Origin: Colwellia sp.
GTDB lineage: Bacteria > Pseudomonadota > Gammaproteobacteria > Enterobacterales > Alteromonadaceae
DNA length: 64,000 nucleotides
Reading direction: 5' to 3'
Assembly: GCA_013215385.1 (NCBI GenBank)
Contig: JABSOY010000015.1
Location: forward strand, 93,373-157,372
Shown here piece by piece: positions 1 through 64,000 of this stretch. The notes below the pieces were generated by a model. That model did not search any database. It saw only the letters and a list, made by a program, of their open reading frames with translations, and had not been told where the DNA came from. Positions within the stretch are counted from its first letter, which is position 1, and each line of letters begins with the position of its first letter. Position numbers and translations under genes: made by a program.

Positions 1-515
1 TCAGATTGGGTCATTTTCGCTATATAAGGACGAACAACTAACGGCGCTTCTGTTTGGCCAACAAATATATTAGCTGTAGCTGAAAGCGATTCTGCTTTAC
101 TGGTTTTTAATAGCTTTTGTAAACTACCACCAATTATTTTGATCACCCACTGCATGATACCTAAGTAATAAAGTACGGCGATTAAAGAAGAAAAGAAAAT
201 AATATTGGGCAGAACCCGAATGGCGAATACAAAACCCACGCCATTTTCATACATAGCATCGGTGCCAAGACCACCAAAGAGGAAATTAATGCCTACTTTG
301 GCGCTATCAATAACACTCTGCACACTTGCTGTTATTGCGGTTAAGAAGTCTTTTCCAGCCGGCAAATATAGGACAAAAGCACCCAGTAATATCTGTAAAA
401 GAAATGCAAAACCGACCGTACGAATGTTTATACTTTTTTTATGTTTTGAAAGTCCGTAGGCAATTGCTAATAAAACAAATATACCTATTACCCCTCTAAA
501 TGCGGCAAAATCCAT
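1..515 (-). CDS. nupC: NupC-family concentrative nucleoside transporter (3' end beyond the window)
   Basis: Reading leftward from an ATG at 515, 171 codons stay open to the window edge. The visible part has a hydrophobic N-terminal helix, a GVGFVFAIRVLPNIIFFSSL-type stretch and the VGQTEAPLVVRPYI signature of the concentrative nucleoside transporter family, which imports nucleosides with a cation gradient across the inner membrane. A good ribosome site (AGAGGG, 4-5 nt before the ATG) supports the start. The gene follows udk by about 45 nt on the same strand, so import and first phosphorylation of nucleosides are probably co-transcribed. The C-terminal half is not visible. Confidence 0.9.
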   Translation of the reverse strand, partial: MDFAAFRGVIGIFVLLAIAYGLSKHKKSINIRTVGFAFLLQILLGAFVLYLPAGKDFLTAITASVQSVIDSAKVGINFLFGGLGTDAMYENGVGFVFAIRVLPNIIFFSSLIAVLYYLGIMQWVIKIIGGSLQKLLKTSKAESLSATANIFVGQTEAPLVVRPYIAKMTQS

Positions 516-560
516 AAATCCCTCTTACTTTAGTTATTATTATTTTGATTTTTATTGTTT

Positions 561-1211
561 TTATTTTTGTAATGGTAATTTCGATAACTGACGAATTTTT
601 GCTTTCAGTACTTCTATGGCCATTCTATTTTTCCCGCCTCTCGTGATCACTATATCAGCCCAAGCTTTAGAGGGTTCGATAAATTGATAATACATCGGCC
701 TAACGGTTTCTAAATATTGGCTGGTCACCGATTCGATACTTCTATTTCGTTCAATTAAATCACGTTTTATACGTCTAATTAAGCATATATCAAGAGGGGT
801 ATCCATATAAACTTTTATGTCAAATTGCTCTCTGAGTGCTTTATTAGACAGCAGTAAAATCCCTTCAACTAAAACGATTTTTGTTGGGGTAAATACCCGG
901 GTTTCATTGAGGCGTGTATGTGTCTTATAACAATAAATAGGAACATCTACTGATTGGTTGTCAGTGATTTTTTTTAAATGTGTTACTAATAAATCATGCT
1001 CAAAGGCACTAGGGTTGTCATAATTAGTTTGCTCGCGCTCAGACATCGACAAGTGAGATTGATCGCGATAATAGGCATCTTCATTAAGAATAGAAATACC
1101 CTCTTCACCTAATTCATCAATAAGCTCGTCATGTATAGTTTGTGCAAAAAGTGTTTTGCCGGATGCTGATGGGCCAGTAATGGTAATAATTGTCGGTTTA
1201 TTTGTTTTCAA
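561..1211 (-). CDS. udk: Uridine kinase
   Basis: A 216-residue P-loop kinase of the uridine/cytidine kinase family, phosphorylating uridine and cytidine to UMP and CMP in pyrimidine salvage. The Walker A motif GPSASGKT lies at residues 13-20. Further family signs are the NEDAYYRDQSHL segment and VLVEGILLL followed by YMDTPLDICLIRRIKRD. The length is normal for the family. The first codon is TTG with an AGG about 8 nt upstream; no in-frame ATG precedes the P-loop, so TTG is the likely start. It stands directly upstream of the nupC-type transporter gene and divergent from deoB. Confidence 0.93.
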   Translation of the reverse strand: MKTNKPTIITITGPSASGKTLFAQTIHDELIDELGEEGISILNEDAYYRDQSHLSMSEREQTNYDNPSAFEHDLLVTHLKKITDNQSVDVPIYCYKTHTRLNETRVFTPTKIVLVEGILLLSNKALREQFDIKVYMDTPLDICLIRRIKRDLIERNRSIESVTSQYLETVRPMYYQFIEPSKAWADIVITRGGKNRMAIEVLKAKIRQLSKLPLQK

Positions 1212-1477
1212 TGTTATTGCCTGTTAATACCTGTTGATAATTACGTTTTAAAAATAATAATAGAAGCTATTATTAACGGTAAATCTCATAGTAATTAAAA
1301 ACTAAATTTATACTTTTAGGGTCACAAGATAAAAAATGCGTTACTTTATCGAATATATTTAAAAACATTATTTACCCTATTTTTAAAAGATGATAAATTA
1401 TCACAACTTGACCATGTGGTCATGTTTTATTCTGGTATTTATGAATATAAATTGAAAATGATTAAAAAGGAAATGGC

Positions 1478-2698
1478 ATGGCGCGCGCAATAGTATTAGT
1501 TATCGACAGTTTTGGAATAGGCTATTCACCAGATGCTAATAGTTTTGGTGATGTTGGCGCGAATACTCTCGCCAATCTTGCTAAGGCTTATTATGCAGAA
1601 ACAGGCAAAGCTATTAATTTGCCTAATCTTGCTAGCTTAGGATTATTTAAAGCTTCTCACCAGGCATCAAACATAGATTTCCCTCATCAGGGTGGTACTC
1701 CAAAAAAAGGGGCCTATGGTTATATGCAAGAGATAAGTACGGGCAAAGATACCCCCAGTGGTCACTGGGAAATGGCAGGCGTTCCGGTACTTTTTGACTG
1801 GGGATATTTTACCGATAAAGAAAATGCATTCCCTTTAACGTTAATTGAAAAAGTTAATCAAACGACTGGCTATGATGGCATGTTAGGAAATTGTCATGCA
1901 TCAGGTACAGATATTCTAGAAAAATTAGGTGAGCAGCATATAAAGTCGGGACTACCTATCTGTTATACCTCTGCAGATAGTGTTTTTCAAGTGGCCGCTC
2001 ATGAAGAGCATTTTGGTTTAGATAATCTATATAAATATTGTGAAACCGTAAGAGCAGAACTTGAAGGTTTAAATATAGGACGCGTAATCGCTCGACCATT
2101 TATTGGTGATAACCCTGACAACTTTTCTCGTACAGGTAACCGTCGTGATTATTCGGTATTACCACCAGCTCCAACAGTACTCGATAAAATTTCTAATGCC
2201 GGTACTCATGTTATCAGTGTCGGTAAAATAGCCGATATTTTTGCCCATCAAGGCATTAATGAAAAAACCAAAGCGACGGGCTTAGATGCTTTGTTGGATG
2301 CTACGATTGAGCATATTAATACGGCACCAGACAATGCCTTGATTTTTACTAACTTAGTTAACTTCGACCAAGACTTTGGCCACCGACGTAATCCAGTGGG
2401 TTATGCCCAAGAGCTTGAAGCATTTGATGCACGCTTACCTGAAGTGTTAAATGTAATGACAGAGCACGACATCTTGTTTCTAACCGCTGACCATGGTTGT
2501 GACCCAACCTGGCCTGGTAGCGACCATACCCGTGAATATGTACCCGTATTGGCTTACCATCATAATATCTCTTCTGTTAATTTAGGTGAACGTAAAACCT
2601 TTGCTGATTTAGGGCAAACCATTGCAGATTTGTTTAACGTTGAAGCGATGAATTACGGCAAGAGCTTTTTAAGTAACCTTACTTTTGAAACAAAATAG
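1478..2698 (+). CDS. deoB: Phosphopentomutase
   Basis: A 406-residue member of the alkaline-phosphatase-like metalloenzymes that interconverts (deoxy)ribose 1- and 5-phosphate in nucleoside catabolism. Metal ligands and catalytic motifs are visible: [13 protein letters not shown] at the N-terminus, the [10 protein letters not shown] nucleophile loop, [13 protein letters not shown], and [19 protein letters not shown] near the C-terminus. The length is normal. A ribosome site (AAGGAA) lies 5 nt before the ATG. It converges on deoD across a shared terminator, which suits joint use of nucleosides as carbon source. Confidence 0.97.
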
Positions 2699-2747
2699 CA
2701 CAAGACTTTTTACTTAAACGCTATGACAACGTTTAGAGCGAGTAATA

Positions 2748-2777
2748 AAAAAGGGTTAGCCATGCTAACCCTTTTCT
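2748..2777. terminator. Bidirectional terminator between deoB and deoD
   Basis: A perfect inverted repeat AAGGGTTAGC / GCTAACCCTT with a 3-nt loop, flanked by A's on the left and T's on the right. It sits between two convergent genes, so it can end transcription in both directions. Confidence 0.85.
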
Positions 2778-2795
2778 AAATGAGTAAGACTAACG

Positions 2796-3500
2796 TTATA
2801 AAATACTTTCTAACGTTAACTCCATCATATCTTTAAAGGTTGTTTCACGTTCATCTGCGCTTGTTTGCTCGCCAGTTTTAATGTGATCGCTCACCGTTAA
2901 AACGGTTAATGCTTTTTTGCCATATTCTGCAGCAACGCCATAAAGGCCAGCCGCTTCCATTTCAACAGCTAAAATGCCATATTTTTCCATTGTCGCGAAC
3001 ATTTCTGGTTGCGGCGTGTAAAATAAGTCAGCGGTGAATATATTGCCCACTCGAACATCTTGATTTAATCGTTCAGCGGTATCTACGACACTTTTTAATA
3101 GTGAAAAGTCAGCACAAGCGGCAAAGTCTACATTGTTAAAACGTTGTCTATTAACATTAGAGTCAGTGCTTGCCGCCATACCAATAATGATATCGCGTAC
3201 TTTTATATCATCACGAACAGCGCCACAAGAGCCAATACGAATAATGCTTTCAACCCCGTAATCTTTATAAAGTTCAGTAGCATAAATTGAAACACTTGGT
3301 ATACCCATACCTGAGCCCATAACAGATATAGGTTTACCTTTATAGGTGCCTGTGTAACCAAACATGTTACGAACGCGAGTAACACATTTTACGTTTTCTA
3401 AGAAATTTTCGGCAATAAATTTTGCTCTAAGTGGATCGCCAGGCATTAACACTGTTTTGGCAAAATCGCCGGCTTGAGCTTCAATATGAGGTGTTGGCAT
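2796..3500 (-). CDS. deoD: Purine nucleoside phosphorylase, DeoD type
   Basis: A 234-residue hexameric-type purine nucleoside phosphorylase that splits purine (deoxy)nucleosides with phosphate. Family motifs are visible: [14 protein letters not shown] at the start, [51 protein letters not shown] and [10 protein letters not shown] with the catalytic Asp. The length matches the E. coli protein. A good ribosome site (AAGGAT) precedes the ATG. It is convergent with deoB and upstream of a XapX-like gene and add on the same strand side, forming a purine salvage neighbourhood. Confidence 0.97.
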
Positions 3501-3646
3501 AAGAGTTATCCTTTAGTTTTTAAGTGTAACTCAGTAAGTTTCTAGCCATAGATGATGAAATCAACTGCTATCAAGGATGTTTTACTGATGAATTATTTTT
3601 GGCGATTTATTATATATCGCTTAATGTTTATGTGGCTATGATAATA

Positions 3647-3820
3647 CTAAGTGAAGAATCGTTCAATTATCCATTGATAACTAAGGCCACCGACATATAT
3701 TCCAAAGATACCGACAATACCTGAAAGAACAGGTGGGGCCGGTAATGGTAGTTTAAATAGAGAAAATATTACTCCTACTAAAATACCTGTGGCGAGTGCT
3801 GCTAATATTTCAATCATCAT
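3647..3820 (-). CDS. XapX-type (DUF1427) small membrane protein
   Basis: A 57-residue reading frame of the XapX/DUF1427 family: a hydrophobic N-terminal helix, a central PLPAPPVLSGIVGIFGIYVG motif, and a short polar tail. The family is named after a protein near xanthosine phosphorylase and often lies next to nucleoside genes, as here between deoD and add. Its biochemical role is not established. Two successive ATG codons (3820 and 3817) are possible starts; AAGGAGC lies just upstream. Predicted to sit in the inner membrane. Confidence 0.8.
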   Translation of the reverse strand: MMIEILAALATGILVGVIFSLFKLPLPAPPVLSGIVGIFGIYVGGLSYQWIIERFFT

Positions 3821-3840
3821 TGCTCCTTATTGAGTGTTGT

Positions 3841-4839
3841 TTATTGTTTTTTTAATTGAATCAAATTATGTTTTTCATCTGCAGATAAAAAGCTCATTGC
3901 TATTGCATTGTGCTGTAATTGAGTTATTTGCTGTTCATTTAACTTCAACAAATTACCAGCTAAGTTAAATTCATCTTCAAGTTCAATGTTTTCAACGGCG
4001 GGATCATCGGTATTTAGGCAGACATTCAGGCCATTATCTAAAAAGGTTTTAATCGGGTGTTTGCTTAAGTCTTTTACGGTACCTGTTTGATAGTTGGACG
4101 TAAGGCAAGACTCTATACCTATCTCATTTTTTAGCATAAAGTCCATTAACTTTTGATCCTTAACGCAAGCTACACCATGACCTATTCTCGTGGCACCAAG
4201 CTTTTCTATGGCATGCCACACGCTTTCAGGGCCCGCTGCTTCCCCTGCATGAACGGATACTTGTAATCCTGCGTCTCTGGCTTTGTTAAAATGATTTTCG
4301 AAAAGCGTGCCTGGGTAATTGTATTCATCACCCGCAAGATCTAATGCTACTAGGTTATCTTTTTGAGTTAATAGCGCGTCTAACTCTCTATGACAATTTT
4401 CAACACCAAAAGTACGGCTCAAAATGCCAATTAAGTTTATTTGCGTAGGGTATTTGTTACGTCCTAAATTTACACCTTCAATAATAGCTTCAACCACACC
4501 TTCCATAGGAAGTTGATGAGTCATAGCAATATAATAAGGTGAAAAACGAAGCTCTGCGTAATCAATGTTAGCGAGATAGGCATCTTCTACATTTTCAAAA
4601 CCAATGCGAACGACATCATCTAACGAAGATAACACCTTAACGCCCCAATCTAGTTTCTTTAGAAAAGCGAGTAGATCGGCTTCATTGTTGGTAATTGTAA
4701 TGTGAGGTAAAAAGTCTGCAAAACTAGTCTCAGGCAATTTGATATTATTTTTCTGGGCTAATTGCCAAATAGTTTTTGGGCGAATATTACCATCTAAATG
4801 TCGGTGAAGGTCTATCAGTGGGAGCTGCTTGTTATACAT
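3841..4839 (-). CDS. add: Adenosine deaminase
   Basis: A metal-dependent hydrolase that deaminates adenosine and deoxyadenosine to inosine. The LPLIDLHRHLDGNIRPKT N-terminus gives two metal His ligands; VSVHAGEA, RIGHGV, SCLTSN and NTDDPAV supply the other metal and catalytic residues. The frame could be extended 12 codons upstream to a TTG, but the ATG at 4839 aligns with the N-terminus of E. coli Add, so I use it. It lies 20 nt before the XapX-like gene and is probably co-transcribed with it. Confidence 0.95.
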   Translation of the reverse strand: MYNKQLPLIDLHRHLDGNIRPKTIWQLAQKNNIKLPETSFADFLPHITITNNEADLLAFLKKLDWGVKVLSSLDDVVRIGFENVEDAYLANIDYAELRFSPYYIAMTHQLPMEGVVEAIIEGVNLGRNKYPTQINLIGILSRTFGVENCHRELDALLTQKDNLVALDLAGDEYNYPGTLFENHFNKARDAGLQVSVHAGEAAGPESVWHAIEKLGATRIGHGVACVKDQKLMDFMLKNEIGIESCLTSNYQTGTVKDLSKHPIKTFLDNGLNVCLNTDDPAVENIELEDEFNLAGNLLKLNEQQITQLQHNAIAMSFLSADEKHNLIQLKKQ

Positions 4840-4947
4840 GGGTAAATATTGTCCTGAGAATTTTAAAAGTTGCAAGCAAAGCAGGCAACGATTAATGCTT
4901 GATATATATTTTAGTCTAAAATCTTATACGCACTATTAATAACATTA

Positions 4948-5853
4948 TTAAAGATTTACTTTAACAGAAATAGGGCAGTGATCGCTTAAAGATCGAGAGA
5001 GTGCTTTAGTATATTTTTCTTTAAAAACTAATTGTTCGAATGAGCTTTGTAGATACATATTTTTCGCCATAGGGTTAAATACGATGTGATCTATATAATC
5101 TTTGTAATATCCACCCCAACAAGCAGAGTTCATAGTTGCTGTTGGTGTCCAAAGCGATTCATTACCTTCATCATCTAAGGCTTGCCATAATCCTTGGTCT
5201 TCTGTGCGTTTATTAGCAATATCTTGAGAAAACCGTCGATTGAAATCGCCAATGACAATAAAAGCTTTATTATCTTTAGCTTGTTTGTCTACCCAGTTTT
5301 CAAGCGGCTCTATTTGCTTACTCAGTGTTGCACATGCCTCTTTTCGACGCTGTTCCTTTTCTGACGAACTTGGCATCAGGGATATATTATTTTCGTCAAG
5401 AGGGTCAGTAAAACAACCTGACTTTAAATGTACGGCAAGTAGTTTTAATTCCTTACCATTTCTAGACAAGGTTAAGTCCATGCCATGACGTACTCGGCTA
5501 ACATCTAAAGCTTTATATTCCTTAGCTATAACCTTTATGCCAGCAGACTTTTTAACGGCTACCCCGACACGTTGTACCCAATCTTTTGTGGAAAAATAAA
5601 AATCGTATTCGTTGCCAAAAACTTTACGTGCCCATTGTTCATTTTCAACTTCTTGTAATGCAATAACATCAGCATTAAGCTGCTTTGCATAATTTGCAAG
5701 CTGCTGATAGTCTGTAGGTTTACGCTTGTTATATTCATGCGAGCCTAACCAGGCGATATTCCATGAGGCTACTTTTAACTCTTCTGAATAACTCGGTGAA
5801 ATATACATTAAGCCTATTAGTAAGCTAGTTGTTGTTAATATAGATTTATGCAT
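4948..5853 (-). CDS. Secreted endonuclease/exonuclease/phosphatase-fold protein
   Basis: About 301 residues with an N-terminal signal peptide (MHKSILTTTSLLIGLMYISP, cleavage near SYS-EE) followed by the endonuclease/exonuclease/phosphatase fold: VASWNIAWLG, VIALQEVEN (metal Glu), VIGDFNRR (catalytic Asp and Asn) and a terminal SDHCPISV. The family cleaves nucleic acids or phosphoesters; the exact substrate is not shown. Export plus a salvage neighbourhood suggests use of extracellular nucleic acid (inference). The start at 5853 is preferred because AAGAGAAG lies before it and the signal peptide begins there; the frame runs further upstream only from a non-ATG codon. Confidence 0.82.
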   Translation of the reverse strand: MHKSILTTTSLLIGLMYISPSYSEELKVASWNIAWLGSHEYNKRKPTDYQQLANYAKQLNADVIALQEVENEQWARKVFGNEYDFYFSTKDWVQRVGVAVKKSAGIKVIAKEYKALDVSRVRHGMDLTLSRNGKELKLLAVHLKSGCFTDPLDENNISLMPSSSEKEQRRKEACATLSKQIEPLENWVDKQAKDNKAFIVIGDFNRRFSQDIANKRTEDQGLWQALDDEGNESLWTPTATMNSACWGGYYKDYIDHIVFNPMAKNMYLQSSFEQLVFKEKYTKALSRSLSDHCPISVKVNL

Positions 5854-5978
5854 TAAACTTCTCTTAGTTAAACTAATGCAGCTTGAACTCAAGCCAATAA
5901 TAAAAATTACTTAACCATTCGGTCAAGAATTGCTATGATTTGCAACATTACACTACTTTTACCATGAGAAAAACCTCT

Positions 5979-6536
5979 ATGAACAAAAAATATATTACCG
6001 CACAAGAATTGCTAGAAGATTCTTTTAGACTGGCAGCTAAGGTTTTTGAAGATGGATTTAGACCACAGTTTATCATTGGTATATGGCGTGGTGGCGCTCC
6101 TGTTGGTATTGCAGTACAAGAATTTTTCGATTTCAAAAAAGTAGAAACTGACCATATTGCCGTTCGTACATCTTCTTATTACGGCATTAATAAACAAAGT
6201 AAAGAAATTAAAGTGCATGGCTTACACTATATAATAGAAAATGCGAATGCAGGTGATGGTTTACTGATTGTTGACGATGTATTTGATTCGGGTCGTAGTA
6301 TTGATGCGCTAATTAAGCAACTTAACAAATTATCACGTAACAATATGCCAACAGATGTTCGAGTTGCTTGCCCTTGGTATAAACCTAAGAATAATTTAGT
6401 TGATTTTACACCTGATTATTATGTTCATGAAACAGATGAATGGTTAGTTTTTCCTCATGAGCTTTCAGGATTAACGCAAGAAGAAATAGCTGAAGGAAAA
6501 TCAGACCTAGCAAACATATTGGCACTTTTACAATAA
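5979..6536 (+). CDS. Purine phosphoribosyltransferase
   Basis: A type-I PRTase of about 185 residues. The PRPP-binding loop is clear: LLIVDDVFDSGRSIDAL, preceded by the early IIGIWRGGAPVG loop. Such enzymes join purine bases to PRPP (xanthine/hypoxanthine/guanine type); the base specificity cannot be fixed from sequence alone. The start chosen is the ATG at 5979, after GAGAAA; ATG 5964 is also possible. It is divergent from the secreted nuclease-fold gene and followed 17 nt later by a secreted protein gene, perhaps in one transcript. Confidence 0.85.
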   Translation: MNKKYITAQELLEDSFRLAAKVFEDGFRPQFIIGIWRGGAPVGIAVQEFFDFKKVETDHIAVRTSSYYGINKQSKEIKVHGLHYIIENANAGDGLLIVDDVFDSGRSIDALIKQLNKLSRNNMPTDVRVACPWYKPKNNLVDFTPDYYVHETDEWLVFPHELSGLTQEEIAEGKSDLANILALLQ

Positions 6537-6553
6537 GACAGGTTTAGTATTTA

Positions 6554-7663
6554 ATGAAACGTTACTCTCTTTTAGCCTTTTATCTCTTGGTCGTTAGTAC
6601 AGCTGTTGCTGATGATAATATTCATCAACAAGTAACCTTGAAAGGTAAGTGGTTGATAGAAGAAAGCGGTAAATCAATGCTCGACCCACAAACTTCAGCA
6701 TTGAAATTGTGGCGCGGGAAGTTACTGACACTTTCAGATGGTTCGGCACATAGTTCGCAACAAAAACAACTCCATATTATTGAATCGTCTACAGGACTCG
6801 TTGATAAAAAGTCAATGACTATGGTGTTGTCCGAAAACGTTGAAAATAGTTGTTTCTCTAAATACCTTGCCGACAAGCCAGATTTTGAAGCTTTAGTGGT
6901 TGACTCTGCTAACGATGGTGTTTTTATTGTTGTTACTGAAGATGCACGCACAAGTGAACAACTTTCAGTTGCTTGCCAAAAACGTTTTCAAAATACTGGC
7001 TCTACTGTCTATCCGTCTCTACTGGTTAGATTGAAACTAATGAACAACAACGTGTTGTTAATGACGCACGTTAAACCTATTCAATTTAAGCTGTCTGATA
7101 ATATAGGAAACTTTCCTAATGATGGCATTGAAGCTATGGCTATTGGTAAAAATGCAACTTTGTATTTAGGTTTAGAAAAAGATAACAACGACAATACAAG
7201 AATATTCTCTTTACGATTAACTAAACATTTTTGGCGTACAGATGGTTTTATCCAAGTAGAAGATACGGGTGTGTTATTACCTAGGTTAACAGACGGCGGG
7301 CACCCAATTAATGGTATGGACTATATTCCAATTAAAGATCACCTCGGCTATCTGGTTGCGGCAGCACGAAATGACGACCAGTTATGGATTATTGATTTAG
7401 AGAAACAAAAACCAACTAAAATTATTTCACTTAAATTTTTAGCTCCAATTGCAGGTGAAGGTTGTCATAATAGTAATTTTGAGTCGATCATTTATACATC
7501 GTTAGAAGGCGTTGCCGTTGACGGAGATAAAGTATGGTTAATAAATGACCCTTGGCCTAAACACTATATTGATAACGTAAAATGCGCAGCCAATCGAAAA
7601 AAATACAAAAATCTATCGCCACTTATATTCTCATTGCCTATTTCAAAGCAGTGGTTCGAATAA
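6554..7663 (+). CDS. Secreted protein resembling the esterase-like phytase family
   Basis: 369 residues with a clear signal peptide (RYSLLAFYLLVVSTAVA-DD). The mature part has the repeating pattern of the 'esterase-like activity of phytase' beta-propeller family: DFEALVVDSAND followed by VFIVVTEDA, NDGIEAMAIGKN with TLYLGLEKDN, and SLEGVAVDGDKVWLINDPW, where acidic residues end successive blades. Six Cys are spread through the protein, suiting the periplasm or outside. The assignment is by pattern only; substrate unknown. It follows the phosphoribosyltransferase gene closely. Confidence 0.6.
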   Translation: MKRYSLLAFYLLVVSTAVADDNIHQQVTLKGKWLIEESGKSMLDPQTSALKLWRGKLLTLSDGSAHSSQQKQLHIIESSTGLVDKKSMTMVLSENVENSCFSKYLADKPDFEALVVDSANDGVFIVVTEDARTSEQLSVACQKRFQNTGSTVYPSLLVRLKLMNNNVLLMTHVKPIQFKLSDNIGNFPNDGIEAMAIGKNATLYLGLEKDNNDNTRIFSLRLTKHFWRTDGFIQVEDTGVLLPRLTDGGHPINGMDYIPIKDHLGYLVAAARNDDQLWIIDLEKQKPTKIISLKFLAPIAGEGCHNSNFESIIYTSLEGVAVDGDKVWLINDPWPKHYIDNVKCAANRKKYKNLSPLIFSLPISKQWFE

Positions 7664-8019
7664 AAAATTCATTAATTGCATGTATTTATAAACTGAAGAA
7701 TCGTATGTCGTCTTATTTTAATTACAATTTAATCGTAATTATTGAATAAAGTATCGCAAATAGTTATTCGTAATTATGTTCATATAGTTTACGAAACTAA
7801 CCTGAACGTTTATAATGTTCAGGTTAACCAGTGGTGTACCCGCTGTTTTTTTATGTCTAAGCAAACTTAGGCTACCTCTCAAGAACCCTAGTTAACCTTT
7901 TTAAAACAGGCTACAGGTACCTTGCAGAACAACATTATTAATAGAGTGAGAATATATTGTTAATTAGCATAACTATTCACTTTATTAGGCATTTAGCAGA
8001 TCAGAAATTAGGAAAGTAG
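7664..8019. other. Intergenic region upstream of monomeric icd, with an inverted repeat
   Basis: No gene seen. It holds a perfect 10-bp inverted repeat, TAACCTGAAC (7798-7807) and GTTCAGGTTA (7817-7826), separated by 9 nt, with no clear T-run after it. It may be an operator or a weak terminator of the upstream gene. The last 100 nt before 8020 presumably carry the icd promoter; I cannot point to a convincing -35/-10 pair. Confidence 0.5.
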
Positions 8020-10251
<2,232 letters not shown>

Positions 10252-10270
10252 TAGCGCTTCAAAAATAATA

Positions 10271-10306
10271 AAAAGGCTGAACATCAATGATGTTCAGCCT
10301 TTTTTA
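10271..10306 (+). terminator. Rho-independent terminator of monomeric icd
   Basis: Inverted repeat AAAAGGCTGAACATC / GATGTTCAGCCTTTT with a short AAT loop, followed by a T-run, 20 nt after the icd stop. The left A-run means it could also serve the minus-strand gene at 10357-10593. Confidence 0.9.
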
Positions 10307-10356
10307 TCTTCTAAATTTGAGTATTTAATTCGTCAGCAAGTCTAATTCCTCAAGCT

Positions 10357-10593
10357 TTACTGTGCAATTTTCACTCTAATTCGATTCTTAGCAACTCTAA
10401 CCTCATGCAAAGATTTAAGTGCTTTTTTAGCTTCAGCTTCATTTGGCATTTCAACAAAAGCAAAACCTTTAGATTTTCCTGTTTCTTGATCTAGTACTAA
10501 AGTACATTCTTTGACATCACCGTGCTCTGAAAATAACACTCGAATTTCTTGTTCAGTTGTCGTGCGAGAGAGGTTACGAACTAATAGTTTCAT
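10357..10593 (-). CDS. Small RRM-type RNA-binding protein
   Basis: A 78-residue single RNA recognition motif. RNP2 is KLLVRNLSR at the start and RNP1 is KSKGFAFVEM near residue 45, the hallmark KGFAFVEM form of bacterial cold-inducible RRM proteins. These bind RNA and are often induced by cold (known from cyanobacterial and Vibrio/Shewanella relatives). It sits between two icd genes on the opposite strand and converges on the first icd. No other domain is present. Confidence 0.93.
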   Translation of the reverse strand: MKLLVRNLSRTTTEQEIRVLFSEHGDVKECTLVLDQETGKSKGFAFVEMPNEAEAKKALKSLHEVRVAKNRIRVKIAQ

Positions 10594-10902
10594 AAGGGTC
10601 CATATAAAATAACAATAATATTTTTATTATCTCAACTTAGACTAGATTCACCAAGCTATTTTATTGTTAAATTTAAATAAACCATTTTCAAACGAACATT
10701 TTAAACAATTGTTTTAATTATTCATGCTAGTTATATTCAATATCATTAATTCTGTATTAGTGCTAAAGCTCTTTTTCATTTATTTTTAACGTTAAATGAA
10801 AGTTAACCTATACTAAAAAAAGCTGTGTAAACCATAACTTAAATAATAAATGTTGTTAGGCTCATACAAATAAAATATTGAACTAATGCTGAGGAATGCT
10901 AT
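10594..10902. other. Divergent promoter region between the RRM gene and dimeric icd
   Basis: About 310 nt of AT-rich DNA with no open frame of note. It must hold the promoters for the leftward RRM gene and the rightward icd. I see no clear operator or structured RNA element. Confidence 0.4.
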
Positions 10903-12153
10903 ATGACTACAAATGTACTAATACCAACTGAAGGCGACGCTATTACTTGTGAAAATGGGATATTAACTGTGCCCAATAATCCAATAATCCCTTTTATTGA
11001 AGGAGATGGTATTGGCATTGATGTAACACCACCGATGATAAAGGCAGTAAATGCTGCTGTAGCAAAAGCATATCAAAACGAACGACAAATTCACTGGATG
11101 GAAGTTTATGCTGGTGAAAAAGCGACGCAAAAGTATGACTCTGAAACTTGGTTACCCGATGAAACATTAGAGATGTTCAAACAATATAAAGTCGGCATAA
11201 AAGGGCCTTTAACTACTCCTGTTGGTGGCGGTATGCGCTCTTTAAATGTTGCACTGAGACAAATATTAGATCTTTATGTATGCCAACGACCCGTACAGTG
11301 GTTTACCGGTGTACCTAGCCCGGTAAAAAGACCTTGTGAAGTTGATATGGTTATTTTCCGTGAAAACTCTGAGGATATCTACGCAGGTATTGAGTATAAA
11401 GCGGGTACTGAGCAAGCTAAAAAAGTAATCGACTTTTTAACGCAAGAAATGGGCGTAACGAAAATTCGTTTTACCGAAAACTGTGGTATTGGTATCAAAC
11501 CGGTATCAAAGGAAGGAACAGAGCGTTTAGTTCGAAGAGCTATTCAATATGCTATCGATAACGACCGAGAATCAGTGACGTTAGTGCATAAAGGCAACAT
11601 CATGAAATACACTGAAGGTGCCTTTAAAGAATGGGGTTACCAATTAGCACGAGACGAATTTGGTGCTGACTTTATTGCGGGCGGCCCATGGTGTTCTTTT
11701 GAAAACCCTAAAACGGGTAAAGAAATAGTGATCAAAGATGTTATTGCCGATTCAATGTTGCAACAAATATTATTAAGGCCTGCAGAATACAGCGTAATCG
11801 CCACATTAAACTTGAATGGCGATTATCTATCTGATGCATTAGCGGCTCAAGTTGGCGGCATTGGTATTGCACCAGGTGCTAATATTAATGACGAGATTGC
11901 AATTTTCGAAGCAACGCATGGTACCGCACCAAAATACGCAGGCTTGAACAAAGTTAATCCTGGCTCTGTTATTTTATCAGCTGAGATGATGTTACGACAT
12001 ATGGGCTGGGTTGAAGCCGCAGACTTATTACTTAAAGGTATGTCTGGAGCAATAAACGCTAAAACCGTAACCTATGATTTTGAGCGACTAATGGACGGTG
12101 CAACATTAGTTACTTGTTCAGAGTTTGGTGATTGCATAATTGAACATATGTAA
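10903..12153 (+). CDS. icd: Isocitrate dehydrogenase (NADP+), dimeric type
   Basis: 416 residues, the normal length for the E. coli Icd family of TCA-cycle enzymes. Visible motifs are [32 protein letters not shown] with the regulatory/substrate Ser, [41 protein letters not shown] and [11 protein letters not shown]. It is a second, unrelated-fold enzyme for the same reaction as the gene at 8020. In Colwellia maris the dimeric form is acetate-responsive and more heat-stable while the monomeric form is cold-induced (known); similar division of labour here is inference. Confidence 0.97.
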
Positions 12154-12164
12154 ATAGTTGAATA

Positions 12165-12195
12165 AGCCGCCAAATCTAAAATGTTTGGCGGATTC
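12165..12195 (+). terminator. Terminator-like hairpin after dimeric icd
   Basis: CCGCCAAA (12167-12174) and TTTGGCGG (12184-12191) form an 8-bp stem with a 9-nt loop, 14 nt after the icd stop. No long T-run follows, so the efficiency is uncertain. Confidence 0.55.
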
Positions 12196-12239
12196 ATTCC
12201 AATGTTACGATTATATGCTGCTTGAAAAGGTAAACGATG

Positions 12240-14714
12240 CTAGTTAATATTTTCAATCATCAAAATTGCTATATCTGTTAGATCAGTAACTTCACCGATA
12301 CCAATAGTATTTTTTAGTTGAATTTCGAGATCATCAGCAAGGTCTTTATCTAAAGTTTTTAGATAACTTATTTCGTCACGATAATACATATTCTGAACTT
12401 TATCACTTTCTTTTAATTCAACTTTTAGAATTGCAGGTTTTCCATGAGTAGTCACTTTATTTGTATACTCTTGTAATTTCGATGCTTTTTTTAATACTGA
12501 TAAATCTCGATACCAAAACGAGTAATCTTCGCTTTCATTCTTATCTTTGGGTAAGACCAGAATGTAGAATGCACGAGCGGCTAATTTTTTATATGCCAGA
12601 GCAGCGATTATTGATAAACAGGAATCTCTAAACTTTTTATTACTTAACAAATTCAGAATAATCTCTTCACTGTTTTCATTTTTATAAACTAAATGCTTGA
12701 GGGCTGAGTTACCACTAAAGCTAGCGGCATTAATATATTGTTGATGTTTAGTTGCTTTTAAATAGAAGGGGATAGAGAAATGATTATGTGCATAAATATT
12801 TCTCATTGCTTTTTGTAACCCATAAATACGGCTACCTCGTTTACCACAAGCTTCAATGTAATCTACATGCTGATAAATATACTTTCTTATGGCTTTGCAT
12901 GCTAAATGCTTACTTTCAATTGCATTCATTATCAAGCGCACTGCACCATGCTTGTCATAACCTAGAACAAGGTACTTTTGTCGTTTAACTGTGCGAATGT
13001 TATCAATAAAAGGTACTGACAATTCAATTTCAATTTCTTCACCTGCTTTGAATTTTGTCTCCGTTTCTAGCACAACTAATAAACCTTGAACAGAAATATT
13101 TTTAGTTTTCCCCGGGATATGTGTAACGGTATTATTACTTCGAGTTACCGCCATATTGAAATACAAGACGAAACGGTCTTCACATCTTGAGTCATCATTT
13201 TCAGCGGTAACTATTTCAGTTTCAGCAAGGTCATTTATCGTGCGCAACTGGAAACGCTTAGGTAATTGTTTATCGAACTCAGTAATATCAAGACCTACGG
13301 GGTGGTATATAGTTTCATATAAACTGGTGATATCTGATACTGTGATCATATGGTCACAATTACTAATGATATCTAAAGCGGCTTTTGGGATTGCTCTATT
13401 TAACACTGCCATTTTAGGATGAACATGACAAGGTAAAGCCGATGGTACATAGGCATCTTCGGCAGAATTAATAAATGACGACGATATTTTAACAACTTTA
13501 AACAAGCCATTTTTGAAAAACTTATTAAATACGGCTTTAATACTGCGATTATTAATAAAATCTTCGTACCAAATGAGTGAATAGATAAATGTATCTTTAT
13601 TACTCGATTTTAGTATTAGTGCATATTTATCAACCGTATTTCTCTCGTTTAACGCATGTTGAATATCTTTATGGCCAAGTAACACTGGCAAATGAAAGGC
13701 TTCTTGTTCATCACTAAAAAATTGCCATAATTCGTCATTTCCTGAAGTTTTCATTGCAACTTTAGCATGCCAAACATTATCGCTTTTATAACAAAGCAAC
13801 GGGATGTCATGTGTTTTATTTAGATAGAGCTGCTCATAACCTTTAGAGGTAACCGAATCAAATAATGGTTCAATAAACCTTTCTGTAGGACCTATAATGG
13901 CAAGTTTTTTTTGCCTTAAGTAATGAGCAAATAAAACACGCATTTGCTGGTCTGTTAAAGGACTAGAAAATTGTAAAAGGTATTCAAATTTATTATTTAC
14001 CGGAGATTTTTGACTATCAATAATTAAAAAACCAAGCTCAAGTTCATCAGTAAAGTCTATCTCTGCATGATGGTCATACAACCATAAATACACCTTATCT
14101 ACCGATACATTTTCTAATTTACTTGTTGTTTGAATAACCACTTTTTGATTATTCATTTTTTCAATCTTCGCTGTAATACCAACTTCTTTTTTACCTTGCG
14201 TCGTCATACCCATAATAGGGTTCATAAAGACTTTACAAGAAGAATTAAGTATCTTTAATTCCGTTACTATTCTGTTTTTATTAACGAGAGGTTTAGGTTT
14301 GGTTTTATCAATTGTAAATTCAGAAAATACAGTTTCACTACTGCTTTTACCTTTATCTGCAGCTCTTTCTTGAGCGTCTTCATAGACTTCGTGGTATACC
14401 GCTATAGTATATAAGTTTTGGTATTCTAGTAATTTATGATTAAATAATTCTTTAGCTGCACAGTCTAGGTAATGGGTGACATTGTTATGTTTAACCTCTT
14501 CACAATCGGCAAACAGTAAGCGTAAATCAATAGATTTATTCGATTGTTGAGCGAGCTTTTTTATCTCATTTTTAACGGCGAGGTGTTGACTGGAATTTTC
14601 TTCTGGAAGTAGCTTTTTAACGAGGTATTCTAATCTTTCGTTTGCAGCATAAGGAACCAAACTTAAAATTTGTTTTTGAAATCTTTGCAAATTTTCACTG
14701 ATAGCATTGGTCAT
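12240..14714 (-). CDS. Large PilZ-domain protein (c-di-GMP binding)
   Basis: 824 residues. A PilZ signature is visible around residues 505-560: RCEDR (RxxxR form) followed by KNISVQGLLVV (NxSxxG form of the DxSxxG motif), which together bind cyclic di-GMP. Long regions on both sides have no motif I recognise; an N-terminal PilZ-like segment may exist around residues 180-230. The size and build match a large PilZ protein common in Alteromonadales. It would act as a cytoplasmic c-di-GMP effector, possibly in surface behaviour (inference). It converges on icd. Confidence 0.78.
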   Translation of the reverse strand: MTNAISENLQRFQKQILSLVPYAANERLEYLVKKLLPEENSSQHLAVKNEIKKLAQQSNKSIDLRLLFADCEEVKHNNVTHYLDCAAKELFNHKLLEYQNLYTIAVYHEVYEDAQERAADKGKSSSETVFSEFTIDKTKPKPLVNKNRIVTELKILNSSCKVFMNPIMGMTTQGKKEVGITAKIEKMNNQKVVIQTTSKLENVSVDKVYLWLYDHHAEIDFTDELELGFLIIDSQKSPVNNKFEYLLQFSSPLTDQQMRVLFAHYLRQKKLAIIGPTERFIEPLFDSVTSKGYEQLYLNKTHDIPLLCYKSDNVWHAKVAMKTSGNDELWQFFSDEQEAFHLPVLLGHKDIQHALNERNTVDKYALILKSSNKDTFIYSLIWYEDFINNRSIKAVFNKFFKNGLFKVVKISSSFINSAEDAYVPSALPCHVHPKMAVLNRAIPKAALDIISNCDHMITVSDITSLYETIYHPVGLDITEFDKQLPKRFQLRTINDLAETEIVTAENDDSRCEDRFVLYFNMAVTRSNNTVTHIPGKTKNISVQGLLVVLETETKFKAGEEIEIELSVPFIDNIRTVKRQKYLVLGYDKHGAVRLIMNAIESKHLACKAIRKYIYQHVDYIEACGKRGSRIYGLQKAMRNIYAHNHFSIPFYLKATKHQQYINAASFSGNSALKHLVYKNENSEEIILNLLSNKKFRDSCLSIIAALAYKKLAARAFYILVLPKDKNESEDYSFWYRDLSVLKKASKLQEYTNKVTTHGKPAILKVELKESDKVQNMYYRDEISYLKTLDKDLADDLEIQLKNTIGIGEVTDLTDIAILMIENIN

Positions 14715-15162
14715 TAATAATTACATCTCATGTTAAAAGCAGTCATTTTAGGAGAGTAAACTATAAGTTAATTACCTTACAAGCTTAATATTAGTGCATA
14801 TTGGTAGATAAAGACTAAATAAATGTTCTTATATAAGGGGATATTAAAATCAGCGAATGTTAATAGCTTCTTTAGCATCAAGTGAGAGGATATTTGTTTA
14901 CATTCCTATCAATTATCTTAAAACAAACAACAAGTAGAGCGATTGTAGCCATTTTATTGCATTGGATAAATTAGGCGTTTAGGGTAAAGCTTGAAATTAT
15001 TCTGTCTTGAAAGGTGGCTAAGGCTGTATTGAATTTTCACCTATATTTCTAGTTCGATATTGTTCATAGTCTGCCTACCCTAAATCCTAGTTGGATATTA
15101 ATGATAGGCAGTTAAACATATTTTTTACCGGGTCGATTACGTAATCAACGTTATCATTAAAT
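14715..15162. other. Intergenic region, no gene seen
   Basis: About 450 nt without a credible frame. A weak inverted repeat CTGCCTA (15071-15077) / TAGGCAG (15105-15111) lies near the end of the secreted-protein gene and could be part of its terminator. The right portion near 14715-14760 is the leader of the PilZ gene. Confidence 0.4.
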
Positions 15163-15423
15163 CTACTGCTGGCTTTGGCCCGTAGCAGTACAATATAAAA
15201 GCCCATTGTACTGATCAAAGCTAATACCATGTCTAATCGTTGTTACATCAGAGTACTTAGCTCTGAGTTTATATGCAGCATTAGCACAAACTTGATTATG
15301 ATCTGCCGGAGTATGTTGCGACGCCATTACCGATACCGTATGCCACCAGCCATTACTTGCTCCCATAGCAGCAGTAGCAATAACTGTTGCCGATAAGGTA
15401 AGCGCGACTAATAATTTATTCAT
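15163..15423 (-). CDS. Small secreted protein of unknown function
   Basis: 86 residues from the ATG at 15423, preceded by AAGGAAT. The N-terminus is a signal peptide (MNKLLVALTLSATVIATAAM-GA). The mature part of about 65 residues has two Cys (in QVCANAAYKL and LLYCTATG), possibly one disulphide, with an HTPADHNQVCANAAYKLRAK segment. I do not recognise the family. The frame extends 21 codons upstream but without signal-like sequence, so the internal ATG is preferred. It stands alone on its strand. Confidence 0.65.
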   Translation of the reverse strand: MNKLLVALTLSATVIATAAMGASNGWWHTVSVMASQHTPADHNQVCANAAYKLRAKYSDVTTIRHGISFDQYNGLLYCTATGQSQQ

Positions 15424-16022
15424 ATATATTCCTTTATCTACATTAAATTTAATTGACGATGAATCCAAGTATTGCAAATGCAACAACTACCTCAGACAAG
15501 TAAAGTTAACATTTCATTAACAAAAATTCAAATCTAATCAATACTAATAATTTAATCTCACCAATTCTTGTTTTTATTAACAATAAATTCGGTTTTTAGA
15601 ACCACTGCAGTGTAAATAGATATGATAAAACTCATGCTAGTTTGCGTTTTATCATTTGTTGTTTATACAAATTTTAGCGTGGCAGCTGTATCTAGACGAC
15701 CAAATTGAAGTGCTGTAATACAGTGTGATAGCCCTCTTTAGTTCATGAAGAACAGCTTATTGCCGTATGACATGAAAATTATCGTTACTAAGCTATTTAT
15801 GGCTTCGCATCTGTATTTCTACTACTAGCGGTGAGTAAAGGTTGCGTGATTTCGGTGACGTTATAACATTATGTGATTTTACGATGGTTTAAGATGAGTA
15901 GGGTGCCGCTTTAAATTTTTTTGCCATATAACATGGCTAAGTAACTATTTTAATATTTATATATCTTTTGACTAGCTTCATTTTTCTGCGCAATACAAAA
16001 TGGTTTTCAGCAAACCGAAGTT
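15424..16022. other. Long intergenic region with a possible gene relic
   Basis: About 600 nt. From 15620 a plus-strand frame reads MIKLMLVCVLSFVVYTNFSV and then AAVSRRPN before a stop, which looks like a signal peptide cut short. Downstream there is another hydrophobic, lipoprotein-like stretch (FASVFLLLAVSKGC) in a different frame near 15800. This may be a decayed secreted-protein gene; the evidence is too thin for a firm call. Confidence 0.3.
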
Positions 16023-16211
16023 ATGAGTATTGATATTTCTCATGACGATGTTCAGCGAGTGCAACAATTAGCTAATGAATTAAAAGGTAAACAAGTCATT
16101 ACTCCATGTATTTGTAATGCTATAAAAGGTGGTAAAAATGGTGCCTGGCTTTCTCGTTTTATGCCTAAGGGATCGATTATCCAGGCTTTGCCAGATTCAT
16201 TTAAAAGATGA
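16023..16211 (+). CDS. Small protein of unknown function (62 aa)
   Basis: 62 residues, mixed composition, with a central TPCICNAIKGGKNGAWLSRF stretch carrying two Cys and several Gly. No transmembrane segment or signal peptide. It has no strong ribosome site (GAAGTT before ATG) and no family I recognise. It is the first of three consecutive very short plus-strand frames upstream of a tyrosine recombinase. A strong hairpin 40 nt after its stop supports real transcription. Could be spurious. Confidence 0.4.
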   Translation: MSIDISHDDVQRVQQLANELKGKQVITPCICNAIKGGKNGAWLSRFMPKGSIIQALPDSFKR

Positions 16212-16250
16212 ACTTGAATATAGACTAAACATTACATCAATTAATCAACC

Positions 16251-16284
16251 GTGGTGATAGGGCACTTGAATGCCTAATCACCAC
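16251..16284 (+). terminator. Hairpin between two small genes
   Basis: GTGGTGATAGGGCA and TGCCTAATCACCAC pair over 14 positions with two mismatches and a 6-nt loop. It may terminate the 62-aa gene or structure the leader of the next gene. No T-run follows. Confidence 0.5.
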
Positions 16285-16313
16285 TAATCACAAAAAACAT
16301 AAAGGTGTTTATT

Positions 16314-16487
16314 ATGACTAACGTTGATATTACATTTTTAAGAGAGTATTTTGAAATTAAAACCAAGGCTATTGACACTAGATTGTTATGTTTAAAAATG
16401 TGGGAGTCTCATGCATTGATTATTATTTCGAAAATTGACAGTGATATCCCTCGTTCAAATGTTTTTTACCTTCCTTCAGCATTATAA
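16314..16487 (+). CDS. Small protein of unknown function (57 aa)
   Basis: 57 residues from the ATG at 16314, which has a good ribosome site (AAAGGTG, 6 nt upstream). The sequence starts MTNVDITFLREYFEIKTKAI and has a hydrophobic SHALIIISKI core but no clear membrane helix. No family recognised. The good ribosome site is the main argument for expression. Confidence 0.45.
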   Translation: MTNVDITFLREYFEIKTKAIDTRLLCLKMWESHALIIISKIDSDIPRSNVFYLPSAL

Positions 16488-16849
16488 ATATAAAGCATAT
16501 CGGCTTGTGCAGCGCTTGTCGTTGCACTGTCCATGTGATTTATTGATAGAAATGAATGTAAACAGGCCAACTTACTTTTTTTAGTTTAGCGAAGCGAAAA
16601 CTTCTTGGTTCATGCGTTAGTAAATTAGCTTGCGATGTTTAGTGAGTTTATATTCGTTTAGCATTGTATTTCTTCAAGGCCGCACAGTATCTAATTGGTA
16701 CCCGTACATATTTAATGCAGTGCGAATTCATTTATAAAATTTCCCTCAGCCGTCCTGCAAAACTTGTTTTTATCATTTTAATCCCAAAGTAAGTTATTGA
16801 CCTGATTGTTTTTTCTGGAATACTTTAAATTAATTAGAAGTAAATAATA
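16488..16849. other. Intergenic region with a promoter-like sequence
   Basis: No gene seen. TTGACC (16797-16802) and TACTTT (16821-16826) with an 18-nt spacer resemble a sigma-70 promoter just upstream of the 66-aa gene. Confidence 0.4.
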
Positions 16850-17050
16850 ATGAGTACAGCATTCAATTTAAATGACGGTTCAATGAAAAGTTCGGCACAA
16901 GAGTTAAGAGTTAAAGCTGTTCAATCTGCTTTAGTTTTGATTAATACAGCTGTGGCAGATTCTGGCGGTTATCTTAGTGATGCAGCAGATGGTGATTTGA
17001 TTAGCAAACTAGCTGATAAAATTGAAGCTGCTATAAATAACGTAGAATAA
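16850..17050 (+). CDS. Small acidic protein of unknown function (66 aa)
   Basis: 66 residues, acidic and predicted helical: AQELRVKAVQSALVLINTAV and LADKIEAAINNVE. No Cys, signal peptide or membrane segment. It has a plausible promoter upstream (TTGACC/TACTTT) and a perfect 11-bp hairpin 20 nt after its stop, so it looks like an independently transcribed unit. Family not recognised. It lies 137 nt before the recombinase gene. Confidence 0.55.
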   Translation: MSTAFNLNDGSMKSSAQELRVKAVQSALVLINTAVADSGGYLSDAADGDLISKLADKIEAAINNVE

Positions 17051-17069
17051 GATTTAAAATCTACGAGTA

Positions 17070-17094
17070 ATTACAGGGAGCACTTCCCTGTAAT
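17070..17094 (+). terminator. Hairpin after the 66-aa gene
   Basis: ATTACAGGGA and TCCCTGTAAT form a perfect 10-bp stem around a 5-nt loop, 19 nt past the stop codon. T-run absent. Confidence 0.65.
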
Positions 17095-17187
17095 CCACAC
17101 AGCTCGCTATGACCGATACTATTTAATACTGGACATAGTGGGTATGTTATTTTAAACTGACATATAATCCCATTTAACATTATCCTC

Positions 17188-18438
17188 ATGACAGCTATCA
17201 AAAATGAAACATTAACGCCGTTATTTCCAACTTATGTTGAGCTTTGTGAAATGTCACTTGATGAATATCCAAAGCTGGCTAAGTTCCTCACTTCTACAAA
17301 AGAAAGTTATTGGCTGGAACATTGGCATTGGGGAAAATCATTTCTTGAATATACTGGACGTAATAAATCTGTCCACACTTACGATCGGTTTAGAACTGAC
17401 ATTGAACGTTTTATTCTATGGTGCTTTTTAATTAAGAAAACACCGCTCACTGAGTTACGTAAAACTGATATTTTAGAATTTGCTGATTTCTGTTGGCAAC
17501 CACCAATTACTTGGATCGGCTTTAATAACCATGAACGATTTATTATCGAAAATGCGTATTTTGTACCGAACACGCTTTGGCGTCCTTACAAACTTCAAGC
17601 CCCTAAAAGTCAAATAAACAAAGAAATTGATAAGAAAAAATACCGTCCATCACAGCAAACATTAACGTCTACTTTTACAGCACTTATTGTCTTTTATAAC
17701 TATTTAATGAGTGAAGAACTTTGCTTAGGTAATCCAGTACAAATTGCTAAAAAAGACTGCAAACACTTTATTACTGATACTCAAGTAAAAGAAGTTAAAC
17801 GGTTAACCAGTGTTCAGTGGCAATACATGCTTGATATTGCAACTGAAATGGCAGATGAAAGCGCCCTGCATGAACGAAATCTGTTCATTATAGCGGCTCT
17901 TAAAACCTTGTTTTTACGTATTTCTGAATTGTCAGAACGTCCCGCTTGGTCACCAACGATGGGACATTTCTGGCAAGATGACGATGAAAATTGGTGGCTA
18001 AAAATTTATGGTAAAGGCCGTAAACTCCGTGATACTACTGTGCCTACAGACTTTATGCCTTTTCTAGAAAGGTACCGTTTATCCAGAGGACTCTCTTGCT
18101 TACCATATGGTGGTGAAAATACTGTTTTAGTTGAAAAAATACGTGGTCAAGGCGGTATGACAACACGGCATTTAAGGCGACTAGTACAAGAAACTTTTGA
18201 TCATGCATACCAAAGAATGAAAGAAGCTGAAGGTGAAAAAAGAGCCCTTAAATTAAAAGAAGCCTCTAGCCATTGGCTTCGTCATACGGGCGCGAGTATG
18301 GAAATAGAACGCGGCCGAGCTTTGAAAGATCTTTCAGAAGACTTAGGTCATGCCAGTATGGCAACAACCGATACGGTATATGTTCAAACAGAGAATAAGA
18401 AACGAGCAGAGAGTGGTAAAAAAAGAAGTGTAGTATAA
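17188..18438 (+). CDS. Tyrosine recombinase/site-specific integrase
   Basis: 416 residues. The catalytic set is visible: Arg244 (LFLRISELSE), a Lys in YGKGRK (276), HWLR (His362, Arg365), LGH (His388) and Tyr398 (DTVYVQTENKK). Residues 30-200 form an N-terminal SAM-like DNA-binding part. It therefore looks active as a DNA strand-exchange enzyme in the cytoplasm. No att repeats or other mobility genes were found beside it, so the element it would move, if any, is unclear. The three preceding small genes and the sigma/DUF2589 block on the other side of the EAL gene are candidates. Confidence 0.9.
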   Translation: MTAIKNETLTPLFPTYVELCEMSLDEYPKLAKFLTSTKESYWLEHWHWGKSFLEYTGRNKSVHTYDRFRTDIERFILWCFLIKKTPLTELRKTDILEFADFCWQPPITWIGFNNHERFIIENAYFVPNTLWRPYKLQAPKSQINKEIDKKKYRPSQQTLTSTFTALIVFYNYLMSEELCLGNPVQIAKKDCKHFITDTQVKEVKRLTSVQWQYMLDIATEMADESALHERNLFIIAALKTLFLRISELSERPAWSPTMGHFWQDDDENWWLKIYGKGRKLRDTTVPTDFMPFLERYRLSRGLSCLPYGGENTVLVEKIRGQGGMTTRHLRRLVQETFDHAYQRMKEAEGEKRALKLKEASSHWLRHTGASMEIERGRALKDLSEDLGHASMATTDTVYVQTENKKRAESGKKRSVV

Positions 18439-18498
18439 CTACATAGATATTCTTTTAATGATTAAATTATCTGTGCTTATCCAAATGAATGGCAGGCT

Positions 18499-19203
18499 TC
18501 ACTCAGCTTTTATTTTTTCGGGGAAACCAAAATAGTAGCCTTGTAAATAGTCTGCTTGACATTCTTTTGCTTGAATAAATTGTTGTTCTGTTTCAACGCC
18601 TTCAATGATTACTTTTTTATTTAAATTATGACAAAGATTGACTAGATGTTTAAGTGGATTTTTATCGGTATTACAGCGAACAATAATTTCCCTATCAAGT
18701 TTAATGATATCGGGTTCAAATTCAAAGACTCTTTGAAAGTTAGAAGCCTTGATACCAAAGTCGTCTATGGCAAATTTGAAGCCAAGACTCTTTAATAGTA
18801 ATTTCCGTTCGATTAATTTATCCCAATCAACGTTAAGCTCTTGTTCTGTTATTTCGACTATTATATTTTCAATAAAGTAGTCGCTTGCATGACTTTCATT
18901 TTGCCCTTGGTGCGAAAAGTCTAATGTACGTAAAAACTCTAATGTCTCGGTACATATAAATTGTGAAACTGTCATATTAATAAACAAGGACTGCCCTTGT
19001 GCACGTATTAATCCGGCACGATCTAAGTCAAATACATTTTCTAACATAGGTTGAGATAGTTCAGTATATAATTCAGGATTACGGTTAAATACTTCAAGTG
19101 ATATTCCTCTAAATCTTCTAAGTAACAATTCAAAGCCTTTAGTTACGCCTGTTGATGCACAAACTATTGGCATTTTTACATAAATATTATCGTTATTATG
19201 CAT
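18499..19203 (-). CDS. EAL-domain c-di-GMP phosphodiesterase
   Basis: A stand-alone EAL domain of 234 residues. Key motifs are present: FELLLRRFRG (EAL-like, ELL), INMTVSQF, IVEITEQE (ExTE), FAIDDFG (metal Asp pair), IIKLDRE (catalytic Lys), VIIEGVETE and QGYYFGFP. All residues needed for hydrolysis of c-di-GMP to pGpG appear to be retained, so activity is likely. The start at 19203 is preferred because GGAGGAA stands 4-5 nt upstream; the frame also opens 4 codons earlier. No sensor domain is attached. Confidence 0.9.
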   Translation of the reverse strand: MHNNDNIYVKMPIVCASTGVTKGFELLLRRFRGISLEVFNRNPELYTELSQPMLENVFDLDRAGLIRAQGQSLFINMTVSQFICTETLEFLRTLDFSHQGQNESHASDYFIENIIVEITEQELNVDWDKLIERKLLLKSLGFKFAIDDFGIKASNFQRVFEFEPDIIKLDREIIVRCNTDKNPLKHLVNLCHNLNKKVIIEGVETEQQFIQAKECQADYLQGYYFGFPEKIKAE

Positions 19204-19312
19204 AATTTCCTCCATTGGTAGATTATCCTTTATATGAATACGTAATAATGCTGTTGATATTTTCCAAGTTTAGGCTATTTACTATCGCTATTTGTGTTCT
19301 CCCTTTCGTTAT

Positions 19313-19797
19313 CTATGGCGAGTCGCTGAGCGTATCCATAATAGAAAAAAGTATCTCTACGTTATATCCGATTTAAAAGGCAATTAGCATAGGAGAAAAC
19401 TGTCCTTCAGGTATCACCGAACTCTCTCCAAAAAACATACCACTAGAAATGCCAATCACTCCACCAAGTAGTTTCCTAAGATTAAAATCTAAGCACATTT
19501 TTAGTGTAAATGTCCCTTGCAGAAATGCATTATGTAAAGCTCTCAAAACCAAGGTGAATGCACCAAGACAGCCAATTAATAGAGGAAGTAAATAGCTTTC
19601 AGTAAATTTACTACATTAACACCCGCTAACCGAGCCCGATAAAATAAATTACGAGATTCATTTAAGTGCCGTTGTCGCCATATTTTGTGTAAAGACTGAC
19701 CAAACTCACCTGCCTTATGCCGTAATTTAATAACCTGGTTATTTTTTGCCTTGATGAATGCCGCTTTATTATTAATTATGGTATGAGAAATTAGTTT
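19313..19797 (-). pseudogene. Remnant of a multi-pass membrane protein
   Basis: Minus-strand coding similarity runs across two frames and through one stop. From about 19797 leftward one frame gives a basic stretch with GEFGQSLHKIWRQRHLNESR and FYRARLAGVNVVNLLKA. Near 19595 the frame shifts to a hydrophobic stretch beginning YLLPLLIGCLGAFTLVLR, then FNLRKLLGGVIGISSGMFFG. A TAA at 19373-19375 interrupts it, but the same frame continues as IGYNVEILFSIMDTL to a TAG at 19313. There is no start codon. So it is 5'-truncated, frameshifted and carries a nonsense codon. Family name unknown to me. Confidence 0.65.
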
Positions 19798-19866
19798 TTA
19801 TTTAGGTGAACAAGGTGATTACTAGATATGTCTTTATTTATAAGGATCCAAGGTGTAAATTTATAT

Positions 19867-20493
19867 TCATATTGCAGATAATTCTTTTTGCTTAATAAGT
19901 TCATCTAATAAGAAAAATATCCTCCGTTTAAAGCGATCTTCTGGAACTTGTCTCCATAGAACCCTACTTTTTAAATTAGCTGTGAATGCTGTTAAATCAT
20001 TTGATGCTAGGATGGGTTGGAGCGACTTCCTACAAGCCGAGGTATAATCACCACGAAAACGTAAATCAATAACAACGGCTTTCATTGCGGCATTAAGCTC
20101 ATGCCAATTAACGATGCCATAGGCTGCTATACAGTCTTCCTTATTACAAATGCGTTTTACATCATTTTCCATCTCTTGATAGCTTAATTTAAATAACTTT
20201 TCTTGGCATTCAATGCTTATTTCTACTTTGGTCAATTGATGGTCTTGAACAAATTGCTCCGCACTTTGCCCGTGCAAACCGCTAGCCGTTGATAATGTGG
20301 TAGCAGTTTCTTGGTTTAGTCCACTTTTTATTAGCTCTTGCTTTATTTTTTGACGGCTTTTTTCTTTCATATCGTATCCACGACCAATAGTTAAGCCAGA
20401 ATTCAGCGAAGGCACATGTAATTTTCGGCTATGATAAGGACCGCCCTCGCTGCCTTCTGCTTCATAGGTTAATAAACCTTTAGTAATTGTCAT
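19867..20493 (-). CDS. Pesticin/T4-lysozyme-like muramidase
   Basis: 208 residues from the ATG at 20493 (GGGAG 8 nt upstream; the frame runs on to 20595 without a better start). The N-terminal part reads TYEAEGSEGGPYHSRKLH and then SGLTIGRGYDM, the arrangement of the pesticin C-terminal/T4 lysozyme-like muramidases: catalytic Glu, then a Thr/Gly-rich TIGxGYD turn. Such enzymes cut the glycan of peptidoglycan. The tail is basic and helical with an FKRRIFFLLDELI end. No signal peptide, so it would need lysis, a holin or another exporter to reach the wall. It is the last gene of the DUF2589 operon. Confidence 0.75.
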   Translation of the reverse strand: MTITKGLLTYEAEGSEGGPYHSRKLHVPSLNSGLTIGRGYDMKEKSRQKIKQELIKSGLNQETATTLSTASGLHGQSAEQFVQDHQLTKVEISIECQEKLFKLSYQEMENDVKRICNKEDCIAAYGIVNWHELNAAMKAVVIDLRFRGDYTSACRKSLQPILASNDLTAFTANLKSRVLWRQVPEDRFKRRIFFLLDELIKQKELSAI

Positions 20494-20609
20494 TCTATGC
20501 ACTCCCTGAGATGATTTATTTACAATAGAGTAATAATTTAATCGGTATTCAATCTTTAAATACACTATGCCAGGCGTTATTCCTGGCTGATGCATTAACT
20601 TTTTAACAC

Positions 20610-20813
20610 CTAATGCGCTAAATTATTTCCTTTTACTTTTTCAAATTCTTTCATCGCATGATTAGCGACCTGATAGCTTGAGTTACTCAGTGAAACTGAA
20701 GTATCGCAGCTAGCGGTTGTGCAACTAAAACTCCCTCCTTTGATTAAAAGCGTGCTATTAATAAATATTTTTCCTGCGCAATTTGGGCATTGAATTTCGC
20801 TGCTATCTTTCAT
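20610..20813 (-). CDS. Small zinc-ribbon-like protein in the DUF2589 operon
   Basis: 67 residues from the ATG at 20813 with AAGGAAG 6-7 nt upstream. It has CPNC near residue 8 and a CTTASC pair about 20 residues later, the spacing of a small treble-clef or zinc ribbon. The C-terminal third is helical (NHAMKEFEKVKG). Family not recognised. It lies between the last DUF2589 gene (60 nt upstream) and the muramidase (116 nt downstream), all on one strand. Confidence 0.65.
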   Translation of the reverse strand: MKDSSEIQCPNCAGKIFINSTLLIKGGSFSCTTASCDTSVSLSNSSYQVANHAMKEFEKVKGNNLAH

Positions 20814-20873
20814 GAGAACTTCCTTAGTAAAAGCTCGACTCAAAGAGCCGAGCATATTTAGTTAAAACTTATA

Positions 20874-21557
20874 TTATTTTTTATCTACTGGTTTATCCGC
20901 ATCATCTCCATTCTTTAGTTGTATAGGGGCAATACATTGCGAGAAGGCTTGGATAATGGTGGTTACTCCTTCGGGTAATGGTAGTTGTCCGGCATGGGCA
21001 TTAATTGTATATTTTGCAGAATTTGACTTCTCATAGTGTGATTTTTCTGATGAAGCCGATTTGCTTGAAGCTGAAACTGAACCACTAACTTCAGCTGAAA
21101 AACAGCCATAGCCAACTTTTGCGCTAAACGAACCTTCTGCCGCTGATTCAGACTCAGTTGATGTCTCTTTATCGTTAGAAAAAGAACTTTTCACCTCCAT
21201 TTCAAAGGTAACGGTTATATCGTCAACAGCTAATGAATTTAGTGGCATAATAGTCATTAATGGCAGTTCAAACTTTGTTTGCACTGGCTCACCAGCTGAT
21301 CCATTCGCGTTAATAACGGAACGTGTTAATGTCATATTAATCATGATTGGATCATAGTTTGTCGTATCTTTAGTACCTCCTTTACCTTTGACAGTCGTTG
21401 TGTTGAAACATGTACTCAATAAAAATTGCGTTTGGGTTATTGCCATTTTGCTGTTAGCTTCAGCACCTGCAAGTAGTGGTGCACTAATTAATGCTTTAAT
21501 TGGTAAACCACTGAATTGTTGTGCCATTGACGCTAAAGCTCTATTGTTATCAACCAT
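20874..21557 (-). CDS. DUF2589 family protein, paralog 4
   Basis: 227 residues of the DUF2589 family (function unknown). The N-terminal helix contains MAQQFSGLPIKALISAPLLA and AITQTQFLLSTCF. A beta-rich middle follows with PIMINMTLTR, LPLMTIMPLNSLAVDDITV and FEMEVKSSF. The C-terminal strand is AKYTINAHAGQLPLPEGVTT then IIQAFSQCI. A Ser/Glu/Ala-rich insertion (about residues 130-175) separates the two halves of the sheet. It is clearly paralogous to the gene at 21914-22543. No signal peptide or membrane helix. Ribosome site AGAGGAAA. Confidence 0.85.
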   Translation of the reverse strand: MVDNNRALASMAQQFSGLPIKALISAPLLAGAEANSKMAITQTQFLLSTCFNTTTVKGKGGTKDTTNYDPIMINMTLTRSVINANGSAGEPVQTKFELPLMTIMPLNSLAVDDITVTFEMEVKSSFSNDKETSTESESAAEGSFSAKVGYGCFSAEVSGSVSASSKSASSEKSHYEKSNSAKYTINAHAGQLPLPEGVTTIIQAFSQCIAPIQLKNGDDADKPVDKK

Positions 21558-21913
21558 TTATATTTCCTCTTTGATTTTACGATTTATATATTAAGTACAA
21601 TAAACACAGTGATTATCGTTGCTTTATATGCACTTTGGGTTAGCGGTAAATACTCATTCTGAACAATTACCGCAGCTTGATTACTGACTACAGAATAAAA
21701 TTGAGCACCTTAGTGCGATATTCACGTAGACAGATTAAGTTCCTTCTTAATTCGGTTATTAATAAAATTTTCGCGCCAAAAAACGATCGGAAATTAAATT
21801 AATATTAAAATTCGACTTATTGTTAAAAAACCCAATGGCTATTTAAAAAAGTAAAGATGTACAGGTGTGTGATTAGTACGAATGAAACTTACTAATGATT
21901 AAACTGACTATTG
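21558..21913. other. Gap inside the DUF2589 operon
   Basis: 356 nt without a gene, unusually long for the operon. It lacks the TTCAC/CGTCT motif found at the three upstream promoters. It may hold a separate promoter or be the kind of gap for which the operon's NusG-like factor is needed; the sequence does not decide. Confidence 0.4.
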
Positions 21914-22543
21914 TTATGTTTCATCAGCTTTTAAGTGTATGGGTACTATCGATTGTGAATATGTTTCGATAATGGTTAATATACCGATTGGAAGTGGTAC
22001 TTGAGCAGCATGTGCACTTATCTCATATTTCGCTGAATTTGATTTTTTAATTGTCGATTTTTGATTGTTATTTACCTGCTCAGTTGAAGCTACAGCCCCT
22101 GATATCTCTGCTGATACCGTGTTGGTATTTAGTTTATGACTAACAGAACGCTCTTCTTTACTGTCAGTAGATTTGTCTAATGAATACGAGCTTTTCACCT
22201 CCATTTCAAAAGAAATATTTACCTCGTCAACGGCCAATGAGTTTAGCGGTATAATAGTTAATAAAGGCAAGTTGAATTCGCTTTCAATAGGCTCTGCTTG
22301 GCTTCCATCCGCATTAAACACAGGGCGAGTTAATGTCATGTTTACCATGACAGGTTTATAAATTTCATTATTGCCAATTTTAACTATTGAAAAACATGTA
22401 TTTAACAAGAACTTAGTCTGAGACATCGCCATCATATTATTGGCTTCTGCTGCAGCTACCAAGGGTGACCCAATAAGTTCTTTCATAGGTAAACCGCTAA
22501 ATTGTTGTGCCATTGTTACTAAATTATTATTTTTATCAGCCAT
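21914..22543 (-). CDS. DUF2589 family protein, paralog 3
   Basis: 209 residues, the same layout as its neighbour: N-terminal MAQQFSGLPMKELIGSPLVA and AMSQTKFLLNTCF, then PVMVNMTLTRPV, FNLPLLTIIPLNSLAVDEVN, FEMEVKSSYS, a polar insertion, and AKYEISAHAAQVPLPIG followed by ILTIIETYSQSI. Excellent ribosome site (AAGGAGGAAAT). The two typical DUF2589 copies are obviously recent relatives. Cytoplasmic by sequence. The role of the family is unknown. Confidence 0.85.
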   Translation of the reverse strand: MADKNNNLVTMAQQFSGLPMKELIGSPLVAAAEANNMMAMSQTKFLLNTCFSIVKIGNNEIYKPVMVNMTLTRPVFNADGSQAEPIESEFNLPLLTIIPLNSLAVDEVNISFEMEVKSSYSLDKSTDSKEERSVSHKLNTNTVSAEISGAVASTEQVNNNQKSTIKKSNSAKYEISAHAAQVPLPIGILTIIETYSQSIVPIHLKADET

Positions 22544-22579
22544 TTATTTCCTCCTTATTTTAAAAACTTATAGTGTTAT

Positions 22580-23176
22580 TTAACCGGGGATTTGAGCCCT
22601 TAGCGCTTTTTCATACCCTTCAATTATTTTTTGTAGTCCTTCTGGTGGCTCATGTCCAACAAGAGATATTTCAATCCTAGTATTTGTACAGTCCTTAGTA
22701 ATCGTATGTTCCCCACCCGTAACTTGCGGCGAACGAAAAGCGACATAGAGTTCATCACTATCATCGGCCGTTACTTCAAGATCGGCCGAAAATTTAACGT
22801 CTTTAATTCTTGGGCTACTGATCGGACATAATGTAATTAATGGTACATTAACAATTGTCGAAGTAACGCCATCTGGACCTTGACTTGGAAAGGCCATCGC
22901 GACCATTTTTGGACGGTAAATTACCTCTCCTTCCGGTGATTGGTGTTCATCAGTGCCTAAATTATTTTCTTTAATATTATTATTTGCTGATTTATCAATC
23001 TCGTCAGCTGGAACATCAATTATATTATTTGAACTACTATTGATATCCGATGGAGATTCAATGGTAACTTTATCGAAAAACTTATCTATGTGCTTAAAAC
23101 CTGCAGATTCAACTGCTTGTGCGGCACTGTGAATGCTTTGTTGGACAGCATGCATTAATGCTTGAAAACGGATCAT
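22580..23176 (-). CDS. Divergent DUF2589-like protein, paralog 2
   Basis: 198 residues. The N-terminus is an amphipathic helix (MHAVQQSIHSAAQAVESAGF) ending in HIDKFFDK, then a Ser/Asn-rich linker. The C-terminal 110 residues repeat the DUF2589 layout: YRPKMVAMAF, NVPLITLCPISSPRIKDV, FSADLEVTADD, and finally RIEISLVGHEPPEGLQK with IIEGYEKAL. I infer common ancestry with the two clear DUF2589 genes from the order and spacing of these blocks; direct identity is low. Confidence 0.65.
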   Translation of the reverse strand: MIRFQALMHAVQQSIHSAAQAVESAGFKHIDKFFDKVTIESPSDINSSSNNIIDVPADEIDKSANNNIKENNLGTDEHQSPEGEVIYRPKMVAMAFPSQGPDGVTSTIVNVPLITLCPISSPRIKDVKFSADLEVTADDSDELYVAFRSPQVTGGEHTITKDCTNTRIEISLVGHEPPEGLQKIIEGYEKALRAQIPG

Positions 23177-23258
23177 GTTATTTTCTTCCTATTAATTTAA
23201 GATTTATGGGTTATTGTTGCTTGAACTGCACTTTTAAGGGCAAGTAAGGCTCATTTTT

Positions 23259-23930
23259 TTAAGAATTTGGACGCAATAGCTCTTTATATTCACTTATGAC
23301 TTTATTTAATTCTTTGAGGTTTTGTTCTGGACTAAATAATATTTTTACCTGAGTGCTGCTTGATTCTTTGGGCTTCCAATTCGACCAAAACTTATTTGTT
23401 TTCTGATGAAAACGTACATAAACTTCGTTTCCCTCACTTTTTACATAATCAAGTTTTGAACTAAAGGTAAACTCTTTAATTGAATGAAGGTATAGCGGCT
23501 CGAAAACGAATAAAGGTATTTCTATCAATTCTTTAAGCCATTTTCCATTTGTATAGACCGGCATCTCAAAAACGGTCATCTTAGGCTGATAATTTGTCGC
23601 CTGATTGTTAGCAGCCTTGATTGATTTTTGCATCGTTTGCTTCATCGTGTTTAGCAAGTTTATTGCGAGAGACTTATCGCCTAAATCAATATAATTTTCC
23701 AATTGGTCTAACTGTTTGTAAAGCGCAGTACCCTGGTTTCTTGATGGCTTTTTATCGAAGTATTTATCAATATAATCAATCTCTAACGATGTTTTAGATG
23801 TATTAACTGCATTAATGTTTTTTTGAATATTTAGTACTAAATCAGAAAAATTAATACTTGTATCAACTTGAGGAGATTTATGGATTAATTTACCAATGAA
23901 CTTTTGGTACACTTTCTTTAAGTAACTCAT
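23259..23930 (-). CDS. Divergent DUF2589-like protein, paralog 1
   Basis: 223 residues. A helical N-terminal half contains IDYIDKYFDK, matching HIDKFFDK of the next gene. The C-terminal half again has the family blocks: YQPKMTVFEMPVY, LIEIPLFVFEPLYLHSIKE, FTFSSKLDYV, then QVKILFSPEQNLKELNKV and ISEYKELLRP. First structural-type gene after the NusG-like gene, 41 nt away, with ribosome site AAAGGTC. No signal peptide. Assignment to the family is inference from pattern. Confidence 0.6.
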   Translation of the reverse strand: MSYLKKVYQKFIGKLIHKSPQVDTSINFSDLVLNIQKNINAVNTSKTSLEIDYIDKYFDKKPSRNQGTALYKQLDQLENYIDLGDKSLAINLLNTMKQTMQKSIKAANNQATNYQPKMTVFEMPVYTNGKWLKELIEIPLFVFEPLYLHSIKEFTFSSKLDYVKSEGNEVYVRFHQKTNKFWSNWKPKESSSTQVKILFSPEQNLKELNKVISEYKELLRPNS

Positions 23931-23971
23931 TTTTTGACCTTTATATAAAAATAGCGATTAAACAAGAGGCG

Positions 23972-24484
23972 TCAGACAATATTTATTTTCTCCATCTGTT
24001 CGACTGGCACATCTAATACCAGTGACATATCCAATTTATTTATTTCAACGGCGACCTTTCCTCTGTAATGACCTTCACAAAGGGTACCCTCGTATCCAGC
24101 TAAAGAGCCTTTAAGTAACTTAACTCGGTCACCCTTAATTAAACGTCTTGAGGTAGTTTCAACGTATTTATTCATTGTCATAATTGATTTTATTAAGGTA
24201 ATCTCTTTGCTTGGAATTATTGTTGGCAAACCACCAAAACGAATAAAATCAACGAAACCGGGTAATACTTTTACTGTGTGAATACCTGAATAATCAAGGT
24301 AAACAAACAGATAAGATTTAAAAAGAGGCATTGTTATTTTTTTTCGTCTGTCACTCCACTGTCTAATTTCTTCGTTGATCGGTAAGTACGCCACTAAGTT
24401 TATTTTTTTTATTGATACCAGTAGCTTTTTTTCACAATTTGGGCTGGTGTATATTACATACCAATGTTTATCATTTTCGTTCAT
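23972..24484 (-). CDS. NusG-like antitermination factor (RfaH/UpxY/LoaP type)
   Basis: 170 residues. The NGN domain begins KHWYVIYTSPNCEKKL, followed by AYLPINEEIRQWSDRRKK and LFKSYLFVYLD. A KOW domain lies at about 120-165 (KGDRVKLLKGSLAGYEGTL). This is the build of specialised NusG paralogs that ride with RNA polymerase through one operon and suppress termination (known for RfaH, UpxY and LoaP). It is the first gene of the DUF2589 operon, preceded by the shared promoter motif at 24606-24631, which is the usual place for an operon-dedicated antiterminator. Confidence 0.88.
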   Translation of the reverse strand: MNENDKHWYVIYTSPNCEKKLLVSIKKINLVAYLPINEEIRQWSDRRKKITMPLFKSYLFVYLDYSGIHTVKVLPGFVDFIRFGGLPTIIPSKEITLIKSIMTMNKYVETTSRRLIKGDRVKLLKGSLAGYEGTLCEGHYRGKVAVEINKLDMSLVLDVPVEQMEKINIV

Positions 24485-24605
24485 TGTTACTTTCCTAAAT
24501 TAAAGATTTAGTTTCGGTTAGAAACGATGTTTATGTTTACTAATATTAAGATAAGCTCCGCCACATCGGCCACAGAGAGTTGATGTTTATTTCTTGTTTA
24601 TTTAA

Positions 24606-24631
24606 AGACGTTTGTATTGAAAATAAGTGAA
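24606..24631 (-). promoter_or_regulatory. Probable ECF-sigma promoter of the NusG-like/DUF2589 operon
   Basis: On the minus strand TTCACTTA, 13 nt, then CGTCT. The same motif with the same spacing occurs upstream of the sigma factor gene (25830-25855) and the peptidoglycan-binding gene (25179-25204). Spacing between the TTCACA-like and CGTCT elements suits ECF sigma promoters. Leader to the start codon is about 120 nt. Confidence 0.65.
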
Positions 24632-24679
24632 TGATTTTTTAGTAAAAATTTTATCTAAATCGTTAGTTATTATGACCAG

Positions 24680-25138
24680 CTAATGATGCCCCGCTGATAA
24701 TGATTCCATAGTCATTTTCATAAAATAGTTATTATTTTTGAATAATAATGATTCTAATTTTTGAATGAGCGTAGCCACCGAAGTCTTTTGTATACAGGCT
24801 AATGTTTTTATATCCATGGTACCTGTAGGAGACAACCCCAGTACTTTTTGTAATGCAATAATGATTTTTGGCGGATCATTGATAAGTGCGTTATTAAACA
24901 AACACTCGGCTAATACTTGACTTGAGATCCTATCTGCTAATAGTAAATTCCATATCTCAAGACAATATAGATCCTTAAAGAGAAGTTCTAATTCACTCGT
25001 AGTGAATAAAGAAGACAAACTATGCCAACATGGGGAATCTTTAAGTACTAACTTTGCGATTAGAGAAGGAGTAAACCTACCTACTTCAATTTTATTAGCA
25101 CCAAAAACCAACTCAATTGCTTGATAATAATCTGCCAT
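24680..25138 (-). CDS. Peptidoglycan-binding-like protein (PG_binding_3/GH108 C-terminal type)
   Basis: 152 residues from the ATG at 25138 (GGAG 6-7 nt upstream; a TTG 4 codons earlier also opens the frame). The region around residues 80-120 reads LAECLFNNALINDPPKIIIA and LQKVLGLSPTGTMDIKTLAC, the pattern of the peptidoglycan-binding domain found at the C-terminus of GH108 lysozyme-like proteins. The N-terminal Glu-Gly-Gly catalytic motif of GH108 enzymes is absent, so it is probably not an enzyme. No signal peptide. It lies between the sigma gene and the antiterminator with its own motif-bearing promoter. Confidence 0.6.
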   Translation of the reverse strand: MADYYQAIELVFGANKIEVGRFTPSLIAKLVLKDSPCWHSLSSLFTTSELELLFKDLYCLEIWNLLLADRISSQVLAECLFNNALINDPPKIIIALQKVLGLSPTGTMDIKTLACIQKTSVATLIQKLESLLFKNNNYFMKMTMESLSAGHH

Positions 25139-25178
25139 CTTTAACTCCAATCTTTGTAATCTTATGTTGTTATTAACT

Positions 25179-25204
25179 AGACGAGCGAGCAGTCAACTTG
25201 TGAA
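25179..25204 (-). promoter_or_regulatory. Probable ECF-sigma promoter of the peptidoglycan-binding gene
   Basis: Minus strand TTCACAAG, 13 nt, CGTCT, ending 40 nt before the ATG at 25138. It matches exactly in spacing, and in 8 of 8 left-box positions, the motif before the sigma gene. Confidence 0.7.
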
Positions 25205-25242
25205 CATTTTTAAAAAATAAATTTTGATATGGCGAATGAAGT

Positions 25243-25797
25243 TTATTCATGCTCAAGTAAATAACGGAGTCTTTGCCGTGCTAACTGAATACGTTTGCGA
25301 ACATTATTTGGAGAAATATTTAATCGACGAGCAATTTCGCTGTATTCTAATTCTTCAAAAAATCGATATTTAATGGGCAGCATTAAATCAATAGGCAATA
25401 TAGAAATTTTCCGCATCAGGAAATTTAACTTTGATTCACGCTCTATTTGTTCTTCTAACTCTTCACTACTATTATCTGAGAAGTAGAATTCGTTAGGCAA
25501 TGCAGACACTTGATTTACTAATTCATACTGTCGAGTCTGTATTCTGTGCATATCGATACATATGTTATAGGCGAGTTTACATAGCCATGGATACATTTTA
25601 ATAACTTGCTCTTGGTCAGATTGGAAATACCTTAATGCTTTCTCACTTGCCAAAGACATAGCGTCATCTGCTTTGTCTTTATCTCCATTAAGCCATTTAA
25701 GGCAGCAGCTATAAATACGATGTCGGTGAGAGCCCCATATTACATAAAAATCATATGCTGGACTTTTGGAAGGTGCTAGGTTTTCAGTTAGATACAT
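25243..25797 (-). CDS. ECF-type RNA polymerase sigma factor
   Basis: 184 residues with sigma region 2 (residues about 20-85: DDAMSLASEKALRYF, YPWLCKLAYNICIDMHR) and region 4 (about 130-180: LPIDLMLPIKYRFFEELEYS then EIARRLNISPNNVRKRIQLA). Regions 1 and 3 are lacking, as in ECF sigma factors. It would direct polymerase to a small regulon. A motif shared with two downstream promoters precedes it, so self-activation is likely. No anti-sigma factor with a membrane helix is encoded nearby. Strong ribosome site (AAGGAAG). Confidence 0.9.
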   Translation of the reverse strand: MYLTENLAPSKSPAYDFYVIWGSHRHRIYSCCLKWLNGDKDKADDAMSLASEKALRYFQSDQEQVIKMYPWLCKLAYNICIDMHRIQTRQYELVNQVSALPNEFYFSDNSSEELEEQIERESKLNFLMRKISILPIDLMLPIKYRFFEELEYSEIARRLNISPNNVRKRIQLARQRLRYLLEHE

Positions 25798-25829
25798 CTT
25801 TTCTTCCTTATAAACGATCAGTAAAGGAA

Positions 25830-25855
25830 AGACGTAGTTGTTAATATCTTGTGAA
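25830..25855 (-). promoter_or_regulatory. Probable autoregulated promoter of the ECF sigma gene
   Basis: Minus strand TTCACAAG, 13 nt, CGTCT. Expected transcription start about 25 nt before the sigma ATG. See the matching sites at 25179-25204 and 24606-24631. Confidence 0.7.
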
Positions 25856-25879
25856 TATTTATTTTTGGGTAATGCTAAT

Positions 25880-25914
25880 ATTACATGTATAAAATCTAAT
25901 ACTAATTACATGTA
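25880..25914. promoter_or_regulatory. Paired palindromic operator candidates upstream of the sigma promoter
   Basis: ATTACATGTA occurs twice (25880-25889 and 25905-25914), 25 bp apart. Each contains the palindrome TACATGTA. They lie 27-59 bp upstream of the left box of the sigma promoter, an activator or repressor position. Confidence 0.5.
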
Positions 25915-26384
25915 GTTCTTTTAAAAACAGCTTGCATATCATTTAATACATTGATTTATTTTAATTAATATAATTATGGAAATACCCCCTACGGTGAAAA
26001 GACTATTGAGAACAAAACATGAATACCTATAAATCCTTCCCTGAATATATACTTCAATGAGTTACATTCAATTTACATGCCGACAATAATTTAGAGGATT
26101 ATTTCGGCGAAAGGATGTTGTGAAGAGCTAAAGAAATGATTAACTTATTGGATGAATTATTGAATAGTGTAGATACAAAGGTGGCAGGTTATTTATCACT
26201 GATAAAACAATGGATTATAATAATTAAGGGATCAGGAAATAGACAGCTACTGTTACGAACTGTCAGTCTATGATGTTATTTGTTGATAATATGTATTTGA
26301 ACGAGTTGCAGCAGTAAATAGTATTATTGAGGTAATGTGTTCTTAAATCACCGTGATTTTCAGGCTTATTATAAAAAACATACG
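25915..26384. other. Intergenic region upstream of the sigma block
   Basis: About 470 nt. A plus-strand frame 26136-26273 (45 codons, starting MINLLDELLNSVDTKVAGYL) is the only one worth a note; its ribosome site is poor and I do not call it. Otherwise nothing recognised. Confidence 0.35.
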
Positions 26385-27215
26385 TTAATGGATAGGCGAT
26401 ATCTTCAACGCTAGCGCGGGATCTAAACGCACATTTAACCAGTTAATACGCCAGTCTAAGTGTGGCCCAGTTGCGCGACCGCTTGCGCCAACTGCTGCAA
26501 CAACCTGGCCTTTTTTCACTTCGTCACCCTCTTTAACATAAGATTGACTTAAATGCAGGAAGCTTGAAGTAATCCCATGACCATGGTCAATTATCATGGT
26601 GCCACCAGAGTAGAACATGTCAGGTACGAACATAACAACTTTACCAGCAGCTGGAGCTTTAACAGGATCGCCAGTTTTCCCTGCATAGTCTAAACCAAAA
26701 TGTGGTCGTTTAGGCACCCCGTTAAACACACGCTGACTTCCATATACGCCGGTAATAATACCTTTGATTGGTGGAACAAAACCTTGTGAAAAGTCAGTTT
26801 TATTACTCAAGGTTTGCCTTGCTGCTCGTACTTGCATTCCATCTTGCTTAGCACGTGCCACAGCTTTTGGATTTGGGTTCATTATTTTTTTAGCAATACC
26901 TTCAATACGTTGAATTTTATATTCACGTTTAGCCGGTGTTAATGTTTTTACTTCTTTTTTCCCATTTGGGTAAACGATCTGCAATTGATGTGTACCAACA
27001 TCATCTCGACCAAAGCCAAAAACATAATCACCATTAGCTGATAATGGTAACGTGTTACCATCAAAGCTAACAATATTACCGGGTGAAGTCTTACCCACAA
27101 CCAAAGCGCCCTGTTTTATTTCTCCAGACAATTGAATTTCAGCAAGTACCGGTAAACTGCATATAGCACAACTCAAATGGAAAACGAGTAGACTTGTAAT
27201 ACGTTTACTAAACAC
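26385..27215 (-). CDS. Secreted M23-family (LytM) peptidase
   Basis: 276 residues. The N-terminus after the GTG at 27215 is a signal peptide (RITSLLVFHLSCAICSLPVL-AE). The C-terminal M23 domain (about 160-270) has PHFGLDYAG (HxxxD zinc site), IDHGHG, and HLSQSY with GPHLDWR (second zinc and catalytic His). Such enzymes cut peptide cross-links of peptidoglycan in the periplasm. The GTG is chosen because AAGGAG stands 9 nt upstream and it overlaps the stop of the preceding gene (GTGTTTAG), indicating translational coupling. Confidence 0.88.
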   Translation of the reverse strand: MFSKRITSLLVFHLSCAICSLPVLAEIQLSGEIKQGALVVGKTSPGNIVSFDGNTLPLSANGDYVFGFGRDDVGTHQLQIVYPNGKKEVKTLTPAKREYKIQRIEGIAKKIMNPNPKAVARAKQDGMQVRAARQTLSNKTDFSQGFVPPIKGIITGVYGSQRVFNGVPKRPHFGLDYAGKTGDPVKAPAAGKVVMFVPDMFYSGGTMIIDHGHGITSSFLHLSQSYVKEGDEVKKGQVVAAVGASGRATGPHLDWRINWLNVRLDPALALKISPIH

Positions 27216-28086
27216 GGGCAATAGCTCCTTTGCCCACACCTTCAAAGGCAACAATGGTTATTGGTGATTGCAGCTGCGTGTTTAATTGGCGGGCAATAAA
27301 ATCGGCTAAAAGCTCAACGGTTGAATCACAATCAACAACATCCAACACTTTACTCTCTACCGCAATATCAAATCGACCTTGTGGTGCTACGTAAGAAAAA
27401 TATTGGTGATCGGGAGTCAAATTTTGTTGAGCAACATGTGATAGCTCAATCTTAGCTTTATTAACACGATCAGCTTCTGAGGCAATATAAATATCTTGCC
27501 AGCGTAGACACCATTGTTTTTCTAATTCGGCGTTACGCTTTCCTTGTTGTAAAATATGTATGGTCGAGCGATGGCCATGTGCAATTCGTTGACAATTACC
27601 GTCATGCAACTTCAAGCCATGCGTATAGTGATAATAATCACCACTGATATGTTCAGGCCTTAACGTTAGTGTTAATCCCTGAACATTTTCCGGTAATTGC
27701 TCAAGAATAATTGCTGTTAAATGTTTGGTAACTGACTCAATCGTTATTTCGTTCGTTGCAAGTTTTGCAAAAGCACACTTTGGTGATTGTAAAAAGTAGC
27801 TGGCACGATCACTTGTTATATCGACATATTCATGATCTTCATGATGGCTAGAGTCAGTTACTTTAATTAGTGAGTTGTCCATAGGTAATAACAGTTTATG
27901 GTCAACTGCATCATCAATAATGGCTTTGATTTGTTTCTTTACTACAGCGAAATCAAGCACCATACTCATTTCATTTAAGCCACCTTCAAGTAGCACATCA
28001 ACAATCCAACTTTCACCAACAATACCACGTTGCTGACAACAGTAAGAAAAGTCGATCACGGTTAAGTTGTTTACAAATAACTGCAT
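27208..28086 (-). CDS. Tandem PTPS-fold protein (6-pyruvoyl/6-carboxytetrahydropterin synthase family)
   Basis: 292 residues, about twice the size of QueD. The first half keeps the VDHKLLL (DHxxL) motif but its zinc site is lost: where the family has HGHxF there is VGESWI. The second half has the zinc-type motif LHDGNCQRIAHGHRSTIHI and ends STVELLADFIARQL and ITIVAFEGVGKGA, the STExL and catalytic Glu region. So the metal-binding parts appear to be spread over the two halves. It makes or modifies a pterin or deazapurine precursor (inference). Overlaps the M23 gene by 8 nt. Confidence 0.7.
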   Translation of the reverse strand: MQLFVNNLTVIDFSYCCQQRGIVGESWIVDVLLEGGLNEMSMVLDFAVVKKQIKAIIDDAVDHKLLLPMDNSLIKVTDSSHHEDHEYVDITSDRASYFLQSPKCAFAKLATNEITIESVTKHLTAIILEQLPENVQGLTLTLRPEHISGDYYHYTHGLKLHDGNCQRIAHGHRSTIHILQQGKRNAELEKQWCLRWQDIYIASEADRVNKAKIELSHVAQQNLTPDHQYFSYVAPQGRFDIAVESKVLDVVDCDSTVELLADFIARQLNTQLQSPITIVAFEGVGKGAIARV

Positions 28087-28104
28087 TTTTATTTCCTAGT
28101 AGCC

Positions 28105-29151
28105 TTAGTCTTTAACTTGCCAAGCAATGGTTTCATTCGCACGAATTGGCACAACAACATCATCACCAAAAGATAAGGTTGCAGGAACTTGCCAGTCAAC
28201 TTTCTCTAGGGTTATTTTGTCACTATTAATAGGTAAGTTATAAAATGCCGGGCCGTGTAAACTAGCAAACCCTTCTAATTTATCTAAAGCCCCTGCTGCT
28301 TCAAATGCTTCTGCATATAATTCTATTGCCGCATGCGCGGTGTAAGATCCCGCACAACCACAAGCAGACTCTTTTGCATGCTGTGGATGTGGCGCAGAGT
28401 CAGTACCTAGGAAAAACTTAGCACTGCCACTTGTCGCCGCCTCAATTAATGCGTGTTGATGTATATTACGTTTCAAAATTGGTAAACAAAAGTAATGAGG
28501 ACGAATACCGCCAACTAACATGTGATTACGGTTGAATAATAAATGATGCACGGTAATTGTCGCAGCAACGTTATCGCCAGCTTGTTGCACAAATTCAACG
28601 GCGTTTTTAGTGGTAATATGCTCTAAAACAATTTTTAGCTCAGTATATTTTTCGACTAAAGGTTTTAAGATGGTATCGATGAAAACTGCTTCGCGATCAA
28701 AAATATCAATGTCGTTATCGGTCACTTCACCGTGAATTAATAAAGGCATGCCCACTTCTTGCATAGCTGCTAGCACGTCAGCGATGTTATCAACACTGGT
28801 CACGCCAGATGATGAATTAGTTGTTGCACCAGCGGGATATAACTTAGCAGCAAATACAATACCGGTAGCTTTAGCTGCTTTTATTTCTTCAGTCGTTGTT
28901 TGATCGGTAAGGTATAACACCATTAAGGGCTGAAATTGTTTACTTTGAGCTGAACTATTTACATTCGCCGCAAGTATACGTTGGTGATATTGTGTTGCTA
29001 AATCTGCATTAGTAACGGGAGGAACAAGATTTGGCATTACCACGGCACGACCAAAGTAGCGGCTAATATCTGGAACTGTAGTCGTTAATGCGGCGCCATC
29101 GCGCAAATGTACGTGCCAATCGTCTGGGCGAGTAATGGTTAATGTTGTCAT
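28105..29151 (-). CDS. pyrC: Dihydroorotase
   Basis: 348 residues, the class II dihydroorotase of pyrimidine biosynthesis, closing carbamoyl-aspartate to dihydroorotate. Metal and catalytic motifs: [29 protein letters not shown] with the carbamylated Lys, [27 protein letters not shown], and LGTDSAPHP with the catalytic Asp. Length and motifs match E. coli PyrC. It is 18 nt upstream of the PTPS-like gene on the same strand. Confidence 0.97.
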
Positions 29152-29181
29152 CTTAATACCTATATTTTTGTCTATCTTATT

Positions 29182-30252
29182 TTAGAATTCTGGATTTTGA
29201 TCTTGCTGAGCTTCTTGTTTATCAGCTGATTGTAATAAAGCTAATAGTTGATCTTTTAAATTGGGTGGTACTTTGTAAATTGTAATACTTTCGTTAGCCG
29301 CATTATAAACAACATCTTCGCCAAAGTGACTACGTTCAAAGCTTAAACTTATACCATTACCGTAGCCGGAATACTTAGTGACTTTGTTAACGACTGTTTG
29401 ATCGTGTGGGAACGACTCTTCAAGGGGATAAGCTTGCTCTTGACAAAATTGGTAAAAATCTTGTTCAGCGCCTTCCTGTTTAATTACTTGACCAATTTCT
29501 TGAATGGAAACATCTTGTGCGGCACTTTTTTGTTCTTTACAGTAATTTAATAATTCTTTACGTGTACTTTGCTTTTCATTGGCATCGAGCTGATTAACCG
29601 CAACATAATCTTCAACGGCCTGCACTAAGGTTTGTGTTTGTTCTTTTGAATTCAAGCCTTCTTCACAGCCTAAAAAGTCTAAGAAAAAATCTGAAACAAC
29701 ACGACCAGCTCTACCTTTAATGAACGAAACGTACTTATTACCTTGCGGATTATCTTTATAATCGAATAAATCGATACGAGCTGCAAGTTGCATACGCGCA
29801 GTATCAAGATGCTTATCTGATGAAATATTTAATTCGCCATCAACAGAATAATGCTCAGACACAGGAATAATAGTCGCGAGTAAATAACGCCCGCCCATAT
29901 GTTCATAATGGCAAACCACGAGATAGCCAGTTTCAGCTAAATCGTATTTTTCTAACTCGTTTTTTAGTAGATTGGCTGCTTGGCTACTAAAGGCATAGAA
30001 GGTTTGCGCATCAGATAAATAGCTTTCCATCACATCAACAAAACGGGCAGCATCTCCTTCGGCAGGCATGGTAGAAAAATGTCCGTAAGCTTTACTGGCT
30101 TTACCATTATAAATTTTATGCAAGGCATCAACAAAGTTTTCAATTTTATTGGTGATTTCAATAGATTCTGGCCCCAAACGCAGCAAAACTTCACCGGTTT
30201 CTTCTTTTTTCGTTAAAAAATGTAGGGCAATATTAGAAATAATTAGACTCAT
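29182..30252 (-). CDS. yejK: Nucleoid-associated protein YejK (NdpA)
   Basis: 356 residues of the YejK/NdpA family, a spermidine-nucleoid-associated DNA-binding protein. The N-terminus (SLIISNIALHFLTKKEETGE), the FVSFIKGRAGRV-like region (KYVSFIKGRAGRVVSDFFLD) and the C-terminal ERSHFGEDVVYN are typical. It is divergent from yejL and yejM, exactly the E. coli gene order, which strengthens all three assignments. Confidence 0.92.
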   Translation of the reverse strand: MSLIISNIALHFLTKKEETGEVLLRLGPESIEITNKIENFVDALHKIYNGKASKAYGHFSTMPAEGDAARFVDVMESYLSDAQTFYAFSSQAANLLKNELEKYDLAETGYLVVCHYEHMGGRYLLATIIPVSEHYSVDGELNISSDKHLDTARMQLAARIDLFDYKDNPQGNKYVSFIKGRAGRVVSDFFLDFLGCEEGLNSKEQTQTLVQAVEDYVAVNQLDANEKQSTRKELLNYCKEQKSAAQDVSIQEIGQVIKQEGAEQDFYQFCQEQAYPLEESFPHDQTVVNKVTKYSGYGNGISLSFERSHFGEDVVYNAANESITIYKVPPNLKDQLLALLQSADKQEAQQDQNPEF

Positions 30253-30332
30253 AGTTAAAGGCCAGTTTTATATTGTTCAGGCATTTGATAAACTTGTTCT
30301 AATTTATCAAACAACCAATTAAGAATTTAAAG

Positions 30333-30545
30333 ATGCCTATTGTATCCAAGTATTCCAACGAACGTGTAGAAAAAATTATTCAAAGCTTACATGATGTTTT
30401 AGTTAATGAGTCTGCAACCCCCGACTTAGCTCTGATGTGCTTAGGAAATACCCTGACAGAAATTATTAATAAAAATATTCCTGAAGCGAAAAGAGCCGCA
30501 ATTGTGAACAATTTTAGTGAAGCTTTGAAAAAATCAGTAACATAA
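30333..30545 (+). CDS. yejL: YejL family (DUF1414) protein
   Basis: 70 residues matching the small UPF0352/YejL family: [40 protein letters not shown] and [12 protein letters not shown]. Function unknown. Conserved order between yejK and yejM. It starts 80 nt from the divergent yejK start and ends 65 nt before yejM. Confidence 0.92.
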
Positions 30546-30610
30546 TAACGATAATTTAAGTAAATATTGAACGTCACACCAATAATATAACAAGAGAATT
30601 AACACTTACC

Positions 30611-32305
30611 ATGGTTTCATTTGACTCAAAAACATACAGCAAAAGACTATTACACTTGATTAGCTGGAGCCATTGGTTCACTTTTTTTAATATTATTGTC
30701 GCAATTGGCTTGTCGTCATTTTATATTTTCAATGAAACAGGTCCTGAAACGTTATTAGGTCAATTTTATCTCATTGCGACCTGGTTTAGTCATATGGGTT
30801 TCCTGACCTTTATGACTTTTTTGCTAATTCTATTCCCGATCACCTTAATTTTCCCGCATACTCGATTTATTCGAGTCACCGCATCTATTGTCTTTACCAT
30901 ACAATTATTAGTACTTTTACTTGATGCTTATATATATAACAGTTTGGGCTACCACTTAAATGCTTCGTCTAACGCGCAAATAGTCGATTTGATTGCAACA
31001 CAAATACAACATAATAGTCGGTTATTTTGGTTCGTTAGTATCGTCTTAACGCTGTTTATTTTAGCGTTTGAACTCATCGTCAGTAATTATGCATGGAAAC
31101 ACTTGCGTGAATTGCAGAAAGTACAATTAGCACGCTTTACGGTAATTGGACTTGTGGCTGCTTTTTTCTTTAGTCATATTATACATATTTGGGCTGACGC
31201 AAACTTAGAATATGATATTTTAAGACAAGATACTGTTTTACCTTTATCTTATCCTGCAACAGCTAAAACATTATTAACTAAATATGGCATGTTCGACCGT
31301 GGTGCCTATATTGAAAGAACAACTCGACCGTTAGCATTTATAGATGACATCCCTCAATATCCTCTGATAGGTCATCAGTGCCGAGCTAATTTTCCTATTG
31401 AACAATCTGTATTCATGGTGGTTAACGATGAAATGTTATCGGCTAAGCAAATCCAACAATTCAAGCAAAGAAATACTCAAAACAAAATTACCTTAGACCA
31501 TCATACAGATAACGCGTTACCAAAAAGCGGCTGGTTTAATTTGTTTTATAGCTTGCCTAGCATTTACCAAGACGGCTTAGACAAACAACAAGCTATCCCT
31601 TTGTTATTTCAGATAATTAACAGAAGTAGCTTAGCAACTTCATATACATTAATTCACAATAAAAACGATAAAAATAGCCTTGAAGAACCGATAACATATG
31701 GATTTGAAAAATTATTTTCAACTCAATCGACACTTAACAATATTTCGAGCTTAGTCTTTGCCGATAAGCTCAATAACTTACCGACAGGTTTACACTTATT
31801 TTACTTTGCCGACAGTAGTAATTATCAATTTGAATTATTTATGGACGCCCTACTATTAGCGCAAAAAGCTAAAAAAACGAAAGATATTATTTGGGTAACC
31901 TCTATTGGTAATGCATCAAAAACAACCAGTTTGTCTATCAAACCATCCTTATTAATTTTACCTAATACTAAGGACAAAACTGTTAGCCACTTGACTAGCC
32001 ATATGGACATTCAACCTACCTTAATTAAGCATTGGTTAGATTGTAACATTGAGGAAGAAACCTATAGTAATGGCAAAGATTTATTGAAGGTTAAGAAAGA
32101 TAGAATTATTGCTAATACCATGGCTGATGGCATTATGGTTTTTAGTAAGGATAAGTCGGTCTTTATTGATCAAAATGGCAATTTTCAAAGCTACTCACGA
32201 CAGTTAGCAGCCCCTATTATGGTGAACTCTGATTTCCCATTAATGATTGACGGCGTTAACTTTATTAAGCAATTTAGCCAGCAAGCGAAACAAAGCGGAC
32301 AATAA
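30611..32305 (+). CDS. yejM: YejM/PbgA-like inner membrane sulfatase-fold protein
   Basis: 564 residues: five N-terminal membrane helices (about 15-190, DUF3413 region with LLHLISWSHWFTFFNIIVAI) followed by a periplasmic sulfatase/alkaline-phosphatase-like domain. In E. coli the protein senses lipopolysaccharide and controls LpxC turnover through LapB (known). The periplasmic domain here has short, divergent metal-site regions, so it is probably not a hydrolase. The yejK-L-M synteny supports the name. Confidence 0.88.
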   Translation: MVSFDSKTYSKRLLHLISWSHWFTFFNIIVAIGLSSFYIFNETGPETLLGQFYLIATWFSHMGFLTFMTFLLILFPITLIFPHTRFIRVTASIVFTIQLLVLLLDAYIYNSLGYHLNASSNAQIVDLIATQIQHNSRLFWFVSIVLTLFILAFELIVSNYAWKHLRELQKVQLARFTVIGLVAAFFFSHIIHIWADANLEYDILRQDTVLPLSYPATAKTLLTKYGMFDRGAYIERTTRPLAFIDDIPQYPLIGHQCRANFPIEQSVFMVVNDEMLSAKQIQQFKQRNTQNKITLDHHTDNALPKSGWFNLFYSLPSIYQDGLDKQQAIPLLFQIINRSSLATSYTLIHNKNDKNSLEEPITYGFEKLFSTQSTLNNISSLVFADKLNNLPTGLHLFYFADSSNYQFELFMDALLLAQKAKKTKDIIWVTSIGNASKTTSLSIKPSLLILPNTKDKTVSHLTSHMDIQPTLIKHWLDCNIEEETYSNGKDLLKVKKDRIIANTMADGIMVFSKDKSVFIDQNGNFQSYSRQLAAPIMVNSDFPLMIDGVNFIKQFSQQAKQSGQ

Positions 32306-32407
32306 GTAAGCGAACGGCATTATTTACGCTGCTTTATATTGCAATCAGTTGATAAATCATTATTATACCCCCGGTAAACTTATTAACCCTCTTAAAGTTT
32401 ACTGTTT

Positions 32408-32484
32408 CGGGGTATAGCGCAGCTTGGTAGCGCGTGCGTCTGGGGGACGTGAGGTCGCAAGTTCGAATCTTGCTACTCCGACCA
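32408..32484 (+). tRNA. tRNA-Pro (anticodon GGG)
   Basis: 77 nt with encoded CCA. The acceptor stem CGGGGTA/TACTCCG closes, the D arm GCGC-AGCTTGGTA-GCGC and T arm GCAAG-TTCGAAT-CTTGC are normal. The anticodon loop CTGGGGG gives anticodon GGG, reading CCC/CCU proline codons. The anticodon stem includes G-U pairs. Its 3' half is partly duplicated at 40197-40246, marking it as an integration site. Confidence 0.95.
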
Positions 32485-32598
32485 CATTAAGTATCAAAAG
32501 GTCTTGTTATTCAAGGCCTTTTTTTATGTCTGCAATAAAGTTAATATTCCAATATAAGCATACATTTAACTTTGTCTAACGTATGTCTAACAGTAAAA
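32436..32598 (+). repeat. Left copy of the tRNA-Pro-associated direct repeat (attL candidate)
   Basis: From within the tRNA anticodon arm through the terminator and into the following 110 nt, this stretch matches 40197-40347. Shared text includes CATACATTTAACTTTG, TATGTCTGCAATAAA and ACGTGAGGT. Differences are substitutions and a small deletion in the terminator. Confidence 0.8.
32496..32525 (+). terminator. Terminator of tRNA-Pro
   Basis: AAAAGGTCTTG and CAAGGCCTTTT pair around TTATT and are followed by T's, 12 nt after the tRNA. Confidence 0.8.
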
Positions 32599-32653
32599 AT
32601 GCTTGTGAGTAACTTTTAAATAACTTGGTATAGTTTTACTCTTCTCATAAACA

Positions 32654-33910
32654 TCAACACTCGATCTTAGGAATATCCCGCCATTTGCTGGTGAAACTCG
32701 GCGACAAAAATTCTCGCCGCATATGCCATTTTTCATTGATACCTTCTGCCGCAACTTTCAATGAATCATTACCATAGCGATTATTAATTCCGTCATAGCA
32801 GTGCATCAGTTCAGGGTTATCATCGCTTGCTGAAAACATATCATGTTGCATGAACTGATTGTTTGTTAATTCTATCGCCCCTACCCCGCACCGATAATAG
32901 TTAACACCACTTAAATAAATATCGTGAATAACCGCTGAGATTGCCGTAGCGATGGTTAGCGTGTTATCTGTCGCCACAGAAAATTCATGAATAATCGACT
33001 TGTTATAATAGTTGTCATCATGAGGCGAGCTAGCGGCGAAGATAACAAGACGTTTTATCAATGACTGCTGTTGTCTTACTTTACGGGCAACAATAGCGCC
33101 GTGACTCACTAACGCCGTATTTAGCGAATAGCTGTCGTTTACCCGTTGTCCAAAACTTCGTGTTGAAAATATTTCTTTTTTTGGCCGTCTAATATCATCC
33201 CACGACAAACAAGCGATACCATTTAACTCGTTCACGGTGCGTTCAACGACCACACTAAATTGGGTGCGCATTAATTTGGCTGACTGGTTAGCTAAATCCC
33301 ATCCGGTATTAATGCTTAATACATTTAATCGCTTACCAAGACGATTACCAATGCCCCAGACATCTGTTACCGACATGCGCGATAACACTTCTTTTCGCGA
33401 TGCGTCATCATCAACAATGGCAACACCGTTAAAGCCTGGGAGCTTTTTAGCGGCATGATTGGCGGCTTTTGCTAAAGTAGGCGTTGAGCCAAAGCCGACA
33501 CCAACAGGCAATCGAGTTTCTTTCCATACTGCGCGTCGTATTTTATGGCCGTACTCATGCCAATCATCAATAATGTTGCTGTAGTGTTTAAATTGCAAAA
33601 ATGACTCATCAATTGAATACACGTATTGGTTATCACAATACCGAGCAATAACATTCATCATCTTTTCGCTCAAATCAGCATAAAGTTCATAGTTAGATGA
33701 ACGAATAACAACATTGTGTTTAGCCAAAAAATGTTTGATTTGAAAGTAAGGTTTAAATTTTGGAACACCCAAGCGCCTCGCTATAGGGCAAACGGCACAA
33801 ATACAACCGTCGTTATTCGTCAGTACAACAACTGGCTTATTTCTGATGCTAGGGTCAAACACCTTTTCACATGACGCATAGTAGGAAACGGCATCAACTA
33901 AAGCATACAT
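32654..33910 (-). CDS. umuC: UmuC-like Y-family DNA polymerase
   Basis: 418 residues from the ATG at 33910 (AAGAG 8 nt upstream; the frame runs 16 codons further without similarity). Motifs: YALVDAVSYYASCEKVFD (first catalytic Asp), VYSIDESFLQF (SIDE catalytic pair), GFGSTPTLAKAANHAAKK, VWGIGNRLGKRL (helix-hairpin-helix), TRSFGQRV. This is the catalytic subunit of translesion polymerase V. It overlaps umuD by 17 nt and is under the same LexA box. It is the first gene inside the tRNA-Pro island and points toward the tRNA. Confidence 0.93.
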   Translation of the reverse strand: MYALVDAVSYYASCEKVFDPSIRNKPVVVLTNNDGCICAVCPIARRLGVPKFKPYFQIKHFLAKHNVVIRSSNYELYADLSEKMMNVIARYCDNQYVYSIDESFLQFKHYSNIIDDWHEYGHKIRRAVWKETRLPVGVGFGSTPTLAKAANHAAKKLPGFNGVAIVDDDASRKEVLSRMSVTDVWGIGNRLGKRLNVLSINTGWDLANQSAKLMRTQFSVVVERTVNELNGIACLSWDDIRRPKKEIFSTRSFGQRVNDSYSLNTALVSHGAIVARKVRQQQSLIKRLVIFAASSPHDDNYYNKSIIHEFSVATDNTLTIATAISAVIHDIYLSGVNYYRCGVGAIELTNNQFMQHDMFSASDDNPELMHCYDGINNRYGNDSLKVAAEGINEKWHMRREFLSPSFTSKWRDIPKIEC

Positions 33911-34310
33911 TCGATAACTCTTTGGTTTTTCGGTGTATGCGTATTGATCTCGTGACAATTCCCTCTACTTGAAATTCATCATCGGCGGAGATAGTAACGG
34001 GTTTATGCAATGGCGAGGCTGACAGTAACAGTGCTTTATCTTTATCGATAATTTTGCAAGTAAAACAGCCGTTATAGTTAGCGACAATAACGTCACCTTG
34101 CTGTAATTTTTCAGCTCTGTCTACAAGTAACAAGTCACCATCGAATATACCAACGCCTTCCATCGAGTTACCTTTAGCTAAGCCAATGAAGGTCGCATCG
34201 GGGTTGATAATTAAGAGTTGATCTAAAGACAAACCAAGCTCTTTATATTCTGCCGCTGGTGATTCAAAGCCAGAGATACCTGCTTCAATGTTCAGAGGGA
34301 TAACTTTCAT
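33894..34310 (-). CDS. umuD: UmuD-like self-cleaving S24 peptidase
   Basis: 138 residues from the ATG at 34310. FESPAAEYKELGLSL contains the usual cleavage area, GLAKGNSMEGVGIFDGDLLLV holds the nucleophile Ser, and the partner Lys is in CFTCKIIDK. It is activated by RecA to make UmuD', the cofactor of polymerase V. The frame extends 40 codons upstream, but the LexA box lies there, so the internal ATG is the true start. Translationally coupled to umuC by overlap. Confidence 0.92.
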   Translation of the reverse strand: MKVIPLNIEAGISGFESPAAEYKELGLSLDQLLIINPDATFIGLAKGNSMEGVGIFDGDLLLVDRAEKLQQGDVIVANYNGCFTCKIIDKDKALLLSASPLHKPVTISADDEFQVEGIVTRSIRIHRKTKELSNVCFS

Positions 34311-34321
34311 AACAACAACCA

Positions 34322-34337
34322 CTGTAAATTCATACAG
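34322..34337 (-). promoter_or_regulatory. LexA (SOS) box of umuDC
   Basis: CTGT, 8 nt, ACAG in perfect form, 11 nt upstream of the umuD start. This is the consensus gammaproteobacterial LexA operator, so umuDC should be induced by DNA damage. Confidence 0.88.
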
Positions 34338-34588
34338 TATATCAGGATTATTATAAATGTGGTGAATTTCTTCTTTTGATACTGAATGCATTAGCTGAGC
34401 AGTGACCTTTAGCAAAGTGCGCCAGCACATTTTAAAACGTGCTAAGTAATTTGTTTCATTGAGTAACTATTAATACCTAAAGAGCACTTTTGCCAGATAA
34501 TAGTTCGATGTTTACCACATTGCTTTCGATGCTGACGTTCCCACAGAGATAAAAACATGAGCCTTTTTATGATAAATTTGACCAATGA

Positions 34589-34750
34589 GTCGGCCTGTCG
34601 ACTGGCGAGTTAGCCGCCATAGCTCGCTACGAAGCTGAGCGTGAGCTCGTTGTTTTTGGTGTGGATAATGTCTTTAACTACTTTGTTGCCGCCGGTACTG
34701 GTTTTGCTGAAAAGAGTATGCAGTTGTTGAGAAAGGATGAGGCGGTTTAG
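34589..34750 (+). pseudogene. C-terminal fragment of a Kef-type cation:proton antiporter
   Basis: An open stretch of 53 codons without a start reads GELAAIARYEAERELVVFGV, DNVFNYFVAAGTGFAEK and ends SMQLLRKDEAV. This pattern matches the extreme C-terminus of KefB/KefC-like antiporters, after the TrkA-N domain. The rest of the gene is missing, so it is a deletion relic within the island. Assignment from memory of the family ending; moderate confidence. Confidence 0.5.
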
Positions 34751-34867
34751 GCTTTAATATAGTGAAGACGAAGTCGCAATATTGCGAGTTGAAACGTTTA
34801 AGGGTTCTGGCGTAGTATTACGACCAAGGGAAGACAGTATAATTAAAGTCACTAATTTATCAATTTG

Positions 34868-35653
34868 CTATCTGTATTTATCAATGATCATGTCGTAAGT
34901 TCCATCTTTGATCATCATGGGGTAGAAGTGATCAAATTTCTTAAGCATCCACTCCAAATTTTTCTTATTGCTACACCCAATGTAACTTGGGGTATTCTGG
35001 ACATCATATATCATTTTTAAGGCGTTTAGTTTTTTCATCGTTTTCAGATGATGCCAAACGACATGCTTGTCTTCAATGAGAATGTCGAAACGGTTTTTTG
35101 CAAGTATTTTCTTGATGTTTTGAGCACTGGTGATCGTATATTCAATATTAGAGATAACGTTGTCTTTAACTAATTTATCAATAACATCGCCATTATTATA
35201 GTCCTGTACCATGCCTATTCGATAATGAGCCAGTTCTTTTAAATTATTTATAGTGATTGAACTATCGCTTAAAACAAACAAAGACCTATTCTCGTGAATA
35301 ATAGGGTGAGTTGGGTAGTGGGTAAAAACTTCTCGATTCTTTGTTCGTAATAGTGGCATGACGCAGTCGACTTCTCCTGTTTTCAAGTTATTTATTGCAC
35401 GCGACCATGGATAGACCGTAATTTGATAGGGGATATTCATTCTCTTGAATACTTCTTCGATAAGGTTAATTGCTATTCCAGTTGGGGCTCTCTCGTTACC
35501 AAAGACATAAGGTGTAGCTTTGAGCGTTGCCAGTTTTATTTTTTCGTCAGCAAAAGAAATAACAGGCGAGAATAACCAAAAAATAGTGATTAATGTTATA
35601 TGCTTTAAAAAAAATAAGCTGCGAAAGATGATTTTGTATTGTGTGATTTTCAT
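34868..35653 (-). CDS. Periplasmic solute-binding protein (SBP_bac_3 type)
   Basis: 261 residues with a signal peptide ending near SFA-DE. The mature part is a family-3 solute-binding fold: KLATLKATPYVFGNE, GIAINLIEEVFKRMNIPYQI, YPWSRAINNLKTGEVDCVMP, and YRIGMVQDYNNGDVIDKLV. The YPWSRA motif is typical of the stand-alone amino-acid-binding-like proteins of Alteromonadales without a neighbouring permease. No ABC permease or ATPase lies nearby, so it may serve sensing or an unlinked transporter. Confidence 0.82.
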   Translation of the reverse strand: MKITQYKIIFRSLFFLKHITLITIFWLFSPVISFADEKIKLATLKATPYVFGNERAPTGIAINLIEEVFKRMNIPYQITVYPWSRAINNLKTGEVDCVMPLLRTKNREVFTHYPTHPIIHENRSLFVLSDSSITINNLKELAHYRIGMVQDYNNGDVIDKLVKDNVISNIEYTITSAQNIKKILAKNRFDILIEDKHVVWHHLKTMKKLNALKMIYDVQNTPSYIGCSNKKNLEWMLKKFDHFYPMMIKDGTYDMIIDKYR

Positions 35654-35991
35654 AATACTCCTATCTCAATAAGTGTAGGCCATCGTAAGATGATTTTGTA
35701 TTATTATTCATAATAATAGCTGCTCTAGAAGTTTTATTGATACTGTCTGTAAGGGATATGAGGGGCTGATGTTTGTTCTTTTTTTGTAAATGAAAAGAAT
35801 GAAGACATAATCGGCCTGAAAACTAACAGTGTAGCGTCAATTTTTCAGAATATTTGATTTTGATATCAACGTTATGAGCCGAATTTTTTCGACCACGCTA
35901 ACTATTGATTATATCGAATAGGATGTTTATATTTATTCTACTCCCTTTTGAAAATAAAATAGCAGCTAACTATTATTAAAATAAGGTAATT
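35654..35991. other. Divergent promoter region
   Basis: 338 nt between the leftward solute-binding protein gene and the rightward DUF885 gene. No gene or repeat seen. Confidence 0.4.
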
Positions 35992-37677
35992 ATGAATACT
36001 ATCTTATCTCACTTAAAATTGAAGTTGGTGCTTTTAGCCGCCTACTGCATTTTCGCTTTTTCATTGACCATTAGCGTGGTTAATGCCAGTGATTATCAGT
36101 CTCTAACGCAACTCTTCAAACAATGGCGAGAGTTTGAACAACCGCCATTATTTAACAATGCTCCTGATTATCGAACTAAAACATTTGATAGTCGCTTTCA
36201 AAAGTTTCAGTCGATTAGACAAAAGCTATTACACATTGAGACGACTAATTGGTCTATCGAGAATAAAGTCGATTGGCATATTTTGTGGGCGGAGTTAAAT
36301 GGTTATGAGTTTAATTACAAACTGCTCAAACCTTGGCAACGAGACCCTGCTTTCTATAAATCGGTCTGGAATTATCGCAGTGATGTACCAGCACACGAAG
36401 GTCCGACTCATCATGGCGTGACAGAATTATGGACTTATCAATTTCCATTAAGTGAAGTTGAGCAACAAAGACTGATTGCCGACTTGAGTAAAATCGAACC
36501 TCTCAATCAACAGGCTAAAGTTAACTTAACGGGTAACGCCGCAGAGCTTTGGAAAGCGGGTATTAGAGACATCGCTCAACAAATAAAAGCGCTTTTAGAT
36601 CTTCAAAAGAAAGTAAACAAAACAGCTAGCTCAGCGTTATCAAATGTTATCGAAATCGCCATCAAGTCGACCAGTGATTTTACTGATTGGCTTGAAATTC
36701 AAGCTGAACTTAAGAATGGACCATCGGGTATCGGCCAAGCACAATATACTTGGTATATGAATAACGTTCACCTTGTTCCGCTTAACTGGCAAGATGAAGT
36801 GAGATTGTTAAAAAGAGAACTAGATCGTTCGTGGTCTAGCTTGAAACTAGAAGAGCATCGTAATCGTAAACTACCGCAATTAATAGCAGCGGCTAACCAA
36901 GCAGAATACGATGAACTTAAAGAACGCTCAGCTAATAATTTCCTTAAGTTTTTAGATAAACAGGAGATTGTTACCGTCGCCGACTATTTTGAAAAGGCAC
37001 TAAAAGGACACTTGGGGCCATTTGTGGCCGCCGACAAACGTAACTTCTTTCTGATCGGTTCGCATTTTGATCCAACCCCCTTGTATTCTCATTTTTATCA
37101 TTGGTTTGAATTAGCTAGAATGGACAATAATCCTCACGCTAGCCCGATACGGCGAGAAGCATTACTTTATAATATATTCGACAGTCGCAATGAAGGCACT
37201 GCGACGGCTGTTGAAGAAATGTTTATGCATGCTGGGTTATATGATGACAATCCAAGAGTTCGAGAAATTGTATGGATTATGATTGCTCAGCGTGCGGCTA
37301 GAGGTCTCGGTTCGCTGTACGCACATGCCAATCAGATGACCATGGCACAAGCGGGCCAAATCCATGCCGATAAAACCCCTCGCGGTTGGATGAAAGTGGA
37401 ACCGGAACTGTTGATTTTTGAGCAACATCTTTATATGAGGCAGCCAGGTTATGGCAGTAGTTATGTGACTGGAAAATATTTATTGGAACGAACCATGGCT
37501 GACTATGCAATTTTATTGGAATCACAAGGAAAGGACTTTCGTATTAAAGAATTTTTTGACCAGCTTAATTCAATTGGTAGTATTCCAATTGCACTTGGTC
37601 GTTGGCAAATGACGGGGTTAGATGATGAAATAAAATCGATTCGAGAAAATTATCAACCACTCGACTCGCTCAAATAA
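35992..37677 (+). CDS. Secreted DUF885 family protein
   Basis: 561 residues with an N-terminal signal sequence (about 1-33, ending VNA-SD). The C-terminal half follows the DUF885 pattern: [57 protein letters not shown], and [21 protein letters not shown]885 proteins are remote relatives of HExxH-type peptidases; here the place of the metal motif is EGTATAVEE, so peptidase activity is doubtful. Substrate unknown. Ribosome site AAGGTAA. Confidence 0.75.
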
Positions 37678-37897
37678 GTATTTAGGTCGTTTGGGACTTA
37701 AATGAATAACGAAACTATAAAACCTAGGTAGATAAGTATAGATTCTTAGATAATATTCGGTGTCTGGCACATACGTCACCATTGCGGTCATTAGAAAGGG
37801 CAAGTCAGGGAATGATTTTTTGTCGCTTTGTGCTATTCGGAGACAGTCTATATATTCAAGCAAAGGGTAAGTATTCGCACATTACCCTTTCGTCATC

Positions 37898-38623
37898 TCA
37901 TTGCTTACAAACTACGTCAGGCATTAACTCCTCATCCCATTCACTTTTATTTCGGTTATAATTTGCTAGTTTTATATGAATGGTGACATCCATTTTTGAC
38001 CCAAATTTCGGAAATATTTTACAAGCGTTCTCTAGAATTTTTTTTCTATGCGCTGGCTCTCTAATTGAGGCCGAATATTCTCCGTATTTTTCAGGAAGAT
38101 ATCCCACTGTTGAGGTTCTATTCAATGACCAAACATATTTCGTTAAAGCGGAGAGTGCTCCAGACCAATCTTCTAAGCCAGTACAAAACTCTTGTCCAGT
38201 AGCCTCACATAATTTATTTCTTCTTTCAACGAGAAGAATAGACGTACATTTAAAACGTCCATTCTCTATCAGGCTTTGTTTAAAATGAATATTATACTTT
38301 TCTGCATATTTGTTAGCTTGTGAAGCTTTTGCTCCTTGCCCTTCGCATTGATAGTTATCTGCACCAGCCCAAACCATATGGAATTCATAGTTTTTCATCG
38401 CACAACCAAGCTCCTCTCCAGAATCGAACCCTGGTCTTGATGGGCCAAAACCATCTGCAACACTTAAAAAAGTGTCTTCTCCAAACTTGTTACTTTGGGC
38501 TGCTACTTCAGGGGAGGTTTTTAATAAATTATCAATTCCCTTCATGAAATCGCAATCGCTCGCCAATACCTGAAAGCTAAAAGGAAATATTAAGAAGATA
38601 ATAATGGAGATAGTTTGTTTCAT
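37898..38623 (-). CDS. Secreted protein of unknown function
   Basis: 241 residues, signal peptide MKQTISIIIFLIFPFSFQVL-AS, and about nine Cys in the mature part (SDCDF, LGCAMKNYE, YQCEGQG, FKCTSI, KLCEATGQEFC, NACKIF, VVCKQ), suggesting several disulphides in the periplasm or outside. No family recognised. It faces the DUF885 gene, convergent, with 220 nt between. Confidence 0.65.
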   Translation of the reverse strand: MKQTISIIIFLIFPFSFQVLASDCDFMKGIDNLLKTSPEVAAQSNKFGEDTFLSVADGFGPSRPGFDSGEELGCAMKNYEFHMVWAGADNYQCEGQGAKASQANKYAEKYNIHFKQSLIENGRFKCTSILLVERRNKLCEATGQEFCTGLEDWSGALSALTKYVWSLNRTSTVGYLPEKYGEYSASIREPAHRKKILENACKIFPKFGSKMDVTIHIKLANYNRNKSEWDEELMPDVVCKQ

Positions 38624-39204
38624 AGTTTTGAGATAACTCTTTAATTGAATCGATATTTAATGAGTTAAATTGTTTGTTTGGCTTAACTCGTCAAATTCCG
38701 TTTATCGCTCTATGCTGACGTTAAGCTTTTCAAACGGCTACGTCAACTATGAGCTTGTAGCAGGCATAGATATTGTTCTCGACCTATCACTGTACTTTGC
38801 TTTTTTGAACTTGAAATTAGTCTCAAAAATGATTTTTGGAACGTCCGCTAAACCAAGGGGGATTAAGTTAGCTTTCGGCCTGTTTAAGTCAACTAACGGG
38901 TGTACAGTCGACTTCGACCAACACAAACAATTTTAAAATTCTTATTCTGCTTAGCACACAAAGTGATCGTAAAAATCTAGCACCGAAAGCTGATTGCCAT
39001 TTTAATAATTATATATTTCTTTTGTAAATTGGTAATAGTTGATCAGTATATATAGATGTGCCAGCAATTCTTTGAGTTATGGGCCTATTAAAGCCTTTTG
39101 CTTCGTCGCGGACGAGTTTGTCCACAAACTTAAACGGCTGCACAGTTTGTATTTAGCCGATTATTATCTAGACTTATATTATCAATTAAATCAAGGATGA
39201 TAAA
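38624..39204. other. Long intergenic region inside the tRNA-Pro island
   Basis: 580 nt. One 88-codon plus-strand frame (38670-38936) exists but has no ribosome site and odd composition, so I do not call it. A GAGTTAA/TTAACTC repeat lies near 38660-38690. No other structure stands out. Confidence 0.35.
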
Positions 39205-39363
39205 ATGACAAATAATGATTTTGAACGTTTAAATGATCTGGCTGATAAAGCGCTTAATGAAGTTGTAACCGACAATGAACTTAAAGAGTTTAGCCAACTG
39301 CTGAACGTGTGGAATGAGTCAACAGAGCTTAACTTGTATAGTCGCCGAAACACATTCGGCTAA
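39205..39363 (+). CDS. Small acidic protein of unknown function (52 aa)
   Basis: 52 residues from an ATG with a clear ribosome site (AAGGATG). The sequence begins MTNNDFERLNDLADKALNEV and continues with FSQLLNVWNESTELN, acidic and helical. No family recognised. A hairpin 25 nt after the stop supports an independent small gene. Confidence 0.6.
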   Translation: MTNNDFERLNDLADKALNEVVTDNELKEFSQLLNVWNESTELNLYSRRNTFG

Positions 39364-39386
39364 TGCTTAAATCACAGTAATATAAA

Positions 39387-39407
39387 AAAACACCAGGTCA
39401 GGTGTTT
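39387..39407. terminator. Hairpin terminator
   Basis: AAACACC and GGTGTTT pair around a 6-nt loop, with A's before it, so it works best for leftward transcription (T-run on the minus strand) and possibly also closes the 52-aa gene. Confidence 0.55.
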
Positions 39408-39528
39408 GGAGTGATGTTTGAACCGCGCTAAATGTTATGACTTTTTAAAAAAAGCTTACGCGCGGGGATGACGGAACATGGGTTGTGGCTTATAACTTCG
39501 GTACTCACCATATATTCTAGAATTGCCC

Positions 39529-40073
39529 TCAACGACCTATTACTTTATCTATTGATGTTGGTATGTGCTTGTTTTCCAAGTACCATTGCCGTATTTCATC
39601 GGCCGTAATTTTGTTTACAGGCTTTTTACAATACTTGAGTACTTCATAGCGATAACCCGCAGTTGTCTTGGGTTTTAGGTCATGATCTGATAAATAGGCT
39701 GTCATAGCTTCATTTAAGGTAATTGATGTATAAACATCCTTGGCTTGCTTTATTGCATTAACTTCATTTACAACAATACCAAGCTGTAATTGAGTTGAAA
39801 ACGTTTTAGTGACTGTACGGGCACTTTCAAGTGAAAGTACACAAGTATCCTAAACGCAGGGGTTCTGATTTTATTAGTTTTTTCTGACTCGGCCAACAGC
39901 TAAAAATATTTTACTACATGTAACTTTAAACCTGTTACTACAGAGTCCCTAATGGCATATCTGCTACTACGAGGTAGAACATTAACAATTACCTTATTGG
40001 TTAGCTTTACAGGTATAGCGTTCGTTTTATTGGTTGTTAAAGAGAAGATATTACTTAAGGCGAATGTTTGCAT
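39529..40073 (-). pseudogene. Truncated, frameshifted phage-type integrase (tyrosine recombinase)
   Basis: From an ATG at 40073 leftward the frame gives the arm-binding domain of P4/phage-type integrases: MQTFALSNIFSLTTNKTNAI, then RYAIRDSVVTGLKLHV. After at least two frameshifts (about 39910 and 39845) it continues RLGYLCTFT, LESARTVTKTF and the core-binding domain LNEAMTAYLSDHDLKPKTT, GYRYEVLKYCKKPVNKITAD. It stops at 39529, so the catalytic domain with R-HxxR-Y is absent. It lies 120 nt inside the right repeat of the tRNA-Pro island. Confidence 0.8.
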
Positions 40074-40135
40074 AATATAAGTGTTATTGCCTAACGGATG
40101 TATAACACATTAGCAGAAAAAACATAAAAACACAC

Positions 40136-40165
40136 ACTTGCATTGTAACGCGTTACAATGCAAGT
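40136..40165. repeat. Perfect 30-bp palindrome next to the island end
   Basis: ACTTGCATTGTAACG joined without a loop to its exact reverse complement. Lies between the integrase start and the degraded tRNA copy. Could be a recombinase/excisionase or repressor site of the island, or a cruciform-forming element. Confidence 0.8.
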
Positions 40166-40196
40166 TATTGATAGTAGTGGTGTTGTCTGTATTTGG

Positions 40197-40347
40197 CGGT
40201 CTAAGGGACGTGAGGTAGCAAGTTAAAATCTTGCTACTCTGACCATATTAAGTATCAAAAGATCCTGCTTTTTATGTCTGCAATAAACGCAAGATTCCAA
40301 TATAAGCATACATTTAACTTTGCCTAACGCATGGCTAACAGTATAAA
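40197..40347 (+). repeat. Right copy of the tRNA-Pro repeat (attR candidate), with degraded 3' half of the tRNA
   Basis: Matches 32436-32598: GGGACGTGAGGTAGCAAGTT, CTTGCTACTCTGACCA, TTAAGTATCAAAAG, TATGTCTGCAATAAA, CATACATTTAACTTTG. The T loop is changed (TTCGAAT to TTAAAAT) and the 5' half of the tRNA is missing, so this copy is not a functional tRNA. Confidence 0.82.
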
Positions 40348-40605
40348 TATATTAAAATGATTATCCTTTGTGTCATTTAAACACAGCTGGTTCATTTGAG
40401 GATAATCGCTTATGTATATGATGGAAGAAAAATTGTTAAACAGTTATATCTAGCCTAGATCGGAAATATTACCAGATAACTACCCTTGCATTGACTTGTA
40501 GAACTAATTGCCTGTTATACACAAATAAAAAACCAGTCTAAATATAAATTATGTAAAAATATATCATATGGATTGTGTCTAATTCGACTTGTATTAACTG
40601 CTAAT

Positions 40606-41870
40606 TTAAAACCGATAATGGAAATCCAACATTAATCGCCTACCATAACTTTGAATTGGTGACTGGCTTCCTCTATAGGGTTGTACCAAGTATATTTCCT
40701 CGTTCAATATATTACTTAACCCAAAATTTATTAACAGTTTATCTAATTGATATTGATAAAAGGCCTTAAAATCAAAACTATCGTCTAACTTTTTAGGTGT
40801 TCCACACACCCAGTTAGCATCATCAACACAAGCATATCTACCTGACATATACTGACCAACAATGTTGAATGATGAATATTTATTAAGTTGATAATGTAGA
40901 TCAGTTTTAAGCATATGATTTGGAATGCCTAAACTGCATTTCGATCCGATGTAACATTAAAAGCCGTAATATTATTCTGCTCTATGGTAAAGAACGAATA
41001 ACTGCTATTGAATAATAGTCTGTCTAATTGCCAATTAAGCTGCAATTCCATTCCCATACTACTGCTGGGTAAACTTTTCGTGTTGCAGTTGTAATTTCCA
41101 ATCATGGTAATCCAAATGTAAATTAAAGCTGGAGGGCTGAGAATTACTATTATTTTTTAATGATACTTGATAGCCGTTAAGTGCCCGTCAGGTGTTATTA
41201 CTGTAATTTCCATGCCCAATTGACATGGAAAGGCCGTAATTTAGCAATGAATTTCTAATTGAAATTTTTCCACCGCTTGAATAACTTACCGTGGTACTAT
41301 TTTCGCTTACAGAACTAAAATCGCCGGTAAAACTAATAGATTGTCCAACCTGGCTAGCAGCTAAACTTGTCACTCGAATAACAGCAAGTGCAGCTTGCCC
41401 ACCGTACTTAACGGAGCGAGAACCACGTATAATTTCTCCTCGAGAAATATTATCGACAGGATAACGGTTACCTAATACTAAAGAGCCAAATGCCAGTTCA
41501 TTTTGCTCTATACCGTCTACAATCAATAATATTATTCTTCCATGGCCCAAACACCACGAAAGGTCACAGAAAATGTACCTATGGTATCGGTATCGGTACC
41601 GAGCCAGAAACCTGCTTTAGCAGATCTTACAGATATCTAGCCGCAGATTGTCTTATAAAGTCTTTAGTTAACAAAGTCACTGTACTGGGTTGCTCTTAAA
41701 CTTGCTTTAAAATTTGATGATATCAACTTTTATATTCATTAATTCTTCAAGGGATAGTAATAAAAAATAATCTTGGCTTTGTGCAAAAGAAACAGAGGGG
41801 CAATAAGAAAATAATGATAAAGACAAAAAAACATCAACGACGCTATTTTTAGTTAATTTTTTTCAGTCAT
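40606..41870 (-). pseudogene. Broken TonB-dependent outer membrane receptor
   Basis: The pieces read in order on the minus strand. A relic signal peptide near 41870 is followed by LSLEELMNIKVDIISNFKA (about 41720) and LLTKDFIRQSAARYL. Then comes the plug (ILLIVDGIEQNE, YPVDNISRGEIIRGSRSVKY, about 41540-41390) and barrel pieces. The last piece (40606-40914) has FNIVGQYMSGRYACVDD and FGLSNILNEEI and ends DFHYRF with a terminal aromatic residue. Several frameshifts, stops and an internal deletion (about 420 codons remain against 650 or more) rule out function. Substrate unknown. Confidence 0.82.
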
Positions 41871-42251
41871 AGCAATTAATTAAAATATATTTATGTAGGT
41901 TGAGTGTAGCTATATTTTTGTTATTTAGGGCGAATTTATCATAACTTTGATTTATCGCTGAAGATGCCTACAAATTTAAGTTAGTTTTTTTTAAACATTG
42001 TGTTTATTCATTTGTATACATAATTGTTATACAAGGTTAATTAACAATTATGCAACGCAAGCTTTACCGATATATAACGGGTACCAAACTTTTGTGCTCT
42101 CTTTGTTGATCCTGATCAAGCTTTACTCTACTTCTTATTGATCTGAGCCATTTTTGCATATTTAATCTAGTTTCCTGCGATAAATATTTAAGTACCCATA
42201 AAGCTACAGCCCGCTTTTAACTTAATTACATCAACTATTATATGGATATTC
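41871..42251. other. Intergenic region upstream of the chemoreceptor
   Basis: 380 nt of AT-rich DNA with no gene. It presumably contains the chemoreceptor promoter; I looked for a sigma-28 type element and found no good match. Confidence 0.35.
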
Positions 42252-43790
42252 ATGAGTCATACATCAAATAATGAAAGAACCTTTTTAGCATCTGAGCAAT
42301 TAGTTTCAATTACAGATCTTAACGGTCGAATTACCTATGCAAACGATGAGTTTTGCGCAGTGGCGGGTTATAGCTTAGACGAATTAATCGACCAACATCA
42401 TAATATAGTCCGACATCCTAATATGCCAAAAGAGGCGTTTGCCGATCTCTGGCAAAAATTAAAACGTGGCGACTCATGGCGAGGTATGGTTAAAAATCGC
42501 TGTAAAAATGGAGACTTTTATTGGGTAGATGCTTATGTAACCCCGTTATATGAAAATGATGAAATAACAGGCTATCAATCAGTAAGAATATGCCCTTCAG
42601 ATGAGCAAAAGAGTAAAGCTCAAGATTTATATGATAAGTTAAATAACAATAATGCTAACCTAGACTTCAATGGTAATATTGGTTTAAAGCGCCTTATTAT
42701 GTTAATTGTCCTTGTCTTAGCGTTACTCGCTAATTGGATGGTCATTGACTCTTTGTTACCAAATATTGTTTTATTAGTCTGTATTGGTTCAATCTTTGCT
42801 ATTTTTTCAGAGGAGCTGATATTTTTCCCTTCTGCAGTGAAAGAAACAAAAAAATTGTTTGATAGCCCATCTCGAATAATTTACTTGGGAAAAGGACTAA
42901 TAAATACGATTGTTTACCCTATCGAGTTATATAAAGCTAGGATCAGAACAATACTAGGTCGCAGCCGTGATTCTGGCATGACGTTGATGAAAGTTGCTAC
43001 CGAATTAGAACAATTATCTAGTGAGATGCTTGAGGGAATACAAGAAGAAAATTCACATTTAGCGCAATTTGCAACGGCAATTACTGAGATGAGTGCCACG
43101 ATTAATGATGTTAGTACAAATACAACATTAACTCACGACAAGGTTGTTAGTATTCAAGATGAATGTAAGGTCAATATTAAAATTATTGATCAAAGCCAAC
43201 ACAAAATTAACGGCTTAGCTCATGACGTTGAAAATGCAGCGAGTAATGCCATTGATTTAGTGACAGATGTCGATAAAATTTCAACCATTATGTCTGAGAT
43301 TCAAGGTATTGCCGATCAAACAAATTTGTTAGCGTTAAATGCAGCTATTGAAGCTGCAAGGGCTGGAGAGCAAGGACGTGGCTTTGCTGTCGTCGCTGAT
43401 GAGGTTAGAACATTAGCAAGTAGAACTCAAGGCGCTGCGGTGCAAATTCAGACTTCAGTTCATGAGCTACAAACTACTTTAAAGCAATGGCGCGAAGTGA
43501 TGCTTGCTAGTAAAGTAAATGCCGAGGAATGTTCAGAAGATACCATCAAAATTAAACAAGCGATGAACAATATTATCATTAATGTTAATGATGTCAGTGA
43601 TATGACCGCGCAAATAGCAACAGCAGCAGAAGAGCAAAGTGTCGTTGCCAATGAAATAAATCGCAGTGTTATTACCATTGATAGCATTTCTACCAACAAT
43701 GCGGAGCTCGCCCAGAAGGTTAATTCTAATGGTATAGCAGTTAATAAAAATGCAGAAATAATCGCTAATTTGAGCACTACATTCAAATAA
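42252..43790 (+). CDS. Methyl-accepting chemotaxis protein with N-terminal PAS domain (Aer-like)
   Basis: 512 residues. A PAS domain at 10-120 ([40 protein letters not shown]) resembles the Aer redox/oxygen sensor. Two membrane helices lie at about 145-190, then a cytoplasmic signalling region with the highly conserved hairpin [20 protein letters not shown] and [17 protein letters not shown] (about 355-395). It would pass a signal to CheA/CheW. Chromosomal in character, and the last ordinary gene before the cassette-like region. Confidence 0.93.
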
Positions 43791-43915
43791 TGTAAAGCTT
43801 TTTCGCTCTGAATTTAGTGAGGTTCTTTGTTCTTAGGTGAGGAAAAATCACCTTAACAACGGAGATGACAGTGGTTGAAACACCAGAATAAACTAAGCTG
43901 TGAATGATTTTTAAT

Positions 43916-43957
43916 GTTAAAGAGTGGAAAATTCTAACACTAGTTTTACTCTTTAAC
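43916..43957. terminator. Inverted repeat between the chemoreceptor and the HD gene
   Basis: GTTAAAGAGT (43916-43925) and ACTCTTTAAC (43948-43957), perfect 10 bp, 22-nt loop, between convergent genes. Confidence 0.5.
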
Positions 43958-43974
43958 GCTTTATTATTTAACAA

Positions 43975-44568
43975 TTATTCATCCCTTAGCCAACCTTGTT
44001 TAACTGCAAAGTCAATTTGCTTGCAAACATATAACCACAACTGCGGAGCTAAATCGTCAAGGTACTTATTACGTTCAAGAACTTGCGACTTTGCTATGTT
44101 ATGTCTAGCCCAACTGCCCCCTTTATTTCTCATGTTTTGTAATAATGGTAAAAGACGATCCATGGCTTTAGCAAACCTAGCATCTATGGTTTCAGCACTT
44201 TCAAACTCTAGCCATAATTGTTGAAATGTTTGATACTGCTCTGCTGGCAACAAACCAAATATTCGGTGCGCTGCAGCAAGCTCTTTGTCTTCTTGCTCAG
44301 CAAGGTCGGTAGCATCTGAAAAGGCGAACATATCCCCTGCGTCAATTTCGACAATGTCATGGATAAGTAACATACTCATCACACGTGAAACATTGACTTT
44401 TTCTACTGCATATTGATGCAGTATTTGCGCGGTTAATGAAATATGCCAGCTATGCTCTGCACTATTCTCAAATCTATTTTTATCTGACTTGACAAGTGCC
44501 TGGCGATACACGCCTTTAAGCTTATCTAATTCAATAATAAAATCTAATTGTTTAGTTAAATCATCCAT
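43975..44568 (-). CDS. HD-domain phosphohydrolase (HDDC2/YfbR-like)
   Basis: 197 residues from the ATG at 44568 (GGGAAAA upstream). NSAEHSWHISLTAQIL gives the first metal His, LLIHDIVEIDAGDMFAF the HD pair, and the C-terminal part is helical. Relatives are 5'-deoxynucleotidases and related nucleotide phosphatases. It converges on the chemoreceptor. I see no clean attC beside it, so it may be either chromosomal or an old cassette. Confidence 0.82.
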   Translation of the reverse strand: MDDLTKQLDFIIELDKLKGVYRQALVKSDKNRFENSAEHSWHISLTAQILHQYAVEKVNVSRVMSMLLIHDIVEIDAGDMFAFSDATDLAEQEDKELAAAHRIFGLLPAEQYQTFQQLWLEFESAETIDARFAKAMDRLLPLLQNMRNKGGSWARHNIAKSQVLERNKYLDDLAPQLWLYVCKQIDFAVKQGWLRDE

Positions 44569-44688
44569 TATTTTTCCCAAATGATAATTAGTTAAAATGT
44601 GTAGTTGTTAGCAACTAAGCACGCTTTACCTATTAACTTCTCAAGGTTTAATTATCAGTGATGACGTTATAACGCCTTTTCCTGTATT

Positions 44689-45147
44689 TTATGATTTAAT
44701 CATATACAAGCAATTATCTAATGGCATGTCTTCTGGATAATTAACACAGGTGAAGCCAAATTTTTCATAAGCTTTTATCGCACTATGGTTATGAGTTAAG
44801 ACAAACAACGAACATGCTTCCACCGCTAACTTATTAAGGCCTAACTTACATATCTGACGCATAAGTTCTAATGCTATACCTTTACCTCGATATTTAGGAT
44901 TTACCAGCAGCCTACCCAAGTGGCATTTACCCAATCTTTGATAATACTGACCAAAAGCTAAAAATTCAGCCTCATTTGATACAAGTACAAATGAATTTAA
45001 TGTGCCAAGTTTTAGATCGTCAATAAACGAAGCTAAGTCAAATGGATATCTGAAATTAGGCCCAGACCAGTTTTCAAGCTCTTGTGCATTGGCAAACCAT
45101 CCCATCATTTCGATTAAATGGCTTTCTAGAGGTTCAATTAGTTGCAT
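44689..45147 (-). CDS. GNAT acetyltransferase
   Basis: 152 residues. The acetyl-CoA loop is visible as GRLLVNPKYRGKGIALELMR (R/Q-x-x-G-x-G/A), followed by VLTHNHSAIKAYEKFGF. Substrate not predictable. Ribosome site GGTAG. First of five GNAT proteins or remnants in the cassette-like region. Confidence 0.85.
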   Translation of the reverse strand: MQLIEPLESHLIEMMGWFANAQELENWSGPNFRYPFDLASFIDDLKLGTLNSFVLVSNEAEFLAFGQYYQRLGKCHLGRLLVNPKYRGKGIALELMRQICKLGLNKLAVEACSLFVLTHNHSAIKAYEKFGFTCVNYPEDMPLDNCLYMIKS

Positions 45148-45328
45148 GTTATTCTACCGCCTCAATCAAGGGCTATAATGTTGAGGAAAGAAATAATAAA
45201 CCCCACGTGTTCCGATTGACAGGTTTTTTATGTCGTTGCAAATTTTGTTTTCAAAAATTAATAGCCCCTTACGTTTACTAACAACAGTTCAATTATAGTG
45301 AAGCTCAACCATTAAATTAAAAGTAGCG

Positions 45329-45844
45329 TTATAGGTTTTCTGTACTGAACTCATATAAATCATTTTGTGCATCGTATAGCTCTATTGTTTCTTTCAGAGT
45401 AAAACCTACTTTATTCAACAGTTTTTTCGAGCTTAAGTTATTAGTTAACGTAATGGCCAAAATAGTATTTAAAGAATGCTTAATAATTTCTACTTTAAGG
45501 ACAGACTTTACGGCCTCAGTTGCATAACCCCTGCCCCAGAACTCAGGTAAAAAAACATATCCTAAGTCAGGATAATCCAGTTCATCTCTTTTCAATAAAC
45601 CGCATATACCAATTGGAACACCAGTACTTTTTAGTAAAACTAAACTAAGACCAAACCCGTAAACTTTATAACTAGCGAACGGTCCGGTTTCGAGGTAATT
45701 AATGGCATCTAAATTAGTTCGTACTTTCTTATCAGCGATATATCGAATGAAATATTCATCATTTAACAAACGAACGATAAAAGCTGCATCATTAAGATTA
45801 AGTTGTCTGATCGTTAAACGCTCGGTTTCACATACTATTTTCAT
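45329..45844 (-). CDS. GNAT acetyltransferase, RimJ/RimL type
   Basis: 171 residues. The start ETERLTIRQLNLNDAAFIVR, the LGYVFLPEFWGRGYATEAVK core and NLSSKKLLNKVGFTLKETI ending are those of the RimJ/RimL (acetyltransferase_3) subfamily, which acetylates protein N-termini or small molecules. Target unknown. No strong ribosome site (TAGTTTGCA before ATG). Confidence 0.87.
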   Translation of the reverse strand: MKIVCETERLTIRQLNLNDAAFIVRLLNDEYFIRYIADKKVRTNLDAINYLETGPFASYKVYGFGLSLVLLKSTGVPIGICGLLKRDELDYPDLGYVFLPEFWGRGYATEAVKSVLKVEIIKHSLNTILAITLTNNLSSKKLLNKVGFTLKETIELYDAQNDLYEFSTENL

Positions 45845-45924
45845 TGCAAACTAATCTTTACTCAAAACTTATAGCACTAGTTATTGAAAGCTAGCTGCGA
45901 TTCCTGCTTTATTATCTGTCTTTA

Positions 45925-46052
45925 GCCGTTAATGTTGTTCAGTAACGGCAATAGTTGCTCTGCTTCAGATCGTTATAATGATGAAAACATCGAACGACAA
46001 CTGTCTCGAAAAAGTTTAAAGCATCTATATATATTTTTGCTGTTATTGTTAG
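45925..46052 (-). repeat. Degenerate attC-like site
   Basis: The order AACGGCAATAGTTGCTC ... GACAACTGTC ... TATTGTTAGG follows that of the clean sites at 60-64 kb, but the core boxes are poor. It lies at the 3' end of the gene that starts at 46504, where an attC is expected. Confidence 0.4.
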
Positions 46053-46504
46053 GTCGTCGGATCAATCGACATGGCTAATTTTTCAATACCATGTGATGGC
46101 GTCCATCTTTTAAATTCAACGAAACCATGTTTTTTGTATAAATTTATTGCTGGTATATTTACCAGAGCAGTTTCTACAACTGCTCTGGTAAAATTAATAA
46201 TGTTTAGAACATAACTGATTAATTTATTTGCGATACCTTGTCTAAAATAATTTGGGTCGACAGTTAAGCTATTAATTTCTAGTTGTTTATCTTTGATAAC
46301 AATTTCAATAACTGCCGCAAGATGTTTATTTTCAATGAAGCCATAAAATTGTGTTTCTGCACTCTCTATATTTTTAGCACTTCGCAATAGCGGAGGAAAT
46401 TCAACAGTCCCGATAAGCTGAGCTTCAATTTTATAAGAATTTTGAAAAACAGTGTAAATCTGCTTTGCAATTTCTCCGTTGGAATTATCGAGTTCTGTTA
46501 TCAT
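46049..46504 (-). CDS. GNAT acetyltransferase
   Basis: 151 residues from the ATG at 46504; the frame continues to a TTG at 46537 inside an attC-like sequence, so the internal ATG is preferred. The core reads SLTVDPNYFRQGIANKLISY (Q/R-x-x-G-x-A loop) and INLYKKHGFVEFKR. Substrate unknown. Flanked on both sides by attC-like sequences, so it is a probable gene cassette. Confidence 0.8.
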   Translation of the reverse strand: MITELDNSNGEIAKQIYTVFQNSYKIEAQLIGTVEFPPLLRSAKNIESAETQFYGFIENKHLAAVIEIVIKDKQLEINSLTVDPNYFRQGIANKLISYVLNIINFTRAVVETALVNIPAINLYKKHGFVEFKRWTPSHGIEKLAMSIDPTT

Positions 46505-46535
46505 GCTACGCCTAGCTGCAAAAATTAGATTCTTC

Positions 46536-46630
46536 AATTACGCCTACTAATTGACGTAACATTATTGGCGAATCTGTTGCTGAACGATAGTAAGCAACAG
46601 TTTATAGCCGTGCAAATTGCTTGTTATTAG
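46536..46630 (-). repeat. attC-like site
   Basis: Starts TTACGCC and ends GCTTGTTATTAG on the plus strand with an internal CTGTTGCT/AGCAACAG inverted repeat, the layout of the cassette recombination sites further right. Confidence 0.6.
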
Positions 46631-46633
46631 AAT

Positions 46634-47044
46634 TTAGCCAGGGTATGTTTCAAAGGTATCTGCTGACTGTCCTTCGTCAAACCAACAAGGGCGTTCATCC
46701 CAGAAAATATTTGCTGATGGTCTTATAACAGGATCACCCGATATATAACCTGCGGGCACAATTAAAAAAGCCCCATCTCTACTAATATAAGGAACTTGAG
46801 ATCCACATTCAGTACAAAAACAATTACTGAATCTTTCAGCTTCAGGTAAATCAAATCTCTTGATCAAGCTCTTGCCAGAGTTCCATACAATCTTATCTGG
46901 CGTAGTGAACAACAATGAAGCAAAAGCAGAACCAGTTTTCTTCTGGCACCGATCACAATAACATTGATAAAACTTTTTAAAGGGGCCTTCTACGGTACTA
47001 GAAACTTTACCGCATAAACAACTGCCACTAATTTTGTTTTCCAT
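46634..47044 (-). CDS. GFA (glutathione-dependent formaldehyde-activating-like) family protein
   Basis: 136 residues of the GFA/CENP-V zinc fold: SGSCLCGKV, YCDRCQKKTGSAFASL and FCTECGSQVPYIS provide the Cys ligands of two zinc sites. Despite the family name, formaldehyde activation is proven for few members, and the substrate here is unknown. One of two GFA proteins in the region (see 49776-50195). Its 3' end abuts an attC-like site. Confidence 0.88.
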   Translation of the reverse strand: MENKISGSCLCGKVSSTVEGPFKKFYQCYCDRCQKKTGSAFASLLFTTPDKIVWNSGKSLIKRFDLPEAERFSNCFCTECGSQVPYISRDGAFLIVPAGYISGDPVIRPSANIFWDERPCWFDEGQSADTFETYPG

Positions 47045-47277
47045 AATTTAATTAACTCTCAGGTATTAAAGATATATACATTAAGCGACGTTAATCGATA
47101 AATAATAGCGGACTAAAATTTACGAGCTATAACGCGCAACAATTATTATTCGTTGATTTGAGTAACGTATTTCAAGTATCTATTACCCAAAGCTATTTAT
47201 TAATTTCTTATGCCGATGACGAAATAATACTTTAATAAAATACTACACATTTTATTAAAAATTATCGGCTGATAAGT

Positions 47278-47318
47278 TAATCCCTCACGGATAATTGTAC
47301 CAGTTCCGTGAGGGATTA
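47278..47318. repeat. Perfect 14-bp inverted repeat
   Basis: TAATCCCTCACGGA and TCCGTGAGGGATTA around 13 nt. It follows the SRPBCC remnant on the minus strand and may be its old terminator; no T-run. Confidence 0.6.
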
Positions 47319-47337
47319 TGCTCCTTTCATGACGCCA

Positions 47338-47617
47338 TTACCTGATAAAAGCCATTGTAGATTGTTCAATAAAACGTTTATCGATATCATCTGCAATTAT
47401 GGTTAACGCTGAAACACTTATCGGAATGATCCCAAACAGCAGTAACCAACTTCGAGTTATTGGCACAGCCAATTTTATGGTTCTAAAATTTGTGTGCTGA
47501 ATTGGAAAGAGAGGACATATTCAAGATTGGAAATAGCTCTTCATTAATTCCTTCTGCTGATGTCAGCCACTTCCATATATTATCAGCACTCTCTTTTAAC
47601 TCGGATTCAAATTTCAA
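47338..47617 (-). pseudogene. Remnant of an SRPBCC-family protein
   Basis: Two frames joined by a shift near 47480: LKFESELKESADNIWKWLTS, AEGINEELFPILNMS, then TIKLAVPITRSWLLLFGIIP, DDIDKRFIEQSTMAFIR. This is the N-terminal pattern of a SRPBCC (polyketide-cyclase-like) family with a LGRSWLLLFGLIP-type core. Both ends are missing. Assignment from pattern memory. Confidence 0.55.
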
Positions 47618-47699
47618 CTACATATTAGTTTATACACAAAGCTAATTTCTCTTTGGTTTACATGCAAAGCTAAGCATAGCCAACTGTAATTTATCTATT

Positions 47700-48071
47700 T
47701 TACCTTATACTTGGTTGAACAGATGCTCTCTTTGTAAATAAAATTGCAATTACAGCTGGATAAACAAGCCAAAAACCTGATGCTGGCATTAAAATTACAC
47801 CTAATGTCGTTAAGACAAAAAGCGATACGCCAATTGACATAGGTATTTCTAAAGTGTCGTGTTTTTCGATAACCGCGATCAGAAGACTGGTTATAAATAA
47901 AAGAAAACCAAAAAGTAAAAACCACGCTGCAGCAGCCGTTCTTTCAGACGTTACTGAGCCAATAAAGCCTTGTGTTATCATTTCCATATAGATATTACCG
48001 AATAACATCACGGCGACAACAGTATGTCCTGCTGAGACAAATATTAACCATTTACTGATCCATGTTTTCAT
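47700..48071 (-). CDS. Four-helix membrane protein (DUF6463-like)
   Basis: 123 residues from the ATG at 48071 (GGAG 5 nt upstream). Four hydrophobic helices: WLIFVSAGHTVVAVMLFG, AWFLLFGFLLFITSLLI, MSIGVSLFVLTTLGVILMP and FWLVYPAVIAILF. The arrangement fits the small DUF6463 family. Function unknown. Inner membrane. Confidence 0.65.
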   Translation of the reverse strand: MKTWISKWLIFVSAGHTVVAVMLFGNIYMEMITQGFIGSVTSERTAAAAWFLLFGFLLFITSLLIAVIEKHDTLEIPMSIGVSLFVLTTLGVILMPASGFWLVYPAVIAILFTKRASVQPSIR

Positions 48072-48092
48072 ATGTTCTCCATTTGTTGACAT

Positions 48093-48380
48093 CGCTACTA
48101 CAAATTTATATATAAAAAATCATATTTAAGCGCTATAAAATTGATTTAAAAATGCCATCGTATGATGAATTACTCTGCTCTGCCATCTCTTTATGTGGAA
48201 ATGACGACAATTTTCTAAAATTATCTTTTTAGATTTACCCGAGCACTTACTCGTAATAAGCATTTTTCTGTGTGCCGGTCGAATTGGACCATTTTATGAA
48301 CAGACTTTGAGTAAATAAACTGAGCATTAACTTTAAGCCATTGATGTTTTGGATTAAACAATAATGATTGCTTTTCTTGG
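48093..48380. other. Gap between cassette-type genes
   Basis: A minus-strand frame 48221-48415 encodes a basic 64-residue stretch (RFNQEKQSLLFNPKHQWLKV part) that overlaps the YciI gene in another frame; it has no ribosome site. It could be the tail of a lost gene. Not called. Confidence 0.3.
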
Positions 48381-48683
48381 TTAAAGCGTAAAACTGTGTG
48401 GAGATAGGCCTGCACCTAAAACAATTGACCATGACCTAACTTGCCAATTTTCTACTAAACCATTTAATACATAAGGATCTTGCTTGGCAAAGTTTTCAGC
48501 AACCTGTGAAGAATTACCTTGAAAAAGTAAAAGAGCCTGATCACATGGCTCTGTTAACGGACCACCTAAAACTAACTCGCCACGGTCAACAGCAGATAAA
48601 GCTAATTTAAGGTGAACATCACGGAATGCTTCTCTTCGCATCATATAATCAGGCACTAGCTTATAGGTTAGTAAAAAATACAT
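48381..48683 (-). CDS. YciI family protein
   Basis: 100 residues of the YCII fold: YFLLTYKLVPDYMMRREAFR, HLKLALSAVDRGELVLGGPL and FAKQDPYVLNGLVENWQVR, where the conserved His-Asp pair of the dehydratase-like family would act. Normal length. The role of YciI proteins is mostly undefined. The ribosome site (GGAG) is 12 nt from the ATG. Confidence 0.88.
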   Translation of the reverse strand: MYFLLTYKLVPDYMMRREAFRDVHLKLALSAVDRGELVLGGPLTEPCDQALLLFQGNSSQVAENFAKQDPYVLNGLVENWQVRSWSIVLGAGLSPHSFTL

Positions 48684-48795
48684 CTGCTGATTTATCTCCT
48701 TTGAAAAAAGTGAAATACCAGCGTTTATAAAAATGAGAATAAACCTAGGGATGGTTATGCATCCGACTGAGTAATCTACTGTGCTAACTATAACG

Positions 48796-49176
48796 TTACT
48801 TTTTACTCATGGTAGCTATTGAATCAAAGTCATCTAAATCTACTTCAATTTCCCGATCCCTTAGGAAGTTAATAATTTTTTTAGGATAGAGAAAATAACC
48901 CTTGTAACGACAAGTTTTGCTATGCAATAAATTAAACGTCATTAATGCTGCATATGTTAAATAAATAAACGGAAGAGAGCCTAAAATACTAAATTTTATG
49001 ATATAAAAACTCAAATATATAAACACAATAATTAAACAAAACGAAATAAACTTATGCTTTTTATATTTTGGGTATTGATGAAATTGAAAGAAATCAAGTC
49101 TGTTCATGTACCAGTTGCCAGTTTTGGAGCCTGATTCATTTAAGTATCTATTTTCTCTGAATTGTTTGTTAGACAT
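48796..49176 (-). CDS. Two-helix membrane protein of unknown function
   Basis: 126 residues: a basic N-terminus with NESGSKTGNWYMNRLDFFQF, two membrane helices (about 48-90), then a basic/acidic tail. Ribosome site AAGGTCA. Family not recognised. Confidence 0.6.
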   Translation of the reverse strand: MSNKQFRENRYLNESGSKTGNWYMNRLDFFQFHQYPKYKKHKFISFCLIIVFIYLSFYIIKFSILGSLPFIYLTYAALMTFNLLHSKTCRYKGYFLYPKKIINFLRDREIEVDLDDFDSIATMSKK

Positions 49177-49291
49177 AACTGACCTTAGCTAAAAATTACC
49201 CCTTATAGAGAGTAAATGATAAACCACTTTTCAATAATATATTTATAACGACGTAAAAAATATCTGTTACCTCTATTCGTTAGTACTGTTT

Positions 49292-49636
49292 TTATCTATT
49301 CCTATAAACAGATAATTCGGAAAGCAACCAAGCTTGGCTTTTTATCGATGCTTTATTACTACAATGTATCTTATAATATTTTCCTGACATTTTACTCTTG
49401 GTTGCTGAATATTTAATGAAGTCTTCTGTTGATTCAATGTCATCAAAGTAATATGAGTATTTTTTGTTGATATGAACAACCGCTTCTTGACCATTATGCA
49501 TAGTGCCATTTCATTCATATTTGCAATCGGTAGAGGCGACAAAATTCAAAAGATGATTAATTTCATCTTGAGTTGAAGCCAATACATTTAAAGAAAATGT
49601 AGTTAACAAGACTAAGCATATTTTACCCAAGTTCAA
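49292..49636 (-). pseudogene. DUF5329 family secreted protein with one in-frame stop
   Basis: A TTG at 49636 (AGGAG 8 nt upstream) opens a signal peptide (KICLVLLTTFSLNVLAS) and then QDEINHLLNFVASTDCKYE. A TGA interrupts, and the same frame continues NGTMHNGQEAVVHINKKYSY, SATKSKMSGKYYKIHC and SQAWLLSELSVYR to a normal end. The pattern (HLLxFV..S.C.(Y/F).RNG) is DUF5329, where an Arg usually stands at the stop position. One CGA-to-TGA change would explain it. All else is intact. Confidence 0.75.
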
Positions 49637-49655
49637 TTGACTGTCTCCTGTGTGA

Positions 49656-49751
49656 AAACGCCCTACTATTTAGCGTTAAATAGTGGCCGATAAAATTTAA
49701 AGAACAGCGATAACCAAGTGTTAAATTGTCGTTTAAGTAACTTGTTTAGCG
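49656..49751 (-). repeat. attC-like site
   Basis: AACGCCCTACTA at the left and AACTTGTTTAGC at the right with an interrupted inverted repeat between. Lies between the DUF5329 remnant and the second GFA gene. Confidence 0.6.
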
Positions 49752-49775
49752 CATGTTTGACCTATGTGATAGCTA

Positions 49776-50195
49776 TTAATATTCAGGCTGTTTATCAAAT
49801 ACCTTTATTCCTTCAGGAATATCATACCAACTTAGTTTTTCACTAACCCATACATGTGCTGAAGGTTCAAACACTGTATCATCAGTTAACTTTGTCGGCT
49901 TTAACTTTAATTTAATAGTATCTGAATTGTCAGGGTTGTAATGGTAAATTCTATTGCCACATCTAGTACAAAACATGGCACTGTTGCTATTGCCACTGTC
50001 AGCAGCGCGACTCCATTGTTTTAGTTCACCAGTAAATTCAATATCTGTTGCGGCTACTACTGCGGTAACACTGAATGGACTCGTTGAAAGTTTCTGGCAT
50101 TGGGTACAATGACAGGCCAAAACCATCATTGGTTTTTCAAACAACTGGTAAGTTACTTGTCCACATTGACAAGAACCTTCTATTGGAAATTTCAC
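49776..50195 (-). CDS. GFA family protein (second copy)
   Basis: 139 residues: EGSCQCGQVTYQL, LACHCTQCQKLSTSPFSV and MFCTRCGNRIYHY carry the zinc Cys residues; the C-terminus ends in the usual SW-Y pattern (KLSWYDIPEG). The start is GTG with AGAGAG about 9 nt upstream. It shares fold and motifs with 46634-47044 but is not a close copy. Confidence 0.86.
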   Translation of the reverse strand: MKFPIEGSCQCGQVTYQLFEKPMMVLACHCTQCQKLSTSPFSVTAVVAATDIEFTGELKQWSRAADSGNSNSAMFCTRCGNRIYHYNPDNSDTIKLKLKPTKLTDDTVFEPSAHVWVSEKLSWYDIPEGIKVFDKQPEY

Positions 50196-50275
50196 TATAA
50201 ATAACTCTCTTACTTTAAGAAATAGAACCTAATTGATTATAAGCAACGAAGGTCACAGCAAAAACAGCTTATTTT

Positions 50276-50437
50276 TTACTGTGCTCCTGCCGACATTCCT
50301 ACAATTTTATGGCACTTTGGGCAGCAAAAAACTCTATTAACGCTAAACCAACCTCTATTTACTTCTATAAGTTTATCTAGTTTTTGCTCACAGTGCGGAC
50401 AAACAGGCTTTATTTTTTCTTTCACTATTTCTACCAT
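50276..50437 (-). CDS. Small zinc-ribbon protein (53 aa)
   Basis: 53 residues: VCPHCEQKLDKLIEVNRGWF and VFCCPKCHKIVG give two CxxC knuckles separated by about 25 residues, a minimal zinc ribbon. Ribosome site AAGGA 7 nt before the ATG at 50437. It lies 15 nt after the globin gene on the same strand, so the two are probably co-transcribed. Confidence 0.75.
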   Translation of the reverse strand: MVEIVKEKIKPVCPHCEQKLDKLIEVNRGWFSVNRVFCCPKCHKIVGMSAGAQ

Positions 50438-50452
50438 TACCAAATCCTTTTG

Positions 50453-50866
50453 TTAGGAGCCAGACACCATGGTAATTCTCTGTGCTGGAACGCGTAATTG
50501 TTCCATCAAATATACTTTAAATGTTGCTTCATAGTCTTGGACATCTACGGCTTTTTGCATACAAAACAACCATGTTTCACTTTCCTCGATACTTACTGAT
50601 AGGTGCTTATGTGCTAAAGGAATATTAATACTGCCATACTTTTCAGCATACAGCTTTGGTCCGCCCAGCCAACCAGACAAAAAATATGAGAGCTTTTCTC
50701 GAGACTCTGACAAATCACTTGAATGCATATCTCGTATCTTTTTTGCTGCTGATAAAGTATTCATATTGCGATAGAATTCATCGACGAGTTTTGTAATTCC
50801 AGATAACTTCCCTGCCATAGTGTAAGACTTGTCTGCTACGCCAAATTCATCACGTTTAATACTCAT
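50453..50866 (-). CDS. Group 2 truncated hemoglobin (globin-like)
   Basis: 137 residues of the bacterial truncated-globin type: LVDEFYRNMNTLSAAKKIRD, YFLSGWLGGPKLYAEKYG and NIPLAHKHLSVSIEESETW, where the proximal heme His and the conserved Trp-Gly-Gly-Pro of group 2 globins stand. Such proteins bind oxygen or NO. Ends RITMVSGS. Possibly co-transcribed with the downstream zinc-ribbon gene. Confidence 0.85.
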   Translation of the reverse strand: MSIKRDEFGVADKSYTMAGKLSGITKLVDEFYRNMNTLSAAKKIRDMHSSDLSESREKLSYFLSGWLGGPKLYAEKYGSINIPLAHKHLSVSIEESETWLFCMQKAVDVQDYEATFKVYLMEQLRVPAQRITMVSGS

Positions 50867-51359
50867 AATTTACTGATACCTATTTTTGTTCAAATGCTTT
50901 GTTTAGCGATTTAATATATTTAACTGTAGTATTGAAAGAGCATTGCCGAGTAAGTTGTTAAAAGTATTACCCGCACTTCGTATTCTTCAATTAAATGAAC
51001 TAATTAATACGTAATAATGTAACAATAGATATTAATACAATCCATAAATATTCAATAAACTTAGCATTTAGTTATTTTTAATTGTTAAGTAAATATCTTG
51101 AAATAGCTCAAATATAATGAAGATGAATTAGATGATAGAGGGTGAAAAGTAGCTCTGTAGATCAACACATTAATATAGCAATAATTTGCCAACATTTAAT
51201 TGAAACCACACGTCATTATTATCAATACAATAAAGTGCAGTTAACTGAGGTATATGGAGCAGTCTTCGTGTTCCCAATATGTTAGTTATTTATTATTGCT
51301 TGAAATAACAAACATATTAGCAGCTAGATTATAAACCTTATTACCAGCAAGGTCGTAAA
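50867..51359. other. Intergenic region, no gene seen
   Basis: About 490 nt, AT-rich. TTTGTTTAGCG at 50907-50917 recalls an attC end but no partner box is convincing. Confidence 0.35.
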
Positions 51360-52850
51360 TTACCATTCCCAATCAGACTTTTTATGTCGAGTAATACCCG
51401 AAGCCACACCATTCTGGTACCAATCTACTTTGCTTTGACGGTTTGATTGAATATATTCAAGTAATTCTGGGTAAGCTGCACCAATATCGACATATTCATT
51501 AGGAAATTTCCATTCTTCAGGAAATACTAGCGCGAATGGATAGCCATTTTCATCACTAAATGACGTTAATCCTCTGCTTATGTTATCGGACTCAGCCAGA
51601 ACCGCTGACTTACCTTCTAAGTGTATTTCTAAATTAGTGTTATGAACAAACAAATAAGGATCAAAAGGCGCTTCATCCATTGCCGCCAACGTTACTGGGT
51701 TGCTTAGGCTGATTTCAAAAGAAAACTTGTGCCCTAAAATGTGTTCAGCATCCCAAATCGTGTTAGTAAATGGTGAAGCTGGGTCGAAAAATAATGACGT
51801 GGTATTGTTAAATAAGGTAACATCTAAACCTGAACTGGTATCAATATATTGAATAAGTTCACTGCCCGACGAACTTCCAGGAGGGATATAAAGTTGGAAA
51901 GTACCGTCCGCTTGAGAGCCTTCAGGCAAGGGTATTCTTAAATGCCAACTATGATCATAACTGCCACCACGCGCAATAAGATAACCCTCGGCACTAACCG
52001 TTACTACCTTGAATTCATCATTTAAGCCGAAATTTACTCTGTATGCGACAACTAAATCATTAAAGTCGTAATCCCCTAACTGCGGATATTGATCCTCATA
52101 ACCTACTAAATAGTATGAAGTAGAGGACGGGTAATAAACTCTACTAGCGACTTCTGTAGGGTTATTAGTTAACACAACTAAGGGAGCATCTTCTCGCCCA
52201 GCAGCTTGCGTATCGAGGAAGTCAACATCTGTAGCTGTTAACAAGGCTAAATCTTCAAAGCCGGCACTATAATCGTAGAATTCTTCTGGGTCGCCTAAGC
52301 TTTGATTCGTTTCTAGAAATTGAATATCGAGGTGAATTGACTGAGCGGTCGATAAATCGATATTTACCGGAATCTTCAGAGTATCATCAAAAGACGTTCC
52401 ATCTAAATTACTGCCAGCAATACTGTTAGAGCCAGTACGCCCGAGTAAAGTGTAATAAAACTGGCGGTTTTCGCTGTTTATTTTTGCCAGAGAACATTGT
52501 GTTTTAGTTGAAAAATCAGTGAAAGTGTACGTATCTTCATCAATGATAACCGTTAGGGTTAAATGCTCAATGGCAACGCCTTGACTAGTCGATTTTTCGC
52601 TACCTGATGATGCTTCATTAATATCAACACCGAGCATTAATAAGCCATTATTTTGCAGCCTTAGTGCTTCTAAAACCAGCGGGCTAATTGATTTATTCCC
52701 TTGTGCTAATAATAAATTAATATCACCGCTGCCTTGGGAAATTTTGTGCTTTAGTTTTGTCGTTTCTTCGTCAGCATTAGCAGTAGAAAACAAGGTAGTA
52801 AATAATAAACTAGTAATAACGAATAGATATCTCAATAATAAATTATTCAT
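51360..52850 (-). CDS. Secreted LruC-domain protein
   Basis: 496 residues with a signal peptide (LLRYLFVITSLLFTTLFSTA-NA). The region 240-420 carries the LruC hallmark DYDFNDLVVAYRVNF preceded by YYLVGYEDQYPQLG, with repeated beta strands (SWHLRIPLPEGSQADG, HKFSFEISLSNPVTLA). LruC domains occur in outer-surface proteins of Leptospira and marine Gammaproteobacteria and Bacteroidetes. The Asp-rich DYDFND loop may bind calcium (inference). It follows a lipoprotein gene with an 8-nt overlap. Confidence 0.8.
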   Translation of the reverse strand: MNNLLLRYLFVITSLLFTTLFSTANADEETTKLKHKISQGSGDINLLLAQGNKSISPLVLEALRLQNNGLLMLGVDINEASSGSEKSTSQGVAIEHLTLTVIIDEDTYTFTDFSTKTQCSLAKINSENRQFYYTLLGRTGSNSIAGSNLDGTSFDDTLKIPVNIDLSTAQSIHLDIQFLETNQSLGDPEEFYDYSAGFEDLALLTATDVDFLDTQAAGREDAPLVVLTNNPTEVASRVYYPSSTSYYLVGYEDQYPQLGDYDFNDLVVAYRVNFGLNDEFKVVTVSAEGYLIARGGSYDHSWHLRIPLPEGSQADGTFQLYIPPGSSSGSELIQYIDTSSGLDVTLFNNTTSLFFDPASPFTNTIWDAEHILGHKFSFEISLSNPVTLAAMDEAPFDPYLFVHNTNLEIHLEGKSAVLAESDNISRGLTSFSDENGYPFALVFPEEWKFPNEYVDIGAAYPELLEYIQSNRQSKVDWYQNGVASGITRHKKSDWEW

Positions 52851-53256
52851 AATAAACCTCGTAACTTATTGTTTTGTCATGCTTCGATTCAGAATACAAT
52901 TCAACGATCAATGGCAACGAGTCATCGACAATACTAAGAGGGATCTTAATGTTGTCTTGGTGAACAACTTGCCCCATAAATAGTGCTTTTTTATATTTGT
53001 CAGTAATTTTTAAAAATAAGAATTCGCCCTGCAGATGTATTTCTGTCATATCAATATTTAATGAATAATTGTAAAATATTTTCACAGCGGTTTCTTGAGA
53101 GTTAGGATTGTCTTTAAATAAAGTCGTGGTGTTGCCGGTTTCTTTTGTGGGAATTTCTGTTGCTGGTGCAACACTAGCCTTATCGCCTCCCCCACCTCCA
53201 CAGTTCAAAAGTAATGGTAAGACCAACGGGAGTATAAATAACTTTAATTTATTCAT
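52843..53256 (-). CDS. Small lipoprotein, partner of the LruC protein
   Basis: 137 residues with a lipobox (LVLPLLLNCGGGGG), so lipid-anchored at Cys19. The remainder is beta-rich (MTEIHLQGEFLFLKITDKYK, VIVELYSES-like end). The stop overlaps the start of the LruC gene, indicating coupled translation. Good ribosome site (AAGGAAT). Function unknown; the pairing suggests a surface complex. Confidence 0.75.
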   Translation of the reverse strand: MNKLKLFILPLVLPLLLNCGGGGGDKASVAPATEIPTKETGNTTTLFKDNPNSQETAVKIFYNYSLNIDMTEIHLQGEFLFLKITDKYKKALFMGQVVHQDNIKIPLSIVDDSLPLIVELYSESKHDKTISYEVYYE

Positions 53257-53649
53257 TGAGATTCCTTATACGCAGGTGTGAATATCTATAATAAATCTTG
53301 ATTTACTTCATTCGATTAATATCAAAGCATATTGCACGCCATATTTTTAACACATATGAAATCAAATGGTTACATATATTGTGGTCAGTTTGTTGCGTTG
53401 TGCGTCGGTAGCTTTGCAAAATGAGAATTGATTTGCATATTAATTTTTTATCAAACCTAAACCAGTGTTAAAAGCTGTTTGTATATTTTGGGAGGGAAAG
53501 ATGAATGTAAATAACTACGGGCGTACAAAGCTCTATTACATCGTTAGCACCGTGTTGTATGATCTTTGAAAAATAAGAGTTAATTAATTGTTTAGTGTAT
53601 TTTTGGCTGATGTGTTCTACATACACTTGTTATATTAAAATGTCTGTCG
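53257..53649. other. Intergenic region
   Basis: 393 nt. A plus-strand 22-codon frame at about 53502 (MNVNNYGRTKLYYIVSTVLY) has a strikingly good ribosome site (GGGAGGG) but is too short to call; it may be a relic or leader. Confidence 0.35.
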
Positions 53650-53844
53650 CTAGATGTTTCTCACTAACGGTACTATGCCAGCGAAAATTATGACTGAACC
53701 GATAATTAAAATGGTTTTCATTTTACCTTTATTAACTGACTCTTTATTACCAAGCTCAGAAAAAAGCTTACCTGAACCGTAAAGACAAATTAGAACTCCG
53801 CTTGTCAGCAAAATTAAACTGTCTAAAATATTACTAAAATCCAT
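53650..53844 (-). CDS. Small two-helix membrane protein
   Basis: 64 residues from the ATG at 53844. Two hydrophobic helices (ILDSLILLTSGVLICLYGSG and MKTILIIGSVIIFAGIVPLV) joined by a polar loop. Family not recognised. It precedes an attC-like site region, as a cassette would. Confidence 0.55.
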   Translation of the reverse strand: MDFSNILDSLILLTSGVLICLYGSGKLFSELGNKESVNKGKMKTILIIGSVIIFAGIVPLVRNI

Positions 53845-53880
53845 TGGAAGATACCTGTAAAATAACTGCACATTAGTGCG

Positions 53881-53959
53881 AATTACGCCTTGTTAACCGG
53901 CAATAATTTGAGAAGAACGAGCTCCTGCAAAGGTTTATTTCAGTTGAAAAAATTTGTTA
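53881..53959 (-). repeat. attC-like site
   Basis: TTACGCCTTGTTAACCGGC at left and AAATTTGTTATC at right, abutting the stop of the gene at 53963-54289. Confidence 0.55.
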
Positions 53960-53962
53960 TCA

Positions 53963-54289
53963 TTATTGCGGTAAAAAATTCGTTGCCATAATATCTACAA
54001 TTACGGCTGCAGATACTTCATTGTAAGCATATTCAGACGATGAGTAAATATGCCCGGCCTTGTTACCCAATGCGATTTCTACAACATCAGGTTTCGCATC
54101 ATGGATAACTAAAACGATTTTTTTATTTTGTGATTTACAATCAATGGTAATCGCATCAGCCGCCATGCCTTTATTACGCAGGGTTCTATCCATTATCCCC
54201 ATTAATGTATCAATACTTTCAAACTTGCTGGAGAACTGATCATTTGCCTTAGCAACCCTTTCAGATAAATTTATTAGTTTGCTTTTCAT
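53963..54289 (-). CDS. Protein of unknown function (108 aa)
   Basis: 108 residues, soluble; an N-terminal helix (INLSERVAKANDQFSSKFES) and an alpha/beta core (AITIDCKSQNKKIVLVIHDA). Good ribosome site (AAGAGGTGA). Likely a gene cassette because an attC-like site follows directly. Confidence 0.6.
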   Translation of the reverse strand: MKSKLINLSERVAKANDQFSSKFESIDTLMGIMDRTLRNKGMAADAITIDCKSQNKKIVLVIHDAKPDVVEIALGNKAGHIYSSSEYAYNEVSAAVIVDIMATNFLPQ

Positions 54290-54379
54290 TGATACTCACC
54301 TCTTGGGTTGACGAAAACCTACATCTTTTTGAGCAACAGAAAATAGTTGCTGAACTTATGTGAAACGAGCGCTAATCCA

Positions 54380-54900
54380 TTATGCGCTTATTATATTTCT
54401 GGTTAACATTTGGTAAATACTTATTAAATAAGTGAAAACGATGACACAAGAAATAGCGATAATTCCGTCGTTAGGGAATAAGTACCAAGCTGTTACGATT
54501 AAAACATTTCGTAACACAGCATGGATTAAACCAAGAGAATGGTCAACTATCTATGAATACACAACCCAATGAAGTCCTAAACCGAGACCTAAACTTAGCG
54601 GGACAAATTCAGGAGCATGTAAAGCAATGGGATGTGCACTGCCCAGAGAAGATTAACCATTATGATGCAAAATCCCATCAGTTTTGCCAGAGGATTCGAT
54701 GATGAGACTAAGTTTTCATTTATTATTTTAGCCATAACCAAAGCTATTGGTAAAATCCCCTCGGTTGCAAACAATAAAATATACACAGCTATTTTGTCAT
54801 CAAGCTGGGTACTTAAAAGAGCAACAATAGCCCAAATTATTGTTCCTGCCATAGGCATTGAAACGGAACGATTTGCTGCCTGCTCAAACTCTTTTCTGTA
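54380..54900 (-). pseudogene. DUF7010-like membrane protein, broken
   Basis: The minus strand gives YRKEFEQAANRSVSMPMAGT, TEGILPIALVMAKIINENL and NLLWAVHIPLLYMLL in one frame. A shift near 54612 leads into PEFVPLSLGLGLGLHWVVYS. A TAG (about 54550) interrupts, then the same frame continues IVDHSLGLIHAVLRNVLIVT and FPNDGIIAISCVIVFTYLIS to a stop at 54380. A stop directly precedes the first codon shown, so the start is lost too. The layout matches DUF7010-type membrane proteins of about 170 residues. A 43-codon plus-strand frame here is a shadow. Confidence 0.7.
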
Positions 54901-55046
54901 TTAATCTAATATCAAAGTATTTATTTCCTTCAATAAGTGCTTAATTTATAGAAAAATCTAGTGTTTTGAAAGTACTTTACTGTCTTATTCACGAAATTTT
55001 AAAACGCTGTTGTATGTACTTGTTGTCAAACTGGTATTGTATAGAT

Positions 55047-55310
55047 CTAGTGCGTATTGTTTTTGGTGACAGGAAATTTAGCGTAAAAACTTATCACCAC
55101 ACCAGCAAGAATAGCAAGCATAGCTAAACCAAATATTGCATTATCTTGTGGCTTAAAAGCTAACAGGGATATACCTAATGCAATAAAGAACAAACCAAGT
55201 AAAACAAATACTTTTGGGTATAAAGCTATCAGTCCAGGTGACTGCGCTTTTTTAACTTTATTAGCTTTAGAATGGCTTGAAGCTTTTCGTTTGTGCTTAG
55301 TTTTTGTCAT
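55047..55310 (-). CDS. Small membrane protein with basic N-terminus
   Basis: 87 residues from the ATG at 55310 (AAGGAAT upstream). A Lys-rich start (TKTKHKRKASSHSKANKVKK) is followed by two helices (VFVLLGLFFIALGISLLAF and FGLAMLAILAGVVISFYA). Function unknown. Inner membrane. Confidence 0.65.
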   Translation of the reverse strand: MTKTKHKRKASSHSKANKVKKAQSPGLIALYPKVFVLLGLFFIALGISLLAFKPQDNAIFGLAMLAILAGVVISFYAKFPVTKNNTH

Positions 55311-55323
55311 CAAAGATTCCTTA

Positions 55324-55400
55324 GTCGTTACGCCTTAATAAATGTTGCATAAACTAAAAACAGCTACTGTTTTTGCGTTCTTTAGAATAACTTATTAGCC
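55324..55400 (-). repeat. Degenerate attC-like site
   Basis: GTTACGCCTTAATAAATG at left, ATAACTTATTAGCC at right, with AAAAACAG/CTGTTTTT as inner stem. Confidence 0.5.
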
Positions 55401-55413
55401 ATTCAAAAAGTCA

Positions 55414-56015
55414 TTAAAATTGTGTATAAAGTAAAAAACTCGCCGTTACAATTAATAAACTGCCCATTAATATATTGAAAGTCTTTAACCTAAATTCACT
55501 ATTTAGCAATATTGTTACTTTATGACCTAATACAGACCAAGAAAATAATGCTAAATAACAAACCACAAAATAAACCAGTGAGAAAGTTAAAAATACTCCG
55601 TTATCATTCGGTACTGAAAACAACGCCCCCCCCCCGCAACGCACGCAATCCACGCAATCCACGCTTTAGGATTTAACCACTGTAAAAGAAAACCTTGAAT
55701 AAAAGTTGGCAAGTTTTGCTGTTTTATATCGAGTGCTGGTTTTGATGTTGCCAGTAAATAGCCCATGTAAATAATGAATAAAGACCCTGCAACCGCTATA
55801 TATTTAAGGATGTTTGGATACAAATCTATGATTTCGTAGAAACCTAAGCCAATGAATAACAGTAGTAATGTAAAACCAATGGTAGCGCCAGAGACAAAAG
55901 AAAAGGTTTTACGGATACCATAACTTGCACCCGAAGAAACAATAACCATATTCACTGGCCCAGGAGATATTGACATTGCTAATGAGAATGAAATCATTGC
56001 GATTAAAAGAGACAT
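55414..56015 (-). pseudogene. LysE-family exporter interrupted at a poly-G tract
   Basis: From the ATG at 56015 (AAGGAAT upstream) the LysE/RhtB pattern is intact: SFSLAMSISPGPVNMVIVSS, GATIGFTLLLLFIGLGFYEI and LLQWLNPKAWIAW. At a run of ten G (55626-55635) the frame is lost. The next frame carries on as ALFSVPNDNGVFLTFSLVYF to a normal C-terminus at 55414. Eleven or eight G would restore one full protein of about 200 residues. A 9-bp tandem duplication lies beside the run. Either a phase-variable gene, a pseudogene or a base-calling error. Confidence 0.75.
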
Positions 56016-56216
56016 GCTATTCCTTTTTATATCCTGAAGATTTGATGTGATACCATAGTGCTCGATTGAGTAACAAAGTCGTTTACTCGTTTTGTATATC
56101 ATGTTTGATTAGTCAATTTAATAACCTAGCGTTGTATTATACGAACAAATGATGTTGGCAAAAATTACTAAGTCACAATACACATCGAACAGTTTCTGTT
56201 CAGCTTAAATATCTTA

Positions 56217-56594
56217 TTATGTTTTTTGTTCTAGTTGTAACCAATTCAAAGCATTGTCACGACTTGTAAACATCTTTAAATTCCATTCTACTTCACGCGG
56301 GACAGCAGTAGCTAGGTTATTAGTAGCTAATTCTGCAGCACTATTATAGGTAACAACAGCCATTGCATTAATTTCTTTCAGTGTTGCCAAATTAATCTGT
56401 GCAGCGAAACTATATGAATATGAGTTGATCTTATTTATAAGCAAAGAAAACGGAGCGCTTAAATGCTTAAGCAAGAATTCATGATATTGATCTACCATAG
56501 CTTCATCTAATTCAACACCTTCATTGATTATGACTTCAGCAATAGACTCGCTGAGTAATATTATTTTTGAAAAGGGTAATTCGTGAACGGTCAT
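56217..56594 (-). CDS. Protein of unknown function, STAS/SpoIIAA-like
   Basis: 125 residues, alpha/beta: SKIILLSESIAEVIINEGVE, HLSAPFSLLINKINSYSYSF, and an end DNALNWLQLEQ. The end pattern (R-x-x-A-L-x-W-L) and the strand order recall the small SpoIIAA/STAS-like proteins. Good ribosome site (AGGAGAAG). Confidence 0.55.
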   Translation of the reverse strand: MTVHELPFSKIILLSESIAEVIINEGVELDEAMVDQYHEFLLKHLSAPFSLLINKINSYSYSFAAQINLATLKEINAMAVVTYNSAAELATNNLATAVPREVEWNLKMFTSRDNALNWLQLEQKT

Positions 56595-56660
56595 AGCTTC
56601 TCCTGTACTGGTGAACTAGTTATCAATATGATGCCCAACTAGCATCTTTTAACAAACATA

Positions 56661-57365
56661 TTATACGTATTCATCATTAGCTTTTAACTTTAGGCTAGCT
56701 AAGTTTTTTGTTATAGCTAAATTTTGGTACCAATTATTAAATACAAGCTCTGCAGAACTTACTTCAAGAGTGCCAAAATCATAATCTCTGTATTGCGATA
56801 ATACCGTTATAAAGTTACTACTATTTTTAAAGGGTGTTACGCACCTAGCTGCCGTTGTATGAGCAGTTGATATTTCGTATCTTGAATCAATAGTTGATGC
56901 AAGATGTGCTTTTTTAAAACCCTCTCGTAAAGAGTTTCTTAAATGACTTAACTGCTTATTATCTGGAAATCCTTGGATTAAAATACAAGAAGGTGACACT
57001 GTAATACCTTTATATTTAACATTAAATACGCCAATGTCTTTAATTGCTTCTTTGAATATAGAAGAATATTCTTTTATATCAATATTTGATAATTTAAAGC
57101 CCGATATACAGCTAATTATAGAAAGAATAGTCAAATGTAATTCTTTTTTTGGATAGTAATATTGCTCTGGCTCAATCAGTTTCAACTCATTTAAGAAGTT
57201 AGATATCTTAGCTTCAACAGAATTATCAAAATAAGATACAACTGTGATGCCTCTTCTCTTGTCAGAAGGGGCATTTATTAATGGATCAGTTTCGCAATTA
57301 TTGTTTTTATATCTATCAATAGAATCTAGCCACATTTTAGAGTATAAATGTTGAAGTTCTGACAT
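56661..57365 (-). CDS. 2H phosphoesterase (2'-5' RNA ligase-like/DUF1868 type)
   Basis: About 234 residues. Two H-x-T motifs are visible at the right distance: ELHLTILSII (about residue 80) and ISTAHTTAARC (about 170), the catalytic pairs of the 2H superfamily, which cuts or joins 2',5'/cyclic phosphodiester bonds in RNA or nucleotides. Starts: ATG 57365, or TTG 57371 which is better spaced to the GAGG. Physiological substrate unknown. Confidence 0.75.
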   Translation of the reverse strand: MSELQHLYSKMWLDSIDRYKNNNCETDPLINAPSDKRRGITVVSYFDNSVEAKISNFLNELKLIEPEQYYYPKKELHLTILSIISCISGFKLSNIDIKEYSSIFKEAIKDIGVFNVKYKGITVSPSCILIQGFPDNKQLSHLRNSLREGFKKAHLASTIDSRYEISTAHTTAARCVTPFKNSSNFITVLSQYRDYDFGTLEVSSAELVFNNWYQNLAITKNLASLKLKANDEYV

Positions 57366-57415
57366 GTTCAAGCTTTACCTCTATCTATAGCGACTTACTT
57401 ACCGATACGAAATTT

Positions 57416-57810
57416 TAGTTTGCAAGATCCCAGCTGAAAAGACCTTTGATATCAATATTGGCACCTAAACGCTCATAAAACTTTATTGCCCCAAGGTTAT
57501 CTTGTTCAACTTCCCATTTCATTCGGCTAACACCTTTTGTTACGCACACTTCTTTGGCATTAAACATGAGTTTTTCACCAACTGGCTGGCCACGGAATTT
57601 CTCTTAGACAAATACATCATCAATATTCATATAATTTGAACCGTGCCAAATAGAGTAATTCCATGTAGATGAGCAATAGCCTGCAACTTCACTATCAGTT
57701 TCTGCTAACAAAACACCGAATGATGGCGTTTTACCAAACCCTGAGTCTATTAAGTTTTGTTTATTCGTTTTCACATATTGTTCTTGAACATGATACTTTG
57801 CGATAGCCAT
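57416..57810 (-). pseudogene. GNAT acetyltransferase with one in-frame stop (diamine acetyltransferase type)
   Basis: The frame reads AIAKYHVQEQYVKTNKQNLI, VLLAETDSEVAGYCSSTWNY and YMNIDDVFV, then TAA (57602-57604 region). In the same frame it continues EKFRGQPVGEKLMFNAKEVC, KWEVEQDNLGAIKFYERLGA and WDLAN. The stop replaces the residue that is usually Arg at the entry to the acetyl-CoA loop. Otherwise intact, resembling spermidine/spermine-type N-acetyltransferases. Confidence 0.75.
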
Positions 57811-57885
57811 AATCAAATCATATACAATATAGATATCCGCAACATTTGCTTATCTAACCGTTGTCCTGGCCAAAACAGTCTGTTT

Positions 57886-58200
57886 TCACTTACAATTTTT
57901 GATTTGTAAATACCTTCTTTTACCAATTGTGATGTAATATAAAGGTAATATTAGCGCTTTGAGAAAGCCACCTGTAATTCGATTTTTTACTATCAGTTTT
58001 TTTGATGGCGAATTATCAAGGTAATATTTTGGGCTAGAGCACCAATCAATTTTTGCTTGAATATATTTAGTATGTGATGGCACCGATATAACTTGAGATG
58101 AATTTGGTTTTATTTTTGTAAACTTATGACCATCAACGTATAAATGATAATCCCTAATTTTATCTTGAAATTGTTTGGGACGAATTATCTCAATATCCAT
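57886..58200 (-). CDS. Small membrane-anchored protein of unknown function
   Basis: 104 residues: beta-rich first part (RDYHLYVDGHKFTKIKPNSS, PEGA-like appearance) and a hydrophobic segment near the end (FLKALILPLYYITI). Ribosome site GGAG 5 nt before the ATG. Its start overlaps the end of an upstream 41-codon gene, so the two are translationally coupled. Confidence 0.6.
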   Translation of the reverse strand: MDIEIIRPKQFQDKIRDYHLYVDGHKFTKIKPNSSQVISVPSHTKYIQAKIDWCSSPKYYLDNSPSKKLIVKNRITGGFLKALILPLYYITIGKRRYLQIKNCK

Positions 58201-58315
58201 TTGAACTCCATTTACCTAACTCCCTACTATATTCCGTTGAATAAAAAGCTCCAGATACAATTAAAAAAAGTACACTAGATAAAAAACACCTATAAATGAA
58301 TTTAACGTTTTTCAT
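58190..58315 (-). CDS. Tiny membrane protein (41 aa)
   Basis: 41 residues: MKNVKFIYRCFLSSVLFLIV followed by a short polar tail (STEYSRELGKWSS). One membrane helix. A perfect ribosome site (AAGGAGAG, 6 nt spacing) and 11-nt overlap with the next gene argue that it is expressed, perhaps as a coupled leader or partner. Confidence 0.65.
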   Translation of the reverse strand: MKNVKFIYRCFLSSVLFLIVSGAFYSTEYSRELGKWSSNGY

Positions 58316-58428
58316 GATTAACTCTCCTTAGTTAATCTAATCTAATTCAAAAATAACAAAAGTTCAATAACACGATAAACTATTAAACGTCACTGTTAAT
58401 TCTCTTACTAAGTTATGCTTTCGACAAC

Positions 58429-59067
58429 TTAATTTAAAGCACTATTGATTGTTTGGAGGTTAAATTTAAGCAAAAGCTTATCGACATTGGTCATATCACC
58501 TGTATTTATTTCGACATTATTAAATATATAACCTTTTGGGGTTTTTACTATATATTTATTAAAATTCAACTCCTGTTTTACTTCATTGAATATATTAATT
58601 AAATCAGGATCTATTATCGATATTTCATGTAATTTCCACCCTGAATTCTGGCGTTTTACACTGAAAACATTTGATAGATATTCATATTCATTAAATATCC
58701 CCATATCATCTACTTCAGAATCAACAAGACTTAAACTAACTTTAATTATGTCATCAGAATAAAAAGGGATCCAAAAAACATCCCGAGTAACCTTAACGCT
58801 ATATTTTTTAGCCGCAATTAAGTCAAATCGTTTAAGTAAACTCACTAAAAAGATAAAACTATTTTGATTACAAGATAACTCATTATTTACTGCTTGATTT
58901 ATTCGGATCGGAACACAATCATTAGAAAAACTTTGCTTTTCTAGTGTGCTAACATGAATCTTTATTAAATCATCTATATGATGGTTTTCACCAAGCAAAC
59001 TAATGAAAAACAACAAGATAAAGACAGTACTTGTTACAAATGTAATGATTGAATATTTAAACTTCAT
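58429..59067 (-). CDS. Membrane-anchored or secreted protein of unknown function
   Basis: 212 residues, N-terminal hydrophobic helix (IITFVTSTVFILLFFISLLG), the remainder soluble with two Cys (SNDCVPIRI, NELSCNQNS). Ends SALN. No family recognised. An attC-like site lies directly upstream (59100-59184), so it may be cassette-borne. Confidence 0.6.
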   Translation of the reverse strand: MKFKYSIITFVTSTVFILLFFISLLGENHHIDDLIKIHVSTLEKQSFSNDCVPIRINQAVNNELSCNQNSFIFLVSLLKRFDLIAAKKYSVKVTRDVFWIPFYSDDIIKVSLSLVDSEVDDMGIFNEYEYLSNVFSVKRQNSGWKLHEISIIDPDLINIFNEVKQELNFNKYIVKTPKGYIFNNVEINTGDMTNVDKLLLKFNLQTINSALN

Positions 59068-59099
59068 ATTTATGGAATAGCTCTAATTTTTAATGAATC

Positions 59100-59184
59100 T
59101 TAATCGCGCTAAGCGACTGAAATGCGGAACGAAGCGGAATTGTTAGCTAGTTCGCTTTAAGGTTTTGCTCAATTTGTTAGTTAT
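59100..59184 (-). repeat. attC-like site
   Basis: Contains GCGGAACGAAGCGGAA, the centre also present in the clean sites at 62.7 and 63.2 kb, and ends AATTTGTTAGTTAT at the stop of the RDD gene. Confidence 0.65.
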
Positions 59185-59200
59185 CTATATATAAAATATA

Positions 59201-59671
59201 CTATTGTACGTCTTTTTGGGAAATCGCAATAGTCTCTGTTATTAAATCATGAACAGCTCTCCTCTGACGATTGAATAATATAGCTATAAGGGAATAAATA
59301 CCCAACACTAATTTAATAACGGTTCTTTTTAATGCTAATGCAAAACCTATACGGCTTAAATTCTTATGACTTCTTACTCTAAAGCCAAATATAAGCTGCC
59401 CTACTGTGCATAACTTTGATGTTAGCAATGCATCATAAATAAATAGTGCAGCAATAATAGCTATAAATGTCTCTGCCGACCCTTCATTAAATACCGTGGT
59501 GTAAATTGAAACTGAATATGCACATGCAAAAACAAACATATAATCAATGAGTGTTGCAAAATACCTTTGATACAAAGCCGGAAGCTTTTTAGGTATCGAT
59601 GAATTACTGGTATTTTTATGCTTCGTTCCTTTCGGGAAACCACTATAAAGACTCGATTCAGATTCAATCAT
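59201..59671 (-). CDS. RDD-family membrane protein
   Basis: 156 residues from the ATG at 59671 (GAGG 6 nt upstream). RDD features: LYQRYFATLIDYMFVFACAY with the Arg and Asp-Asp-like Asp, FIYDALLTSKLCTVGQLIFG (GQ-x-x-x-G), and LKRTVIKLVLGIYSLIAILF. Three to four helices. The frame extends upstream into an attC remnant, so the later ATG is preferred. Roles of RDD proteins vary; unknown here. Confidence 0.82.
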   Translation of the reverse strand: MIESESSLYSGFPKGTKHKNTSNSSIPKKLPALYQRYFATLIDYMFVFACAYSVSIYTTVFNEGSAETFIAIIAALFIYDALLTSKLCTVGQLIFGFRVRSHKNLSRIGFALALKRTVIKLVLGIYSLIAILFNRQRRAVHDLITETIAISQKDVQ

Positions 59672-59690
59672 TTTCATCCTCAGTATTGAA

Positions 59691-59765
59691 ACGCTTAACA
59701 CCACATTAATCGGCAGATAATACTTGGCTAAAATCTGCAATATACGAGCAAAGGCAACTGTTATC
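59691..59765 (-). repeat. Partial attC remnant
   Basis: TAACACCACATTAATCGGC then AATACTTGGCTAAAAT and GGCAACTGTTA follow the left two thirds of the clean attC at 60055-60153; the right core box is missing. Confidence 0.55.
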
Positions 59766-59852
59766 TACATTGGATAGTGCCAATTACATTACTAATTTTT
59801 AACCATTCTATTGTCTTATTAACTATACTTGGTGCAGCTTAAATTTGATATT

Positions 59853-60065
59853 AAGCGAACAGTTTTGTAATAACGATAGCTTAACGAAAATTGCGGAATT
59901 AATATAACTGCACCACGGTAAAACACCAAGCAGTTAATTTGAGCCATTTACACAGAAGTAGTTTTAGAGCACTACATAATTTTGGCGAAAACCCACCAAA
60001 CTGATAAAACAAACACTGAAATGGTATTAACTATTACAGCTAAACAGTGGTGCAACCTAACGCCC
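59853..60065. repeat. Non-coding cassette-type repeat, copy A
   Basis: About 210 nt closely similar to 61195-61413: GCGAACAG start, TTAATATAACTGCACCACGG, GAGCCATTTACACA, CACTACATAATTTTGGC, AAACCCAC, GTGGTGC end. No frame is conserved between copies, so it is not protein-coding. It lies between attC elements. Confidence 0.75.
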
Positions 60066-60153
60066 CATTAAGAGGGAAATAATAGTTGGCTAAAATGTTG
60101 AACGGAGTGAAAACAGCCAACTGTATTTTTCCGTTTGAAGCGCTTGTTAGTTG
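60055..60153 (-). repeat. attC recombination site
   Basis: CCTAACGCCCCATTAAGAGG at left, GCGCTTGTTAG at right, inner stem AGTTGGCT/AGCCAACT. It contains the stop region of the gene at 60147-60509, as usual for integron cassettes. Confidence 0.85.
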
Positions 60154-60509
60154 CTAATACCTTGAACCAGAAATAGGTAACAAAAGTAAGTTATAACAAT
60201 TAGATAGAATATAGAAATTATACTATTTATACCCCATAAACAATGCCAATATTTACCAATAAAATAATTTTCAACTCGTACGTTTGTATTTAACAGTGCG
60301 ATTGATGAAGGAATAAGTGTTATTACAGAAAAGCATAACACTGGAAATACGATAAACATAAGTTCTAAGCCTGACGCACTTGCAGCAGATGCTGATGTAT
60401 CAGACTCGATAGGCGCTAACAAAAAGTAAGTTAGAAATATTACTGCTATTGCAGATAAAAAACCTAACATTTGAAGAGTGCGCCCGACTGTGAATTTGAA
60501 CCACAGCAC
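60147..60509 (-). CDS. Small membrane protein of unknown function (cassette gene)
   Basis: About 120 residues if started at the GTG at 60509, or 107 from the ATG at 60470; neither ribosome site is strong. Three helices: FLSAIAVIFLTYFLLAP, ELMFIVFPVLCFSVITLIP and SIISIFYLIVITYFCYLFLV. Family not recognised. Its stop lies in an attC site. Confidence 0.6.
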   Translation of the reverse strand: MLWFKFTVGRTLQMLGFLSAIAVIFLTYFLLAPIESDTSASAASASGLELMFIVFPVLCFSVITLIPSSIALLNTNVRVENYFIGKYWHCLWGINSIISIFYLIVITYFCYLFLVQGISN

Positions 60510-60522
60510 TTAATTATTTAGA

Positions 60523-60578
60523 GCGAATGGCTCAATCCTTGCCTGTTGGAACGACCAACGCTGAAGGAGCCTATTCGC
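60523..60578. repeat. Nested hairpin between cassette gene and attC
   Basis: GCGAATGGCTC (60523-60533) pairs with GAGCCTATTCGC (60567-60578) with one bulge; inside lies GTTGG/CCAAC. A structured element of unknown role. Confidence 0.6.
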
Positions 60579-60644
60579 GGTTACCACCAAAAACCTAACT
60601 GGTGAAACTTATTTATTTTGCTTTAAGACTAAGTTTTAAAAAGC

Positions 60645-60742
60645 ATATAACGCCCTATTAAGCGGCGATAAATTGTTGGCTAAAATGCGAGGAACGAAGC
60701 TAGCCAACTGTTAAAAGTCCTGCTTGAATGGCTTGTTATGTG
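60645..60742 (-). repeat. attC recombination site
   Basis: ATAACGCCCTATTAAGCGG at left, GGCTTGTTATG at right, TGTTGGCT/AGCCAACTGTT inner stem and the GTCCTGCTTGAATGG box shared with the other clean sites. Confidence 0.87.
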
Positions 60743-60756
60743 TAAATTAGCTGATT

Positions 60757-61023
60757 TCACTTAAGATTAGTTATTTCTTCATTTAAGTCATATTTTTTGT
60801 CAGTAACTATGGCTTCCAACACCTCAATTCTGCTTGATAGATCTATTACTACTTTTTTTACAGCTTCTTCTACCACCGCATCCAAATTATCTCTTTCAAT
60901 TTTCAAAGCTTCTATCTCTAACTCCTTTAGTTTCTTCTTATTTGTATTTGAAGCAACAATAATTAGAAATAGTGCGGTGAAGGCTACAGCTGCGGTTAAA
61001 AATACCCATAGATTTATAATCAT
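60757..61023 (-). CDS. Membrane-anchored coiled-coil protein (cassette gene)
   Basis: 88 residues: one N-terminal helix (LWVFLTAAVAFTALFLIIVA) then a charged coiled coil (KKLKELEIEALKIERDNLDA, VLEAIVTDKKYDLNEE). Good ribosome site (GGAG). No family recognised. Bounded by attC sites on both sides. Confidence 0.65.
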   Translation of the reverse strand: MIINLWVFLTAAVAFTALFLIIVASNTNKKKLKELEIEALKIERDNLDAVVEEAVKKVVIDLSSRIEVLEAIVTDKKYDLNEEITNLK

Positions 61024-61112
61024 GATTAATTTTCTCCGTTTTAATTCAATAAAGAGCTACTATAGCAAAATTCACCCCAAACTTAATTAACCAATATTTC
61101 AACTGGTTATAA

Positions 61113-61197
61113 AAGACTAACGTTTGCACTTAGCTATATGAACTAAGACTAAGGGAGATTGCTACTGTTACATGTCCGTTTGAGCAGTTTGTTAGGC
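61113..61197 (-). repeat. attC recombination site (variant)
   Basis: GACTAACGTTTGCAC at left and GAGCAGTTTGTTAGGC at right, with a different centre from the other sites. Confidence 0.7.
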
Positions 61198-61413
61198 GAA
61201 CAGTTCAGTAAATACATAAGCTTAAAGCAAACTACAAAATTAATATAACTGCACCACGGTAAAATACCAAGCAGTAAATTTGAGCCATTTACACAAAAAT
61301 AGTTTGAGCGCACTACATAATTTTGGCAAAAACCCACGAAGCAGAGTAACCACAAAACCTGAAATATAAGCACGGTATTTGATTAACAATTAAAATAGAA
61401 AAGTGGTGCCGCC
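61195..61413. repeat. Non-coding cassette-type repeat, copy B
   Basis: Second copy of the 210-nt element at 59853-60065. A 74-codon minus-strand frame runs through it from a GTG without ribosome site; the same region in copy A is full of stops, so the element is best seen as non-coding. It fills the whole space between two attC sites. Confidence 0.75.
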
Positions 61414-61508
61414 TAACGCTGCAATAAGCGGCAAAAAATGGTTGGCTATAATGTGAACAAACTGAAACAGCCAACTGTTTTTTGTCCGTTTAATTGCCTT
61501 GTTATATT
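61408..61508 (-). repeat. attC recombination site
   Basis: GCCTAACGCTGCAATAAGCG at left, TGCCTTGTTATAT at right, GGTTGGCT/AGCCAACTG inner stem. Confidence 0.83.
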
Positions 61509-61512
61509 TTTT

Positions 61513-61541
61513 ATACCATAATCTAATATATATTGGTACAA
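61513..61541 (+). promoter_or_regulatory. Candidate promoter/operator of parDE
   Basis: TACCA and TGGTA flank an AT-rich core (TAATATATAT resembles a -10 box). Antitoxin-toxin operons usually have an antitoxin-bound operator here. Confidence 0.4.
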
Positions 61542-61556
61542 ACAATGGTGGATATT

Positions 61557-61796
61557 ATGGCTAAAAATACAAGCGTTACACTAGGAGATCACTTTGATCA
61601 GTTTATTAACCAACAACTTAACACAGGTCGCTATGGTTCAGCGAGTGAAATTGTTAGAGCTGGCTTAAGAGTATTGGAAGATCAAGAAGCTAAATTAATA
61701 AATTTGCGTAATATGCTAATCCAAGGTGAACAAAGCGGTATTGCAGATTACAGTTATGAAAGTTTATTAACTGAGTTGGATAAAGATAACCACTAA
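61557..61796 (+). CDS. parD: ParD-family antitoxin
   Basis: 79 residues from the ATG at 61557 (GGTGG 5 nt upstream). N-terminal ribbon-helix-helix: KNTSVTLGDHFDQFINQQLN and GRYGSASEIVRAGLRVLE, then a flexible acidic tail that binds the toxin. It represses its own operon with the toxin (known for ParD). The stop overlaps the toxin start (TAATG). This is the only rightward gene pair in the attC array. Confidence 0.93.
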   Translation: MAKNTSVTLGDHFDQFINQQLNTGRYGSASEIVRAGLRVLEDQEAKLINLRNMLIQGEQSGIADYSYESLLTELDKDNH

Positions 61797-62089
61797 TGAG
61801 TAAATTTTTATTATCTACAAAAGCAAAATCAGATTTAATTAAAATAGCTCGATACACTCAGTTAACTTGGGGCACAGTGCAGAGAAATAATTATTTAAAA
61901 ATATTAGATAGTACATTTCAATTTCTAGCTGATGAACCAGAGTTAGGGGTTAATTGTGATTATATAAGGGAAGGCTATAATAAATACCCTCAATCTAGCC
62001 ATGTAATTTATTACAAAGAGCACAAAGTTAATCAAATTTTGATAGTGCGTATATTGCATAAAAGCATGGATATTAACTCCGCATTCTAG
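61796..62089 (+). CDS. parE: ParE-family toxin
   Basis: 97 residues of the ParE/RelE superfamily: LLSTKAKSDLIKIARYTQLT, LADEPELGVNCDYIREGYNK and VNQILIVRILHKSMDI (IVRILH core). ParE toxins poison DNA gyrase (known); activity of this one is inferred. Overlaps parD by 1 nt. Toxin-antitoxin cassettes with their own promoter are thought to stabilise large cassette arrays. Confidence 0.93.
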   Translation: MSKFLLSTKAKSDLIKIARYTQLTWGTVQRNNYLKILDSTFQFLADEPELGVNCDYIREGYNKYPQSSHVIYYKEHKVNQILIVRILHKSMDINSAF

Positions 62090-62091
62090 AA

Positions 62092-62196
62092 AAATATAAC
62101 GCCCTGTTAAGCGTAAAATTGCTGGGCGCGTATTTTGCTGTCTTTTTAGCAAAATGCGTGAACAGTAATTTTTCCGTTTGCACAGCTTGTTATATG
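62092..62196 (-). repeat. attC recombination site
   Basis: ATAACGCCCTGTTAAGCG at left and ACAGCTTGTTATATG at right. The centre differs: TATTTTGCTGTC / TTAGCAAAATG hairpin. Confidence 0.82.
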
Positions 62197-62200
62197 AATT

Positions 62201-62662
62201 TTAATGATACTTTCTGATCATTGATACTTTACCATTTTCAATCTCTAAAATTTCCATAGCATTGTAACTCATGGTTTCAACTGGAGAGTCCGGACCTCTT
62301 TTCGCTTTAAGCGTAACTGTATACTGAATGGCAATAGCATTTAAACCATAAGAATAACCGACAAGTTTAGATTTGTATTCAATATGTTTACCTAAATAAT
62401 GACTCATACCCTCACGCATTTTCTGTTTTCCATTAGGAATGCGTGTATCGTCTAAGTCATATGGAATATGTTGATGACCTACGTCATCAGTTAATAAAGC
62501 TAGGTACTCCTCCAAATTTTTTTTCGTCGCGTTAGGTGATTGGCTTGCAGCCCATGCTGTAAAATATTTTTTAGCAAATTTTTCAGGATTAAAGTCTGAA
62601 TCCTGTGCCAACACAGATGCTGACAAAAAAGCACCTAAAACCATAAGTATAATTTTGTTCAT
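62201..62662 (-). CDS. Secreted SnoaL/NTF2-like protein (cassette gene)
   Basis: 153 residues: signal peptide IILMVLGAFLSASVLA-QD, then an NTF2-like layout with YFTAWAASQSPNATKKNLEE, YLALLTDDVGHQHIPYDL, MREGMSHYLGKH and MEILEIENGKVSMIRKYH at the end. Probably periplasmic. Ligand unknown. Ribosome site GGAG. Bounded by attC sites. Confidence 0.8.
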   Translation of the reverse strand: MNKIILMVLGAFLSASVLAQDSDFNPEKFAKKYFTAWAASQSPNATKKNLEEYLALLTDDVGHQHIPYDLDDTRIPNGKQKMREGMSHYLGKHIEYKSKLVGYSYGLNAIAIQYTVTLKAKRGPDSPVETMSYNAMEILEIENGKVSMIRKYH

Positions 62663-62685
62663 TTGTACTCCACCCTTGATTATTC

Positions 62686-62788
62686 ATATAACGCCCCACT
62701 AAGAGGCTTTTAATTGTTGGTTAAAATGTGAAGCGAAGCGGAACCTAACCAACTGTTAAAAGTCCTGCTTGAGTGGCTTGTTAGCTGT
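62686..62788 (-). repeat. attC recombination site
   Basis: ATAACGCCCCACTAAGAGGC at left, GTGGCTTGTTAGCTG at right, TGTTGGTTA/TAACCAACTG stem, GAAGCGAAGCGGAA centre. Confidence 0.88.
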
Positions 62789-63193
62789 ACTTTTCACCAG
62801 ACCAAAAATATTGTTCAACTTCAATTGGCTCACAAGGAGAATCTTGTTCATTGAAATCGGAGTCAATATTGTAGAACCCACCACCTGTTTTGTGACTACC
62901 CCATAATATAAGTTTATTTGAGAATAGCTCTTTTAAGAAATCAGTACTTTCAGCCGATACTAATTGATGCCGCTTTTTTTACTCATAGTTTGATCATAAC
63001 ATGCGGCATGCCAATGGGTAAAAGTACCAACCATTACAATAACTTCATCTAGGTCATCTTCAAGTTCAATGTTCCCAATAGAGTAATTTGGTCCTTCTAT
63101 GATTAAAGTATCATTGCATTCATTCTTCGAGTACTTAAGCGAAGGAAATTCGTTTCGAATATTCTCCTCAACTATATGTAACAGCATATCCAT
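62781..63193 (-). pseudogene. Cassette gene of unknown function, frameshifted at an A-tract
   Basis: Frame 1: LLHIVEENIRNEFPSLKYSK, TLIIEGPNYSIGNIELEDDL, FTHWHAACYDQTMSKK. At a run of seven A (minus strand, near 62975-62981) it is lost; another frame continues RHQLVSAESTDFLKELFSNK, WGSHKTGGGFYNIDSDFNEQ and IEVEQYFWSGEKYS to a stop inside the attC. One base would restore about 137 residues. Could be a sequencing error. Family not recognised. Confidence 0.65.
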
Positions 63194-63201
63194 CCCTGTA
63201 C

Positions 63202-63304
63202 AGCTAACGCCCCATTAAGAGGCTTTTAATTGTTGGCTAAAATGTGGAGCGAAGCGGAACCTAGCCAACTGTTAAAAGTCCTGCTTGAATGGCTTGTTAG
63301 TATT
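63202..63304 (-). repeat. attC recombination site
   Basis: CTAACGCCCCATTAAGAGGC at left, ATGGCTTGTTAG at right, TGTTGGCTA/TAGCCAACTG stem, GGAGCGAAGCGGAA centre. Nearly identical to 62686-62788. Confidence 0.9.
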
Positions 63305-63622
63305 TTATACTTTATGAACAACAGCCCACACCGTACACCGTGACGGAGTATTCTCATTATAAGATAAGTTAATAGCTTTACCTGTACGTTGAGCCTCATG
63401 GAGCATAGAAAACCATTCTTTTCCTGCGGGATCTGTTAATCGAAAACCAAATGGAAATCTATCATCAACGCACTCAGGAGGTGCAGTATCTCCGATTTTA
63501 AATAGTACTATTCCATGTGCATTTACATATAAATTATAAATTTTCCCTACTGTTTCATTAGCTGTAGTAAAACAACTTACAAAACCAAATATACTACCAA
63601 TTATTATTTTTTTAAATTTCAT
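63305..63622 (-). CDS. Small secreted protein (cassette gene)
   Basis: 105 residues with a signal peptide (KIIIGSIFGFVSCFTTA-NE). The mature part has Cys in PPECVDDRFP and SRCTVWAV, a likely disulphide, and beta-rich sequence (GKIYNLYVNAHGIVLFKIGD). Family not recognised. Ribosome site AGAGG. Its stop is adjacent to an attC. Confidence 0.7.
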   Translation of the reverse strand: MKFKKIIIGSIFGFVSCFTTANETVGKIYNLYVNAHGIVLFKIGDTAPPECVDDRFPFGFRLTDPAGKEWFSMLHEAQRTGKAINLSYNENTPSRCTVWAVVHKV

Positions 63623-63670
63623 ATATACCTCTTTTTATTATTCACCGAAATGATTTGATTAAACAAAAAT

Positions 63671-63771
63671 ACTAACGCCCCATTAAGAGGCAAATAATAG
63701 TTGGCTAAAATAAGCGACGAAGGAGCAAATAGCCAACTGTTAAAAGTCCTGCTTGAATGGCTTGTTAGGCA
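63671..63771 (-). repeat. attC recombination site
   Basis: CTAACGCCCCATTAAGAGGC at left, GGCTTGTTAGGC at right (the GTTAGGC core), AGTTGGCTA/TAGCCAACTG stem. Confidence 0.9.
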
Positions 63772-63773
63772 TT

Positions 63774-64000
63774 TTATAAAACCAAAATCATTGTTTGCGT
63801 TTTAATGATACTACCTTCTCTTAAAGGTTTAAGTGATCCGGATTTTACAAAGCCAAACGAATCGTATAAATGATGTGCGCTACCATTATTAATGGTTACA
63901 TCTAAACGTAATGATTTTGCACCAGCTTTTATTGCCCACTCTTTAAGTTTTGTAAGTAGAGCCAAACCAATGTTTTTCCCTCTATGATTAGGAGAAACCC
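63774..64000 (-). CDS. GNAT acetyltransferase (5' end beyond the window)
   Basis: The C-terminal 75 residues are visible. VSPNHRGKNIGLALLTKLKE is the acetyl-CoA loop, followed by RLDVTINNGSAHHLYDSFGF and KTQTMILVL. The frame is open to the right edge, so translation starts outside. It is the cassette before the 63671 attC. Confidence 0.87.
   Translation of the reverse strand, partial: VSPNHRGKNIGLALLTKLKEWAIKAGAKSLRLDVTINNGSAHHLYDSFGFVKSGSLKPLREGSIIKTQTMILVL

Follow-up and report, generated by a model that had tools for sequence, protein, structure and literature searches.

In a Colwellia gene block, an ECF sigma factor and an RfaH-like factor appear to switch on widespread DUF2589 proteins and a wall-cutting enzyme

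Within the window, the whole 64,000-nucleotide stretch of Colwellia sp. DNA analysed here, a block of nine genes appears from its sequence to encode both a sigma factor and an RfaH-like factor of its own, which would switch on widespread, unstudied proteins together with a wall-cutting enzyme. Our favoured explanation, to which we give an even chance, is that the block is an inserted, self-contained expression unit in which control by the sigma factor and a NusG paralogue, a cassette of DUF2589 proteins and the wall-cutting enzyme act together. As the initial annotation had it, the nine genes are consecutive on the minus strand (19867-25797), in the order first noted, and all of their ORFs are open in the ORF check; the start codons judged better from the sequence lie at 20813 for the zinc-ribbon gene and at 20493 for the muramidase gene. 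The ribosome sites reported earlier also hold up, with a purine-rich, ribosome-site-like stretch preceding every gene of the block, the weakest at p4. Hydrophobicity is too low for a signal peptide or transmembrane helix in any of the nine proteins (the highest 19-residue Kyte-Doolittle mean, the sole measure used, is 1.29), in agreement with the earlier reading that signal peptides are lacking, and the absence of transmembrane segments means that the block holds no holin-like protein. An Rfam scan of two loci returned zero matches, a simple terminator scan gave 6 hits against 4.3 +/- 2.0 expected, which is little different from chance, and the motif TAACCGAA occurs 4 times against 1.96 expected, a count reached by 10 of 100 shuffles.

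The block opens with a gene for an ECF sigma factor (25243-25797, minus strand; TIGR02937, 2.4e-15; Sigma70_r4_2, 4.9e-11), and three matches on the same strand to the ECF-type promoter-like motif TTCAC-N16-CGTCT lie ahead of the sigma gene itself (25830-25855), the peptidoglycan-binding-like gene (25179-25204) and the nusG-like gene (24606-24631). These are the three matching promoters of the initial annotation, and they stand out from chance, with 0.07 matches expected in the window and none of 100 shuffles reaching three. Genome-wide (5.1 Mb) there are six matches, comprising the three in the block, one at a paralogous sigma gene and two that fall within unrelated genes, while the reversed-pattern control in the same genome gave three. 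The form TTCAC-N16-CGTC is present in five copies in two Enterovibrio loci (L071 and L073), every one upstream of block genes (before nusG, the p4-like gene and p7, and also upstream of the peptidoglycan-binding-like gene); shuffling gave a mean of 0.42 and a maximum of 2 (60 shuffles), spacers of N14, N17 and N18 gave none, and N15 gave three, at other places. In contrast to the Enterovibrio p7, the window p7 has no sigma motif ahead of it. The sigma gene has one 57% paralogue in the genome, and at this paralogous sigma-nusG locus the motif matches once in strict form and four times in a relaxed form, whose first base was loosened to [ATG] only once the strict matches had been seen. An autoregulated promoter common to the targets, the pattern of an ECF regulon, is what these predicted sites amount to. 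Because the motif is almost restricted to such loci genome-wide and recurs in another genus, the sigma factor very likely drives expression of the block, as had been proposed. It is a well supported prediction that the factor would recognise TTCAC-N16-CGTC(T) and turn on its own gene, the peptidoglycan-binding-like gene and the nusG-led operon. The label of the second of these is weak, as the protein (24680-25138, minus strand) matches PG_binding_1 below the cut-off (E 0.07), although it has homologues in the two Enterovibrio loci.

The nusG-led operon begins with a specialised, UpxY/RfaH-like NusG paralogue (23972-24484, minus strand), which belongs to the UpxY family by model NF033644 (7.5e-35; 120.3 bits against a cut-off of 100) and exceeds the cut-off for PF02357, with KOW below its cut-off; the RfaH model TIGR01955 gives 71.2 against the required 144.5 bits, so that the protein, though not classed as RfaH, may by its sequence work like it. 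One 59% paralogue is present in the genome. The nusG leader contains an ops-like element, GATGTGGCGGAGC (24555-24567, minus strand), with the mini-hairpin core GCGGAGC inside it. The 13-mer GATGTGGCGRAGC occurs five times in the 5.1-Mb genome, all five at the two sigma-nusG loci, with none for the control; the pattern was derived from those very sites, and the test is its absence from the rest of the genome. At the paralogous locus, a relaxed promoter-like motif followed by the ops-like element comes ahead of nusG, and a sulfatase gene is preceded by two such pairs. The element in this genome is target-specific and lies downstream of a promoter, as an ops-type leader site does. The two Enterovibrio loci with sigma and nusG genes lack the element, and TGGCGAAGC is also present within the p6 coding sequence in loci L069 and L070.

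The RfaH ops element is described as forming a hairpin in the non-template strand (PMC11001881), GNA DNA mini-hairpins are reported to be very stable (PMC4686876), and the recruitment of operon-encoded NusG paralogues has been called unknown (PMC7593976). The core of the element, GCGNAGC, belongs to these DNA mini-hairpins of known high stability, which makes the element a candidate recruitment site for the operon-encoded paralogue; a ViennaRNA DNA model predicted no hairpin for the GNA version of the element. The arrangement resembles RfaH and ops in combining a specialised NusG paralogue with a short G+C-rich leader element downstream of a promoter, but the loop of ops is GNNA whereas that here is GNA (GCGRAGC), and, unlike RfaH, the factor is encoded within its presumed target operon and paired with an ECF sigma factor, a pairing (of ECF sigma with a NusG paralogue or RfaH) on which a literature search had nothing on point among the papers listed. 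Like the UpxY family of Bacteroides capsule operons, TaA and LoaP, the factor has its gene inside its own probable target operon; the block differs from these systems in having no capsule or polyketide genes and in the candidate recruitment site identified here. The initial NusG/RfaH-like assignment is supported, the factor being an antiterminator of the operon-encoded type. By analogy with RfaH, polymerase from the nusG promoter would cross GATGTGGCGGAGC, the non-template strand could fold there into a GNA-loop mini-hairpin, and the NusG paralogue would load as RfaH does at ops and sustain transcription as far as the muramidase gene, a distance of about 4.7 kb.

The idea that all nine genes form one system fared less well, as the neighbourhood co-occurrence check, which the initial annotation had itself named as a possible refutation, found that they are not co-conserved. 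Relatives are encoded in 280 of 306 pattern stretches, of which the best 80 of 280 were used, and removal of the near-duplicates L074, L136 and L128 left 77 loci. Among these, the p7-type gene is present in 77, the p5-type in 73 and the zinc ribbon in 70, against five with nusG, two with orthologous sigma and peptidoglycan-binding-like genes (a third sigma match, in L141, is weak) and none with the pesticin-like gene. The sigma, nusG, peptidoglycan-binding-like and p4 genes are confined to close relatives among the loci examined, and the conserved unit, judged from these sequences, is a short DUF2589 protein, a long DUF2589 protein and a zinc ribbon. Five congeners have no DUF2589. An orthologue of the neighbouring integrase occurs without the block in three of the five congener stretches (in the other two it lies outside the fetched stretch), and mobilisation of the block by that integrase was rejected on these grounds.

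Another reading is that the sigma-nusG pair is a mobile regulatory module, inserted next to a DUF2589 cassette that was already in place and a muramidase with no relation to it, in which case control would be common to the block and function would not. This we consider distinctly unlikely. It would fit the sulfatase gene that comes after the paralogous sigma-nusG pair, the absence of the pesticin-like gene from the 77 loci, the AraC-type gene in the sigma position in L068 (by Pfam) and L069 (by eye), and the rarity of the sigma family, found in the block's own genome only among 394 in a sample of the order (E<=1e-25, eight candidates scored per genome). However, the promoter motif shared by nusG, p4-like, p7 and peptidoglycan-binding-like genes in Enterovibrio and the enrichment of GH25 muramidases next to cassettes, described below, both argue against it.

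In the favoured self-contained unit, the payload would be the widespread cassette. Of the four DUF2589 proteins initially named, all on the minus strand, three exceed the PF11655 cut-off, namely the short-type p5 (22580-23176; 6.2e-12), the main long-type p7 (20874-21557; 7.9e-28) and p6, a second long-type copy (21914-22543; 3.5e-28), whereas p4 (23259-23930) has no Pfam match and is placed as a divergent short-type member by profile comparison only (hhalign to the short family, probability 99.8, E 9.5e-28). The 67-residue zinc-ribbon-like protein (20610-20813, minus strand; CxxC ... Cx4C by eye) matched no family above cut-off in the family-model scan. The cassette is conserved in several phyla, and relatives of p7 reach 87% identity; no p5 relatives were found in plasmids. 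Directly 3' of p7 lies a stem-loop of nine pairs (20833-20853, minus strand), and one at the same place is frequent in relatives, with z<-2 in 49 of 77 loci (from the best 80 of 280) against 7 of 123 positions after other DUF2589 genes. A stem-loop in this position suggests that the long protein is made in excess over the products of the downstream genes, as a structural subunit would be. AlphaFold2 single-chain models were weak for p7 (pLDDT 67, pTM 0.48) and better for p5 (pLDDT 80, pTM 0.56); Foldseek matched neither to a solved structure in the PDB at E<=0.001, and the p5 model found one unnamed viral protein in BFVD (1.3e-4). With no structure match and a weak p7 model, the idea of an assembly depends on indirect signs. 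In the open-access literature searched, with subscription papers mostly outside the search, the term DUF2589 turns up in a single paper and PF11655 in none.

The last gene encodes a 208-residue pesticin/T4-lysozyme-like muramidase (19867-20493, minus strand). That label falls just short by Pfam (Pesticin, 2.9e-5; 24.5 against 25.8 bits) and gains from matches to an annotated pesticin C-terminus-like muramidase (9e-18) and a second annotated pesticin-like member (4e-5); E13, T35 and D41, which we take to be the candidate catalytic triad, are invariant in four sequences. The association of DUF2589 cassettes with one family of wall enzymes, GH25, is far above chance. For 8 of the 80 cassettes (best 80 of 280; L128 counted again, and L123/L128 and L085/L086 being related pairs among the positives) a GH25 muramidase is found no more than 3 kb away, where a background of 26 GH25 in 256 Mb predicts about 0.065, or 0.041 for the 50 scanned genomes alone, which include all eight positive loci. 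GH24, Tlde1, MltA and N-acetylmuramidase also occur near cassettes, as neighbours picked by eye. Among 20 scanned neighbours, five were wall-active or glycosidase-like, three belonged to other recognised families, two had weak matches only and ten had none, a hit rate biased by the choice of neighbours by eye, those of the paralogous locus included. We propose that the cassette acts with a peptidoglycan-cutting enzyme whose family differs by lineage, and the assembly would then most likely need to cross or open the cell wall.

The muramidase could instead be a type VI secretion system (T6SS) effector, with the DUF2589 and zinc-ribbon proteins carrying or delivering it and other cassettes delivering other effectors. 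This antibacterial reading remains a rival because of T6SS-linked plasmid relatives of the muramidase, and we hold it to be rather unlikely. Relatives occur in 14 plasmid records, and in the three whose surroundings were examined they sit inside a T6SS cluster adjoining an LprI-family lysozyme inhibitor (Thioclava), close to PAAR, RHS and immunity genes (Pseudoalteromonas), and before a DUF1311 gene (E. coli). The Colwellia genome itself holds two VipB/TssC-family matches, and other cassettes adjoin C58 peptidases (L069 and L140), a trypsin-like protease, Tlde1 and an eCIS-core protein. Against this, the ORF list shows no inhibitor-sized ORF next to the window muramidase and neither an immunity gene nor a T6SS marker next to the block, short and long pairs in viral late regions suit a T6SS poorly, and to our knowledge GH25, MltA and phage endolysins are not typical T6SS cargo. 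A published T6SS effector of the pesticin-like kind is paired with a cognate immunity protein (PMC9927483), and the window muramidase shares with such V. cholerae VgrG3cp-type effectors a pesticin-type domain with conserved acidic residues, but it stands alone, with no VgrG or PAAR fusion and no adjoining immunity gene seen.

The viral relatives of the cassette bear on when the wall might be opened. The short and long DUF2589 pair is present in 55 of 58 viral contigs; six of the 58 have a GH24-type endolysin no further than 2 kb away, and one has an adjacent endolysin of another family; these DUF2589 relatives are 25-33% identical and nearly missing from GenBank phages, and the muramidase query found no relative in the viral contigs. 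In phage lysis modules, gene transfer agents and tailocins, a wall enzyme accompanies proteins that lack export signals. The block resembles them in this respect, and some viral DUF2589 pairs near endolysins do so too, but it has no recognised capsid, tail, terminase or holin gene. A prophage or gene transfer agent remnant as such was rejected, as searches of Pfam, NCBIfam and PHROGs found no capsid, terminase or tail gene in the block; in PHROGs, sigma and antiterminator families match, and from structural families there are weak hits only, with p4 matching tail fibre at E 0.023. The suggested defensive role likewise fell away, since PADLOC gave one weak match (E 0.013) among the nine proteins, and an anti-phage system was rejected. 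A further possibility, which strikes us as very improbable, is that the DUF2589 proteins were domesticated from the virion or tail-associated proteins of phages and persist as a remnant or in a housekeeping role in which the wall is not involved. The pairs follow tail-fibre-like genes (by eye) in one viral contig group and lie in late regions of other viral contigs, yet the conserved partners, together with the extra zinc ribbon and the stem-loop that bacteria of different phyla share, point to an active cellular role. Within the self-contained unit that we favour, the proximity of viral pairs to endolysins suggests that wall opening would probably come late and be linked to lysis, and lysis-type release is plausible from sequence.

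More broadly, and only tentatively, the zinc ribbon and the DUF2589 proteins of both types, short and long, might together constitute an undescribed apparatus for envelope crossing or release, found in many phyla and, without the ribbon, in some phages, with its own wall-cutting enzyme in each lineage and run here by the sigma factor and a NusG paralogue that would load at a GNA mini-hairpin, a second class of ops. For DUF2589, the fixed partners of the cassette, its frequent stem-loop and the statistical association with one family of peptidoglycan-cutting enzymes provide a functional lead. For operon-encoded NusG paralogues, a 13-bp element limited to two paralogue loci genome-wide makes target finding testable, and a candidate element with a known stable GNA mini-hairpin sequence would extend the concept of ops beyond GNNA loops to those of the GNA type.

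The nine minus-strand open reading frames that the initial annotation had read as a single block are present in the claimed order at 19867-25797 of the window, each preceded by a stretch resembling a ribosome site (9/9), and 0/9 proteins carry a signal- or transmembrane-like segment as judged by hydrophobicity, in line with the lack of signal peptides claimed for the DUF2589 proteins and the muramidase. Family searches identify the sigma gene as encoding an ECF sigma factor and the NusG paralogue as UpxY-type, above the NCBIfam cut-off. Three of the four proteins assigned to DUF2589 score above the Pfam cut-off; the fourth has no Pfam DUF2589 match and belongs by profile-profile comparison, its family profile matching the short DUF2589 type (probability 99.8), and the long and short types are themselves homologous (probability 96.4). 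As for the remaining labels, peptidoglycan binding is weak for the gene so named (PG-like; E 0.07), the zinc ribbon was recognized by eye with zero families above cut-off, and the muramidase scores slightly below the Pfam Pesticin cut-off.

DUF2589 is uncommon, occurring in 7/299 genomes of a phylum sample, 23/394 of an order sample, and 1/6 of the genus genomes (each count includes the own genome). An 84,980-species-genome collection yielded 280 relatives on scanning, the best 80 of which were kept as loci and belong, by record title, to Pseudomonadota, Bacteroidota, Myxococcota, Acidobacteriota, Planctomycetota, and others. Counted over the 77 non-duplicate loci of these best 80 of 280 (phmmer, E ≤ 1e-3), the main long DUF2589 gene (p7-type) is present in 77/77, the short gene (p5-type) in 73/77, and the zinc ribbon in 70/77. 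The divergent short gene, p4, was seen in no loci but the 7 closest and is recognized by alignment alone (18-19% identity) in the two from Enterovibrio (L071 and L073). nusG is found in 5/77, every one among the 7 closest; of the two closest loci without it, L067 starts 472 bases before the first cassette gene, and in L072 none was seen. Orthologues of sigma and PG-like occur in 2/77 (a third, weak sigma match is in L141) and a pesticin-like gene in 0/77, so that co-conservation of all nine genes, on which the initial annotation had staked its single system, is not what these loci show. Among 24 more distant DUF2589 loci examined (L043-L066), the zinc ribbon is present in 3/24, and a protein of ~92 aa takes its place in 13/24 (L043-L045, L050-L059). 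L043 and L044 are Vibrio plasmids with DUF2589 pairs, and their annotation tables also list genes with toxin-like names.

The ~92-aa family seems to be present in viral contigs as well (by eye, L164 10630-10920 and L169 10687-10968). In IMG/VR, 58 contigs encode DUF2589 relatives (25-33% identity), 55/58 with short and long genes paired, and the pairs are spread over several viral-contig groups (L162-L219). The pair of contig L175 lies in a late region with a terminase and an endolysin (PHROG match); two L175 proteins scanned against PHROGs matched no family. An endolysin of this type lies within 2 kb of the pair in 6/58 contigs, L169 has an adjacent endolysin from another family, and the same search found no such enzyme in the remaining contigs. 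GenBank phages searched with p6, the second long gene, gave no match, and three of four viral queries match one short faecal record there.

The claim of matching promoters held up: TTCAC-N16-CGTCT, expected 0.07 times in the 64 kb, occurs there three times, upstream of sigma, PG-like, and nusG. The 5.1-Mb genome holds six copies (reversed-pattern control, three): the three in the block, one directly before a paralogous sigma gene, and two within unrelated genes. This second sigma gene, 57% identical to that of the block, adjoins a NusG paralogue (59%), the sole other one found by search. Since the motif comes from the window itself, the paralogue and the Enterovibrio loci are independent tests. 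The Enterovibrio sigma factors are related to that of the block (41% identity), and TTCAC-N16-CGTC occurs five times in the two loci versus a shuffle mean of 0.42, before nusG and the p4-like gene in L073, before p7 in both, and upstream of PG-like in L071; spacings of 14, 17, and 18 gave no matches there, and a spacing of 15 gave three, located elsewhere. Upstream of p7 in the window there is no motif of this type.

An ops-like element, GATGTGGCGGAGC (24555-24567), sits downstream of the nusG promoter and ahead of the nusG start. Its pattern, GATGTGGCGRAGC, occurs five times genome-wide (reversed control, 0): this leader and that of the paralogous nusG have one copy each, and the leader separating the paralogous nusG from a sulfatase gene holds the other three. 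These five sites served to define the pattern, and the test is its absence from all other parts of the genome. A relaxed promoter motif, [AG]TCAC-N16-CGTC, stands upstream of the nusG-leader copy at the paralogous locus and of 2/3 of the others there, the motif and element pairs sitting within ~200-bp repeated units. This locus (L153, own genome C12:163200-172200), whose sigma-nusG pair with promoter motif and ops-like elements spans 4037-8765 and whose ~200-bp leader repeats precede a sulfatase-family gene, is probably a second operon under the same kind of module. In L068 (Pfam) and L069 (by eye), an AraC-type gene lies upstream and TGGCGGAGC stands directly before nusG; L069 has two copies, inside a repeat that takes in the nusG start (6596-7046, including an apparent decayed copy of that start). 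TGGCGAAGC is additionally found within the p6 coding sequence of L069 and L070, and no ops-like element was found in the two Enterovibrio loci. The loop of E. coli ops, GGTA, is of the GNNA type. This element folds into a hairpin on the non-template strand, spanning bases G2-C9, and the same source raises the question of whether other factors are recruited by hairpins with different loop bases (PMC11001881); PMC7593976 calls the recruitment of operon-encoded NusG paralogues unknown. GCGNAGC is a published GNA-loop mini-hairpin, one of a class with GNA or GNNA loops closed by at least two G-C pairs, and GCGAAGC melts at 78 C (PMC4686876). Computed folding under DNA parameters yields a hairpin for ops and none for the GNA version, so the proposed hairpin rests on the chemistry literature. 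As sequence evidence, the case for putative sigma/NusG control of the block is strong, and it is new in detail.

DUF2589 is found in 0/5 congeners. Orthologues of the integrase (17188-18438) and an M23-like gene (26385-27254, named by eye) lie ~90 bp apart in three of them, and these stretches have no match to the pesticin-like, p7, nusG, sigma, or EAL-like gene; the stretches compared from the remaining two do not include an integrase orthologue. Three ORFs at 12240-17050, between an IDH-like gene (10903-12153, named by eye) and the integrase, likewise have no tblastn match in the three congener stretches, so both integrase flanks look like insertion sites.

A wall enzyme had been proposed to act with the DUF2589 proteins, and GH25 genes do lie near the cassettes, within 3 kb of 8/80 (best 80 of 280), where ~0.065 would be expected given the 26 GH25 genes of 50 host genomes (256 Mb). 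This tie is real; that to the other wall enzymes among the neighbours chosen by eye (GH24, N-acetylmuramidase, MltA, Tlde1) is looser. Further neighbours include two C58 peptidases, a trypsin-like protease, an eCIS-core protein, and a NUDIX-like gene (by eye), and a family scan of 20 neighbours left half without a match, which indicates that the slot is not reserved for wall enzymes. Downstream of the L073 lysozyme gene, and likewise of the PG-like genes of L071 and L073, a small protein with a single hydrophobic stretch is encoded (regions L071 11845-12683; L073 6607-7620 and 11777-12598); these proteins are alike by eye and may be holin-like.

Residues E13, T35, and D41 of the window muramidase are invariant across four sequences. 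Relatives of this enzyme occur in 14 plasmid records, and the three whose surroundings were examined keep alive a rival reading of the muramidase and payload as an effector unit. The Thioclava relative lies inside a T6SS cluster and adjoins an LprI-family inhibitor, that of Pseudoalteromonas is close to PAAR and RHS genes, and that of an E. coli plasmid (L263 4755-5974), annotated 'calcium sensor EFh' with a pesticin-like region, is followed by a DUF1311 gene with which it likely forms an effector-immunity pair. The own genome also has T6SS-family sheath matches, and the ORF list of the window holds no ORF of inhibitor size beside the muramidase.

Within the cassette of short and long DUF2589 genes and zinc ribbon, the 70-nt stretch downstream of the main long gene has a more stable fold than shuffled sequence (z < -2) in 49/77 loci (best 80 of 280), versus 7/123 after other DUF2589 genes, 11/69 after the zinc ribbon, and 7/76 before p7; the tails differ from those of other DUF2589 genes at a Mann-Whitney p of 1e-17, which is optimistic as the loci are related. 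In the window this is a 9-pair stem (20833-20853). A long U run is mostly missing from the inspected tails, so a processing or stabilizing role, or partial termination, fits best, and p7 would be made in excess. The payload half, whose product and activity we infer, is a real conserved cassette, and its wide p5, p7, and zinc-ribbon presence, set against patchy partner genes, shows the nine-gene set to be a lineage-specific composite built around a widespread core.
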